Below, piece after piece: positions 1 through 64,000 of a stretch of 64,000 bases of DNA; position 1 is the first letter of the stretch; each line of letters begins with the position of its first letter. The position numbers were made by a program, and so were the translations under genes. The notes below the pieces were generated by a model. It saw only the letters and a program-made list of their open reading frames with translations, was not told the origin of the DNA and searched no databases. Source of the DNA: Leucosporidium creatinivorum (taxonomy: Eukaryota; Basidiomycota; Microbotryomycetes; Leucosporidiales; Leucosporidiaceae); contig BCKL01000028.1 in NCBI GenBank assembly GCA_001600635.1, positions 280,076-344,075 on the forward strand, read 5' to 3'.

Positions 1-518
1 GAGGCAGATGAGCTGGAACCGAGGTGGAGAGCGGAGGGCAAGCCTCGACTCAAGCTCCAAAAGTGAAGAGGGAAGGAGGTCAAGATGAGAGGGTTATGAA
101 GTGGTTCAGAACTCTGCTGGGTGAGTCGTTTGGCCCTCGCCGAGTGTTCTCAGAGCCGCTGTACCCTTCCGCCTCCTCAGCCTCGGACATGGCCTTCAAG
201 ATCGAGACGTCGCGGAAGCTGTCGACGACCGCTGATCTTGAGTGCGACAGATCTGAGGGGTCCATCGTACAGATTAAGGTGTGATGAGGGAGGATCAGAT
301 CCGGCGAGACAAGCTTAGCTCTCGCACTCAGCCTCGGCGCTTAGAGAAGCGAGCGCCGAGCAGGGTTTCGCGCCGAGATGAGCTTGGAGTGAGTATGTAC
401 AGTACAGATTGACGTGAATTAGCTATTGAATGATATCTTCTCCTCCCCGACCCATGTAACGTCCGCTGGCCTTCCTCCTCTCCCCCGGAAGCCATCGCCG
501 AACTCTCTCCATCCTGCC
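1..518. other. Left edge, no confident gene
   Basis: This stretch lies downstream of the PLAC8 gene that ends at 519. The only candidate is an open frame on the minus strand at 80-265, starting at an ATG and reading MDPSDLSHSRSAVVDSFRDV, with moderately C/G-rich third positions. It could be a short exon of a gene extending off the left edge. No family is recognised and no donor/acceptor pair confirms it. The rest shows no recognisable feature. Confidence 0.3.
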
Positions 519-1373
519 TCAAGCCTGACTCTGTTCCACCTTCCCCTTCTCATCCCACCCCTGATTCCTCAAAGTGCCCAACTCGTGGTCCAACTCCCTC
601 TGCTGCTGCGCCTGCGAACAAGAAAGGCAGCAGCAGGAGAGAGCGAGGTCCTGGAAGGGGGAGCCGGAGATGTTGAGGCGCTGTGAGGGAAGGGCGGGGT
701 CAGCGAGTTGCGCAGCGCAAGGAAGAGACGGTGGTAGCGAATGAGGGGAGATGGAAACCTCACCTCGCGGATAGCACTGGAGGGGCAAGGAGATCAGCTG
801 TAGCTCGGACCCCGAATCAGCGCCGAAGAATCGACGTACCGCCTCTGCAAGGCCTCAAAGCCAACACAGCACCCCGTGGTAACATGCAATAACATCTCCT
901 TACAATCTCTCCAGCTGGGGATCTCTGCTTCCACCAAGTCGGTCAGCTCGGCTCGGCGCACTTGCTCGACGCTGAAGATCGGCTCACGAGCGTCTTCACC
1001 ACGGTAGGGCTTGTAATCCGAAGCTGGCAGCTCTTCATATTTCCCCTTGTTGAGGAGGTAGCCTGCACAGGGACTGTACGTCGACGACGAGCGCGTCAGC
1101 TCTCCCGGTCGGCGACAGTCTTGGAACGCCCCACCAGAACAGGTTCTTCCACGGGAAGCCACCATCGCCGAACTGCATCACTCCCGAGGACCAGGCTCTC
1201 CCCTGGCCTCCCGCAACCCTCTCGTCGGCCGTGCGTTGCTGCTGGAGACGAGAGCTCGACGACATGCTCTCCCTCGGCTGAGGCTGACCCTGGCCCTGGC
1301 CGGTGAGGGGGGAAGTCGAGGTAGTAGCGATTTGGTGGAGGTCGGGTGTGGTGCTTTGCTGTTGAGCTGCCAT
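519..1373 (-). CDS. PLAC8 family cysteine-rich protein (copy A)
   Basis: Five exons on the minus strand: 1135-1373, 988-1073, 840-924, 764-776 and 519-680, giving 194 residues. The ATG at 1373 sits in an ACCATGGC context. The splice choice at 1135/1073 is supported because it creates the CPC motif (WKNLFCPCAGYLL) typical of PLAC8 domains. A second cysteine cluster, LALSCCCLSCSQAQQQREL, lies near the C-terminus, and TGCCVGFEALQRRAIRERL joins the two across a 13-nt exon. PLAC8 proteins are small membrane-associated proteins linked in plants and fungi to cell size, heavy-metal or cadmium resistance and stress; the exact role here is unknown. The N-terminal 70 or so residues are low-complexity, rich in Gln, Ser and Thr. 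A second family member lies at 5450-6537. All phases agree. The domain assignment is secure; function is inference. Confidence 0.8.
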
Positions 1374-2200
1374 GGTGGAAGGCCCTGCAAGGAAGAGGGA
1401 GAAGCGAAGAGAGAGGGTCACGCGCAACTCGCGAAGGGAAGGGCGCAGAGGATCGCCCGAGTTGGAGCTCTGAGATCTGAGTGGGCTTGGGGTGACGCCG
1501 TGGCTTGGAGGGGGCTGTAAGATGTGAGAAGGGAACGAGAGAGAAGAGCTGAAGTCAGAGGAGAGTTGCAGGGAGGACAGACGACGAGAGCGGACCCGAG
1601 ACGGAGAAAGGGGAGTTCGGCGCTCGGTCGAGAGGAGAGCGACGGGCTGTCGCTTGCTGGCGGACATGTCAAGGCCGGAGAAGGGCTGAGCACGGCTTGA
1701 CTGGTTCTGTACAGCCCTTCTCGTGCTCTCAGCCTCGTCTCACTCCTCCCCAGCAACCCCTCCGCCGCAGCGCTCTTCGCAGCGCTCCCCGAACTCTCGC
1801 CCTCCCCGTCTCTCCTGCCCGAAGCTACTAGATACTGTCGAATACCACCGCAAAATGTCCATTGTATCAAACACAACGAGAGAGATAAACCGAAAACCGA
1901 GAACCGCGAGAACGTATTACTAGTAGAAAGGCGAAGGGCGAGGCGAGAGGTGCTAGAACGATAAGAAGAGCGAGGGCGAAGGGTAGGGTATAAATGTGCT
2001 GCTGGGCTGATAGGAACGAGGTACGGGTGTGGGTGTGGGAGGCGAGGAGGAGGTGCGTCGTGTGTTGGTGGGATGCGAGCGAGGGAGAGGCGCGAGTCGA
2101 GTCGATTCGGCGCGAAGGAGGTTGTGAAAGAGGTGGTAAGGCGAAAGGTCGAATATGGTGTAGTCGGCTGTGTCGATTAGATGTCGAGGTGGCGATGTAG
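1374..2200. other. Intergenic, promoter side of PLAC8 copy A
   Basis: This gap separates the PLAC8 start at 1373 from the stop of the next minus-strand gene at 2201. It should hold the PLAC8 promoter and 5' leader and the 3' UTR of the membrane-protein gene. A CTTGCAG a few bases upstream of the PLAC8 ATG may be the acceptor of a 5' UTR intron. An in-frame upstream ATG at 1667 exists, but its extension is low-complexity. No other gene is seen. Confidence 0.4.
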
Positions 2201-4139
2201 CTAACCCTGCTGCCCCCACCTCCGTCCCCCCTGAACAGAGCGCAGACTCCTTCCCTCGCTCCTGATCTCATTCTCCCAGATCGTCCCTCCCTCTCCGCCG
2301 TCTCCCAATATCCTCGACTCTCTATGCCGCGCTCGATACATATCGTCCCCCTCCTCACCTACTTCTCCCATCTCCCCCACCTCCCCCTCATGCTCGGCAT
2401 GCTCGGCGCCGGTTGCTGAGCCCAAAGCGCCGGGAGAGGGCGTAGTCTCCCCGCTGGGGAACTCGGGTTTCCGCAGAGCCTTGCGGAAGGCTTCGGCCAT
2501 GATTGCTGCGTCGGTGTGCGTGATTGGTCCGGCATCGCTGGAGCTGTTGCCGCCCTCGCTCGTCGGGCCTCGGCTGGCTGCGTCTGAGTCCCTCCCTCTT
2601 GCTCCTCCCGCCACTCCTGCTCCTCCTAGCATGGCAGCTTCTGCAGCTCCCGCCCCTCCTCCTCCACCACCGCCATGGTGAACATTAGACATCATCGGCT
2701 GCTCACTCCCCTTCCCACTACTCGCTTCATCCCCCTCCCTCCTCTCCCTCCGTCTCCTCCCGCACACCATACAAACATAAGCTCCCACCGCGATGGCCAC
2801 GAGCGCCAAAAATCCGAGCACGACGATGACGGCGATGGCCCAGTGTGGTAGCCTACTGCCGCTGGAGGAGGGGGAGCCGTCTTGGAGGGAGTTGGGGTTG
2901 TTGCGGGCTGCTGAGGAGGAGGATGCGGAGGCGGAGGAGAGGGACGATATGGAGGAGAGGGAGGCGACAGAGGAGAGGGATGCTGAGGACCGAGAAGCTG
3001 CTGAGGCGGATGAGGCAGAGGAGGCGGAGAGGATCGAGGAGGAGAGGGAGGAGGGCGCGGCGGTTTCTGTTGGTGAGCAGCGCGGAGAGTTAGCAGAGAG
3101 TCGGAGTACGACAGCCCCTTTTACGCTTCCAGACGAAAGCCGAACTCGAACTCACGAACGGCGACAAAAGTACTCTGATGCTCCTCCCCTCCCGTCAAGC
3201 TCTGCCCACCATCCACAATGACAAAGAAGTACGGCCACGTCTGATTCGTCCCTTGCTCCCAATTCGTCTGAGGGGAAGGCCACCAGCTGTCGTCCGGTCG
3301 GATGCCGATCATGCCCCGGGAGTTGTCGATGGAGAGGAAAGAGGTCGCGATGGTTTCGGAATCGGCGTGGTAGAGGTAGATGTCGACGGATCTGTTTGGG
3401 GTGCAGGGCGTTAGCGAGCGGTACAGAAGAGGACAGCTGACGCGGACGCGAACCCCGCGCGCCCTCCTCAGCTCAGCGAAAAGAGGACTAACCCGGCGCC
3501 GATGAAAGTAGGATAGCGAGCATTCCAAATGAATTTGGACCAGACGTTGTCCACCAGAGTAGAGTTGGAGAAGGGGAAGCAGGAAAGGATGCCGTTGCCT
3601 TCGTTGGAGCAGTCTGGGTCTGTTTTGCCCGACGCCGGGTCAGCTGAGCTGTTTTGTAGCGGTATAGAAGAGTGAGTGAGGGAGAACGTACAGCCTTCAG
3701 CTGATTGCCTCTTCTCTAGTGTTGGTGCAGGAAGGGAAAGGCTCCTCCGCTCTCTCAGACCGCGTCTCTGCTGCTGCTGCTGCTGCTGCTGATCGTCCAG
3801 CTGAGTTGGTGCTCTTCGGCGTTCCTCCCACCGCTGCCCGTTCCCTGCGAAATATCTCTGACTGTCCTCCTGCTCCTGTAGCAGAAGAGCAGCTAGAGTA
3901 GTCCTCTCCTCATCGTTGACGGGGATCCAACTCGTAGTTGTGTCCGAGTCGTCCTCTTTAGCGAGTTGAGCGAGTTGAGCAGCGAGGGAAGGGGGAATAG
4001 ACGGGTGTGTTGAAGTAGAGGCTGAGGAAGGTGCTGCTGTAGCTGTAGCAGAGGAGGCAGGCGCTGAAGAAGTGAGCGAGGTCCGTGTTGTTGCTGAGGC
4101 GGTGGGAGAGCGAGACGATGTAGGTGAGGCTTGTGCCAT
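2201..4139 (-). CDS. Ser-rich single-pass plasma membrane protein, unknown function
   Basis: Four exons on the minus strand: 3692-4139, 3493-3619, 3156-3391 and 2201-3066, giving 558 residues from the ATG at 4139. Residues 1-150 are Ser/Thr/Ala-rich with a poly-Gln run encoded by a CAG/CTG microsatellite near 3770. The middle (about 150-270) looks like a folded extracellular domain: it has cysteines, a YLYHADSETIATSFLSIDNS stretch and glycosylation sequons (NST, NQT). Residues 272-340 are a Ser-rich stalk. One transmembrane segment follows (about 345-371, WAIAVIVVLGFLALVAIAVG) with a basic stop-transfer CGRRRR, then a Gly/Glu-rich cytoplasmic tail. The layout is that of fungal wall-anchored sensors, but no named domain is recognised. 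A signal peptide is missing from the chosen start, so an upstream first exon may exist; an acceptor-like CCAATAG lies just before the ATG. Confidence 0.7.
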
Positions 4140-5449
4140 TCCTATTGGCTACCGCTGTAGCAGGCTATTAAAGCTGCTTATAGTTGATTAGAGTTGACGA
4201 AGCAGAAACGAGGTGAAGCGGGCGGAGGCAAGGAGAGGCTGCGAGCAGAGAGATGACCCACCAAGTCGGCCGCTTTGGGACGACTTCTTCTCTGCGCTAT
4301 TGTAGAGTAGAAGCTACCAGACACTCAAAAACACGTCTGTAACTCGTTGCAATTCAGCACAGGCCTCCTCATCGATACGGCTACTACTCCGGCTCGCCTT
4401 TCGCTTGCGTTCCACCTCACTCGCTCGGCGAGATACTGCAGAGCAGATAGCCTTGTCTTCTAAGCCGTGTCATACTTCCAAGCCGAGACACCAATACAAG
4501 CAGGGCCATTGGTAGTGCTCTTCTGCAAGCCCTTCGGCTCGGCGGAGTCTCAGCGGTGTCGGGAGCAGCAAGGGAGGGACAAGCAAGGTAACGACGAAGT
4601 GGGAGTCGAGTAAACGTGAGCTTGAGAGTAAGATGCATTCAAACCGGAGCTCAAACGATCGCAAGGAGAGGCGCAAAAGGTCGAACAGCCTGGCTGCCGG
4701 CGCCCTTCGTCGAGCTTCAACTCCGAGACCATTCCCTCGCTGGCCATCTGCTCTCAGGCCGACTCTGAACTACGCAAGGGTCTAAAAAGTCCTTGATCTA
4801 GTCCCATGCCCGACAAGGGAAGAGGACTGAGGCAACAGCTCGTCGTCGACCGAGCCGAGCGCCAATCCACTTCCGCGTTCGCCGAGCTCTGCTGAGAGGC
4901 CGAAGTGCAGCTGCAGGGCTCCCAGATGCACGAGAAGGCTCATTTGAGAGATCTTGTACTGCTCCCGGCTGTCGAACTTCGCTTGAAGTCGTTCGCCCAC
5001 TCGCATACATCGACCCTCACAGCCTCGCCGAGCCCCCCTAGTCCGTTGTCTGTTCGCCTCGTTCATCGTACAATGCTGAGCCGGGAAGCTTCAGCGCATC
5101 TGTATTCTTATAAGAAACGTCCCAATGCAAAGAAGCGCGTAGTAAACGCGTTTGCTGCACCTCAGCAGCCTCTTTTTCAGCTCGGCGATGAGTTGAGCTG
5201 TACTGCACTGAGAAGAGCGCGGGTAGCTCGCTCGACACCTCGGAAGAGCTGTATCAAGCGTCTGCTGTTAGCCTACACGACGCGCCAACCCGGGATCTGC
5301 ACCGCTCGAAACTAGCTCCGAGAGCCCTTCTGGAGCAAGCCCACCAAGCGAGAAAGCTCGTGACTGCCTCTCTCTTCCTCCTGCCACATCTTGCTCTTCT
5401 CGCTCGCTCGTTTCTCTATCGACCTACACACCTACATCACTACAAGACA
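4140..5449. other. Intergenic region between divergent genes
   Basis: This 1.3-kb gap lies between the start of the minus-strand membrane protein and the plus-strand PLAC8 gene, so it should contain both promoters. It has many CGCCGAG/CTCGGCG words, as do most non-coding parts of the window. Short open frames on both strands lack family motifs and codon bias. The last 100 bases before 5450 are pyrimidine-rich, as in fungal 5' leaders. Confidence 0.4.
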
Positions 5450-6537
5450 ATGTCCTACGACCAGCCTCCCCCTCAGACCAAGATGGAGCAACCTTCGCCT
5501 CTTCAAGCTATGAACTCGACCATCTCTGGCACGACGATGGGGCAACCTCAGGGTCACTCTGCTGTAAGCTCCCTCTCCTCTTCCTGCCGGCCTACAGGTG
5601 AGCAAGAGCTGATGTGGTGGATGCGCGACGACGCCGAGCAGAGCCAGCACCTTGGCCCAGACGGCAAGTTCTCCACCGGCCTGTGCGATTGCGACATCGG
5701 CGGCTTCTGTATCAGTTGTTGGTGCCCTTGCATTACTTATGGGGAGGTAAGTCGTCTCTTCCACCCACCCTAGCACCCGAACGAGCAGGAGGGAGGTGTA
5801 GCGTGAAAGAGGGATTAAGAGCTGACAAGGATGGCATGGAGCAGAACAAGCAGCGCTACGATAGCTTGAATGCGAGGGGGATAGCCTTGCCCAAGGAGCA
5901 GGTCGGTGAGTCGTCTTTGCTGCTTCCCTTCAGCGAGCTGGGAGCAGGGATCGACCGAGGCATGTGGGGCGCCGAGCTGATCCTTTCGCTGGGGGGGTCG
6001 CAGAGGGCTGCGGTTCCCACACGCTCGTCTACGCTGCTGTGCAGTGCGGTAAGTGTTCCTTCTATGGTGTCGGAGACGAGACAGGAAGAGCGATGGAGGG
6101 AGGCAGGGGAAAGCTGACTCTCGGCGCTCGAACTGACAGTCACCGGCTGGGGCTTCGTCCTCGACTTCCTCCTCCGTGGCGAGGTTCGCAACGTGTGTCC
6201 TCTCTCTGTCTCTCCCGTCCCGTCTCCCTCGTTAACCCGCTCCTCTCGCCCCTCTCCCGCTCACTTCCTCCCCTCCCTCGCATCCCTCGCGGCCCCAACA
6301 GCGCTACCGCATCCAAGGGTCCGCCGGCTCGGACTTCTGCACCTCGTGCTGCTGCACCCCTTGCTCCTTGCAGCAGCAGAGCAGGGAGATCGCCTTGGAG
6401 GAGGCGGGGCAGTGGGGCGCTCAGGCTGGTCATGGCAAGGTGAGTTCGAGGTGTTGGAAGGAGAGAGAAGGAGAGAGGGAGAAAGGAGAGAGAGGAGAGC
6501 TGACGATTTGCGTGATGATGGTCAGGATCAGGCCTAA
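5450..6537 (+). CDS. PLAC8 family cysteine-rich protein (copy B)
   Basis: Six exons: 5450-5746, 5845-5905, 6004-6048, 6140-6192, 6302-6439 and 6526-6537, giving 201 residues. The domain starts at GLCDCDIGGFCISCWCPCIT with the CPC motif, continues through YDSLNARGIALPK, and ends with DFCTSCCCTPCSLQQQSREI, the second Cys cluster of PLAC8 proteins. Introns carry CTGAC/CTGAT branch motifs and CAG acceptors, and all phases agree. The terminal exon encodes only Asp-Gln-Ala and the stop. Members are small membrane-associated proteins; the role here is not deducible. It is related to copy A at 519-1373 but has a different exon layout and low overall similarity, so this is not a recent tandem duplicate. 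It is followed by a secreted-protein gene on the same strand. Confidence 0.85.
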
Positions 6538-7343
6538 GCCTCGACTCAGCACGATTCGGCGACGGCTCGGCGTTCGCATGGACTGGCTCGCTTGCTTCTT
6601 CCCTCCCTCTCCCTCCGGTTCTCTCGCTTTGATCGCCCTAATTCTCGCTACTAGCTACCCCCCTCACGCTCGTTCTGTGCTCTGTATGTACCCCCACTCC
6701 ACCGTGACTCGATGCTAGTTCCCTTCCCCCCCCCTCCCCCCCCTGCGCTTTGAGTAGGCGGCGGTCGATGAACTCGAGGAGCCTGAAATCAGTTCTATCA
6801 AAGCCGAACTGTTTGGGAGGCAAGTGAGGGACGCCGGACAGAGTCAAGAGAGCGAAGCCGTTTCGAAAGGTGAAGGCGCGCCGGCGGCCGAGCTCGGCGT
6901 AAACTCGCCGCCGCTTGACGACGCTGTTGAGCGACAGATATGTCTGCGTAACCAGTAAGCAGTAGCTGAACACTTTTCTCTCAACATCTCTCACTTTCCC
7001 TGACATCCTGCAGCACCTCGCCTCGCCCACCTGCGAACGCCGAACCTCGCCGCCACAAACGCCGAACGCCGACATGCTACGATTGGACGTACATCTGAGT
7101 CAAAGTGACGATGGACGTCAGCTGTACACACACTCGAATCCGCCGTGTTCTCCGACTCGACCAATGAATGGACAGCATCACCGCCCACGTCAACCCTCGG
7201 CGCTACCGGGTCGCATCCGGATAAGCAAACAATTGAGCTTCTGTTGACATTTCGTCAGCTTCTATCACAGTCTACGGAAATGCGATGCAATAATGCAGTG
7301 CTGAAAGACATGGTGAGGAGTCGAGTTAGTGTAGGTGAACAGG
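6538..7343. other. Intergenic region
   Basis: This gap lies between the PLAC8 stop and the promoter of the secreted protein gene. It has a run of C around 6727-6743 and otherwise unremarkable sequence. No open frame with coding character, RNA gene or repeat is recognised. Confidence 0.4.
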
Positions 7344-7350
7344 TATAAAA
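7344..7350 (+). promoter_or_regulatory. TATA box of secreted-protein gene
   Basis: The TATAAAA lies about 97 bases upstream of the ATG at 7447. Its surroundings, AACAGGTATAAAAGCCGAGC, recur on the minus strand at 22561-22578 in front of the paralogous gene, about 94 bases from that ATG. Conservation between diverged paralogues argues for a real core promoter. Confidence 0.7.
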
Positions 7351-7446
7351 GCCGAGCGACGGCTCGTCTCTTGCTTCCCTTCACTTCACTACCGCAGCTC
7401 GTCTACTCTCCACCTCGAACCCCAACTCACCAACACTACCAACATC

Positions 7447-8378
7447 ATGCTCTTCACCTCCGCCTTCGCTTTGACTTCCCTTCTCGCTCTCGGCGCTTCC
7501 GCCGCTCCTTTTCAAGCTCGCGACGCTCCCACTGGCAACTCGTCGAACCCTGACGTCTGCAGGCCTGCTCTCACCGGCACTCCTTCTATCATTCGATTCG
7601 ATGCTACCAGTGAGTACTCGTACTGAGCTTCCGAGCGAGCGTCGCGACTGACCTTCCTCTTCGCCGAACAGCTCTCGACGTCCTCACTCCCACGGACGTC
7701 ACTCAGGCTAGCTTTACCAGTGTGAATGTGGTGAGTGGACTTGTCCTCGCCGTTTGAGTGCAACACTGACCCCTCTCGACCTCTCTGTAGTCTCCTCGCA
7801 ACACAATGGCGGACCCTTCAACCGCGCCCAACTTCAGTGTCATGGTCGGTGACTCGGCCAGGGGCACCGTTCAGATCAAGTGCGATCTGTTGCACTTTGC
7901 TATCACCCTGGAGCGATACTGACTTGGCTACAACCCTCGACAGGCTCACCAGCGGCTCATTGGAGGCCGGCTGCCTCGTCGCCGAGGATAAGGGCGTTGT
8001 CAGCGGATCCTGCGCCGACACTCTTGGTCGTCAAGAGGTGAGCTCATCTCTTCTACCTTGCCAAAGCTGTCAGCTGACCCAATCCCCAACAGTTCTTCCT
8101 CACTTGCAGCGGCTGCACCGACGACGCCGCCAACGAGTGCCAATTCCAGAGCGCTTACGAGGGACAGTGCACCACTTATGTGGGAGACGGAAGTCTTGTG
8201 ACTCTGACCAACTGCGACAACACCGGTCTTGTGGTGAGTCTAGCTTCTCCGGGCTCGATGAAGCTACCCCGGCCTCTCGGCGCGGGGTTTCGTGAGCAGC
8301 GAGCTGACATGTCGCTTCTCAATTCTTCAGTACCCCGATCCCCAGGCGCAGTACTTCAGCTTCGACCTCACCGCTTGA
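7447..8378 (+). CDS. Small secreted eight-cysteine protein (copy 1)
   Basis: Six exons: 7447-7609, 7672-7730, 7791-7879, 7944-8037, 8093-8233 and 8331-8378, giving 197 residues. The N-terminus MLFTSAFALTSLLALGASAA is a clear signal peptide, cleaved after about residue 20. The mature part has eight cysteines; the core contains GRQEFFLTCSGCTDD, CQFQSAYEGQCTTY and GSLVTLTNCDNTG. No catalytic motif is evident and I do not recognise the family; repeated short Cys-bounded blocks could fit a carbohydrate-binding or structural secreted protein, which is only a guess. Two paralogues lie at 21547-22474 and 52169-53072. Copy 2 has the same exon lengths except in the last exon (163, 59, 89, 94, 141 nt). 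A TATA box precedes the gene. It forms the outer gene of the left arm of the inverted duplication. Confidence 0.82.
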
Positions 8379-9023
8379 GCGTGAATTGGTGCAACGAGGC
8401 TACTACTCGCCCTCGCCGAACTCTTCGCTTCATCCTCCGGCCGCTGCTATCCCCTGCAATCTGCTTCAAGTACATAGACATTGTACTGCAACAACACTCC
8501 CACATATTTGTTCTTCAGGGAGTGTCCAACCTTGGGCAAGCTGGTGTACCAAGCCCCGTCGGACCCCGACAGAGCGCCGAGCTCGGCCTGCTGCAGCTCG
8601 GAGCCTCTTAGCAGAGCCTGAGCGTGAGCAGGCTGTTTCCGGGATCAGCAGCGCTTTCCAGGAAGCTGAGACGCTCCTCTGAAATGCCTCATGGTCCAGA
8701 AAGCCGTGTCGGGAAGCAAGCTTCGCCGAGACGTCTGCTGCTTTTGTCCTCGCCTGGGCGGGCCACGGGCTCGCCACGGTGCTGAGCGCGTCAGTAATGA
8801 GATAGCTGCAGCCCCTATTGCCACTCACGGAGGTCTCCAGATCCTGTCTGAAGCACAGCGCTAGCAGAGGCTGTTCAGCCCCTCTACAGTCACTCTCAGC
8901 TCCTTTGATTCGCTGCCTGTAATTGTCTTGCTGCTCCTCTCCCTAGTCTCTTCACGCCCATTCGCCTCTCTCCCTTTCCCCTCATCTCTCGTCTCTCTAC
9001 TCGGCTACAATCTCGGCAATAAA
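8379..9023. other. Intergenic, upstream of left POP5
   Basis: No gene is seen. From about 8930 to 9023 the pyrimidine-rich leader resembles the leader in front of the right POP5 copy (about 18850-18748, minus strand), with the shared CTCTGCTCGGCTAC-like core just before the ATG. Confidence 0.4.
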
Positions 9024-10907
9024 ATGGTCCGCTTCAAGCACCGCTATCTTCTGCTACATCTCTTATGCCCCACCACCCTGGCCAACCCTCTCGCCGACTC
9101 CAACCCGGATGAACAGCAGCAACTCCCCTCGGCGCCAATAGTCGGCGAAGCGGGCTTGATCTCGCTGTTGAGGGATAGTCTGAGTGTCAATTTTGGGGAT
9201 GTGGGAGCGGGTGAAGTGGGTGGGAGCTTTGGCAGTGAGTACTGCAGAATCGATGTTGCTGGGAGGGCTGGAGCTTTGACGGTGCAGAGGAGCAAGAGCA
9301 GAGGCTGTAGGAGAGCAGGGCGGTGCTGTATGAGCTCCAATGGAGCTTGGAGCAAAGCTCTAAGGCTGCAGAACGAGAGCAGTGGAACCAGCTGGCCTCC
9401 CCTCACATCCGCGCTTCTGCGGGAGCTGTAGCTCTTGTGGCTGACGGCTGTTGTCGTTGAGAAGGTTGCACTACTGGATTCAATCTCCCCAATTCTCGCT
9501 TGCCCGGGCCTCACCATGACCCCAGCCTCGCCGGCTCGTAGGACAGCGCTCGAGGTCTTCGCCGCTCAAAGTGCCGAGGCTTTGTTTCGCTGTACTCCAC
9601 GACAGGAGCTCTGTACGAATTGAAGCCTCGACAGAGTGCTCCAGAGGTTCACGCTGGTGCTCTCGTGCCCTGCGTGGACACTTCGCACCCTTCCGTTGTT
9701 TGCTCGGCTCGAGGACTCAAGCTGTGCTATGTGCACCTTGGCTCCGGGAGGTGCAGGTTCAACATTGTATCCTTTGAAGTCGTCCGGTGAGCAGCAGCCC
9801 CACGGAACATGGCTGGGGGGAAAGGCGCCGAGCGGTCACAGGCGGTTCTCGGCGATTGACTGCGCTGCGGGCGCTTCATGTGAGCGCGTTAGGTTTCGTC
9901 TTCATCTACGCCGCTATACCGCAGACGTGTCAAACCTGGTCTTTGAGGTCCTCATGTCTCCCCGCAACTCCCTTGCCTGGGCTTGTGGCGCGGCGGCGCA
10001 GGTTGCGCCGCTGGGAGGACTATGGAAGAGCATGAGAGAGAAAGGGCTCGCAACAGGGTGATGCGACGCTTTCAAGGAGTCTACAGCCTGGTTAGAGTAT
10101 GCCAAAGTGGTCCGCAACTCCAGGCTCGCTTCTCCTCTCTCGCGGCGCTGATCGACAGGCTCCGCCGTTCATGACCTTGCTTCAAGCAGGGGTTCGAAGG
10201 TGCTGCTACTCAATGAGCGTGGTGGCGTCGCATGAAGCTTTGCCTCCCGAGAGCAAGGTCGTGGCCTGTTTCTCTTCGGCGAGCGACCGCTGACCTTACT
10301 GCTTCCGATTTCTTCCTTCCTTCCCCTTGTCGTTACACCCTGCCTCCTTCTTCCGTCCTCCTCTTCCCATCCCGACCTCTACACCATCTCTTACCGACAG
10401 TCAAGTACCTCTCACCGCACACCAACATCCTCATCATCCGCGTCTCGCGTGAGCACTACCGAACGCTCTGGGCAGCTTTAACCTTGCTGAGGAGGATTGG
10501 CGGGGTCGAGGTGATCGTCAGGTGTTTGCATGTGGGAGGTGAGTTGGTACTGTGACCTATTCGCTCCCATGTCCCCACTCTACCTCGCCCCCTTCCGACA
10601 CCTCGTCCTTTCCTCGCTCAGCTCGCCGAGCTTCACCTTCTCTACCTCCACCTCTTGCGACACGAGCTGACTCCTGTCTTCACCAAATACAGGAACCATT
10701 CGCAAGACTCAACACGCCGCCATCGCCTACGACCGCGCCGAGATCCTGGAAGCAGCAGCCAAGCGGAAACGAGCTGAGCGCCGACGAGCAGCAGCACTGG
10801 GGTCGAAGACGCCAGCTGCAAATGAGGGAGAAGTCGAGGAGATGGATGAGACTACCAAGACGCTACTCGAGCAGAGCGAGAAGGAGTTGATGGGGATGGA
10901 GGCGTAG
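9024..10907 (+). CDS. POP5: Ribonuclease P/MRP protein subunit POP5 (left copy)
   Basis: Three exons: 9024-9234, 10401-10538 and 10693-10907, giving 187 residues. The start MVRFKHRYLL is the hallmark of POP5, and YLSPHTNILIIRVSREHYRT, LHVGGTIRKTQ and AIAYDR match the family core. POP5 is a protein subunit of the nuclear RNase P and RNase MRP ribonucleoproteins that process tRNA 5' ends and rRNA. The C-terminus is a charged Lys/Glu tail ending ELMGMEA. The first intron (9235-10400, 1166 nt) is over ten times the usual size here; it has a GTGAGT donor and a CCGACAG acceptor, and the same long intron occurs in the right copy. By hand alignment the two proteins differ at about 14 positions and both frames are open, so both may be functional. 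Confidence 0.88.
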
Positions 10908-11242
10908 GAGGGTGCGGCGATGGGAGCGCCGAGGGAGGGTTGGTCAAGCTCGCTCGCTGGAGGAGCTGGATCAAGGTGGACGATGTAGGATAGCTGTTGT
11001 GACGACTAGAGTGGTGGGGTAATACGCTTCGATCCAGCTTTTGAAGGCCAGCAGCTGGGCGAGTCAAGCTCGGCGGGGCACTCTCCTCCTCTCGACTCTC
11101 CTCCTCTCGACTCGCGTGCAGCTTCCCCTCGCCGCTTCAGTCGCTGAATGATCTCTTCCCTGCTTCAGCCCAGCCCGTCTTCCGATCTCGAAGCCACAAA
11201 ACGGGCGCGAGTGACGGCCTCAGCAGCCTCGCCGATTTCGCT

Positions 11243-11273
11243 AAGTCCGTCCGCCACCGTCGCGGACGGACTT
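11243..11273. terminator. Hairpin between convergent POP5 and VMA2 fragment (left)
   Basis: AAGTCCGTCCGC (11243-11254) and its exact reverse complement (11262-11273) enclose a 7-base loop. It sits between the 3' ends of left POP5 and the VMA2 fragment, which face each other. A counterpart is present in the right arm. A role in 3'-end formation is inference; it may simply be a small palindromic insertion. Confidence 0.5.
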
Positions 11274-11628
11274 GGTAGGATTCGAGGCGAGGGCGTCGGA
11301 GGCTTTGATGAGAGGAAAAGAGGTGAGCTAGAGTCGAGCCTCGTCGGCGCGATGGAGTCGACGCTACTAGACTGTAGCTTTGGCCCTGCGAGGATGATCG
11401 GTGTGCTGCTCTCGATCAGCCGGCGCCGAGCAGGGCAGTCAGCTCGAGAACGAATGGATGAAGAAATCTGTTTGGTGTATAACTCTGCAGCAGGCACAAC
11501 TAGGAAACCCTCCTTCTCCTTCTTGCGAACTGAAACACCGATAGCCGTCTCCTCCTCTGCCANCGAGCCGTCNATAACTCTGCTCCGAATCGCCGAGCTT
11601 AACCTCGCTCTCGAAACGCCGTGACCCA

Positions 11629-12555
11629 CTACTGCTCGGGCGTAGGCTTGACCTTGCGCGAGTAGAACTCGTCGAGAACTTTCTGTGGGTNGTGAAGAAG
11701 GAGGGGTCAACGTTTGGTCGCATGCGAGAGAGGCGAGAGGGAGACGACGAACTCGAGGGATACGGTTGAGTTGCTGTTGGGGGTGCAAGAGGGAGGGGGG
11801 TCAGCGATGAGAGTCAGGAGTAGTAGTGCGATAGAACGCACCTCGCGAGGGAAAGTCCTGAGCAGCGACCAGGCCAAGTCGAGCGATTCGAAAACGGTAC
11901 GGTTCTCCGAAATGCCCTGGTTGACGAACTCGTTCTCGAACTGTGGTGGTGTAGCATTAGCGGTAAGACCGTGTAGTAGAGTAGGATTGATGACTCACGC
12001 GGCCAAGGAAGGACAGGGCGAGCTGTTGAGGGAGGGANCGTTGAGTTGGTCAGCTCGGTCGGCGGGAGGAAGCCCAAGTCGAGCAACTCACCTTCTCCTC
12101 CGCGCTGAGTGCCTCTTCTCCTACGACCGCCTTCATGCCAGCAGTATCCTTGCCGATAGCGTACATCGAGTACATCCTGCGGGGTCAGGGCGAGAGAGGG
12201 AGAGGAGGAGGGGGAAGGGGAAAGAGAGAGGCCGAGCTTGGAAGTCAGCGTCTTGCTTCGACTGAACTTCAGAACCATCGAAAGTCAGGACTCAAGCTCA
12301 AACTCACTGGTTGGACACATCACCGTGATCCCTCCTGGTCAAGCCCTCGCCGATAGCAGACTTCATCAGGCGCGAAAGGGAGGGGAGGACGTTGATGGGC
12401 GGGTAGATCTGCTTGTTGTGCAGCGTACGGTCCACCGAGATCTGGCCCTCGGTAATGTAGCCCGTAAGATCAGGGATCGGGTGGGTGATGTCTGTGAGCG
12501 AGCGGGGTACAAGCGGGAGGAGCGCGAAAGAGCTCGGCGAACGGTGATGGACCCT
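11629..12555 (-). pseudogene. VMA2: 3' fragment of V-ATPase subunit B gene
   Basis: On the minus strand this copies the last six exons of the complete gene at 12892-16173. It runs from an acceptor at 12492 (exon 12308-12491, same 184-nt length as exon 8 of the full gene) to the stop codon at 11629-11631. It encodes [20 protein letters not shown] through KVKPTPEQ with only slight changes, for example KDTAGMK in place of KDAAAMK. The 5' two-thirds of the gene are absent. Sequence upstream of 12492 has only partial similarity to the corresponding intron, around a shared GGGTCCATCACC near 12546-12557. Without start, N-terminal barrel or most of the nucleotide-binding domain it cannot encode a working subunit. 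N bases at 11563, 11573, 11691 and 12038 fall inside the block. Confidence 0.85.
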
Positions 12556-12891
12556 GTTTTCCGCAGGGCAGGGAGCTGTTCCCGCTCCCCGGAGCTGTTG
12601 AGGAACGTAAGAGGTATATAGCTCTCTTTGAGGAAAGCGACAGCGCATCTGCTACCCTACAGCCCGACATGAGGACTAATTATAAGAAGGCTGAAGCAGA
12701 ATCGCCGAGCAGGCGAGTTACAGAGGCTCAAAGCTCGGAAGTCGCGTGCATATACTGAAAAGAGTGTTTGCGATCTACTGAGCGACTCCACTAAGCTGCA
12801 GCATCACATTTGACCCCTTTCCCCTCCCCTCGTCTCTCGCCCGTCTCTCTCGCTGCTCCCGCTCACTTCATCTCATCCAACTCGTCCTTCG
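12556..12891. other. Breakpoint spacer and VMA2 promoter
   Basis: This is unique sequence between the end of the left arm and the VMA2 start codon. The last 70 bases before 12892 are rich in C and T, as is common in fungal 5' leaders. No other feature is seen. Confidence 0.45.
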
Positions 12892-15800
12892 ATGGCGCCC
12901 TCGACCGCCGACCCTCGTATCTCTGACCGCGAGGTCCACGCGTAAGCTATCGCTTTACAGCTTTTGACAAGCAGCAAGGAGCGGCTCCACCACTTCGAGG
13001 CTCGAGTGGGTCTATGGGCGCTCTGCTCGCCGAGGGAGGGGCTCAGTTGGCCTAGATAATCTACAAGGCTACAGCAGGCCGGTCTGCCTGCTCACAGCTA
13101 CTCTACAGAGCTGTAGCGGACCAGACGGACAAGCTCGAGCGTAGCGTCACGGTCGCCGTCCTCCTTGGGCTGAGCGGAGCCATCCAGCAGGTTAGGCAAG
13201 CCGAACTTCTAGCAATGAGTACTGACCTACATTATCTCTCCATATCTCTCTTCCCGCTCTCCTGCACTTCCTCTCTCTCCCTACCGAATCGCACCCACCT
13301 CCGACCCACGCCTCCTCCCCTCGGCCCTCTCGTCTGATCGCCTGGATCGTGCTCCCTCTCTACGTTGGCGACATTACACCTTCTTAACGCATCCTCTGCC
13401 ATCTTCGCTGCCCTTCAAACCCCCTTCGGCTGCATCTTGAACAGCATCAACGCAGCGGCCGCCGTTCGTCGCTACGATGTCAACCCCCGTCTCGACTACA
13501 GGACCGTCTCGGCCGTCAACGGTGGGTTTCTGATATCTCCCGACAAGCTTCGATGACACCTCGGAGCTCTTGAGACCTGCAGCAGCGGCGATGGACTCGG
13601 CGGGAGATGCACACGGTCTCTCGCGCTCAGGCGTCATGTTCGTCCAGACGAGCAGGCTACTGAGTTGCAGGGGACTGCCAGGATCTCTCGATTTGTTGAG
13701 GGCACCCTGTCGCTGATGGGGTGGATTTGGAGAGCCGCCATGGGAGCATGCAACGAGCTCACGCGATATGCTGCTCGCGGCAGGTTGACGTTCAGATGCG
13801 GCGACAGGCTTCGAGGGAGCGGGGGAAAGGGGATGAATGCACGTCTCAGAAAGAGGGCGTGGTCACAAGGCGGATGAGGTGCTCTGGCTGTTCGGCGCTT
13901 GTCGACCTCGGCTGGCAAGAGCCGCTTCTGCACCGCAACTTTGATGGCTCTGAGACTATCTTACTGACTCTCGCTCATTCAACAGGTCCTCTGGTCGTCC
14001 TCGACAACGTCAAGTTTCCCTCCTACAACGAGGTAGGTCATCGGCCGCTCTCGCCGAACCGCTTCGCTCACCCCTTCGCTCCCCACAGATCGTCCAACTC
14101 ACCCTCCCGGACGGAACCACTCGTGGTGGACAAGTCCTCGAGGTTTCTGGCCGCAAAGCCATTGTCCAGGTCTTCGAGGGAACCTCGGGAATTGACGTCA
14201 ACGCTACTCACGTCGAGTTCTCGGGATCCAGCATGAAGCTGCCCGTCTCGGAGGACATGCTCGGTCGCATCTTTAACGGTAGTGGAAACCCCATTGATAA
14301 GGGCCCCAAGGTTTTTGCCGAGGAGTACCTTGACATCAATGGGGCGCCCATCAACCCCTACTCTCGGATTTACCCCGAGGAGATGATCCAGACGGGTATC
14401 TCGACCATCGACACGATGAACTCCATCGCTCGTGGTCAGAAGATTCCCATCTTCTCGGCTTCCGGACTTCCTCACAACGAGGTAGCGCAATCTTGTCTCC
14501 TTCGCCGAGCAGCCTCGCTGACTTCCTTCTTACTCATCTCTCCCCTCCCTCTCTCGCTCCACAGATTGCCGCCCAGATCTGTCGTCAAGCAGGTCTCGTC
14601 GACAAGAAGTCGACCGAGCGCAACCCCGAGTCGGCGCCTACCAAGGGCATCCACGACGGCCACGAGGACAACTTCTCCATCGTCTTCGCCGCCATGGGAG
14701 TCAACATGGAGACCGCTCGCTTCTTCCGTCAAGACTTCGAGGAGAACGGATCGCTCGACCGCGTCACCCTCTTCCTCAACTTGGCCAATGACCCCACGTT
14801 CATTGCCTTCGTTCGCCTGTCGTTAAGGAGCTCGCTGACCTCTCCTTCTCCAACAGCATCGAGCGTATCATCACTCCTCGTCTCGCTCTCACCACCGCCG
14901 AGTACTACGCCTACCAGCTCGAGAAGCACGTCCTCGTCATCCTCACCGACATGTCCTCCTACGCCGACGCTCTTCGTGAGGTCTCGGCTGCTCGTGAGGA
15001 GGTTCCCGGACGTCGTGGTTACCCTGGATACATGTACACGGAGTGAGTCACTTACTTATCGGATCCGAGCGAGTAGGCGGACGATGGAGCTGAGCTGACA
15101 TCTTCTCGCCGAACGCAGTTTGTCCACGATCTACGAGCGCGCTGGACGTGTCGAGGGCCGCAACGGGTCCATCACCCAAATTCCTATTCTCACCATGCCT
15201 AACGATGGTGCGCCGCAACGTCTCTCCCCTTTCATCTCGCCTGCTACCAGCTCAGCGCCGAGCTCGTTCGCCAAACTAACCCTTGTCCGCCCTCCTTCTC
15301 TACGCTCGCTCACAGACATCACCCACCCGATCCCTGATCTCACGGGTTACATTACCGAGGGCCAGATCTCGGTGGACCGCACGCTGCACAACAAGCAGAT
15401 CTACCCGCCCATCAACGTTCTCCCCTCCCTCTCGCGCCTGATGAAGTCTGCCATCGGCGAGGGCTTGACCAGGAGGGATCACGGTGATGTGTCCAACCAG
15501 TGAGTTTGAGCTTGAGCCTCCTCATCACCGGTTCTTGAAGAGGAGAGCCCGAAGCTGACTTCAACGCTCGGCCTCTCCTCTCCCGCCCCTCTCCCCTTCT
15601 CCCTCACCATTCTCTAACCTCGCAGGATGTACTCGATGTACGCGATCGGCAAGGACGCTGCTGCCATGAAGGCGGTCGTAGGAGAAGAGGCACTCAGCGC
15701 GGAGGAGAAGGTGAGTTGCTCGACTTGGGCTTCCTCCCGCCGACCGAGCTGACCAACTCAACGNTCCCTCCCTCAACAGCTCGCCCTGTCCTTCCTTGGC

Positions 15801-16173
15801 CGCGTGAGTCATCAATCCTACTCTACTACACGGTCTTACCGCTAATGCTACACCACCACAGTTCGAGAACGAGTTCGTCAACCAGGGCATTTCGGAGAAC
15901 CGTACCGTTTTCGAATCGCTCGACTTGGCCTGGTCGCTGCTCAGGACTTTCCCTCGCGAGGTGCGTTCTATCGCACTACTACTCCTGACTCTCATCGCTG
16001 ACCCCCCTCCCTCTTGCACCCCCAACAGCAACTCAACCGTATCCCTCGAGTTCGTCGTCTCCCTCTCGCCTCTCTCGCATGCGACCAAACGTTGACCCCT
16101 CCTTCTTCACNACCCACAGAAAGTTCTCGACGAGTTCTACTCGCGCAAGGTCAAGCCTACGCCCGAGCAGTAG
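12892..16173 (+). CDS. VMA2: V-type proton ATPase subunit B
   Basis: Thirteen exons: 12892-12941, 13445-13521, 13986-14032, 14089-14481, 14565-14797, 14857-15042, 15119-15207, 15316-15499, 15626-15710, 15780-15803, 15862-15960, 16029-16049 and 16120-16173, giving 513 residues, the usual length. The sequence follows the family almost without gaps: [103 protein letters not shown] and [20 protein letters not shown]. Subunit B is the non-catalytic nucleotide-binding subunit of the V1 head, which acidifies vacuoles. Introns 1 (503 nt) and 2 (464 nt) are long, while exons 10 (24 nt) and 12 (21 nt) are microexons. The donors at 14798 (GTTCAT) and 16050 (GTTCGT) are weak but demanded by the protein. 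N bases lie in introns at 15764 and 16111. The 3' half is copied inverted at 11.6-12.5 kb. Confidence 0.95.
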
Positions 16174-16525
16174 TGGGTCACGGCGTTTCGAGAGCGAGGT
16201 TAAGCTCGGCGATTCGGAGCAGAGTTATGGACGGCTCGGTGGCAGAGGAGGAGACGGCTATCAGTGTTTCAGTTCGCAAGAAGGAGAAGGAGGGTTTCCT
16301 AGTTGTGCCTGCTGCAGAATTATACACCAAACAGATATCTTCATCCGTTCGCTCTCGAGCTGGCTTCCTTGCTCGGTGCCGGCTGATGGAGAGCAGCCCA
16401 CCGACCATCTTCGCAGGACCAGCGACAGTCTAGTAGCGTCTACCACTTCGTACTGACAAGGCTCGACTCTAGCTCACCTCGTTTCCTCTCATCGAAGCCT
16501 CTGACGCCCTCGCCTCGAATCCTAG

Positions 16526-16556
16526 AAGTCCGTCCGCGACGGTGGCGGACAGACTT
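16526..16556. terminator. Hairpin between convergent VMA2 and POP5 (right)
   Basis: AAGTCCGTCCGC (16526-16537) pairs with GCGGACAGACTT (16545-16556) across a 7-base loop, with one mismatch. It is the counterpart of the perfect hairpin at 11243-11273 and again lies between two converging genes. A termination role is inference. Confidence 0.45.
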
Positions 16557-16880
16557 AGCGAAATCGGCGAGGCTGCTGAGGCCGTCACTCTCGCTCGTTC
16601 TCATGGCGTCGAGATTGGCAGACGAGCTGAGCGCTGGAGCAGGATTGGAAGACCGTCGAGCGGCTGAAGGGGCGCGGAGAAGCCGCACGCGAGTCGAGAG
16701 AAGAGTGCTCCGCTGGACTCAAGTCGCCCGGCTGCGGGCCTTGCGATGCTGTATCGAAGCATATTAGCCCACCACTCTACTCGTTACAACAGCTATCCTA
16801 CATCGTCCACCTTGATCCAGTCTCCTCCTGCGAGCGAGCTAGACCGACCCGCCCTCGGCGCTCCCCTCGCCTCACCGCTG

Positions 16881-18747
16881 TTACGCGTCCATCCCCATCA
16901 ACTCCTTCTCGCTCTGCTCCAACAGACTCTTCGTACCCTCATCCATCTCCTCGAGATCTCCCTCGTCTACAGCTGCCGTCTTCGACCCCATTGCTGCTGC
17001 TCGCCGACGCTCAGCTCGTTTACGCTTGGCTGCGGCTTCCAAGATCTCGGCGCGGTCGTACGCGATGGCGGCGTGTTGAGTCTTGCGGATGGTTCCTATT
17101 GGTGATGTAGGACAGTGTCAGCTGGGCTTCGAACAGGGGTAGGGGTCGAGTCGACGAGCGTCGAGCTGAGCGAGGAAGAGACGGCGACTGGAAAGTGCGA
17201 GGTGAAATGGAGCGAGAAGAGGAAAAGACGAAGACACCGCATCAACTCACCTCCCACATGCAAGCACCTGACGATCACCTCGGCCCCGCCAATCCTCCTC
17301 AGCAAGGTCAACGCCGCCCAGAGCGTTCGGTAGTGCTCGCGCGAGACGCGGATGATGAGGATGTTGGTGTGCGGGGAGAGGTATTTGACTGTCGGTAAGG
17401 GACGGATTGAGGCGATGTGGAAAAGAAGGGGTGAGGCAGAGGGAAGGGCAGAGGGCAGTGGTGGAAGGCGGAGAGCGAGGGAGGAACGCAAGGTCAGTTA
17501 CCCGCTCGCCTAAAGGAAGAGATCGCGAGTTTGGGCTAGGGGGACGGCACTGCACTTGTGGACGACGGGAAGCAGGTCGGGACCCAGCACCGTCGCGCCC
17601 TCACCCGAGGCAAGGACACGAATGGGGAGGCGACCGACAACCGCCGAGCAGCGAGAGAAGCGTGAATGAGCTTCACGACACCAACTCGGGAGACGCCACT
17701 GTGACCCAGCAAGGGTCATGCTAGCTTACCCCGAGCCGGCTTCAAATCAACAGCCTACGCAGCTCGCGCAACCTGCGCCGCCAAGCGAGCTGAAGGCTGA
17801 TGCGAAGGGCTGAGGCGATCTCGAGGGTACGTGAGCGATTGCAGTAGCGCTGTGTAGCTAGGGTAGCGACCACGCTCCGAGCGACGAACATGGAGCGCTC
17901 CCAGCGCATTCCATCGCCGAGAACCGCCGGTAACCGCTCGGAGCTTCTTCTCCAGCCCTCCTTGCGAGGGCCGGGGCACTCGGGAGAGGTCAGCCATAGC
18001 ACTGTTGAGCCCTCACTTCAAGGAGTCAAGGTTCCGACAGCGCGGTTCCGAGTCCTCGAGCCGAGTAAACGGCGGAAGGGTGCGAAGCGTTCACGCAGGG
18101 CACGAGAGCACCAGCGTGAATCTCTGGAGGACTCTGTCGAAGCTTCCTTTCGTAGAGAGCTCCCGTCGTGGAGTACAGCAAACCAGAGCCTCCGCACTCT
18201 GAGCGGCGAAGACCTCGAGCGCTGACCTACGAGCTCACGAGGCTGCGATGGAGGAGGGAGTAGCGAAAGAGAGAAGTACAGCTCACGATCCCCGCAAGAT
18301 TAACAGACGCCTCCCACAAGAGCTACAGCTCTCGCAGCAGCGCGTCTGTGAGCTGAGGGCCGCCGGCTGCTCTTCCTGCTTGCATCGAGTCGCCCTACAG
18401 CCTTGAAGCTCTGCTTCAAGCTCCTTCAAAGCTCGTACAGCACCGCCCTGCTCTTCTCCACCCTCGGCTCTGCTTCCTCTGCTCCCTCAAAGCTCCAGCC
18501 CTCCCAGCTAACAGCGATTCTGCACCTTCCCGTACTCACTGCCAAAGCTGCCACCCACTTCACCCGCTCCCACGTCCCCAAAGTTGACACTGAGACTGTC
18601 CCTCAACAGCGAGATCAAGCCCGCTTCGCCGACGATTGGTGCAGAGGGGAGTTGCTGTTCGTTCGAGTTGGAGTCGGCGAGAGGGTTGGCCAGAGTGGTA
18701 GGGAATAGGAGATGTAGCAGAAGATAGCGGTGCTTGAAGCGGACCAT
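16881..18747 (-). CDS. POP5: Ribonuclease P/MRP protein subunit POP5 (right copy)
   Basis: Three exons on the minus strand: 18540-18747, 17251-17388 and 16881-17095, giving 186 residues. Start MVRFKHRYLL, core SPHTNILIIRVSREHYRTLW and LHVGGTIRKTQHAA are shared with the left copy. Exon 2 (138 nt) and exon 3 (215 nt) have the same lengths in both copies; exon 1 is one codon shorter. The first intron (17389-18539) is 1151 nt and homologous to, but clearly diverged from, the long intron of the left copy. The C-terminal tail ends ELMGMDA. The protein is a subunit of RNase P and RNase MRP. The gene converges on VMA2. With both copies open and the changes mostly conservative, I infer purifying selection on both, but a ratio calculation is needed. 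Confidence 0.88.
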
Positions 18748-18850
18748 TTTGCTGTCGAGCCGTAGCCGAGCAGAGAAACGAGGTGCGATGAAGGGAGAGG
18801 GAGAGAACCGAACGAGGGTGAAGGAGGCGAAGTCGGCGAAAGGGTCCAGG

Positions 18851-21546
18851 CGACAGGCGGCAGGCGATTGAGGACAAGAATAACAGAATGAACCCAGCAA
18901 CAGCTCGAGCACTTTGCTCACTTTGCTGCCAGTTCAGTCATGTCCTGCCCTCCCGCCGTCGGCGCCGAGCATGACAGCCTTCGTCGGGCCGCGCGGCGAG
19001 GTGTCCCTAGAGGCCGTCCGCGCGATGATCTGAACAGCGAATAGTTCCTCGACTACCACCTACCACCCTGACGAGCCAGTGGCCCGCCTAGGCGATGAGA
19101 CTGGGCGAAGAGGCGTCTCGGCGTTGAGAAGCATTCTATGCGAGCGCGATGCCGACACATCCCATGACTCAGCGGCACACGAGAAAAGGCGAGCAGGAGC
19201 CACCTTCATCCCGCTTCCCAGCGAGAGCGAATCCCTCCCGAGAGCGCGAGAAGGAGCGCTGAAGCTGCCCCAGTTCTTCCTTCGCCGAGCAGCGAGCCTA
19301 GATCTCCATCATGGGCCCAGCAGGAAGCACGTCCGCCCGATCAACTTGTACGCTGAAGCAACTCCACGCCATCTCTGCGCTCGAGGCTGGCCGAACACCG
19401 AGCAGACGATGAGGAGCGACCGTAAGCTGGGCAGAGCGAGAGGTCAAATGCGGAGCCGAGGGCTGCATACCAGTGAGGACTTATGCCCAAGTAGTTTCTC
19501 CGCCGAGACGATACAGCATATAGTAAAGCTTGAGAGCTGAAAGACGAAGCAAGAGCCGAGCACGGAGCGAGCAGCGAGAAGGAGAGAGCTGATTTCGACT
19601 TGCTCGCTCTGCAACCTCTCTCCTCCTCCACTTCTCGCCCTTCGTCTCGACTAGTTCGCCTCATCGTAGGGTACGGCTCCTCCGCTCATCTACAGGACCA
19701 CAGCTCAGGACGGAAATCTGCTTGACTCGACTGGGAGCGGTTGCGGAAGGAGAGCAGCTCGAGATCAGGACGGGAGGAAGGCGCTGAGAGCGCTCGGCTG
19801 GGCTTCGCTGAGAAATGGGATTGGACTGGAACTAACAGAGTGAGACAGGGAACGGGTAAGCACCTAGTACGATGGCTGGCTGCTTCACTGCAGACGCTGA
19901 GGAGGGTGCGAAGCGCTGCCAAGATCATACACTCTTGAGTTGGGGGTCGCTCGCTCGCATGTTTTGCTCAACGGTCTATCGCTGATAGTCTGTAGGGCCG
20001 ACATTACAGTAGAGTAAACGGTCTCATTTTTGTCTCGTGGTCAGTGTAGGCCATCTCTCTCGACTCTCAGCCGCTTGCCGAGCTGCAGAGTTCAGATCCT
20101 CGCGTTCGCTTGATCTGCCTACTCCGCGTGAGCTGGGAGAGTGAGTGATAATTTGTTCGAGGTGTCGGTCTCTCCATCATCTTTCCCCGCAGCCGGTAGG
20201 CGAGGATCAAGCTCTTCGGCTGATCTGCGCCTAAGGGGCACCGAGCCTCCGCCTCACCCGCTCGTCGGCTACTCAAGGAGCAGCGGACTTGGGACAATGT
20301 TGAAATCATTTGCCCTCCTCAAGTCTGATCAGCTCCCTCACCCTGCTTCTTCCACAACAGCAAGCTCTCGGCTCGGAGGTCCCTCATCGGCGGCGGCGCT
20401 CAGCTCGACTTTCGCTTGCTGGTCTCTCTTTGCAGCGAAAGAGCGCTACGGGAGTGTGAAGTTGTGCGATCGATCCGAATTTGCCCGAAAGCTGAGCAGC
20501 TCAGAGTACGCTGCCAACCCAGATCGAGCCGACTGAGCTGGCGCAAATGGTCGCCGAGGAGCGTTCACCGATACTCTGGCTCGCGACAGACAGCGAGCCG
20601 GGGAGCGGTGTCAGCACCTCTGTGCAGAGCCTTACACGTTTGTGCATGAGATGCTCCTGGGCAGTTGAGGCTTCAGCGCCTAAGACTCCGCGCTCGGAGC
20701 AGCAGCACCCATCGCCGAGGCTCGCCCCTCCCTGCTTAGGAGGGGGAAAGAGCTCAGCTTGATGACGGGGAGCTCTCCTTCCCTATCCCATTTCAACTGT
20801 GAAATACCGCCAACTTCGCATAGCTGGCCACTGCTCCGCCCGACCCTCCGAGCCGCTCGCTTGATCTGCGCCGACTCGCCCTCAAGCTTCGCCGAGCTAC
20901 CCTCGTAGCGAGCTACCTGCCTCGCCGCGTGGTCGACGTGGTAGTTGGTGATGAGGTGTAGGTTGGTATCGGTCGATCTACACAAGTCTTCGGAGGGACG
21001 CAGCGGCAGGCGAGCTGCAGGCTCACAGTTGGCAGCCGCTTCCTCCGGCGCCAAACACTTGCGACTCGCTCTCTCTTTGCCGTTCATCTCTGTCCGCTTC
21101 GACGTAGGGCCAAGATACAATTGCGCGCTTGAGCGACTCTGCACCGTATCAGTGCGGTTTCACGACGTAGCAGCTATCAGGGGGGCATTCGCATCGCCGG
21201 CAGTCGACGAGGGCTCATAGGCATGGGCTCTCGAGCGTCCAGGGTCGATGAACGCCTCCTCGTCTCTGGAAAAAGCTATCATAGCGTCTGAGATAGCTTC
21301 TGCAAGCCTCTGAGGAGTTGAGGCAGCAACAGCCCGTGTTCGGTGCACTTTCGGCTTTCGGGCGAGCTCGCAAGTGAGCTTACTGAGAGCTGATCGTTCG
21401 CCAGAAGGAGCAAGAGGGTCTTTGGGATATGTCGGTGCAGTGGAGTGTCTATCGAGCTACCCTAGGAGGACGGAAGGGGGGGCCTCTGAGCCATGACGGA
21501 AAGTCAGCTCCAGCTGCAAGACAACGATGAGGAGCCTCGCACCTGA
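18851..21546. other. 2.7-kb gene-poor stretch
   Basis: This region lies between the right POP5 leader and the second secreted gene. The left arm has only about 0.55 kb at the equivalent place. Several open frames exist (for example 19079-19540, +) but none shows a signal peptide, a motif or consistent third-position bias. CGCCGAG-type words are frequent. I see no RNA gene. Confidence 0.35.
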
Positions 21547-22474
21547 TTACGCGGAGGTGGTGAGGGAGAAATCAAAGTACTGCTGAGTAGCCGTAGGATA
21601 CTACACGAAGGATAGAAAAGGTCAGCTCGCATTCGCCGAGGACTCACGCCGAGGAGAGGTGGAGCGAGCTGAGAAGTCTGACGCACCTCGAGACCCTTGT
21701 TGTCACAATTAGTGAGGGTGACAAGACTCCCGTCGCCGGTGTAAGTGATGCACTGACCTTGATAAGCGCTTTGGAACTGGCATCGGCTGGCGGCCTCCGA
21801 AGTGCAGCTGCTGCACGTGAGGAAGAACTGCTCGGGATTGCGTCAGCTAAGAAAGAGTCAGTTTTCTTATAAATGAGCCTACATCCTGACGGCCGCGAGA
21901 GTCGGTGCAGGATCCACCAACAACGCCCTTGCCCTCGGCGATCAAGCAGCCGTCCTTCTCGATGGCGCTGGTCAGCCTGTTGAGGGTAGGAATCGGGTCA
22001 GCAGTGCTCGGCGACGATGATGAAGCTTGATGTTTCGTACTTGACCCGGACAGTGCCCCTTGCCGAGTTGCTGACGACCACATTGAAGTTGGGCGCTGTG
22101 TCGGAAGCGGCCATCGTTCCGCGAGTTGCCTACAGAGAGCGCGAGGCCGGTCAGCTCCAGGGTTGGAGGAGTTGGTAAGAGTCTACTCACCACCGACAAG
22201 CTTGCGAAGCCGGTTTTAGTGAGCCCGGTGGGAGTGAAGACCTCGCGAGCTGTTCGGCGAAGGGGAGGTCAGTCGGGGTTGCTCGCTCGGCCGCTTGGTG
22301 CCGTTACTCACCCGAAATGTCGTAGCGGATGAGAGCTGGTACACCGGTGGGTGCCGGCCTGCAGATGGCAGGGTTCGAGGCGCTGCCAGTCGGGGCGTCG
22401 CAGGCTTGAAGTGGGGTGGCGGAAGCGCCGAGAGCGAGAAGGGAGGTAGCGACGAAGGCGATGGTGAAGAGCAT
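21547..22474 (-). CDS. Small secreted eight-cysteine protein (copy 2)
   Basis: Six exons on the minus strand: 22312-22474, 22191-22249, 22041-22129, 21883-21976, 21687-21827 and 21547-21600, giving 199 residues. The first five exon lengths are identical to those of copy 1 at 7447-8378. The signal peptide is MLFTIAFVATSLLALGASAT. The mature protein keeps the eight cysteines of copy 1 plus one extra near residue 25 (LQACDAP). The core reads GRQDFFLTCSSCTSE, CQFQSAYQGQCITY and GSLVTLTNCDNKG. The family is not recognised. The promoter has the same TATA context as copy 1. Amino-acid divergence from copy 1 is far greater than between the two POP5 copies, though both pairs sit in mirrored positions. 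Confidence 0.82.
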
Positions 22475-23070
22475 GGTGTTCGAGTACGGGGAGATGAAGT
22501 TGAAGGTGGGGTTAAAAGACGAGCTGAGGCGGTGAAGTGAAGAGGAGGAAGAGCCGTCTCGCTCGGCTTTTATACCTGTTCGCCTACACTGCTCGCTTCC
22601 TTCAGCTGTTCAGGTTCGAGCACTGCATTGCATGTACCGCCGTGGACTGTTTTAGAAGCTGGCGAAGGTGAAGGTGCAGCTCAAATTGGTCCCGACCAGA
22701 TGCGACTCGCTAGCGCCGAGGGTCGAAGGAGCGGTGCTCTCCAAATTGGTGAAGTCGAAGCGGCAAATACTCTGTAGGAGAGCAGAATATATAGTGCAAG
22801 CTGTGTGAGAGCCGACGTAATGATGTCAGATCTTGGTGCAAAAGTAGCATGCCGGCGTTCGGAGATCCCTCAAGCGAGCTCGGCGTTCGCGAGTCAGAGC
22901 TCTCGAAGGCGCGGACCTGTAGGTAAGGGTGAACAACGAGTTGCTTTCTAATCAATTACTGCAGGTAATGCGTTCTATGGATCCGATGTGTCGTCTAAGA
23001 GGTCGACTTGAAATTCTAATGAGTGGAGCGCGGTGCGAAGAAATCCCGAGAGTCCTGTTCTCCAGCCACT
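22475..23070. other. Intergenic, promoter of secreted copy 2
   Basis: The first 100 bases hold the leader and TATA box of the minus-strand secreted gene. The remainder lies downstream of the sugar transporter. A few AT-richer words occur near 22780-22820. No gene is recognised. Confidence 0.4.
22568..22574 (-). promoter_or_regulatory. TATA box of secreted copy 2
   Basis: TATAAAA on the minus strand, about 94 bases upstream of the ATG at 22474. It lies in the same AACAGGTATAAAAGCCGAGC context as the TATA box at 7344-7350. Confidence 0.7.
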
Positions 23071-25694
23071 TTACTCCTCATCATCGTCGAGGTTCCTGGG
23101 CTGAACGTTCTCGTGGTGCTTCTGGGTGGTCTGGAGCTTGAGCGAGCCGCCGTCGGTGGCGTTGCGCTTGGAGGCTCCGCCGAAGGGGACCCAGCTGGAC
23201 GAGCGCCAGGCGGGAACGCGGGAGAGGTAAAGCTCGTCGACCTGGACGAGGGAGAGTCCCTTGGTCTCGGGCTGCGTTGAGGGAGAAGGAGAGGTCAGCT
23301 ACGGGCCTTTGACACCAGACGAGGTGGCTCGGCGAGGGGGGCGGGGCGGTGAAGTTCGGCGGGAGACAGATGGAGGAGTCGGCGGGGAGGTTTAGCGGGA
23401 TAACAGCTACTTACGACGAAGAAGAACACGAAGAGGGTCATAACGACAATCGCGGCGGCCCAAATAAAAGTGATCTTAGCCTGTGAGGTGCAGAGAAGGT
23501 CAGCGCAGGCCTACTATGCAATCGAGCGAGCCAGACCAACCTGTAGGTCGCCATACCCCGCGTCTGTAATAGTGTAGTAGAAGGCCGCAGAGGAAGCGAG
23601 GAGCAAAGGGAAGGTCAGCGCGAGCTTTGGAGGCGAGAAAGGCGCGGGGGAAGCGGTGGAGACGGGAGAGCAACGCACCGGTGATGTAAGGGGTGATCAT
23701 CGCGAGGATGAAGTTGTTCAGCCAGTTGGAAGCGGTAGCGAAGGCGACGCAGTAAGGAGCCATGCGAACGGGGAACTGCTCGGCGGCGACGACCCATCCG
23801 AGAGGTCCTGGAAAGAGCGAGTCGGGTCAGCTTCAGCCCCCCAAGAGTAAGCTACACACCAACAACTCACCCCACGAAGAAGCGAAACCAAAGATGAAGA
23901 TGCAGGAGAAGGTGATGAGGATCTTTCCAGCGACCTCGCCGTCGGGGTAGGCGGTTCCAAGGGCACCAGCGACGACCTGACCGGTGAACATGATGAAGGA
24001 GCCGATGAAGAGGGTTTGACGACGGCCGAGCTTCTCGACGGCGAGGAGACCGGGGAAGGTCGAGATGACGTTGACGGCGCCGAGGATGACTTGGATGAGG
24101 AAAGAATCCTTGATGCCGGCCGAGGCAAAGAACTTGACTCCGTAGGAGAAGAAGAAGTTGACTCCGGTCCATTGCTGGCCGGCTTGGACGCAGATCTGTC
24201 AGTGGGGAGAGAGTCAGCCTCCGCCGAGCAGCTCGATTCGGAGAGCCCGACTTACACCGATGAGGGTACGGAGACCCATGCGGCCCTCGCTCCTGAAGCA
24301 GTCCATGTAACTGGCATCTCCGGCAGCCTCCTCCTCGCGCTGGCGGGCGACATACTCCTCAAGCTCAGCCTCGAGCTCCTCATCTCCAGGCGCAAGACCA
24401 CGGAGCTTTCCGAGGTTGATGCGAGCCTGATCGATGTTTCCGCGCATCACGTAGAAGCGGGGCGACTCTGGGCAGAAGACGGTGCCGATGAGAACGAACG
24501 CTCCCCAGACGAGCTGGAGGGCGATGGTGAGGCGCCAGGAGAGGGGGCCCTCGACGTCGTGCATCTTGTAGTTGACGACGTTGGCAAAGAAGATTCCGAA
24601 AGTGGCGCAGAGCTGGTAGGTCGAGGTGATCATTCCACGGAGGTGCTTGGGCGAGCACTGGTGAGATGAGAGAGAGACGGGTCAGCGAGAGTGCGGCGAT
24701 GTCGAGGCACCTTTGTCGTCGCGCTAAGGAGAAGCGAGAGAGAACAAAACTCACCTCAGCCTGGTAGAGAGGAGCAAGCATAGAGAGGGCTCCAACACCG
24801 TAACCGGCGATGAAGCGACCGGCGAGCATCTGTCCCCACTGAGTCATGGAAGAGAGCTCGATAGCGACTCCGATGAGGAATATGACGAGCCTGCATGTAG
24901 GAAGATGTACCAAGGTCAGCGATGGTCCTTGAGCTTCGAAACGCCAGCATTCATCCGCTCCCTTCCTTCTCGGCGAAGGTCAAAGCGCGAAGAACTCACG
25001 AGATGAGGTAAGCGACCTTGATACCGAGCTTGCCGGAGATACGTCCAGCGAGGAGAGCACCGAAGAGAGCTCCGAGTCCTGCGAGTAGTGGCGACCGAGA
25101 TGAAAGTCAGCGAGCTGCTGCGAGGGCGTCGAGCCGAGGGACGAAACGGACCCATGAACGAAGTGATGAGAGCCTGGCGAGTCGAAGGGATGGAGAAACC
25201 GGTGATGGAGGTAGGGTCGGCAGTTCCGAAGCGCATTTGGTCTGTAGAGCGAAGGGGAAGATGAGGTCAGCTTTCCAATCGTCGGATGCGAAGGCGCGAA
25301 GCGAAGGGCGCGAAACTCACAATCCCTGCAGTTGACGAGTCCCGAGATTCCTCCAGATTCCCATCCTGTAGTAGAGAAAATACGAGTCAGCTTTGCTCTT
25401 CCCTTCCTTCGATGATCGCATCGTCGCGAGAGAAGTTCAAAACTCACCGAACAGCAATCCCGCAAGACTCTGGAAGAGGCAGAGCACCACAACGAAGACG
25501 GGTGCACGGTCCTTAGCGACGGGGCGCTGGCCTTGGTCTACATGCACGCCGGTAGGCTTGGTGGAAGTAGGAACATCAGACTGCTGGAGAGCGGCGGCCT
25601 CCTTGTTGCCTCCCTTGAGCGACTGGGCGCGCGAAGGAGGTTGCGAAGGGACGATGGTCGTCGCCGCTGAGGGCGGTTGAGTGTGGGACGCCAT
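23071..25694 (-). CDS. MFS sugar porter (hexose-type transporter)
   Basis: Eleven exons on the minus strand: 25448-25694, 25321-25365, 25152-25241, 25000-25078, 24755-24890, 24256-24657, 23871-24195, 23679-23807, 23541-23563, 23415-23480 and 23071-23271, giving 580 residues. Sugar-porter signatures are present: GRFIAGYGVGALSMLAPLYQ after TM4, PESPRFYVMRGNIDQAR at the start of the central loop, QQWTGVNFFFSYG in TM7, VEKLGRRQTLF and PETKGLSLVQVDELY after TM12. The protein would import hexoses or related sugars across the plasma membrane by proton symport. Cytosolic tails are hydrophilic at both ends. One exon is only 23 nt (residues DAGYGDLQ). All phases agree. The substrate cannot be read from sequence. 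Confidence 0.92.
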
Positions 25695-26219
25695 GTGCTG
25701 ATGTCGGTCGACGTGGTCGAGGTGAAAGGGAGGGAAGAGACGGGGGAGGAGAGAGAGTTGAGGAGCTCGGGTGGAGATGGGATGGGAGAGGGGAAGGAAA
25801 AGAGGGAGATGGCGAGAAATCGATGAGAGGCCGAGCTTGCTGAGCTGTTGTTTTCTGCACGAAGCGGAGAAGGCTTCGATGATGCAGGAATCTGGGGAAG
25901 CCAGCGAAGCCGAAGTTCAGCTTGCCTCGCTTCGGCGTCGGCTTCAAGTGGCGCTCATCAGCAGACTCACCTCAGCAGTCTCCTATAGCGGTGCAGAACG
26001 TCCTCGGATAGCTGTTGTAGCTGTAGCGCACCCCAGCGGGATCTCCCGAGCTGTAGTCGACTCCAGCTGATCTGCCCTTGATGGCGCGTCTTTTTCACCT
26101 CCACAATCCCCAGCTCGCAGAGAGCTGGAGAAGGGCCATAAAAGGCCGTGACCCTGGCGAGAGTTATGTAGGACGATGCATGTTGCAGCTGGAGAGCTAC
26201 AAGCTTTAACCCTGTCCTA
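25695..26219. other. Promoter region of the sugar transporter
   Basis: This stretch lies upstream of the minus-strand transporter. A CCATAAAAGG at 26136-26145 matches the CArG consensus bound by MADS-box factors such as Mcm1/SRF, but a single ten-base match is weak evidence. No gene is seen. Confidence 0.35.
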
Positions 26220-27500
26220 TGGGGAGGAAGAGGAGGTCAATGACGAGGGTCCGAGCGTTCGCCGAGGTAGCGCCGAGTCGAACGCACCGACTCTCTCCCA
26301 AGTCTCTCGTCGACTTGTCGCCAACGCTGGGCTGCCGAGGTGCACCACTTGATTGACTGTAGTGGATTGTGGACGAGTAGCAAGGTCAGCGATCTTTTCC
26401 TGAGAGAATCGGAAACCGAAGCCCATCCCCTTGCTCTCCGCCTTCGGTCGCTCCACACAACTCGGGGCCGAAAAGCCACGACGAACGAGAGATGATCTCG
26501 AATCGCCCCGGCAGACGGGGAGGATGTACGGAACGACGAGACCGGACAGCAGACTCACCTCGGCGACAGAAGACGGAGTCGGCGAAGGCGATGATGGAGG
26601 AGGGGCCGAGGGCGGTGGCGTAGCCCGCGAGGGAAGGCCGAGGATGCTGATGTAGGAGGCGGTGCGAGTTTTGAGGCCGAATGTGCAGTAGTGGGTTCTC
26701 AGTGGTGATGATGTAGTAGCAGTGGCGGCGTCGACCTGCGAACCGAGAAGGAAGGGTCAGCTCTCTGCTACCCAGCTCGTCGACGAGAAACATGAGACGA
26801 CTCACCTCGCGCAGATAACCTCGCTGCCTCGATGCAAGCGTTCAGAGACAGCTGTCTATAGTACTAGCCACTCCTTCGCGTCACCCGGCCGTCGAACGGG
26901 CTCGGCGCTCCCACTCGTCGTCGTAATTGAGAAAGAGATGGTCGAGGTCGAGCGAGGAGGAAGAGAGAGTGGGAAGATAGGGTCGGCGTTGGGCTAATGA
27001 GGGACGAGCTCGGAGAGCTGCGAACAGAGAAGGAAAGGTCAGCTCTCCTGCTAGCCCTCACGGCGACGGGAGAATGGGAGGCGACTCACCTCGCTCGCAG
27101 ACATCACGCTGCTGCAGTACAGATGATCCACGGACCCCTCGTAGCAGTACTCGCCCATACGCAGCTCCTCGCCTCATCCTCGTCCTTTCCAACTGCCGAA
27201 CGAGCTCGGCGCTTGACAGGCGAGCGGGTATTATCCGTAGATGTGGACACGTGAAGAGAGGTCGTTCGAGTGAGGATGAGAGGGTGTGGGAGAAGGGTGT
27301 AGGTCGATGTTTGGTTAGTTAAGGAAGAGTTGGGCCGGCTGCGAAAGCGAGAACGCGAGGTCAGCTTTCATACTGAGCGAGCAAGCATCTTTTCGGTGCG
27401 GATGAAGAAGGGGCAGGGAGTAGGAAGGATTTGTAGGCGCCATCTCACCGTCCTCGCCCACCGCTCACTTCCATCAGAAGCTCAGCGTGGTTATGGAGCG
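26220..27500 (-). other. Spliced locus of uncertain product, possibly decayed
   Basis: The minus strand shows several well-formed introns with GTGAGT donors, GAGCTGACC branches and TTCGCAG acceptors, at 27018-27089 and 26736-26805 and another ending near 27340, so the region is probably transcribed. A candidate reading starts at an ATG near 27180 (MRRGAAYGRVLLRGVRG). In the exon at about 26565-26735 codon bias switches frame twice: SYISILGLPS in one frame and LAGYATALGPSSIIAFADSV in another look like one membrane-spanning stretch broken by two small indels. I do not recognise a family. The locus may be a pseudogene, or my splice choices may be wrong. Confidence 0.3.
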
Positions 27501-27795
27501 GGACGTCTCAGCAGTAAGGGGACGGGAAGGAAAGCGTGCGAAGACGACGAAGTTAAGTATGGCGCCAATCGCTCTGCGAAGGCACAACGAACGCGAGCTG
27601 TTGCTATATGATATAATATGGCCGAAGCCGAGCCCAAGGAGAGGAAAGGGGGGGTAGCTGCGAACGAGTCTGTCCTTCGCCTTCGCCGAGGGGGATTCTC
27701 GGCGGAAGGGCTTGGAGAGGGATGGGGAGAGGGGAGGGAGAGGGAGGAAGAAGCGGGATTGAGGAGAGAGCTTACGCTTGTAGGTGGAAGAGGGA

Positions 27796-28692
27796 CTACA
27801 GGCTCGACGTCGGGACGGGTCGCATGGTCGGCTGGAGCCAGCTTGGGTGGGGCCAGATCTACGAGGGAGGGGGAGGTAGTGAGGGAGAAAGAGGGCGGAG
27901 GCGGGAGGAGAAGGTCAGCTCTACCGTCCTCGAATCATGGCTCCTCCAACCTGCATCTCGGCCCCCGAAAGACCACTCACCCTAGCGACGACTCCCCCCT
28001 TGACCATAGCCAACGGCACGGGTCCATAATCCCTCGAATCCGTCGAGTTGCTCGTATTATCCCCAGCGAGCCAAACTGCTCCTTTGGGCACTGTGACCCA
28101 TTCCTCTGCAGCTCCCGCTGCTCCCGCTGCTCCCAACTTCTTTCGCTCGCCCGTAGGGTCCACGCAGACCTTGTCGCCTGGGAGACCGATGACACGCTTC
28201 AACACTTGATGGCTCGGATCCAAAGGGCTGATGGCGGTGACTAGGGAGCCTCGGGCTGGCAGGCCGGAGGAGGAGTTGCCGAAGAGGGAGGAGAAGGGCC
28301 AGCGGAGGGAGAGCGGCGAGTGGAGGATGTAGGAGCCCGAGTGGGAGAGAGTCGGGTACATGGAAGCGCCGGTGCACTTTGGTTTGGGCGTTGTACAGGA
28401 AGGGAAAGAAAAAGAGTGGGCGAGCGGAGGACGGGGGGCGCGGGGGACCGGGTCAATGCGAGCTGCTGAGGAGGGAGGTGCTAAAGACGTACAGGTCTGA
28501 TTTCTGCGATGTGATTGTTGAAAAGGTGTACAGCGCATAAGATCTGCAGCAGAGCAGAGAGAGCGCCGACGTTAGAGAAGCGAGGCGGGGGGGATGCGGG
28601 TAGGGAGAGAGCGAGAGACGAACCTGTAAGGTGGTAATCCCTGCTGATCCTATCCTCTTGGCTGTCCACCCTGATTTCACTGCAGAGGCCAT
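27796..28692 (-). CDS. IMP1: Mitochondrial inner membrane protease subunit 1
   Basis: Four exons on the minus strand: 28624-28692, 28493-28543, 27981-28376 and 27796-27858, giving 192 residues. It is a type I signal peptidase (S26) of the IMP type. The catalytic serine lies in CTGASMYPTL (Ser45) and the catalytic lysine in QVLKRVIGLPGD (about Lys100). GAVWLAGDN and GPVPLAMVKGGVVARIWPHP complete the conserved boxes. It is anchored in the inner mitochondrial membrane facing the intermembrane space and trims bipartite presequences of proteins such as cytochrome b2 and Cox2. An Ala/Gly-rich insert (LGAAGAAGAAEEW) follows the lysine box. The start gives a short basic N-terminus suitable for mitochondrial targeting. 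It is divergent from the gene at 28822. Confidence 0.9.
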
Positions 28693-28821
28693 ATCGTCCT
28701 ACAGAGCGATGCGAACGACGAGGTGAAGAGCAGGAGGGCAAGAGGTGTGATCGCTTCACCTTCTCTCCCTCCTTCGAAGCCTTCCCCCCACCGAGTCGTC
28801 ATCTCTTCATCGCTAAGGAGA
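28693..28821. promoter_or_regulatory. Bidirectional promoter region
   Basis: Only 129 bases separate the start codons of IMP1 (minus) and the DUF4504-like gene (plus), so the two must share a promoter region. No TATA box is evident. Confidence 0.6.
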
Positions 28822-30007
28822 ATGGATCTGCTGCACAAGGAGATCGCTACCGCTTTACAACATGCTCTCCCTCCTTCTACCGCTCGCTTACAGCCTGCGC
28901 TCGTTCGCGACATTTGGGCAGTCGCTTTGGGGCTAAAGTGAGCTTTCTCGCTTTCTGTAGGGCTTCACGCCAGCTCACACGCCTCGGATATAGAACTACT
29001 ACATTACTGGACACGATCCTTCTCGACGAGCCTCAGACGAGGTCTCTAGCATCCGCTTTCGACGAGGTGAGCTCCCTTCTTCGCTCCTCGGGCGTCGGCT
29101 GACACCTGTTCTACTACAGATTAAAGACCTCCGACCAAAAGACAACAAACTGGTAGTTCTCCACGAGCCTACATCGGGCCAAACCCTCGTCGGCACCTCG
29201 TTCTACCTCTTGCGGCACATCATGAAGCTCGAAGAGCGACCTTTCTGTCGGTACATCGATGTTTCGGGCGCAGAACCAATACTGGTGAGTCACTTCAGTG
29301 TTCTGCCTTTTCAACGCGGATCTCATCAGCCGCCTCCACAGCTCCCCAATGAAGAACGACCACCCCAAGTCGGCGACCTACTCTACCAAGTCCTCGATGC
29401 CTTAGCCCCTCGTCCCGGGCCGAAGACGATGGCTCCTCCTTCATCTTTTGTGCTTCTCAAGCTGAAGCACGGCCAATCACCGCAAGCCCTGATACCCTTT
29501 GTTGGCTGGTTTCTGGATTATCCCGTCGCTTACTCGCTCGGCGATGGATTGGGGGACGGGGAGGATGGGGAGGGGGAGCAGAGAGGGAATTGTCTGGGAG
29601 GGAGAGAGTTGACTGTGTTTGATGTGACGTGGACGGAGGACTCGGCGCTGAGTGGCTGCCAGTGAGTCTCGCCTCGCCTCGCCCTCCTTGTCCCTACTCG
29701 GCGCCGAGCTGACCCCCCTTCTCTCCCTCTCAGACGAGCACAAAGCGCCTCCCCTTGCACACCCCTCCTTTCCTTCTCCCTCCCTACATCTCTCCTTCCC
29801 TCCTTGACAGCCCATCGCTCAACCGGCCCAGCCGGCACAGGCGAGCTACAATCGGTCGAGCAGGAAGTGAGGGAGCTCTTTCAACAGAGGGTGAAGACTA
29901 TGAGGGTCGGGGCGCCGAAGGGGAAACTACAGCAGGCGTGGATTCAAAGTGTCGAGGTCGAGCTGGAGATGAGGACTGGGGTTAGGTTGGAGAGGGTCGC
30001 TTTGTAG
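28822..30007 (+). CDS. C1orf74/UPF0739 (DUF4504)-like protein
   Basis: Five exons: 28822-28937, 28994-29066, 29120-29284, 29342-29661 and 29734-30007, giving 315 residues. The order IWAVALGLKTTTLLDTILLD, LVVLHEPTSGQTLVG, GWFLDYPVAYSL and NCLGGRELTVFDVTW resembles what I recall of the eukaryotic DUF4504 family (human C1orf74), whose molecular function is unknown. The C-terminal 60 residues form a charged helix-like stretch (GELQSVEQEVRELFQQRVKT). Intron 3 (29285-29341) is exactly 57 nt with no in-frame stop, so retained transcripts would still code. The alternative acceptor before 29811 was rejected because it breaks the frame. The family assignment is from recalled motifs and needs a profile search. 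Confidence 0.6.
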
Positions 30008-30478
30008 AGGCCGAGGGGGGAGGGGGAGGCTCGGCGCGGGCGCTGAGCTTCGGTCGTGGGGTTGAGCAAACTAGTGCAGCTTGCTCATGCCCTACAGCTC
30101 GTATCGGGCGAGCAGTCGAACTTGCTCTCTGCATCGCAAGGACCACTCTTTCGCTGATCAGCTCGCTTCGGCGTTGACTTGCTCTCTTGCACTCTCGCTC
30201 GAACCGACTTGGAGGATGTAGAAAACCGAGAAGCACAACATTTCGATCCAACTACCAGCCAATGAGCGCACTGCGCTCTACCAAAAAAAAGTACTAAAGC
30301 GAAAAGGCCACGAAGGACCGGACGATGAAGCACGACTCGAGGAGAAACTAGCTCGACTCGGCGGCTGACAGACTGGCTGCTCGTCCATCAAAGAAAGAAA
30401 AAAGGGAAAGGCGACGCGAGAACTAGCTCGAGCGGTCGCTGGATACCCCTACACCCCACCGCCGAAGAGAAAGCCCAT
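30008..30478. other. Intergenic between convergent genes
   Basis: This is 3' flanking sequence of the DUF4504-like gene (+) and the Ser/Ala-rich secreted protein (-). It contains an A-run at 30283-30290 and AAAGAAAGAAAAAAGGG-like purine-rich sequence near 30390-30405. Nothing coding is recognised. Confidence 0.4.
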
Positions 30479-31689
30479 TCAAAGACGAGCGACGTCGACC
30501 TTGACCCACTCCCTCTTCTCCGCAGCAGCGGCAGCATGGCGAGCAGCGACTTGCTGGACACTACGACGAGCCTTGCGGAAGGCGGCGGGGGCGGAGCCGT
30601 GGGTGGTGGAGGCGAACTCGGCCGATGCGGATCCAGATGCCGAGGAGGGGAGGATGGGAGAGGCCGCGGCGGAGGAGGAGGAAGGGAGGTAGGCTTGGTC
30701 AATGTAGGCTCCCGAGGGACCCGCGGGGATGAGCGTCATGGTCAGGGTGATGGGCTCGAGGGAAGCGACGGTGGGTGCGGAGGGAGAGGCCGAGACGAGC
30801 GCCGAAGGGGGGGGAGCCGAGGCGAGGAGGGTGGATTTGGGGTTGACGACGATGGGCGAGGAGGTGGAAGTGGCCTGCTCTTCGACAACGACGGAGGAAG
30901 AGGAGGGGGCGACCGAACCAGAGACGACGGCGTTGATCACGGGCGCGGCGTTGGTCTTGAAAGCCTCGGTGCTCGAGGAAGTAGGGGTGGGCTCCTCGAG
31001 CGCAGCGACGGCCGCGCGGTAGATGCTCTGCTGCTCCGAAAGGTCCGTTTGGTAGAGACCAGCACGCTCCTCGAGAGCGCGCTCGACCTTCCTAGCAGCG
31101 GGCTTGGAGCGCTTCTCGCGAAGGGCTTTGCCAGCTTTGGCGTGGCGGCGGGTTCCCTGGTGCTGAGATTGGTGGATGGCGACGGGTTGACGCTTCTCGA
31201 CGATGGCGATGGGAGCGGCGGTGATAGACTCGGAGGAGGGGGCGGAGGAGGAGCCGAAGAGGGAGCGAACGACTCGGGCGAAGATGGAGGCTTGCTCGTC
31301 CCGCTTGGAGATGACGGTGAGGTTGATGGTCGAGTTCTTGATGCCTCCAGCTCCGGCAGACGAAGAGGAAGGGTCGGAGGAAGTGGAAGCCGAGGCGTCG
31401 ACGATGATGGAGTGGTCGCCGGTGGTGGTCCTCTTGGCCCGACCCGAGAAGGAGAGACCGTCGGGCGAGCGGCGGAGGCCCTTGTTGGTCTTGGGGCGCT
31501 GAGCACGACGAGTGAGTTGAGAAGTCGAGCGACGAGTGGGGAGAGCTGTGGGTGTAGCAGAGTAAGGTCAGCTTTCGGGCTCGGAGTTGGTTCGGCGGAG
31601 GTGAGAGAGTGGGACGCACCTTGAGCTTCGTTGGCGAGGATGGCGACGGTGGCCAAGAAGGAGAAGAGGGATGTAGGTGAAGTGAACAT
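30479..31689 (-). CDS. Secreted Ser/Ala-rich protein with dibasic processing sites
   Basis: Two exons on the minus strand: 31620-31689 and 30479-31545, giving 378 residues. The first exon encodes the signal peptide MFTSPTSLFSFLATVAILAN. The mature part is low-complexity, rich in Ser, Ala, Pro and basic residues, with repeated KR/RR pairs (for example RAKRTT, SKRDEQ, VEKRQP, EKREW) that fit Kex2-type cleavage. No folded domain is recognised. Secreted, Kex2-processed, Ser-rich proteins are common cell-wall or surface proteins in fungi; a specific role cannot be inferred. A TTTATAAGG TATA-like element lies at 31817-31823, about 128 bases upstream. The long open frame on the opposite strand is a shadow of this one. 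Confidence 0.72.
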
Positions 31690-32199
31690 GTCTGCTGAGG
31701 TGTTGGCTGGTAGGCGGTTGAGGCTTTGAGAGGACTTGAGAGAGCTTCGAGCGGTTGAAGTCGAATGGGGGAGTGAGGTGAAGGAAAGAGAGAGAGGAAG
31801 CAGAGGTGGTACGGCCTTATAAACCTCTCAAGCAGATGGCTGTTACATGACAAGCGAAGGCGCGAACCCTCCTGCAACAGCAAGACGGCAGACCATCCCT
31901 CAGCTTGAAGAGAGAAGGCGCGTCGCAGGAGGCTGGTCGACTGGCTCAGCTGAGCTTATGGGCGCGTTGGAGGCTTTGCTGGGCTGTAGGCGGGTGGTAA
32001 GCCTGCATTCTCGTCTATTACAATTGGCTGTCGAGTGTCGAGGTGTGATGACGAGGTAATGGTCGAAGGGAGAAGGATGGCAGCTCGCTTCGCTCTTCTG
32101 CTGGCTGGGCTGACGATGAGCTGAGGCTTGCTGGGGTAGCCATTTTGCTGTACAGTGCAACTTGACGCTACTGGGCTTGCTTTCGCCACTCTGCATGAC
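31690..32199. other. Promoter of the Ser/Ala-rich gene and flank
   Basis: This holds the TATA-like element at 31817-31823 on the minus strand. Upstream of that, no gene or motif is recognised. Confidence 0.35.
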
Positions 32200-35100
32200 T
32201 ATTTGTAGTCGAGCCCCCTCTCCTGCCGAGCCGAGAGTCAGCGCCGAAGGCTGTTCGAAGGGGCTGTACTGCAGTATGCTCACGTAGGTTTGTCTAGTAG
32301 ACAGAGTACGAGCTGCTGACCTGCCTCTAGCGGGGTGCAGCCCACCTGTTGGAGAGAGCAAATAGGTCAGCTCGCTCTCAACTTCGCCGAGCTCACTTTA
32401 TGCCGACCAAGGCAACGGCTCTCAGCTCCCCAGCAGACCCGCATGATCAGTTGCACCACTCGAGCCGCTGCTTACTCAACATACGACTGCCCTTTGCGCA
32501 ACTTCGATTGCGTAGAGGACCAGCCGAGCGAGAGTGGAACGGCCAAGGGCACGGCCGCCAGCGTGGTATAACAAGATACCGAGATCGATAAGGGTTCTTG
32601 TAACGAAGTTGGCAATGGGGTGTAGCTTCCAGCGCGCTTGGATATACAGCAAGCACGCCGCAAAGCACCGCGGGCTGCTCCGCAACCGACGCCGAGACAA
32701 ACTTCTCGAGGTCGTCAGTGGAAAGCCATCTGCCTTGACTGCACTCAAGCTGCACTGCGGGTGTGTGTAAGAAGGTGATGTTCGGCCAGCTCTGCAAGGA
32801 ACATCACGACACCCTCGTTTGACCGACGAGAGCAAGCGCAACGAGAGCTCGGCCGAGAGCTCGTCTTCTGAGATCAACAGCAACACTCTCCGAAGGCAAG
32901 TCAGGCTTCAAGGACCATTAAGATCGAGGTCGGCATCTTCGATAGGGTAGCCTGCAGCGAAGCATCGGTCTCGCCGAAAGCAACCGAGTCAAACTCGAAG
33001 CGCCGAGCCGATCCCCGTGGTTTGCCTCAGCTGTTCACCGAGGCTAGGTGCAGTCCAGCGGCACCACGATCTTCCCGAGTACGCTTCAGAACCCTACAGC
33101 GACGCTGAAGGAACCCGCTGGCGTCGTGAGCTCGCATCCGCCGCTTGACTTGATTGCCTAGGCGAGGCGGCGCCGATGTGCGCATCCGCTATGATGAGTC
33201 TGAACGCCCATGGGTACCAGGCCAGTGTACCCTCAGACCTTTGCACAGCACCGAACCCTCTCTCAGTCCTTGCAGACCGAAAAAGGAGCTCGGTCGGCGA
33301 GAGTGTCTCGCTGCCCAGCGTGCCCTGCAGCCAAGTGTGCCATCTTCCACATATTCGGAGAGCGCAGAGCCATCGCCAACGCTACAGCAAGCTCCAGGAT
33401 GTCGTGTTAGCTTACTGAAGCCTGTCGAGAACTGTCGCTGTTGCCTGCTCATCGCGAACGCCGAAGCCGAACGAGGCCTCGTCGAGCTTATGCAACATCT
33501 CAGACACTCGAGCATCGGTTCGTGGTCGAAGATCAATCAGACGCCTCCGTCCGTTATAGAGCAAACGGAGAGCCCTGACAAGACCTGCAGGTGACCGACG
33601 CTCGGTGAACAGACTCAGCTCGCCCAAAGGGGACACGTTGTTGGGCAGCAGGATTTGAGGTAGCGCAGTTCAGGCTTGATGCAGTCGAGCAAAGCCTCGC
33701 ATTCATCTTATCAGAGCCTCCTAACGGCGTCTGTGTCGCCGTCAAGCAGGTCCAAAGCGAGGGCGAGCCATCCTCGGCGTTGCTACTCAAGCTTGTTCAA
33801 CGCTCCTCTTTCTAGCCAGGCCCGACCAGAGTGACCTACACCCAGCAGCAGCCACTGTCCATACAGCTGTCAGCTGAAGAGCAGTAGTCTGAAGTGAGTA
33901 GCGAGCCTGCTCCCTTATATACCAAGAGAGTGGGCGAGCGAGCGCTGAGAGATGGGATGAGATGGGATGAGAGAGCTTCAACGAGCTTGGCAGCGCTACG
34001 CATCCATCGTGTTACGCAACAGAAGAGTGACGCAAGGAATGCTGCAGTCCTCCTGCCGCGATCTGAGCTCTGACCCGCAGAGGAGAGCAACGCCGAGCTC
34101 GGCGAGCGGCCGCAATCGCCTTGTCAGGATCTGCAAGTACCGCGATCTCACGACTGCAGCTATTTTTTTTGCTTCTCTGCTCGTCTGCATCGAGTGCACC
34201 CGACGAGACCTCAGCTCATCAAGCAAGCCCGAAGGAGGGCGAGGTCAGCTGAGCTCCTCTGAGAGCCTTGCTGTCCTAGACCAGGCGGCACAGCCTTTCT
34301 TATTTAGAGCTGGAGCCATCGTACACCCAACTCAACGACCACCCTCCACAAGACTCCCAATCCCGCAGCGAGCCAGCTGAGAGCGAGCGTCGAGCCTCCC
34401 ACGCTTTGTCGATGAACGCGGAAGGTGTTCAAGCCGTTCTGCTAAGATCAGCAAGCGCAGGGATCGTCCCGAGCAGTTATACTGCGCTCCCCATCAACAA
34501 GCTGCCGAGGAAGAACACAGGGAGCCAGAGATGATCCTGCGCCCGTCGCCGAAAGCGTAGGCGCCTCGAAAGAGGGAAGGGACCCTCAGGACGCCGTGTT
34601 CGTATTGCCAGAGTTCTACTCAGCACTGACCGCACATTACCGACGCAAAGAAACGCCCCTCGTCGACTCATCGAACGCCCAGCAGCCTTGGTCAGACTGC
34701 CAAGTGTGCGAAGCGAAGGCGAGCTCTGCCTCCAAGCCGGTAGGGACGCTGTGCAGCGGCGCTGACGGCGCGCGAGTCTAGACTTGGGAGGGCATCAAAC
34801 GGCTGGCCTACAGCCACCTCCCATAAGACCACCAGTCTCGCAGGAAGTGAGCTGAAGTCGAACGCCGAGCCTCCGAGTCCCGTCTTCGGCGATGAGCTCC
34901 TCCTCCTCGAGGCAAGCACTCTGCAGCTACGTACGGGCGGATTTGAAGCACCTCTATGCTACCGAGCTCACCAATACTAGCCCACCGTCAGACGACACAG
35001 AGCCAGCACAGGAGCCGCGGGAGTCGAGCGCCGAGAGTCGAGAGCCGAGCGGTCGAAGAGCGAGCAATACTGCCTCACTCGCCTCTGTAGCAAGATCTCA

Positions 35101-35450
35101 TCTAAGGGACAGCTCCAGAGGATGCTGGTGGAAGTCCAAGACCATCAACGTGCCCAGCAAACCCCTTCTGAGCCTGCCAAGCGTATCGAAAGAAGCGACG
35201 CCGAGCAGCTCCTGGATCTCGGAGGGCTACTCAGTGACTGCTGTGTGCGTCTGCAGAGACTCGATAGAGATGTTCGCTACAGTTGCCTCCCACAGAGCCT
35301 ACAGCCCCGCAGACAGCCCACTGAGCCGTTCCCAGCTCGCTCCCTGCTCGGCGTGCGATCAAACAGACTTGAAATGGCGGGTTGACGAGAAAAGCGGAGC
35401 ACCAGCTCACTCAGCATCCTCATGAGACGTCGAACGAGCTGCAGCCTTCC
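32200..35450. repeat. Dispersed subtelomeric-type repeat, copy I
   Basis: This block of roughly 3 kb recurs in inverted orientation at about 59500-62100. Matching landmarks are 32410-32520 with 61930-62020 (shared CATACGACTGCCCTTT), 33410-33500 with 61400-61500, 34080-34290 with 60630-60860, 34600-34690 with 60220-60300, and 35180-35420 with 59530-59760. The landmarks are colinear on the inverted strand. Small indels are frequent, and frames such as RNRLVRICKYRDLTTAAIFF are shared by both copies, but I see no recognisable transposase, reverse transcriptase or helicase motif. It may be a decayed element or non-coding subtelomeric DNA. Confidence 0.7.
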
Positions 35451-37533
35451 TCTCGCTCGCCCCCCTGCTCTCGACGCATCCTCCCAGCTCAGCCCAGCTC
35501 AGCCCTCGCGCGAAGACTCACCTTTGCCCCAGTAGCTGAGCCAGCAGAAGTCTCTCCTACTTTCTCCCTTCCTCCTCCTCCAACTAGCCCCGACCGAGTC
35601 GTCCGTTACGATGCGAGAGGCGATTGGAGTTGAGCGAGAAGATGCGAGTGAGCTGAAGGGGTGCAAAGTGAGAGGAGAGGAGAAGGAGATGTCGGAGAGG
35701 ATGTGCCAATGTACTGTAGTCGAGCCGCCGAGTCGGGAGCGAAGAGACGAGGTGAGCGTAGGAGAGCAAGAGCGAATTCCAGTCGAGCGGTCGACTTGAG
35801 CGAGCTGCTGTAGGCCTTCAGTCGAGCTTCAGCCCGTCTGAAAGCAGCGAGAAGATGGATATGCATACGTCTACGCCGCAAGTTCTCTTAAATTGCACTC
35901 AAGCTTCCTCAGAGGGCTCACGAGCGGCCTAAACGAGCGCCGAGCCTCGGCGATGAGCCTGAAGCGCTGTAGGTGAGCTCTTTAGCAGATTCGTGAGTTC
36001 TGCTAAGTCGTTTTGAGCCTAAGGCGCCACCTTGGACCAGCCCATGCGCTAACTGACTACAGCTGCCGATCGCAACTCCTCTCGCTCCGCCTTGAAAGAC
36101 TTCGCGATTTGGGACGCGCCTCTCTTGCTTCCTTACCTCTCACTCGTCTCTTGGTGCGTTTCATCTCAGCTCACGGCACTCCACAAGCTAACCTTCTACA
36201 CTACAGTACTACCACGCTGTAATCGCACCTTACTTCCCACATCTACATCGACTCGCCCGTTTTCTTTTCCCCCTTCTCCCACCAACAACGCCCCGGCTAT
36301 GACTTGTAGCTCGTTTCAGCCCTCGCGGCTAGTCACACAACGACCAACTTTTAATGTCGGGGCAGACCAACGTTCGCTATCTTTTGCCACCATGTCTCGC
36401 ACTCGTAATGTACCCTTGACGCTGGCGGTCTCTTCACGGGGGCACAACGGCCGATGGGGTCGTATCGATCCAAGCGCTCTGCAGATGCCGGTCTTATATA
36501 GCGGCGACAGTCTTCTCAACTACTTGCAACCATGCTTTCTCCCATCATCTGTCAAGCGTCGTCGAGTCCGAGCGAGAGCGCTGTGAGATGCGAACCAGCT
36601 GTAGTAAGAGGACCGAGAAGCTCGGGAAAGGTGGACAGCAACCTGAAGACTTGCGTAGGAGATTTGAGTAGGCTGTAGGGACTTCGACAAACGCATCGAA
36701 GTCGGGCGCTGATGGCCACGAACCGAGCGCCGAGCGAGGACTGAGGCGCCAAAGGCGTTGTCTGAAGGCCGAAAAGGATGCGAAGGGTGCAGAAAAGATG
36801 TACAAGACTTCGCCAACTCTCAACTGGCTACTAAGATCCCCTCAAGCACTGTCAAACGACCTCGGAGCTGAGCCAGCTCGGCCGAGGGAAGGAGGAGAGC
36901 TCGAGCGAGGCGCATTGCGCGGTGTGCTCGATTCGAGCTTAGCATCAGAGCTCTGAGAAAAGCCTCGAGCTGGAAGCAGAGAAGCGGAAGCAAGCAGGGA
37001 AGGCAGACGGTGGGAAGAAGTGCTCGGCGCAGACGAAGCCGTTGGTAGTAGTTGAGCCTTGAATAGGCTACAGAGATGTCTGCGCAATCCCAGAGCCATT
37101 TGCTTTGATGTATCGACACGCCTGCGCTCCTTCACATGCTATAACTGTCTACAGCTCGGAGGGGCTCAGCTGCGACGCGAATCAACTCTCCCTCCGCTCT
37201 TCACCTCGTCGTTTCTGTACCTCGTCCTTCAACTCGCTAGAGGCTATGGAGTACTACAGACCCTCCGCTGCTCTGCTACACTCAAATATGGCCCCTCTCG
37301 CCTGCCAGTGAGCTCGCCGGCTGGCGCAAGAACTGTTCCGCCTGGCCCTTCGCAGGCCTCATGAGGCGCCTCGCAAGCGCGCGAGGGCGAGTCGGAGACA
37401 TCGGTGGAGATTGATAGGGAGAAGTGTGCTCCCCCCAGACTCCAACTCGGTTTATCCCCCCCTCCTCCTCCCCGCCCTCTCCACACTCGCCTTTCTCTCT
37501 CTCTCCTACATCTCATCCAGGTCACAAGCAAAG
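35451..37533. other. Gene-poor stretch upstream of the P450
   Basis: No gene is recognised. Short frames on both strands (for example 36092-36586, + and 36820-37119, -) lack motifs and consistent codon bias. The last 100 bases before 37534 are C/T-rich and probably form the P450 leader. Confidence 0.35.
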
Positions 37534-40023
37534 ATGGACACTCTCAGCACCAACCATACCGCAACAATTCTACCGACCTACAGCTTCCAGCTCACTTCCC
37601 CCACCACCCTCGCCACTCTTCTTCTCGCACTCGCTCTCGCTCTCTTCCTTCGCCAGTCCAACAGCAAGAAAGGGCCACTTCCTCCCGGTCCAAAAGGATG
37701 GCCCCTCATCGGCAACATGCTGGATCTGCCCAAGAGTAGGCCTTGGGTGCAGATGGAGAAGTGGACGCGCGAGTACGGTGAGTGGGGCTCCGAGGGGGGA
37801 CCTCGAGCTGGTCGGCTTTGGAGGTTGGCGGTTGCTGCTGGAAGTATCGATCCTACTACTGAGACTGAGCTGACCCACTCGATCCAATAGGACCCATCTA
37901 CACCCTCAAGCTCGGCCAGCGCACCGTCCTCGTCGTCGGCCGCGCCGAAACCGCCCTTCAACTCCTCGACAAGCGCTCGGCAATCTACTCGTCTCGCCCT
38001 CGCATGGTCATGACCTCGGAGCTCGTCTCGCGCGGATTGAGGATGACGTTCATGCCTTACGGCGAGCTGTGGAGGAGGGAGCGGAAGCTGCTGCACCAGC
38101 TCACCAGCAACACGGCTTCGAGCAACTACGAGGAGATTCAGATGGGTGAAAGTTCGCAGCTGTGCTGGGATATGATCAGGAAGCCGGAAGGGTGGTGGGG
38201 TCACTGCCAGAGGTGAGTCCGGCGATGGGGAAACAGCGGAGAGAGCGCCGAGCTGATCTCGCTCACTGATTTAGATACGCCGGTTCGACCATCATGCAAA
38301 TCGCCTTCGACAAGCGAGCTCCTACTCCTAACGACCATGCTATCACAGAGGTGAGTGAGAACTTCACGCCTTGTCGAGCTTGAGTCTCGCGGATCTCTTG
38401 GGCTCGAAAGACCTCAAGTGAGAGAGCTGACGCGTTCGGCATTTTCGGTCTCGCTACAGATGCGCAACGTCAACGAGCGTATGACCAAGACTGCAGTCGC
38501 CGGTCGCTACATCGGTACGTCGGCTCTCCCGGTTATCCTTCTCCCTCGGCGCTGATCAACTCTTGGATCCTACAGTCGACTCACTCCCCTTCCTCAACCA
38601 CCTCCCACGAGCTCTCGCGCCATGGAAGCAAGAGGCGGACGACTTGTTCTTGCAGACGCTCAAGCTATTCAAGGGTCACGTCGACGATGTGAGTGAGATC
38701 TTCTCATCGGCGCTCGCTCGTCTCGACTCGCGTTGGTCTACCAGCGAGGGCGGGAAGATAGAGACCGGTGCTTGTGGGATAGTCTCGCTCACTCTTGCTA
38801 ACGCAGGTCCGAGAGCGCGTGTCCAACGGCCAGGATTCGCACTGCTTCGCTCGCGAGATTCTTCGCCTGCAGAAGCAGTACGAGCTCAGCGACAACGAGA
38901 TGACTTACCTCGCTGGAGCCATGTATGGAGCTGGTAAGTTCACGGCTCTTTATCCCGTCCTCTTCTGCTCCCCTCTAGGCAGCTCGAGGCGAGCGAACGA
39001 GACGCCCTCGTAACCTGCTCGCCGAAGCTGACCCATCGCTTCTCACCGCTCTTCCGCATTCCCCCTCTACCACAGGATCCGACACCACCGCCGACGGTAT
39101 CTCCACCTTCCTCCTCACCATGGTCGCCCATCCTCACGTCCAGGCGAAAGCCCAAGCCGAGCTGGACCGAGTGATCGGCCGCGAGAGGATGCCCGAGTTC
39201 GCCGACCAGGAGGATCTGGTCTACTGCCAAGCGGTTGTGAGGGAGATTCTGAGGTGGAGGACTGTCGTTGCGGGTGGATTGGCGCATGCTACGACCGAGG
39301 ACGACTGGTATGAGGGTGAGGTTCGGCGCACAAGGATGAGAGGGGCGAGTTGAAGCTGACCTCGCCCATCCCTCGCAGGCTACTTCATCCCCAAGGGTAC
39401 TTCAATCCTCGCCAACCACTGGGCAATTCATCTTGATCCCGTACGCCGACACTCCTTACTTCTTACAGCTCTCTCGCTAATCCTTCCTCACCCCTCGCAG
39501 GAGGTCTACCCCGAGCCCGAGACGTTCAACCCCGAGCGCTTCATCGACGATGGCAAGCTCATCGGCACCAAGTACTCGGAGAGGGGACACCATGCGTATG
39601 GATTCGGCAGGCGGTAAGCTTATCTTCCCTCAATCCCTTCCTGCCATTCAGCGCCACGGCGAGCGCGTCGACCGAACTTGAGGCTAACGCCGAGCTCTTC
39701 GTCCCCTTCAGCATCTGCCCCGGTATGCACATCGCCGACCGGTACGTCGCTCCTCTGTACTCTTGCAACCCACTCCTGCTGACCTTGTTGCCTCACAAAT
39801 CAGCTCCCTCTTCATCGTCTTCACTCGCCTACTCTGGTCCCTCAACCTCACTCACGCCAAGGACGCCTCGGGAGCCGACATCCCCGTCGACGTCAACGCC
39901 TACAGCGAAGGCTTCTCCTCTCACCCGCTCCACTTTGAGTGCAAGATCGAGAAGCGGGGAGATTGGGTCACTTCGGCGGTCGAGTCGGCGATGGAGTCGG
40001 CTGGGATCGACAAGCCGGAGTAG
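37534..40023 (+). CDS. Cytochrome P450 monooxygenase
   Basis: Eleven exons: 37534-37777, 37891-38212, 38275-38350, 38460-38514, 38576-38688, 38807-38933, 39076-39315, 39379-39440, 39501-39613, 39712-39741 and 39804-40023, giving 533 residues. The N-terminal anchor ([15 protein letters not shown]) is followed by the proline hinge [14 protein letters not shown]. The I-helix motif AGSDTT lies at about 312-317, the ExxR motif EILR at about 369-372, and the heme-binding loop YGFGRRICPG places the cysteine ligand at about residue 453. It is an ER-membrane monooxygenase working with P450 reductase. The general sequence resembles fungal P450s of secondary metabolism or xenobiotic oxidation, but the substrate is unknown and no biosynthetic cluster partners flank it. 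It converges on the glycosyltransferase gene. All phases agree. Confidence 0.93.
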
Positions 40024-40620
40024 GGATGTAGTGAAGGTCACGACTTTGTGAATAGAAGATGTGCATTCAGTGCGTTGCGGGGCCCTCTCCCAGCGAGGCG
40101 AAGACGGAGGAGGCTTTTCGGCCAGAGCCAGCTTCTCGGCGCCGAGGAGGCGAGCCATCTCGCATATCGTCCTCGACGTCCTCGACCCTAACCGACCTGA
40201 CATGAACGACGAGATTACTAGTGATTAACAAGAGAATGTCCATGCTCTACAAGCTGCCCTCCCCAGCCAGACCAAAGTCCGTTTCAACGAATGCCTCCTC
40301 CCAGATCCCGAGTCTGCGCCTATGTGTCGGTCGACTAGGAAGCGACGAAGAGCGTCTAGTGTTGAGGAGTGGATGCGAATGGGGGCGACGAGTTGGCGGA
40401 AGGAAGGGAGGGAAGAGAGTGTCGGTTTTGGCTTGCGATGCGAGTGCCGAGCCGACGATACTAGGACGAGTTAGAGTGGAGGGGCAGCGATGGCGATATG
40501 TGCTGGTCCTGTATGAGTCGAGGGAAAGGATCAGCGAACGACACGGGCTTCCACATCGCCCCTGAACAACTCACCTCCGTCCTGCTACCTCTTCCACTCC
40601 GAATCTAAACTTCCTTCCAC
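40024..40620. other. Intergenic between convergent P450 and glycosyltransferase
   Basis: This holds the 3' flanks of both genes. No hairpin of note and no coding frame is recognised. Confidence 0.4.
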
Positions 40621-43600
40621 TCAGTACTCGTCCATCACCTCGCCGTCTACCTCCTCCCAACTGATCCACTCTCCGTACATATTCGGCGCATCACCCCGCA
40701 AGAACGCCTCGAACGTCCTTTTCAACGTTGCGCTCCAACTCAGATCCCGCTCATCCTCCTCAACACTCTCATCGCTCCAATCGAGATCATCAAAGTCCCT
40801 CTCATCGTCTCCCCACCTCGGTCCCTCCTCCTCAGCCCTCTTCTTCGCTCCACCAGTAGGTCCAGCGAGCTTCTGCCCAGGCAGTCCTCCCGTCGGCTGA
40901 CCAGGCTGCTCGTTGGGCTTGGTGGGGCTTGGACCAGAGGGAGTAGGGATAGAGGTACCGAGGCCGGTGGGTCGGAGAGAGGGAGGAAGAGCGGCGAGCT
41001 TGGCGGCGAGGAGACGACCTCGGGCGAGGCGTTCGACGTGGGAGAAGCGGGGGCCGAGGTCGGGGAAGTTGCGAGCTGGGTCAAAGGGCATCCACCTGTA
41101 GTAGAAGCGTGTGAGCCGTGTACGAGCAGCGAAGGAGACGGAGAGCGGGAACGAACCAGCCGTTGTGGTAGCTGTAAATGCGAAAAGGAGAGGTCAGCGA
41201 CAAGCTCGGCGGAGAGAGGCGGACAGGACCTGAACTCACTGGTAGCTGAAGGCGCCTTGGAAGAAGCCGTTGAAGCCGACGGCAGCAGGAGCGGCCGAGA
41301 TGTCCTTGGGCGTCTCGAAGAACTCCTCGAACCTGATTCGGCGCAGAGAAGCGGTCAGCGGTTGTTCGGTCGAGACGAGGCGAGGAAGTCGAGATTCGCA
41401 CCTCTTGAGGTAGGGGAAGGGTGGACGATCTCGTTGGTAGTACTCGCTGTTCAAGTGAGAGGAGGTCAGCTTCGCTCACGTCGGTCGCGCGTCGCCCGAG
41501 CTCTGCAAGAACTCACGTGTTCAACCAAGCAGGATCAAACAGCGCATCCGGCAGCCTCAACAGCAAACCCTCCAATCCCGCATCCTTCGTATACCTCGAC
41601 ACGGTCATCGGGTGAAAGTCGAGGCCATTGGCGACGGCGGTGCGGAAGATGAAGTTGCCCAACGCCGACCCTCGCTGCATCTTGAGGACGGCGGTGTTGT
41701 ACTTCTCCAGCCGACTCCATCGGTAAGCGAAAGCTCCCTTCCACCCGAACAGCTCGGTCCAATCGCGGAGCAGGAGCGTATCGGCATCGAGGTAGACGCC
41801 GCCGAAGCGATGCGTGAGGACGAAGCGCGCCATATCGGAGAGGACGACGGTGAGGCGGTCGTACTTCTGGCTCGTCGATCCTACGCGCTCGAACAGCTCG
41901 TCCTTGGCCTTGGTGGGGAGAGGAGCAGCGAGAGCGGTAGCGTTGGGCATGGTCGAGTTGAGGGCGAGTTGGCGAGCGTGGGAGAGGGCTGCTTCGGCGG
42001 TGTGGGTCGCGAGGTCGTCGGCGAGCTCCTCTTCAGCCTCGGCGACCTTGGAGTCGGCTGCTGGGTCTGCGGCGGCGGATGCGGCATCGTCGTGGAGGAC
42101 TTCGGGTTCGGCCTGGTGTGTGGTGAGAGTGGCGGAGGCGAGGAGTGAGTAAATGAAGTCGGGAGGCGAGAGAGCGAAGGCGAGCGAAAGAAGGAGGCGG
42201 AGGAAGCGAGTGAGGAGTGGGCGTAGTCGCGAGCGAGCCGATGATAAGTGAGCCGAAGGAGAAGGTGGAGAGTAGCGAGACGAGGAGTAGAGAGTGAAGA
42301 GTAGAGAGGAGCGAGGGAGAGAGAGAAGGAAGAGAGGAAGGTCAGCGATCCGTCTCGACTCCTGCTTCTCGGCGCCTCCCACGAACTCACCCCATACTTG
42401 ACGCCTCCCGAGTTGAACAAGCCCATCTCTCTCCACCCCTTCATCTCAGCCACACCGTCCAACTGCTCCGTCGTATTCCACAGCCTAAACTTGACCGTCT
42501 CCTCGAACCTCTTATGCAGCAGCGGCGCGCTCCAGGGGTTGCGACTGAGGTCCCTCCTCATCTTCGTCACGGCATGCTTGTCGGGAAGGGAAGAAGCGGG
42601 ACCGGGGTTGATCCAGATCCAGAGTTGCGGTCGACAGATGGAGGAAGGAGGTGCCGAACCGATTGCAGACGAGAGGGCGAGGTTTTGGGAGTAGAGGAAG
42701 GAGAGCGCCGCCGAGTAGGGCTTGTCCGTGAAAGGCCCTGCCCAAAAGATGTGGAAAATGTGGGGGAAGGAAGGATCGCAGGAAGGGTCGGCGGTAGGGT
42801 GCGAAGGATGGGGATCGTGGTGCGAGTGTTTGGGGGCGGTGAGGGTGAGTTGCTGACGAGCGGCGAGGAGGGATGCGAAGGCCGATTGGGACGAGTTGGC
42901 GATGAGGGCGGAGAGGTCCCATTTGACCTTCTCCATCGTCTCCCTCGTTCGAGCGCTGGCGGTCCCTCCTCCTCCATTCCCACTCTCGACGAACGTCGTC
43001 CTCCAACTCTCCAAATCCCCTCTCCTCAGCATGGGGTACTCCATCCCCGCGTTGACCCTCAACACCTCCAAGCAATCGCGCACATAGCGATTCGTCGCGA
43101 AATCGCAGTGCTCCATCACGGCGTCGAGGTCGAGGACGGCGTTGCGAGAAGGACGAGGAGGGTAGGCGACCGAGTTGGCGTGCGAGGATCCTTTCCTTCC
43201 TCCGAGTTGACCTCGAGCGATGGGAAGGTCGACGTACTCCCTCCCTGGCCCAACGGGGACGATATCGGCCATCTGCGCCTCGAGGACATTGGTCTTGCCG
43301 TGCGCCGCTCCCTTTCCTGCCGCTCCAGCTCTCCCCTGCGCAACCAAAGCGCCTCCCTGCAATCGCCTCTTGACCTCGGCCATCACCTCCTTCTCCCTCT
43401 TCTGCTCCTCGTCGCTCCTTCTCGGCAATCCCGGATTCTCGACCTTGACCTTCTGCGCCGTGGCTCCCGTTCCGCCCTCGGCGACTCCCACATACTTGCC
43501 CAACTCGACCCCAATAGCTCTTCTCCTAGGATAATGCCCCTCTGCGATCTCCCACCTCCAGATCCTCTCGAGCTCCTCGGGCGGGAGGATGAGCGTGTTG

Positions 43601-44124
43601 GGTTCGGTAAAGGGTAGTGAGCGCCGCTTGAAGACGACATGAGCGAGTGGTCGTAGTACGAGATGATGGGAAGTGAGGGCGAGGAAGAGGAGGATGATGG
43701 CCGTGCCGACGAGTGCGAGGAGGGTGCGAAGTGTCGAGTTGGGGGAGAGGGTGATGGAAGCGGGATGGGAGGAATCGCGTCGTTTGGAAGAGAGTTGGGT
43801 GCCCTGGTTCGGGAATCCCGGGAGTGATCTCGAGGGATGCAGGAAGGAGAGCACAGGGAGGACAATCTCTCTCCTCGACCCGGCTGCTACGCTGCCTCCT
43901 CCTCCCAACTGCACTCTGAGGGGCACGAACCACTCGCCGACCTTCCTGGCTAACCCTCCACCACTAGACCTCGCCCTCGAGTAGGAGAGAGCGACCTTCT
44001 CTGCTACGGCGCCGTTGGGAGGGGAAGCTCCGCCGTAAGGATTTGGGGTGGAGGAGCCGGAGCGAGGTGGTGTAGGAGCGTGGAAGGAGGGGAGTGGTGA
44101 ATGGGTGCCGTGCTTGGAGGGCAT
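40621..44124 (-). CDS. Type II membrane glycosyltransferase with DxD motif
   Basis: Six exons on the minus strand: 42391-44124, 41517-42112, 41402-41446, 41240-41332, 41157-41171 and 40621-41095, giving 985 residues. A cytoplasmic Pro/Ser-rich tail precedes one transmembrane segment (about 132-152, LRTLLALVGTAIILLFLALT), the arrangement of Golgi enzymes. The catalytic region includes PHIFHIFWAGPFTDKPYSAA and, from exon 2, SDMARFVLTHRFGGVYLDAD with the DxD at about 687-689, then LRDWTELFG. This matches the sugar-binding DXD region of GT32/alpha-1,4-glycosyltransferase-like families. Intron 1 (42113-42390, 278 nt) has an AG-free tract of more than 200 nt before its acceptor. Exon 5 is only 15 nt (HYHNG); it is required to join SYQ to WWMPFDPARNF. 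The C-terminus is acidic. The family is confident, the donor and acceptor sugars unknown. Confidence 0.82.
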
Positions 44125-47100
44125 CGTGTTGCTTGTGAAGGTTAGAGCTGAGCCCTAGAGCGCAGATGCGAGAGCGGAAGAGGCGGGTGTGCGCTGTGAT
44201 GGGGTTTTGCAGTGGTGGAGGGCGGATGGGAGAGTGGCGTGTATTGGTGCTGTAGGGTAGTACCAGCGATCAGCTCGCTGTGAGTTGCCAACGCCGAGAT
44301 TAGCTCGAGACGAGGACCCAACGCACTGGATCCAATTCCCGAGTCCTGAGCGAGTCGAGCGAGTGAGCTGTAGGGGAGCGAGAGTCAAGTCAGCTCTACG
44401 ATCTTGTAGCCCAGTATCTGCGGCACCTGCGAGCTCTCCCTGCTAACGAACACGTTCCCCCTTTGCTTGTGCTCGGTGAGGAGGACGATGCGTCACCTCG
44501 CACTCGGGCTGCCCCATCTCCGCTGTAGCTCCGCCTTTGCGCTCCCAGCTGTAGCGCTACAGCTCTGTAGCCTAGCCTGTTCTCTGAGCTGCTCTTCTAC
44601 AGCCACAGCGCTTCCTCAGCTCTGATGCATCGCCCAATTCGAAAAGACGCGGCTCGTTCACCTCGTCTCGTCTCGTCTCGCGTAGGCGAAAAGGGTTGAG
44701 CTGTAGCTGAGTAGCCCGTAGAGCTCTGTACCGCACCTGTTGTGCTGCTCAGCCCTCTGCTGTAGCCCTTGAGGCGGGCAGAGCAAGATTCGAGGGTGAG
44801 GAGCGATCGAAGCTCGAAAGGGAGCGGGAGAGCGAGGTATCCCTGTCGATGTAGCTGGTTCAGGAGAGATATGCTTACCTGTTGCTAATGAGCTGTAGCC
44901 TTTTAGCTCTATGTGAGCGCTAATCGACCAGAAAGAGACGAGACGAGGAGGGGAAGACGGCGAGGTGAAGGTGCTGCGAGTCGAAGAGGAAGGGGAAGGG
45001 GAGAAGGCGGTGCGTGCAGATCCAATGAGATCAAACCTGGCCTGGCAAGGTCCTGTTGCGCTACAAAGTCAAGTCGATTGTGTAGCCGACTAGCCTCTCC
45101 CACTCAATCGACCGTCGAATGCGCAAGGAGACTTTCGACTTGCGACTTGGAAACGGCTTGGAACAAGAGGGGTCCCCCGGGGCTGCACATTCAATCACCC
45201 TCTGTAGCACATCAAACTCGACTCAGGCCCCTCGCTATACATCTCAAAAAAAAAAATGATTTGAACAGCTATTCGCAGCCTGCACTCCTGCACCCTTCCA
45301 ACCAGCCTACAGCTCAACGCCGAGCTCGGACCGACGCCGAGCAGCAAGCTATCGAGCTACAGAGCTACGGACGTTCTCAGATGGCTCGCAAGAGTGACAA
45401 ACAGCCCTCGCTGTACTCGTTCAAACACCTGCAGACCCTACAGCCTCTTCATCCTCACCTTCTTCTGCCCCTCTCCTTGACGAATTGCTTCTCGTCTTCC
45501 TGCTCTCACCTCATCTCCTCTTTCGTTTCTCATCTCCAGCTCGACTCGACTCGAGAGAAGCTGCGTGACACTTCTCCTTGAAGCTAGACGACTCACAGCT
45601 CGCCTACACCACCTCGCCTACAGCAGCAGCAGCGGGAAGATTGAGCGAGCGAGCGAGGATTGGTCGAGGCGTAGAGGGAGTCGCTCGGCTGAGCTGGAAA
45701 GAGAAAGAGCTTGTAGAGGGGTACCGGGCTATTTGTGCAGTACGGGTGAGTGCTAAGCGCGAGGGCTGGCTTCGCTACAAGCTTGAGCGCTGCTCGAGAT
45801 GAAGGAGGGCTGCTCGCTCGCTCGCTTTCTCGGCTCGTCTGGCCCTTGGGAAGGAGCTGGAGGGTCAGCAGATCCCAAGCCGCGCGAAGCGCTTCTTCCC
45901 TCGTGGTGGTGGTGGTGAGGAGGCCAGCCTCAGTGTCGACTCGACCCTTCGCAGCTCGCCGAGCCGGCGGGCTTCAACTCGTTCTCTTCGCTGCCTCGCT
46001 CGGCTCTGCATGGCTCGGCGGGGAAGTGATGGGATGTGACCAATACAGACTCCACTACATGTTTTTTTCGACCGATAGTCAAAGCTTCGGGCATGCAACC
46101 GATCCTGGTGACGAGGGAGCCCTCGGATCCTCACCCTTTCGCGCTCTCAGTTGCTCGGAGAGCAGCTGAGGAGCGGGCGTAGCGTGAGAACGACGCTTCT
46201 CACCCCGCTTTCCGTAATTTCTATTCATTCACAGCGCCAAAGAGCGAGGCGGAGAGCGCAGACGAGCCAAACGACAGAGCCGTGCTCGTTGGCTTCTGCC
46301 TTGTTGGCTTGCTGCTAACAAGCAGTGGGTCGCATGGCTTGACCTTCAAGTCCCTGGCTCTCCAGAGGAATCTATTCACTGATCGCGCAGCACAGCCTCA
46401 GCAAGGCTTCACCTGTCGACGACCTCGGCGCTTGTCTTTCGGTGCTCAGCGGGGCGCTCGCTTGCTGACCTCTCTTCAAGTGGAGAAGGGCTTTGTGAGC
46501 CTACATTGGGCCAGACGGGAGCCTCTAAAAGCTTTTTTTCCTGTGAGGTGAGCTCTTCGGAAGTGCATGAGCTTCAGAATTACGGCGCTGCCCTGTTCGG
46601 CACATGCTTCGCTCGCTCTCGCTGTGAGAACAGGCGGGTGCGGTCTGAAGCTCGGTGGCTCGAGCTCCTTGCGAGCTTCCTTCGACCAGCTATGATGTAG
46701 TAGCTTGCCATCAAACGGCGACCATCAATCAGAGAAGCCTTCGCCGAACCGCGCTCGCTCGCTGCGTCGCTGCTCTGGAGGGCGGTGAGGCATTGGGCAT
46801 GCTAGGTGCGGAGACCGTCTCTGATCAGACCATAATCTTCAAGCTAGCTAGCTCCAAGATGGTGCAGCAGGATGCATGAGCGACTGGCTCGACCGGAACT
46901 GCTCGCTGTCAAATGTCGTTCCGTACTGCTCGTCACTCGCCGTACCGACCTGCATGGCACTCCTCGGTCGCCCTTCGAGGTGTAGCGTACTGCCCTTCCA
47001 CCGCCACCAAGATGCTACTTCTCTGCATCGTGACGGCTCGCCGGCTCCTCGGCGCTGGGCTCTCACTCCCCAACGCTGCCAAAGTCGACCCTTCGACTCG

Positions 47101-49982
47101 GATCTGACGCTGAGACTTTTCTGTAGCCTCTTCGGCCTGCTTCCATGCTTCACGATCTACGCCGAAGGGGATCAACATCGACCCTCATCGTCGTCGACGC
47201 CAGCTAACCTCATCCGTCTCCTCCGCCATCCGCCATCGCCTCGATTTCAGATTTCTGTAGGTCATGTCTCGCTTCGCATAGTTTCAAAAACAATCGACTT
47301 GGGTTGCCCCATTCGAAACCTTCCGCCGAGGTCAGCAACTTGGGGGGGGATAAAGTGTTGAGACCAACGCTACGCTCAATCAAGCCTCTCTCGTCGAGGA
47401 GGCGCTCGGCCAGGCCTTCCTCCGTCCTCCGATTCGAGAGAGATGGAAAGAAGGGAGAGCTGCGAATCAACTCAACCCTAAGTGGTACGCCGAAGAGTCG
47501 CGTGGTGAGCTACAGATCGTCCCCTCGTCAAGGGTACAGCTCAGCGTTCGCACTCGAATTCTCGAGGGAAAAGGAGGACTGCTCGGCGATTAAAGAGCTT
47601 TTTGAAATCTGCAGTCGATTCTGCTCTGATACAGAAACGAGAGACGGTCTGAGGAGCACTGTTACTGTTTCTCGCACCTCACAGCGAGCAGGAGCTCAAG
47701 TTCGAGAGGCCGGGTCTCGAGCTTCTCGGCGCTGGCTTCGAGGACTCCCAGCTGAGAAGCGCGGCCGGTTGCGTTGGGTCGGGTGGTTCGAGCAAGCCGG
47801 CTTCTGCCCATCCCACAGCGTGTAACAAAAGAGCTCATGCTCAAGGATCTCGCCCGCCTATCGCATAGGGAGAGCAAAGGGGAGGAGGAGGCTGGCTCGC
47901 CTGCCTGCTTTCGGCTACGATCATTTCGGCGCTGTCCAAAGTCAGGAAGAGCGGGAAGTGGCAGCACAATGAAGTGGGATGAAAGGAGTATTGTGGGCGA
48001 ACTCGCTAGCTAAATTGCCTTGAGCTCAATCTGAACGCTCGAGAGCAGAAGCGGGAGGAGGAGGGGGGGCATCTCCAAGTCGCCCGAGCAAGGCCCGCCG
48101 AGTTGGAGGCTTGGAACCCACTCGACTTACGCGGCTCCTGGTCTGCTGGCCAAGAGCTTTTGTGCATGAGAGAGACATGTGGGTGCGAGGCTATGTAGCC
48201 GTCGTCGTCTGTCGCCAGCGCGAAAGACTAGCTTTCGCCGAAGGACAGCCGAACTCGCCTCTCGCTGGTTGCTGTACTAATAATGCGAGGTAGTCTTTGA
48301 GCTCGCTGAAGCGGTGTTACGCTACAGTAGACAGCTACGGGTAGTCGGTGAGGCGCCGAGCTAGAGATTTGGCGGCGAAGAGAGCCCTCTCCCTCGGCGC
48401 ACGAGCTGCTCCTCGCCTACGAACTCGCCCGGCATTATACTCGGGTCAGCGATGGATGACCAGGCTCAGGGATCACTGGTCAGCGTGCGCATTAACGCTT
48501 GTTTTCTGCTACGCTGTTGCCTGGTAATGAAAAGAGCCCGATGGATCGCTCCAGCGAGAGCTGGCCTCTGCGCCGAGCAGCTCGACCGCCTCCCACGACC
48601 CCAGGGGCCAGCCATTACCCAAACAAAAGCACTCACGATGGTGAGCATGGAGGCAAGTCTCAGCTTGTTGCCTGGGAGATCGGTGAGGGCGCAAGTGAGC
48701 ACGATAGAGGGCGTGTCGCCCTCCTGCTCGGCGCCTGGCAGCCACGGAAGCAGCTTAGCGCAAGGCATCGGGTCCGATCAGGTAGTCTGGACGACTAGAA
48801 GCAGCCGCTGCACAGGGTCAGCGAAGCAGAAGCACAAAGCCCGCTGCTGTCGCCGAGGAACCACCCCGCCCGATTCGGCGATGTGTCCTGCCCATATCCG
48901 GCTGACGAGAGCTTTTTGGCGGGGGACGACGAGCGAGGGAGCCTGCTTCAGGCTCTGATTCGCAGGGTTGTAGCCAAAGGCAAAGTGAAAGCTTCGCCGG
49001 TGAGCAAGGAGGAACGAAAGGCAAATGGAGACAAGACCTCGCCCCGTGTGAGGACAAAGACGCCCGACGAGCTCTCTGCTCTTCTTCCTCCTCCTCCTCA
49101 CTCGTCTTGACCAAGCTACACCTAACCGTCAGCTCTCTCAGCCTCTCTGCCTTCACCTCGCCCGGCAGCACTCGACCGTCTCCAGCTCAGGCCTCCTTCG
49201 CAATCTCGGCTCCCACCTTCCGCCGCTCCACCAACCTCAACCTTCGCTTCGCATCGCCAGCAACCGCTCCTACGCCACAGCTCAGTCGCTTCGCACTCGA
49301 CTAACAGCCTACAGGTGAGCTTTTGCCTGCTTTTCCTCTCTCCCATCTCCCAGCTTTCGCTTCGGCGATGCTCCTTCTCGTTGATGCGCGTCAGACCGCG
49401 CCCTTGATGGCGGACGCGCGAAAGAGTGCGGGGTGTCCAAAACATAGGGGCTAACTTTTCTCGCCCGTGCCTTGCATCTACTGCGCCCAGACTCAATCAA
49501 GGCTTCGCCCGAGACTTCAACGGCCAACCCTCTCCTTCCTTCTCCCTCCAGCTCACCCTTCGTCGCCCACTCGGCAGTGTAGTCTAGTCGACTACATCCT
49601 ACCCAGCACTTCGGTCACCTTCTACACGCGTCGCGCCCGCCCACGGCCGTCATCTTTGGAAGCGACCCGCCTCCCCTGCCCCAGGTGCGCGCCATCTCTC
49701 CGCTTCGCGTCGGTCGGCTCTGCCATCTTACTCACTCGCGTCCGTTGCCTTGCAGCTTTTACCAGCCAACACACTTGTCGTACTTGCACACCCGCCTCGC
49801 GTTGAATCCTTTATAACTCGACCTAGGAGCCGCTTCTCCTCTCTCCTTCCTTCATCACACTCGCTCTCGCCCTTCGCTCTTCAGCAACCCACCGCCTTCA
49901 CTCCCTCCTTCCCTTCGGCTTCGACCTCGTCCTCGCTCGGCTACTACTTCTCAACTTTACCAGCCTTTCGACTTCATCTACC
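44125..49982. other. 5.8-kb gene-poor region
   Basis: This is the longest stretch without a recognised gene. Near 44.1-44.4 kb it includes the promoter side of the glycosyltransferase. Scattered open frames of 60-220 codons (for example 44913-45581, +) have no motifs. An A-run lies at 45246-45255. From about 49100 the sequence becomes strongly pyrimidine-rich and includes donor/acceptor-like sites, so 49100-49982 is probably the promoter and long, possibly intron-containing 5' leader of the cyclin gene. I see no tRNA, snRNA or transposon signature. Confidence 0.4.
44368..44897. repeat. Cluster of CTGTAG/CTACAG hexamers
   Basis: Within 530 bases the hexamer CTGTAG or its complement CTACAG occurs at 44368, 44523, 44549, 44557, 44565, 44597, 44701, 44760 and 44892. 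The spacing is irregular, so it is not a tandem repeat. The word also occurs elsewhere in non-coding parts of the window and forms many intron acceptors. Its meaning is unknown. Confidence 0.5.
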
Positions 49983-51276
49983 ATGTCGACCTACTCCTCC
50001 ACCCGCCGTCACCCCGCTTCCCTTCTCCCCAAGATGATGCACGACCCAGCTCTCCTCGAGTTTGTGCGCTCCCCCGTCACCTCCGAGATGATTGGTACGT
50101 GTCTTTTGCATTCTAGTATCATCGCATCGACTAACCTGCCGCTCTCTTACAGCCTACCTCGCGCAAAAGGCCGTCGAGGTCATCCAGTGTGGCCCTCCTC
50201 CAGCGGCGGCCCTCCCTTCACCTCCTGCTACTCCTACTCGCACCTCGTTCAGCACCGGCACCGACTGCCTCGAACCCCAGCAATCGGCCATCCCTTCCCT
50301 CGAGACCTTCATCTCCATCCTCGTCGACAAGTCCAACGTCCAGGTTCCCACCCTCATGTGCACGCTCGTGATCCTCGACCGCCTCAAGAACCGCCTTCCC
50401 AAGGTCGCCAAGGGCATGCACTGCACTCGTCACCGCGTCTTCATCGCTTCCCTCATCATCGCCGCCAAGTACTTGAATGGTACGTCGCGCTTCTCCAGCT
50501 CGACCGAACCTCGAGCGCCGAGCTGACTTTCCTCTCCGCTGCTTTCAGACTCTTCCCCCAAGTGCAAGCACTGGGCTCGCTACGCCAACACCTTCTCCCT
50601 TCCTGAGGTCAACCTCTGCGAGAGGCAGCTCCTCTTCCTCCTCGACTACGACCTTCGCATGGACGAGGAGGACCTCCTCCACCACTTTGCTCCCTTCCTC
50701 CGCCGCTCGGTTCCCTCCACCTCCCGCTCGGCCGCTACCACTCCTCGCGCATCCGTCTCGGGCGAGAGCTCCTCCCACCCTTCCACCCCTGCTCGCCGCA
50801 CCTCGGCCGACCCCGGACTCCTCACCCCTTCGCCTTCCCCTCGGCGCCCTTCCCACATCGCCTCCCTCCCTACTCCTCGCCGCACCGCTCCCGCACCAGT
50901 ACCAGCATCAGTAGCACCAGTGCGCATCTCACCAACGAGCTCTTCCTCGAGCGGCGAGACCCTCTCCGACGACCTCGGCTCCGATTCGGACGGCATGGAC
51001 GTCGACCCTCGCTCTTCCCACCGCACCTCGACTCGCGCTTCCGCACCAACAAAGTCGTCCTCGCGCCCACGATCAGCACCGCTCACTCCCACCGACGACG
51101 CTCCTCTCCCTCACTACCAACTCGCTACTCCCGAACGCCGCCCTTCCTACCCTGAGCCGGCACTCAGGAATCAGCGTTCGGGCTCCTTCCTTCGCATGAC
51201 CTACGAGGCGGGCAAGGGCATGCTCAGCGGCAAGTCGAGTCGAGGCAACTTCAAGGACGAGGCAATGGTCCTGTAG
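49983..51276 (+). CDS. PCL/PHO80-like cyclin
   Basis: Three exons: 49983-50094, 50153-50479 and 50549-51276, giving 388 residues. The cyclin box covers about residues 38-205: [92 protein letters not shown] and [11 protein letters not shown]. These match the Pcl1/Pcl2 group of cyclins that bind the Pho85 kinase and control G1 progression, polarity and nutrient signalling. The C-terminal 180 residues are Ser/Pro/Thr-rich with many SP/TP sites, typical of phosphorylation-controlled turnover. Both introns carry GTACGT donors. The upstream 900 bases are pyrimidine-rich, suggesting a long leader. The next gene, on the minus strand, ends at 52169, so the two converge. Confidence 0.9.
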
Positions 51277-52168
51277 AGCGGAGGGCGCCGAGTTCTCCCC
51301 CCCCTTTCCCCTTTCTTTCGGCTTTCATCTTTCTGTGCTCGGGGGTGGGGATCCGCGATCCTTCTCTGGTTGTACCACACACCCCTTCTTAAACACCCTT
51401 TTATTTTGTTCGTTTGTTGGTTACCCCTCCTTCTCCTTTCGTCTTTACCACTTGTTGCTTCCCCTCTTCTCTCACTCGGGCTTCCTAATTTATCCCACGC
51501 ATCCTGCACTATATCGCAATAAAAGCAACAGAACACATTATAAAACATTCTTCACCGTCTTGACCGAGCGAGCAAGCGAGTGAGCTACAGCGAATCAGCT
51601 CAACTTTCCTCAGCCATGCGAGCGCCGAAGTCCGAAACTCGCGTCGATTTTCGCCTGGCTCGACTGCAGTCAGTGGGGCTACGCGAAGATGACTTCTATC
51701 GTTGTATGCAATGCAAACGATACGCGCTCTCCTACATTGACAACGACGATGGGGCGCCGCAGGCTGATGAAAGAGCGTTGAGCCGTTGCCCGTTGCCCAA
51801 GACCTGTCTCATCGCTTTTCGCTCGGCTTCGAGGCTCGGCGCGAGGTCAAAACTCAGTACGAGCGGGAAGTTAAGCTTTCCGAACGAATGCGAGGCTGCA
51901 TCGAGCCGTTTATGAAGGCCCGAGCGCTCCGCTTTTTTCTGCTCTCTCGGTCGCCGATCTCTCACTCGGCGGGTCGGAAGCAAGATGGGAGAAGAGTGAG
52001 TGAAAAGGACAAAGGCGAGGACAACCGCTCAATATATTGTCTGTCTTGCGATGCTACTACTGATGAGAACGACGGGGTGTGGAGAAGCTGCGAGCGGGCT
52101 CAACGGTCAGCCTCGGCTTTCGTCAACTCAGAGCGCGAGAGAATCGACACTTACAAGGAAGGAACAGC
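51277..52168. other. Intergenic between cyclin and secreted copy 3
   Basis: The first 250 bases are T-rich and look like the cyclin 3' UTR, with AATAAAA at 51517-51523 as a plausible polyadenylation signal. The rest holds no recognised gene. Confidence 0.45.
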
Positions 52169-53072
52169 TCAATCGGTCTCAGCAGCATCTCCAGTAGACT
52201 TGAAGGCGATGTCCCAGTACTGAATCTGAGGGTTGGGGTACTGGAAGCGAGCGAGCGAGCGAACGCCGACAAGGCGGAAATAGAAGAAGCGGGGCATCAG
52301 CAGCAGCCCACTCTCGCGAAGAGAAAGCACAGCAACTTACCGACAATCCACGGTTGTCGCACTGCTGCAAGTCGGTAGCATCACCCTGGGTCGGCTGGTA
52401 GCCCGCGCACCTGCCGACGTAGGCGCTCTCGAAAAGACATTGCTGGGCGGTATCATTGTCGATGTCGCACTTGGCACAGGTGAGCCAGAACTCGGACTCG
52501 GGCGAGCCGCAAGCGCCGCCGGCGAGAGTCGCTCCCCAGTTGTCGGCGGTGATGCAGGTGCCGGTCTTGGGGTCCCTACGGAGATGAAGGCAGGGTCAGC
52601 GTTGGTAGAGAGGAGGCGAGAGCAGTACTTACTTGATGCGAACGGTGCCGCGCTCGTCGTCTCCGACGTCGATGGACCAGTAAGGAATCTCGCTCTCGGG
52701 CGCGGCGGTTCCGAGGTCCCTCTGCCGGCGCAGGAAGTCAGATGAGAGTCTGAGCGAGCTCCAACCAGCGGGACTCACCACAATGATGTTGGCGAAGCGA
52801 CCGTCGAGCTCTCCCGAGGGGAACCATTTGGCCCTCTCTGTTCGAAACGAGGTTTGGTCAGCTCGGCGATCCCGGGCGAGGCGAGCAAAGGGTGAGAAGG
52901 ACTCGCGAGCCTGCGAAGCAGTAATGAGAGTGTTGTAGCCATACACCGAAGGGGCGCACCACTTGGGAGTAGGGTCGGTGAGCGATCCATCACGACGTTG
53001 GAGGGGAGAGGCGGAAGCGCCGAGCCCGAAGGAAAAGACGGAGGAAATGGCGAGAGTGGCAGTGAGGAGCAT
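52169..53072 (-). CDS. Small secreted eight-cysteine protein (copy 3)
   Basis: Five exons on the minus strand: 52907-53072, 52779-52837, 52633-52721, 52341-52575 and 52169-52240, giving 206 residues. The signal peptide is MLLTATLAISSVFSFGLGAS. Exons 2 and 3 have the same lengths (59 and 89 nt) as in copies 1 and 2, and exon 4 equals their exons 4 and 5 fused (94+141 nt), so one intron was lost here or gained in the others. Shared blocks are DERGTVRIK, SEFWLTCAKC, CLFESAYVGRCAGY and LQQCDNRGL, and the eight cysteines align. The first intron appears to use a GC donor (GCGAGT at 52901-52906) with a normal branch and AG acceptor. A TATA box (52169-53072 upstream flank, at 53171-53177) is conserved in position. 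The function is unknown. Confidence 0.8.
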
Positions 53073-54323
53073 GGTCGAGGTCGAGTAGTTGGAGATCGAG
53101 TAGTTGGCAAGAGTTCGGATTGAGACTTGTTGAGATGGAAAAAGGGAGGCAGGAAGGCAAGAGTCCCCCTCTTTATACCCTCCCTTCCCTCACCGCTTCA
53201 GTCGTGACTCCCGCATGCCCTCAGACGGCTAGCCCAGCATATAACGTCTCCTGTAGGGTTTACCACACGCTTGGAGCGACTCAGAGCCCACCTGAACCAG
53301 CAGACCGGACCAAGGCGATGCAGGAGGGCAACCCAGCACGGACGTCATCTAGCGCCGAAGTCACCGGCTGGTCGGCAGAACCGCTTTTGGTGCAGGATGT
53401 GCAGGAAGCTCCGTTCGGAAGCTGTACAAGAGCACGTCGGGCGTTTCAGAAGGCGAGCGAGTTGCGAAGGCGAGCAGGCGGCCGAAGCACCGAAGCTGTC
53501 GGCGGCTCCGAACTCACTCATCCACGGGAGAGGATGACCTCTAAAGATTCTTGAAAGTGCGTTTGACGTCAAGCCGAGCTCTAAACCAACAACACCCGTA
53601 GCCCACCTCAGCACGAAGTGAGCCGACCGAAGCTGAGGAGCTCGGCGAAGACGGAAAGCTCGGTGATCGTCTAACAGACGAGTCCGACGTCTCTTGACAG
53701 TGAAGAGAGGCGGAAATTATCCTCAGTGCTCGCGATCCCTGCGATGCAGACCTCACCCACCTAGAGCTCGAGTGAGCCCGCGGTGAAGCGAAGAACTGTC
53801 GAACAAGCGAGCGCCGAGCAGATCTGCTCAGGTTGCTTGCGCTGGGAAGGCTGAAAAGACGCCAATGCACCGGCGCCACCCCCCTTTGCAAAGATTGAGC
53901 AGCTCCTCAATCTCACCTCCAGCACTTTGCCTGAGCGCCGAGAGAGCGAGAAGCGAAGCCGGCTCACCTTACCAGCGTTTCTGTAGCTCTGAAGCCTCAT
54001 CCATACCTCCAGACCGCATATAAGAATCCCATCATCGGCTGTATCCTCGCTATCGACCCTCAAATGCCTCACTCCCTTCCAGCAGCTCCCCCTTGCTCCA
54101 CGCCGAGTTGAGCGACTTCCGATGCTTCTGCAGTCGAGTAGACCAGCCCAGCAGCCAGCCCAGCACCGCAGCACACGCTCAACTGACCCTGTACTGCTCC
54201 AGCGAGCGCAAGCAGAAGTCGAGTGAGGTGCAGGAGATCAACCTTCGCCTTCGCTCAGAAACTTGGACTTGCCCCGCGCTCGCCCCTTCGCTCCTCCGTC
54301 TCTCGTCGGTTCTGTAGCGCAGC
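53073..54323. other. Intergenic between divergent genes
   Basis: This holds the promoter of secreted copy 3 on its left and that of RPC11 on its right. The middle has CGCCGAG-type words and no recognised gene. Confidence 0.4.
53171..53177 (-). promoter_or_regulatory. TATA box of secreted copy 3
   Basis: TATAAAG on the minus strand about 99 bases upstream of the ATG at 53072, at nearly the same distance as in the two paralogues. Confidence 0.6.
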
Positions 54324-55146
54324 ATGATCTTGTACGTTCCTTGCTCACTCTCCTGGCTCGTAGCTGACACTTTGCTACCACTGCAGCTGCCCCTACTGCG
54401 CCAACCTGTTGACGGTAGCAGATTGCGGTGGCCTCAACAAATGGAGCTGCAAGACGTGTCCCTACGAGTACCCTATCGAGAAGGCGGTGAGTGTGGTCTA
54501 GCTCCCGTCTACGCTGCTCTGTAGCTGATCAGCTCGCTCGCGTGACAGTACACTGAACGGACGCACTTGGAGAGGAAAGAGGTCGACGATGTGCTCGGCG
54601 GGGAGGACAGCTGGGCGAACGTCGACAGCGTCAGGAGTGAGTTCAATCGTCGCTTTCTGCATGATCAAAGCTGCAATAGGCTACAGGCAGAGCTGACAGA
54701 CCGGTCTCCTCCCCTTCTCCTCTCGCCGACTTCGCTCTTCATTCATCTCTCACCCACGAACACCTTTCCGTTCGGATCAACCTAATCGTCTACACATCCC
54801 CCTCTTTGCTCTGCTCGCCGCACCACTCGTCTAATTACCTCGCCTCGACCGCTCTTCCTCCACCGACTCTCGTCTCTCGCCCTCATTCCTCCCCTTCGAT
54901 CAACACCTACACGATCAACTCAACAGCCGACTGCAAAAAAGAGTGCGGAGCCGATCGCGCCTTCTACATGCAGCTGCAGATCCGTTCGGCCGACGAGCCG
55001 AGCACGACTTTCTACCGGTTCGTCTCGCCTGCTATCCACGCTTCCTCTTCGCTCGTGGGTCGGGAGAACGGTGAGTATCATGCTGACGCTGTGCCGAAAC
55101 CAGGTGCTGCAACCCCAAGTGCGCGTTCCAGTGGAGGGAGGATTAG
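54324..55146 (+). CDS. RPC11: DNA-directed RNA polymerase III subunit RPC11/RPC10
   Basis: Five exons: 54324-54331, 54387-54486, 54549-54636, 54927-55017 and 55104-55146, giving 109 residues, the normal family length. Exon 1 holds only 8 nt (ATG ATC TT); it is accepted because splicing gives MIFCPYCANLL, the conserved N-terminus. The N-terminal zinc ribbon uses C4, C7, C24 and C27. YTERTHLERKEVDDVLGG is a strongly conserved linker. The C-terminal TFIIS-like ribbon has the catalytic acidic loop RSADEP and ends CCNPKCAFQWRED. RPC11 mediates RNA cleavage by Pol III and is needed for termination and reinitiation at tRNA and 5S genes. Intron 3 is long for this genome (290 nt). All phases agree. 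Confidence 0.93.
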
Positions 55147-55468
55147 GTCTCGGGCTCTCTGCTCACTCGGGCTTGACTTGGGTCGGAATTGGCGTCGTAG
55201 GGGTTCGCGAGGGAGTGGGGAATGGGTGTCGCAGTGTTGTATTTATTATCTCGAGTTCGTTTGCTCGACGCCTTCCGAGAGATGGCTCGGCGAAGGAGCT
55301 TGAACTCCCTGCTCGCCGTCGTTTCCCTCGCTCTCTTCTTCCACACATCCTCGCTGATGAGACTCGAGAAGGCCGGAAGGAACGACTATACGAATGCACA
55401 AGTACGACACGCCTACTACCCTTCCCTGCCCGACACCCCACTATCTAACTCTACGCCTCTCTCCCACT
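55147..55468. other. Intergenic between convergent RPC11 and RhoGAP gene
   Basis: 3' flanks of both genes; no further feature is seen. Confidence 0.45.
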
Positions 55469-58400
55469 CTACAACGTCTCGCTCGTCCCTGCCTCCTTCC
55501 CATCTCCCTCCCCATCCCCACCAAAAGCAAACACCCCCCTAACGTCCTCCCTCCCCGCAATCGGCGCGAGACTCACACTCTTCCCAACCGTACTGCTCCG
55601 CCGAGCCTTGCCTTTGCCTTTGATCGTCGATCCTCCGCCGGCCGAGGTGTCGAGCAACGACAGCGAGAGTGAAGAGGAGGAGCGAGAAGGGCGGGAGGAG
55701 GAGCTGGCGAGGGAGGAGGAGGAAGGTCGGCGGCCCTTCCTCTGAGGTGCGCTCCTTAGTTCGGCGAGGGGGTCGGCTCCTCCTGCTCCGTCGTCCTCGG
55801 GGATTGCACTGCCGAGAGACGTCGAGGTTGAAGATGAGGGGCCGGTAGAGGATGGTCCGTCCTCTTCGTACAGGCTAGCGAGCGACGGCCTTCGTGAAGA
55901 GGTAGGGGAGGAAGAAGGGGAGAGGGAGCGGCGGGAGGTGGCTGGGGAGCTTAAAGCTGTCGTTGAGCGTGTGGGAGAGAGGAGCGGGAGTGTCGAAGCT
56001 GGCGGTGCTGATGGCGAGCTGGCGGAGAGCGCTGAGGCTGAGATTATGGGTGAGGGCGAGGAGAGGGATGGCGGGAGGAGAGCTTGGGGGACGACTGAGG
56101 CGAGGAGGTCAGGAGTGAAGATGTCGTGGTACCTGCGTCGATCGAGACGAGGTGTGGAGGTACAGGGACGAGAAGGAAGCGAAACAAGGTCAGCTCGGCG
56201 CGTCTCCTCTCCTCTCCCTCTCTCACCACCCCTCATCTCCACCTCACCATCTCCCTCGAGACTCACCTCAAAACACACACCTTCAGCATTCCCGCCAAAC
56301 TATTCGCTCCCTCCCTCTCCACCTCCCTCCTCTTCACACCTCTCATCGTCCCCGTCTCCATCCCCGGCACTCTACACATCTCCAATTCCACCTCACTAGC
56401 TCCCAATCCACCAATAAGATTCGGCGTCAGCACCACTGCGAGGTTATTAGCGTCCATGAGATTCGTCTCGGCGGCGTTGGCGATCCGGTGAAGCGTCTCG
56501 GCAAGGCTTAGGAATAGCAGCAACTGCGCCTTGCTCAACCTCGGCAAGATCTCCTCTCTGATATAGTCCACGCAATCCGGGTTGGTCGGCAACGGACAAC
56601 TCCTCGCGAGCGGGTAAAAGCTCGGCGGAAAGATTGGATGTGGAAGTTCGCGAAGGAAGGATTTGAGGAGGGAGGCGGCGAGGTAGGGTGCGTCGGGGAG
56701 GTGGGAGAGGGAGAGTGGGTGGCCTGTATGATGTGGCGGGAGAGGGTCAGTGAGCTGAGGAATGAGGCGGAGAGGAGAAGAAAGGAGGGGACAGGAGAGA
56801 GAGCCGAGGCGCACCTCGGTCGTAGATGCCTTGTAGGATCTTGACGTTGGCTGCACTGGGCGAGCGACGGAAGATGCCGAGTGATTCGGGGCCTACAAAT
56901 AGCAAGGAGCATGGGGAAGGAAGGTGTCAGCGAGCTGGTCCCGCGACGTCTGCTCGCCGAGGGCGAGGGAAGGAGTCGGAGGAAGAGAAAGCTCGAGATT
57001 GACTCACCCTTCTCCCTCAGCACCTCCAAACAATCCTTCACCAGCCTCGGTAATCCAACCTCTCCATCCTTGCCCATAAGCTGTTCGTTCGGCGCCGAAG
57101 CCTAAGGTCAGCTCGGCGCTCGTCTTCTGTTCAGCAGGAAGCTGCGGAGAAGGACCCACCTCCTCCAGCTCCACTCCAAAGATATTCTGCACTTTATGCC
57201 CATCTTGTGGTGGTGGCAGGACGATCTCAGGCTCGAGGGCGGCGTTGGCGCTGCGGGCGGGGCGAGGAGTGGGAAGGGAAGGGAGCCGGCGCATTGCAAG
57301 TGAGGGAGGGCATGGGAGCGGGATGGCGAGGGTTTAAAAAGACGATGAGCAGGAGAGAAGGGTGTGGGACCAAGAGTGGGTGGAGAAGGCGAGGAGAAGA
57401 GAGTCAGTCTCGGTCGAACGAACGCGAGGCGGAGGACTCGAGCTCACGTATACACCTCCAACGGGATCTCCAGCCTGCTCCAACAGACTCGAGATCAGCT
57501 TTTGTTGTCTCTCACTCTCCGCCCCCCTCTTCCTCCTCTCCTCCCACCTCCCTCGCCTCACCAAACCGAACTCACCGCCTGAACCCCTCCGCTCCCATCT
57601 CTTCCTCCCGGGCCAAGGCTCCCAAGCTCGGGACCTGACTAATCTTTCTCGCCGTTTTCCGCGAGAGCAGCGTCGATAGGAAGAGGGTTAGGAGGACCTG
57701 CTTCCATTCGAGTTCGAGTTCGGGGCAAGGGAGGGAGGGGGTCAGCTCGCCGCTCTTCTCCTCGCCTCCCGCTCTCCTTCTGACGCAGGTCGAAGGAGAG
57801 CAGGAAAAGGAAGCAAAAGAGGATCTTTGAAGAGAAATTCTCACCCGCATCCACCACCCCACCTTGCCCACAATCCACACCCTCTTGACCCGTTTCCTCG
57901 TTTCGCGCGAGAGGGCGAGGTAGGTCGACACGAGGAGGGCTGTTGGGGGTGGGTTGGGGGTGGGAGAGGTGAGGAGGACCTGTTTGCCGTTCGGTTTTCC
58001 AAAGGGGAGAGGAAGGTGGAGGAAGGGGAGAAAAGGGAGGAGGAGGAGAGGTTAGCGCCGAGAACGCAGCGCGAGCGAGATCTGAAGATGAAACAGAGAG
58101 GCAGGACTCACCACCTTGTACCCCTCCTCCCCAATCTCACTACTGAACCCCTCCAGTTTCCTCCTAAGGCAATCCAAAACCTCCGCCTGACTCAACTCCA
58201 ATTCGGTCGGGCGTCTTCTTCCCTCGCCTCCAGCGTCGTCGCCGGTCGGCGGAGGTAAAGGGGAGGGTGGCGATGGGAGATGGCAGGGCGCAATGATAAG
58301 GAGAGGGGAGGAGTGGGTGGAGGTCGGCGGCGACTGGATGGCCGGGAGTTCGGCGGAGGGGGTAAAGAAGAAAGAGGTGAAAGGAAAGACAAAGCGGCAG

Positions 58401-58920
58401 AAGACGGAGGTTAGCGAGCTGTTCGTATCGCCTCGAGGTATAGCTGCGTCTATGCTAATGAGCATGCGAGCTCGAACCGTTTCGCTCGGCGCATTCAGAC
58501 GGCGCACCCCCTTGTCGGCGCCGAGCCGCCTCTTCCAGCTCCTCTACTCGCTGGTTCTTCCCCCCTTCGCTCAGACCCAGCGACGCCGTACAAGCAATGG
58601 ACCATGCAACTCACCTTGTACATGATCCTCTTACACAACTTGTCCAACTGCCTCTCCCTCTGCCGCTGCTGCTCCAAACCCTCGTCGTCTCCCTCTAGCC
58701 GAGCAGCCCCTTCTTCTCCTCCTTGCTCCCCCTTTGCTCCCTCGACCTCTGCTTCTTCGCCGCCCTCGTCGTCTTGGTTGAACAAAGGGATCGCCCCCCT
58801 CTCGCGCCCTCCTCTCGCCTTGCCTCTCCCTTCACTGCTCTCAGCAGCAGGAGGAGCACTGGAATATCCCAGAGTAGAAGCCAAGGTGTCCCTCCACCTG
58901 CCTGGCATCCCTTTGCTCAT
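55469..58920 (-). CDS. Rho GTPase-activating protein with BCH/CRAL-TRIO-like domain
   Basis: Ten exons on the minus strand: 58615-58920, 58112-58333, 57845-57979, 57576-57697, 57448-57474, 57160-57250, 57008-57080, 56815-56892, 56267-56723 and 55469-56132, giving 724 residues. Residues about 110-270 resemble a BCH (CRAL-TRIO-type) fold (SSPLLIIAPCHLP, RVWIVGKVGWWMR, RRLEIPLEVYT). The RhoGAP domain follows from NIFGVELEE: PRLVKDCLEVLREKG, PESLGIFRRSPS with the arginine finger near residue 334, LLKSFLRELPHPIFP and NNLAVVLTPNLIGG. This is the ARHGAP1/Cdc42GAP architecture; it would switch off Rho/Cdc42 at membranes. The C-terminal 220 residues are Ser-rich and disordered. The 27-nt exon at 57448-57474 was chosen because it alone links the two domains in frame. 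Upstream in-frame ATGs exist, so the N-terminus is uncertain. Confidence 0.87.
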
Positions 58921-59499
58921 GGTGGTCGTTGAAGTGCTCTGAGAGGTGCTGGTGGGGAACGAGCGCCGTAGCGAGGCGACGGCTTTCGATGTTGGTGGTG
59001 CAGCTGAAGGGGAAGGGGAGGGAGGGGAGACCATTCCGAGCGAGCCAACCAGCGAGAGGTGATGAGGTACAGAACAAGTGTAAGCGGAAGACAGCGACGA
59101 GACTTGGGCACTTTGGGATTCGAGCGAGGCGCCAGGAGGAGAGGAGGCTCTTACCCTCTTACCACTTTCACTTCGTCTGGCTTTGGTCGACTGCGATGCT
59201 ATAGCGGTGCAGCTTCCACCGCTGCTGTGCTGCTCCTGTTCAGCTACAACCGCAAACTCGACGCCCGAGCTCACCTCGCGCTCTGCTTCTCTCGCTCGCC
59301 CTGCAACAGCAGGACGACTCAGCAGCTTCGCACGGCTTCCAGCGGTGGTTCGAGGTAGCTTAAAACTACTGCTGCTCACTCAAAGCTCCTAGGGTACAGG
59401 TGGGTCCTCGTGCGAGGGCTGAGCTGCAGTCGATGAGCGAGGGGAGGGTGCGTCTGAAGCGGGGAGGGGCGAGCAGAGGGGAAGGCTGCAGCTCGTTCG
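58921..59499. other. Upstream flank of the RhoGAP gene
   Basis: This holds the promoter and possibly upstream exons of the minus-strand RhoGAP gene. An open frame continues in phase to 59379, but it is crossed by acceptor-like sites and lacks conserved sequence. Confidence 0.4.
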
Positions 59500-62100
59500 A
59501 CGTTCTATGAACACGTTGCATGGGCGTTTTGTCCGTTTCCGCCTTGAGCCTCCCACTTCAGGCCTGTTTGATCGCACGCCGAGCAGCGAGTGAGATGAGA
59601 GCCGCTCAGTGGGCTTTTCGTGGAGCTGTAGGCTGTGCGGGAGGTCACTGTATCTCCGTCATCGCCGCTGGTACCCGCAGGGCGTTTTAAACAGCTCTCG
59701 GCCGTCCTGGAGCTGCTCGGCGTCGCTTCCTTCGATGTGCTCGGCGGGCTCGGACAGGGCCTGCTGGGCGGCTCGGTGCTTGGCAACGGGGAGTATGTTA
59801 TCTATAGTACACTCGGTGCCCGGGCATTGCATCTGAATACGGGGTGGGCGGAGTAGCTTCTCGTTTCCCGCGTTCAGGCTCTGGGCGCTCGACTGCCGCC
59901 GCTCCTGTGCTCGCTCTCCATCTTCTGATAGTGGGCTAGCTCGGGTGAGCTCAGGAAAATCGCGGCGCTGTACGCCTGCCTGCCATAGCTGCAGGCTGCT
60001 TGCGAGGAGAAGCACGTTCACTCCGAAAGGGAGACTTGTCGCTCAATTCCAGCTCACTTTGTGCGAGACTGACGGTCTTGTGGGCGGCTGCTGTGAAAGT
60101 CGCGAGAGCGGGATCCTTCTGATGCATGTCTTCGTGCGGGCAGAGCTGCACTGCACCCTGCTGTGAGCAGCTATAGAACAAGGCTCGCCTTCCCTTCGAA
60201 ACTCTCGGCGGTCTTGCAAAGGGCTGCCGGGCGTTCGATGAGACGGCGAAGGGCGTTTCTTTGCGCTGACAGCGTGCGGTGAGTGCTGAGTAGCACTCCG
60301 TCCATGCGGACACGGCGTAGTGAGACTTTCCTTTTTCCAGGCGCCTACTCTCTCGGCGACGGGCGCAGAATAACCTCTCGCTTCCTGTGTTCGCTCTCGG
60401 CAGCTTGTCGATGAGCAGCGCAGGATAGTCGATGGGGAGGAATCCTACGCTTGCTGATCTTAGCAGACCAGCTTGTACACCTTCCGCGTTTATCGACAAA
60501 GCATGGGAGGCTCGGCGCTCGCTCTCAGCTGGCTCTCTACCGGACTGGGGAGTCTTGTGGAGGGTCGCCGTTAATGTGCGAGTCCAATGACTCTAGCTGT
60601 AGATATAAAAGGCTGTGTTCGCCTGGTCTAGGACAGCAAGGCTCTTAGAGGAGCTCAGCTGGCCCTCGCCCTCCTTCGGGCTCGCTTCCTGAGCTGAGGG
60701 CTCGTCGGGTGCACTCGATGCAGACGAGCAGAGACGCCCAGAAGGTAGCTGCAGCCGTGAGCTCGCGGTATTTGCAGATCCTGACAAGGCGATTGCGGGT
60801 GCTCACCGAGCTCGGCGTCGCTCTCCTCGACGGCGCTGAGCTCTGAACGTGGCGGGGGGACTGCAGCCTCACTTGCGTCACTCTTCTGTTGTACAGCGTG
60901 ATGGATGGGAGGTGCTACAGAGGTCGTGGTGTCACTCCCATCCCAGCTCGCGGCGCCTGATTCGCCCCGCTCCTCGGTTCAAGGCGCAAGCTCGATACCC
61001 ACTGCAGTGACTTGTCCATCAGCTGAGAGCTGCATGAGCCAGAGCTGTAGTTCCGGGTGTACAGTTCGGCCTCATTGCATTCTGATTGGAAGCAGAGAGC
61101 TACTCAGAGCCCTTGATGACCAGCGCCGAGCACGGGCTCTACTTCGCTTCGGACTGTCTTGGCAGTGCATAGGCGCCGCTGGGCGGGTCTGATTACGCGA
61201 ACGTAGATTATAGGTCCGACAGTAGCAAAGTCACCCTGGATTTGACGAAGTCTGGCTGCCCGCCATTATTTCTGCAGAGAGCGAGTTGGATCTGCGCCGA
61301 GCGTCGGTCACTTGGCGGCATTTGTCCGTGCTTTTCCCTCGCTGTGCGCGGCAGGAGGTTTCGCTATGCTCCCTCCAAAAGTCGATGCCTGCGCCGGTCC
61401 GATGTGCAGCACGAGGCCAGCCCGTCTCGTTCGGCGTCGGCGTTCGAGAGGAGCGAGTGGGTGCTGGCGACGGCTCTCCGCAAGCTTCAGTACCATTTCA
61501 GGCCGCAATGAAGCTTGCTGTGGTGTCCCGGTCATCCCACACCTTTGCACATTCTGGTAGACGGCCCGGCTGGACTACAGAGCACGCCAGGCATGGAGTC
61601 ACTTCCGCCGACCGAGCTGCTTCTTCAGCCACAGAGGGCTGAGGAACAACTGGTTCTTGGTGTTGATGAAAGGTTCTACGCCAGCTTCTGCAGAGCTCAT
61701 GTATTGCACCTGATGCGCTCGTCGACGCTCGCTGGTCTCGGCGGTCGAGCAGAGCGGCGGATGCGAGCTCACGACGCTAGCAGGCTCCTTCAGCTCCGCT
61801 GTAGGTCGCCGAAGCGTACTTGCGAGGCCTCTTGCTGGACTGCACCTGACCCCGATCAACAGCTGGGCCAAACCAAGTGGATCGGCTCGGCGCTCCGCGC
61901 TCGATTGCTTTCGGCGACGCTGAAAGCGGGCTTCACGGAGTTGCAGCTTCGTAAAGGGCAGTCGTATGTTGGAGAGGGTAATTGAGTGTTGAGCCTGATC
62001 ATGCGAGTGTGCTGGAAGCTGAGAGCCGGTGAGTTGGTCGGCATGAAGTGAGCTCGGCGATGTCGAGAGCGAGCTGACCCAAGTCTCCCTTTCGCAGATG
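59500..62100. repeat. Dispersed subtelomeric-type repeat, copy II
   Basis: This is the inverted partner of 32200-35450, ending about 1.9 kb from the telomere. Shared frames include RNRLVRICKYRELTAAATFW on the minus strand (60645-60881) and CSACDQTGLKWE near 59530-59600. It carries no recognisable mobile-element enzyme. Its position next to the telomere suggests that the internal copy derives from a subtelomere, or the reverse. Confidence 0.7.
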
Positions 62101-62466
62101 AGCTGCACCCGCAGTCGATGTAGCGTCCTTATAGACTAGTCGATCCCTTGTACATGGTTTCACTGCAGCACAGCCTCCATGCGCTGCTGGCCGTCCGAGC
62201 ATGAGCGAGCGCCGAGAAAGGGGGCCAGCGGTTGAGAGAGCAAGGAGCGATATCGAAGCAGCTGAAGCGGGTTCTTAACACTACCATCGACGCCTCACCG
62301 CACTGCTACGCTCTCGCCACTATCTCACTACAACTTTCGAACTTCGTCTTGCGTCGCGCGCTCGCGCTCGCTCTCGCCTCTCTTTCGCTCCTCCTCTCAC
62401 CTCGTCTCGCTGATTCCACCTCTTCGGCGCCTCTGCTACACTACACTACAAGTCACACCCCTCTAA
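62101..62466. other. Promoter region of the terminal gene
   Basis: This sequence precedes the last gene. The final 100 bases are C/T-rich with several CTACACTACA-like words. No other feature is seen. Confidence 0.4.
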
Positions 62467-63958
62467 ATGGCGCCCGTCGACCCGGGAACGGCCATCGCCT
62501 GGGCTAAGCGACCGCTATATACCGATTCCCTCCTCAGCCAACTCGCCCAGCTCCCTCGCAGTGATGCCCAGCTCCTCCTCACGATACAGCTCTCGGAGCT
62601 CGGTCAGACGCTCAGCAAGAGACGGATGATGCTGCTGAGGGAACTCACGCCCAAGTTGTTCATCGCGAGAGGAGAGGGAACGGTCAAGGCCAAGAGTGAG
62701 AAGAGTCACGAGGGCAGCGTCAGTAGAAGGCTACAGCAGTGAGTTTTCAGCTTCTCTACAGAGCAGCAGGCGGGAGAGGGAGCTGCAGGACGGAGGGCAG
62801 GGCTCACTCCAGAGCGCGTCAAGTCGTCTGGCGCGTTGAGAGCTGGATCGCTTCTGTAGCTGTGTAGCGCAACGGAGGGGAGCGGAGGAGCTCAGCCTAT
62901 CAGCTTTAGTGCCCCTTGGACTCGGCCCTGACCGGCTTTGACCCTCCGCAGACTCTCCACCGAATTCCGCAACTCGCTCAACTCGCTGAGAACGCTGCAG
63001 GGGCAAGCCAAGGCCGACAAGGAGGGTGAGTTTTACACGAAACGCTCAAGTACACATTTGATCTTTCCTGTGTGCTCACCTCGCTATGCTCCACAGCCTC
63101 CATCCGCCTGGCTTTCCCTAGCTTCGACCGACTCCACTCTCTCGGCCACGACGATTCACAATACCTCCCTCACGACGAGCGACTGCTCGCTACAGATCAC
63201 TGGCGACCGTTCAGAGATCGTCTGGCGTTCGTCGAGGCAGCGGATGCGGCCGAACAAGCTGAAGCAGAGGAGGATGCGATGGAAGGTGAGCGCCGAGGTC
63301 GTCTCTGGTTCGCCGAGCGCCGAGCTGACCTTTATCCTCTCGCAGGGATTGAGTACAACGCTCGGCTTCCACCACAACCCGTAGCTGGACCCGCCTACCC
63401 TCAGCAACAGCCCGTTGCTCTTCCGCCGAACCCTCCTCCTGCACCTCCTCCACAACCTCAGCCTCCGCATGCCCAAGCACCTTATCACCACCCGCCGTCA
63501 CCCTTTCTTGCCCCACAACTCAACTCTCCGCCTCGTCTCGTCGTCCACCCGGCTGCCGCTCGCTCGCCTTCCGCTCCACTCGGCGATCTCACCCACTGCC
63601 CGACTTGCGACTACGCCCTCACGACCCTCTCCGCTTCCGCCGCGACCGACCACCTCCGACAATGCCTTGATGGCGCTGGGGGAACCGTCATGCAATGCCC
63701 GGTCTGCGAGCTCGATTTAGGGAGCTTGGGAGGGAAAGCTCGGGAGACGCATGTGGATGCCTGCTGCAACGGGGGAGTTGGGACCGACAAGGGCAAGGAG
63801 AGGGCTAGGGAGTATGCTGGTGAGTTTTTGGGCTCCGGAAGAGCTTCACTCGCTGCGAGTTGGGAGCGAGGGCGGTCGAGAGCGCGACCGACCGAGATCG
63901 AGCGAGCTGACCTTGCTGCCCATACACAGAGTTCAAGGCCGGGTTAGGGTTGGGTTAG
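62467..63958 (+). CDS. Telomere-truncated gene with zinc-finger-like Cys/His clusters
   Basis: Five exons: 62467-62738, 62952-63025, 63097-63285, 63346-63819 and 63930-63958, giving 345 residues. The N-terminal 170 residues are helix-rich and of unknown family (LSQLAQLPRSDAQLLLTIQL). A Pro/Gln-rich linker is followed by two Cys/His clusters, THCPTCDYALTTL with a later DHLRQC, and MQCPVCELDLGSL with ETHVDACC, which resemble UBZ-type C2HC zinc fingers. The last intron has a GTGAGT donor, GAGCTGACC branch and ACACAG acceptor. The last exon then reads AEFKA and runs straight into the telomere: GGG TTA GGG TTG GGT TAG, so the residues Gly-Leu-Gly-Leu-Gly overlap the repeat and the stop codon is telomeric. 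The gene therefore looks truncated by chromosome breakage and telomere addition. The original C-terminus is unknown. Confidence 0.75.
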
Positions 63959-64000
63959 GGTTGGGTTAGGGTTGGTTAGGGTTGGGGTTGGGTTAGGGTT
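63941..64000 (+). repeat. Telomere repeat array (TTAGGG with TTGGG variants)
   Basis: From 63941 to the end of the window, TTAGGG units alternate with TTGGG, TTGG and TTGGGG units. Five TTAGGG units are present and the G-rich strand runs 5' to 3' toward the end, as at a right telomere. It directly abuts coding sequence at GCC|GGG, with no intervening subtelomeric DNA at the junction. Confidence 0.97.

Follow-up and report, generated by a model that had tools for sequence, protein, structure and literature searches.

How does a protein-coding gene come to finish inside a telomere, and what does the telomere then do to the end of the encoded protein? The last gene in the stretch of DNA analysed here (the window, 64,000 nucleotides in length) raises this question, as it points outward and its reading frame passes into an array of telomere-type repeats at the window's edge. 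An open gene model, a gene/array junction at 63940/63941 and an in-frame TAG within the array can be read directly from the letters. How the arrangement arose has to be argued from them, and a break in or just beyond the gene, followed by healing through telomere addition, is the best explanation, which we hold with moderate confidence.

The setting is that of an ordinary chromosome. Specifically, the window (G+C ~59%) carries a gene for the RNA polymerase III subunit RPC10, whose top three matches among PDB sequences are all so named (best E 3e-33), and it therefore belongs to a nuclear eukaryotic chromosome, probably that of a basidiomycete yeast. Base composition and intron style appear to fit red yeasts such as Rhodotorula, for which two genome papers, one of them PMC12509554, give 59.4% and 61.7% G+C together with TTAGGG ends.

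The terminal gene is modelled as five exons on the + strand, spanning 62467-63958 (Table 1), with 345 codons plus a stop, no internal stop codons and exon phases of 2,1,1,1,0. All four introns share a GTGAGT or GTGAGC donor, a CTGAC or CTCAC element 18-21 nt before the end and a terminal CAG, and the description of the final intron as well formed, given in an earlier sequence-only reading, is borne out, as its signals match those of the other three. On the + strand between 62400 and 63960, intron-like donors were found four times compared with a mean of 0.14 in shuffled sequence, and none of 300 shuffles reached four; this result leans towards the model because the search pattern was defined only after the introns were known. 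Across the whole window and both strands, the intron pattern occurs 53 times; 20 shuffles gave 15.5 on average and never more than 21. Codon usage, scored with a training set of seven unannotated ORFs, favours the coding frame in exons 1-3, where it is the best frame, whereas the proline-rich exon 4 scores -1.5 in the coding frame versus 0.3 for the best other frame, which counts slightly against the model.

Table 1 Features of the terminal gene, the telomere-type array and the remainder of the window
Feature	Position	Strand	Description
Exon 1, terminal gene	62467-62738	+	ATG at 62467; open; phase 2 at end; own frame has best codon score
Intron 1, terminal gene	62739-62951	+	213 nt; GTGAGT..CTGAC..GCAG
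Exon 2, terminal gene	62952-63025	+	gene model
Intron 2, terminal gene	63026-63096	+	71 nt; GTGAGT..CTCAC..ACAG
Exon 3, terminal gene	63097-63285	+	gene model
Intron 3, terminal gene	63286-63345	+	60 nt; GTGAGC..CTGAC..GCAG
Exon 4, terminal gene	63346-63819	+	proline-rich in part; two zinc-finger-like motifs, C-x2-C...H-x3-C
Intron 4, terminal gene	63820-63929	+	110 nt; GTGAGT; CTGAC with A 20 nt before end; ACAG
Exon 5, terminal gene	63930-63958	+	starts in phase 1; 11 non-telomeric bases, then array to TAG
TAG stop, spliced frame	63956-63958	+	within array; tenth exon 5 codon, the split codon being the first
TTAGGG/TTGGG telomere-type array	63941-64000	+	Tandem Repeats Finder; 60 bases, continues to window end
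RNA polymerase III subunit RPC10 gene	54324-55146		five exons joined by eye; open from ATG to stop
Inverted repeat, 2.7-3.2 kb	59368-62111; 32333-35551	+; -	~69% identity, main part
Duplication arm pair	10384-12504 vs 15303-17405		88%
Duplication arm pair	8950-9881 vs 17888-18823		79%
Duplication arm pair	7150-8249 vs 21671-22760		71%

The array reads GGG, TTAGGG, TTGGG, TTAGGG, TTGGG, TTAGGG, TTGG, TTAGGG, TTGGGG, TTGGG, TTAGGG, TT. Its ten units comprise five TTAGGG, three TTGGG, one TTGG and one TTGGGG, so that 5/10 are canonical. The 14-base telomere pattern TTAGGGTTNGGGTT, searched with at most one mismatch allowed, matched once against an expectation of 0.01 from shuffled versions of the window, and the exact string GGGTTAGGG is confined to the array among both strands of the 64 kb. 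The array is not a chance occurrence; at 60 bases it is short, it touches the edge, and we infer that this edge is the chromosome end. Considered as RNA, it has an ordinary folding energy (z 0.21). Its first part, 63941-63973, consists of three perfect copies of the 11-base GGGTTAGGGTT, in which TTAGGG and TTGGG alternate. This 11-base unit may be the telomere unit of the species, or it may reflect an array that is old or was mis-read; a search for 11-base strings such as TTAGGGTTGGG in print gave, among the matches listed, no title on a fungal telomere. For two Rhodotorula species and for Microbotryum the published repeat is TTAGGG, in contrast to the five non-canonical units among ten found here, and the TelFinder paper, whose main text does not name Rhodotorula, covers 21 Basidiomycota, mostly with TTAGGG and some with variants (PMC10100673). 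Sequencing error could account for the variant units, as could an older, mutated array.

Nothing lies between the coding exon and the array. Exon 5 contributes 11 native nucleotides, AGTTCAAGGCC (63930-63940), and reads G/AG TTC AAG GCC GGG TTA GGG TTG GGT TAG, that is, EFKAGLGLG*. The last exon had been said to encode AEFKA, of which EFKA does come from exon 5 and the initial A comes from the final complete codon of exon 4. The same reading had the exon entering the TTAGGG array in frame and meeting a TAG inside it as the tenth codon, and this is correct. Its headline, that the telomere supplies the stop codon, applies to the spliced model; a different TAG, equally part of the array, takes over if intron 4 is retained.

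A stop within an array of these units is expected. When the ten observed units were drawn at random, in 20,000 entries into 200 units that all reached a stop, the first stop came at a median of 11 codons, with 95% within 51 codons and the longest open run at 189; with TTAGGG as the sole unit, two of every three entries stay open throughout. Splicing puts the message into the Gly-Leu frame of TTAGGG, which an all-canonical array never closes (125 codons tested), and the earlier remark that TTAGGG offers TAG in some frames only is accurate for this exon, as pure TTAGGG would give it a Gly-Leu tail with no stop. The spliced stop stands at 63956-63958 because the second unit is TTGGG, without the A. 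Making unit 2 canonical shifts the stop two units downstream, and the same change in any single one of the remaining four variant units leaves it where it is. The exact stop of the spliced message therefore rests on one telomere base call. The further proposal, of a protein end that could change as the telomere rearranges, is correct in principle: the array frames that begin at 63941, 63942 and 63943 close at codons 6, 2 and 9.

In the favoured account, a double-strand break would have occurred in or just after the outward-pointing gene, with loss of the distal part. Subsequently, telomerase would have added repeats to the broken end from GGCC or GGCCGGG onward, and the first TTGGG unit would have moved the Gly-Leu frame into TAG. 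The 3' end of the transcript would then bear UUAGGG-type repeats, and the protein, if the message is spliced and translated, is predicted to end ...EFKAGLGLG. Given the gene model, repeats are joined directly to coding sequence as at a healed end. The 2.7 kb repeat that lies just inward of the gene may or may not be a subtelomeric element. The healing put forward in the sequence-only reading survives as the best explanation. Its companion claim, that the gene was truncated, found no backing in two collections not meant for fungi: scans for orthologues gave five stretches that fit a pattern in viral_contigs and 38 in genome_contigs, none of them confirmed, and no orthologue with a longer C-terminus was found in either.

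How much protein, if any, was lost is where the first alternative enters. In a gene that naturally ends within a few residues of the junction, the telomere may have taken the place of no more than the final codons, the stop codon or the 3' untranslated region, leaving a nearly full-length product. Such an end near the junction is possible because both zinc-finger-like motifs are encoded entirely before it, in exon 4, and there is a precedent in one Plasmodium falciparum 3D7 end, where the telomere directly follows a gene that is intact (PMC5550746). The motifs were found by eye, and their profile matches are sub-threshold. The terminal protein matched no Pfam family at cut-off, gave a single, sub-threshold NCBIfam match to its proline-rich part, and had no significant relative in the PDB sequence search, in which DNA polymerase kappa appeared at E 0.014. 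For an 81-residue, single-sequence model of the zinc-finger region, predicted with low confidence (mean pLDDT 68.5), the best Foldseek match was the FAAP20 UBZ at E 4.9. Membership of the UBZ-type ubiquitin-binding zinc fingers was considered, and neither profile nor structure gave a significant match; the predicted model and the weak similarities to UBZ fingers hint at a ubiquitin-binding type without establishing one. Within the window, tblastn at E up to 1 matched the terminal gene only (4 rows), and no copy of the gene was found next to the other copy of the inverted repeat, at 32333-35551. With or without splicing of intron 4, the frame meets no stop before the array, and exon 5 has only 11 bases that are not telomeric, which makes a natural end at this point unlikely.

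Doubt may also fall on the join itself. If a telomeric end had been mis-joined to the gene, or if bases of the array were wrong, the true sequence past 63940, or the stop, would differ. An array of 60 bases at the window edge with half of its units non-canonical invites this suspicion, as does the behaviour of the spliced stop, which a canonical unit 2 moves and an all-canonical array abolishes. The array is, however, oriented as befits a right-hand chromosome end, its G-rich strand running outward, and is placed at the very end of the window; the three perfect 11-base copies at its start look systematic rather than random; and the intron-retained stop, TAG 63945-63947, needs no variant unit. 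An assembly artefact is on this evidence distinctly unlikely.

Exon 5 might, furthermore, go unused if the transcript stops in, or keeps, intron 4, in which case the spliced stop would never be translated. Exon 4 and intron 4 together do stay open as far as TAG 63945-63947, though the ~41 stop-free codons through the intron have a chance of about 0.32 given how often stops occur locally (174 of 6318 codons), and the codon score of intron 4 in the retained frame is about neutral (-0.6). The donor, branch distance and acceptor of intron 4, however, are the same as those of the other three introns, and the retained frame likewise ends within the array. We regard an unused exon 5 as quite improbable; it is compatible with healing, and the degrees of confidence given to the various readings do not sum to one. 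An interstitial array, with the chromosome continuing past the window edge and the repeats beside or within the gene, is highly improbable: the repeats are still running at 64000 and one Rhodotorula pacifica scaffold contains internal tandem telomere-like repeats (PMC12509554), but the sole array found in 64 kb sits exactly at the edge, where a contig end fits better.

Other parts of the window carry repeats of their own. The inverted repeat inward of the terminal gene reaches 80-86% identity in a core near 60242-60837. Its copies differ by indels of which 8/37 are multiples of three, and their tblastx matches fall in several frames and on both strands; it looks non-coding and is possibly a dispersed subtelomeric or mobile element. 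An RNA gene in the 2.7 kb repeat was considered and set aside, with no Rfam family and no clear structure excess: the whole window holds no family at gathering score, the two copies gave three chance-level matches (E 1.2-1.5), the core of copy A folds no better than shuffles on either strand (z -0.38 and -0.81), and that of copy B, folded on one strand, does weakly better than they do (z -1.48, with 11 of 200 shuffles as good). A nested inverted duplication occupies 7150-12504 and 15303-22760, its identity dropping outward from a centre near 13.9 kb. The spacer ORF at 13954-14823 has an ATP synthase alpha/beta barrel-domain match, and the ORF at 8865-9428, which overlaps one duplication arm, falls just below the Pfam cut-off for the Rpp14/Pop5 RNase P protein family (22.4 vs 23 bits). 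Pfam was searched with 20 of the 168 window ORFs of at least 120 codons, one of the 20 as a shortened piece, and two of these 20 matched at E 0.001.

A telomere joined to coding sequence is of an already known kind, and a plain healed end would be one more case of a known process. The notable details of this one are the Gly-Leu frame, an exact stop set by one pentamer unit, and the outward orientation of the gene. Running from the inside towards the G-rich repeats, the gene has the orientation of a TERRA-like source, and if transcription continues outward, its message would be telomeric-repeat RNA, by analogy with read-through in Trypanosoma brucei (PMC8402208). It is a long shot that this is a living, spliced ATG gene whose mRNA serves as coding message and telomeric-repeat RNA at once, with a Gly-Leu tail and a C-terminus that telomere turnover edits as a stop/non-stop switch. 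Were this true, the placement of pentamer units among the earliest repeats would set the length of the tail and decide whether it ends at all. Provided that the join is genuine and that transcription takes place, the locus would constitute a natural test of how a cell handles a telomere-ended message. It would then probe splicing to a last exon with 11 native bases, telomeric silencing and the formation of a 3' end where the chromosome itself ends, in addition to quality control when variant units determine the stop of a message.

These findings can be set beside several known systems. A limited search of open-licence PubMed Central text gave, among the matches listed, no basidiomycete case in titles or the starts of abstracts. 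In P. falciparum 3D7, hallmarks of healing are reported at 5/28 ends, with 4/28 being telomeres fused inside truncated var genes, and the fusion of telomeric repeats within or beside coding regions is one such hallmark (PMC5550746). The present locus is alike in that telomeric repeats are fused directly to a gene's coding region. The P. falciparum events, however, were verified with long reads, two of them as before/after pairs, whereas here the end product is known from sequence alone; the truncated var genes are called pseudogenes (PMC5550746). No second copy of the present gene was found in the window. If healing is the true account, the locus also resembles de novo telomere addition in Saccharomyces cerevisiae, with telomerase acting at a break and the chromosome truncated, although those additions were mapped at hotspots and the end product is what is available here (PMC10055226). 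For the smaller subtelomeres of Trypanosoma cruzi, recent breakage and telomere healing have been suggested as the origin; in the part of the table concerned, nearly all ends have junction sequence and a first gene at least hundreds of bases away, whereas the distance here is zero (PMC3418195). As with read-through from the active VSG of T. brucei, a gene pointing to the chromosome end can run into the repeats; there, transcription by RNA polymerase I is reported, whereas here it is the coding frame itself, as read from the DNA, that enters them (PMC8402208). Finally, Gly-Leu and Val-Arg dipeptides have been proposed to arise from mammalian telomeric RNA (Al-Turki and Griffith, via PMC10144170). 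The mammalian Gly-Leu product uses the same TTAGGG frame as the spliced frame described here, which, in contrast, is reached by way of an ordinary gene with an ATG start and ends after the five residues GLGLG (PMC10144170).
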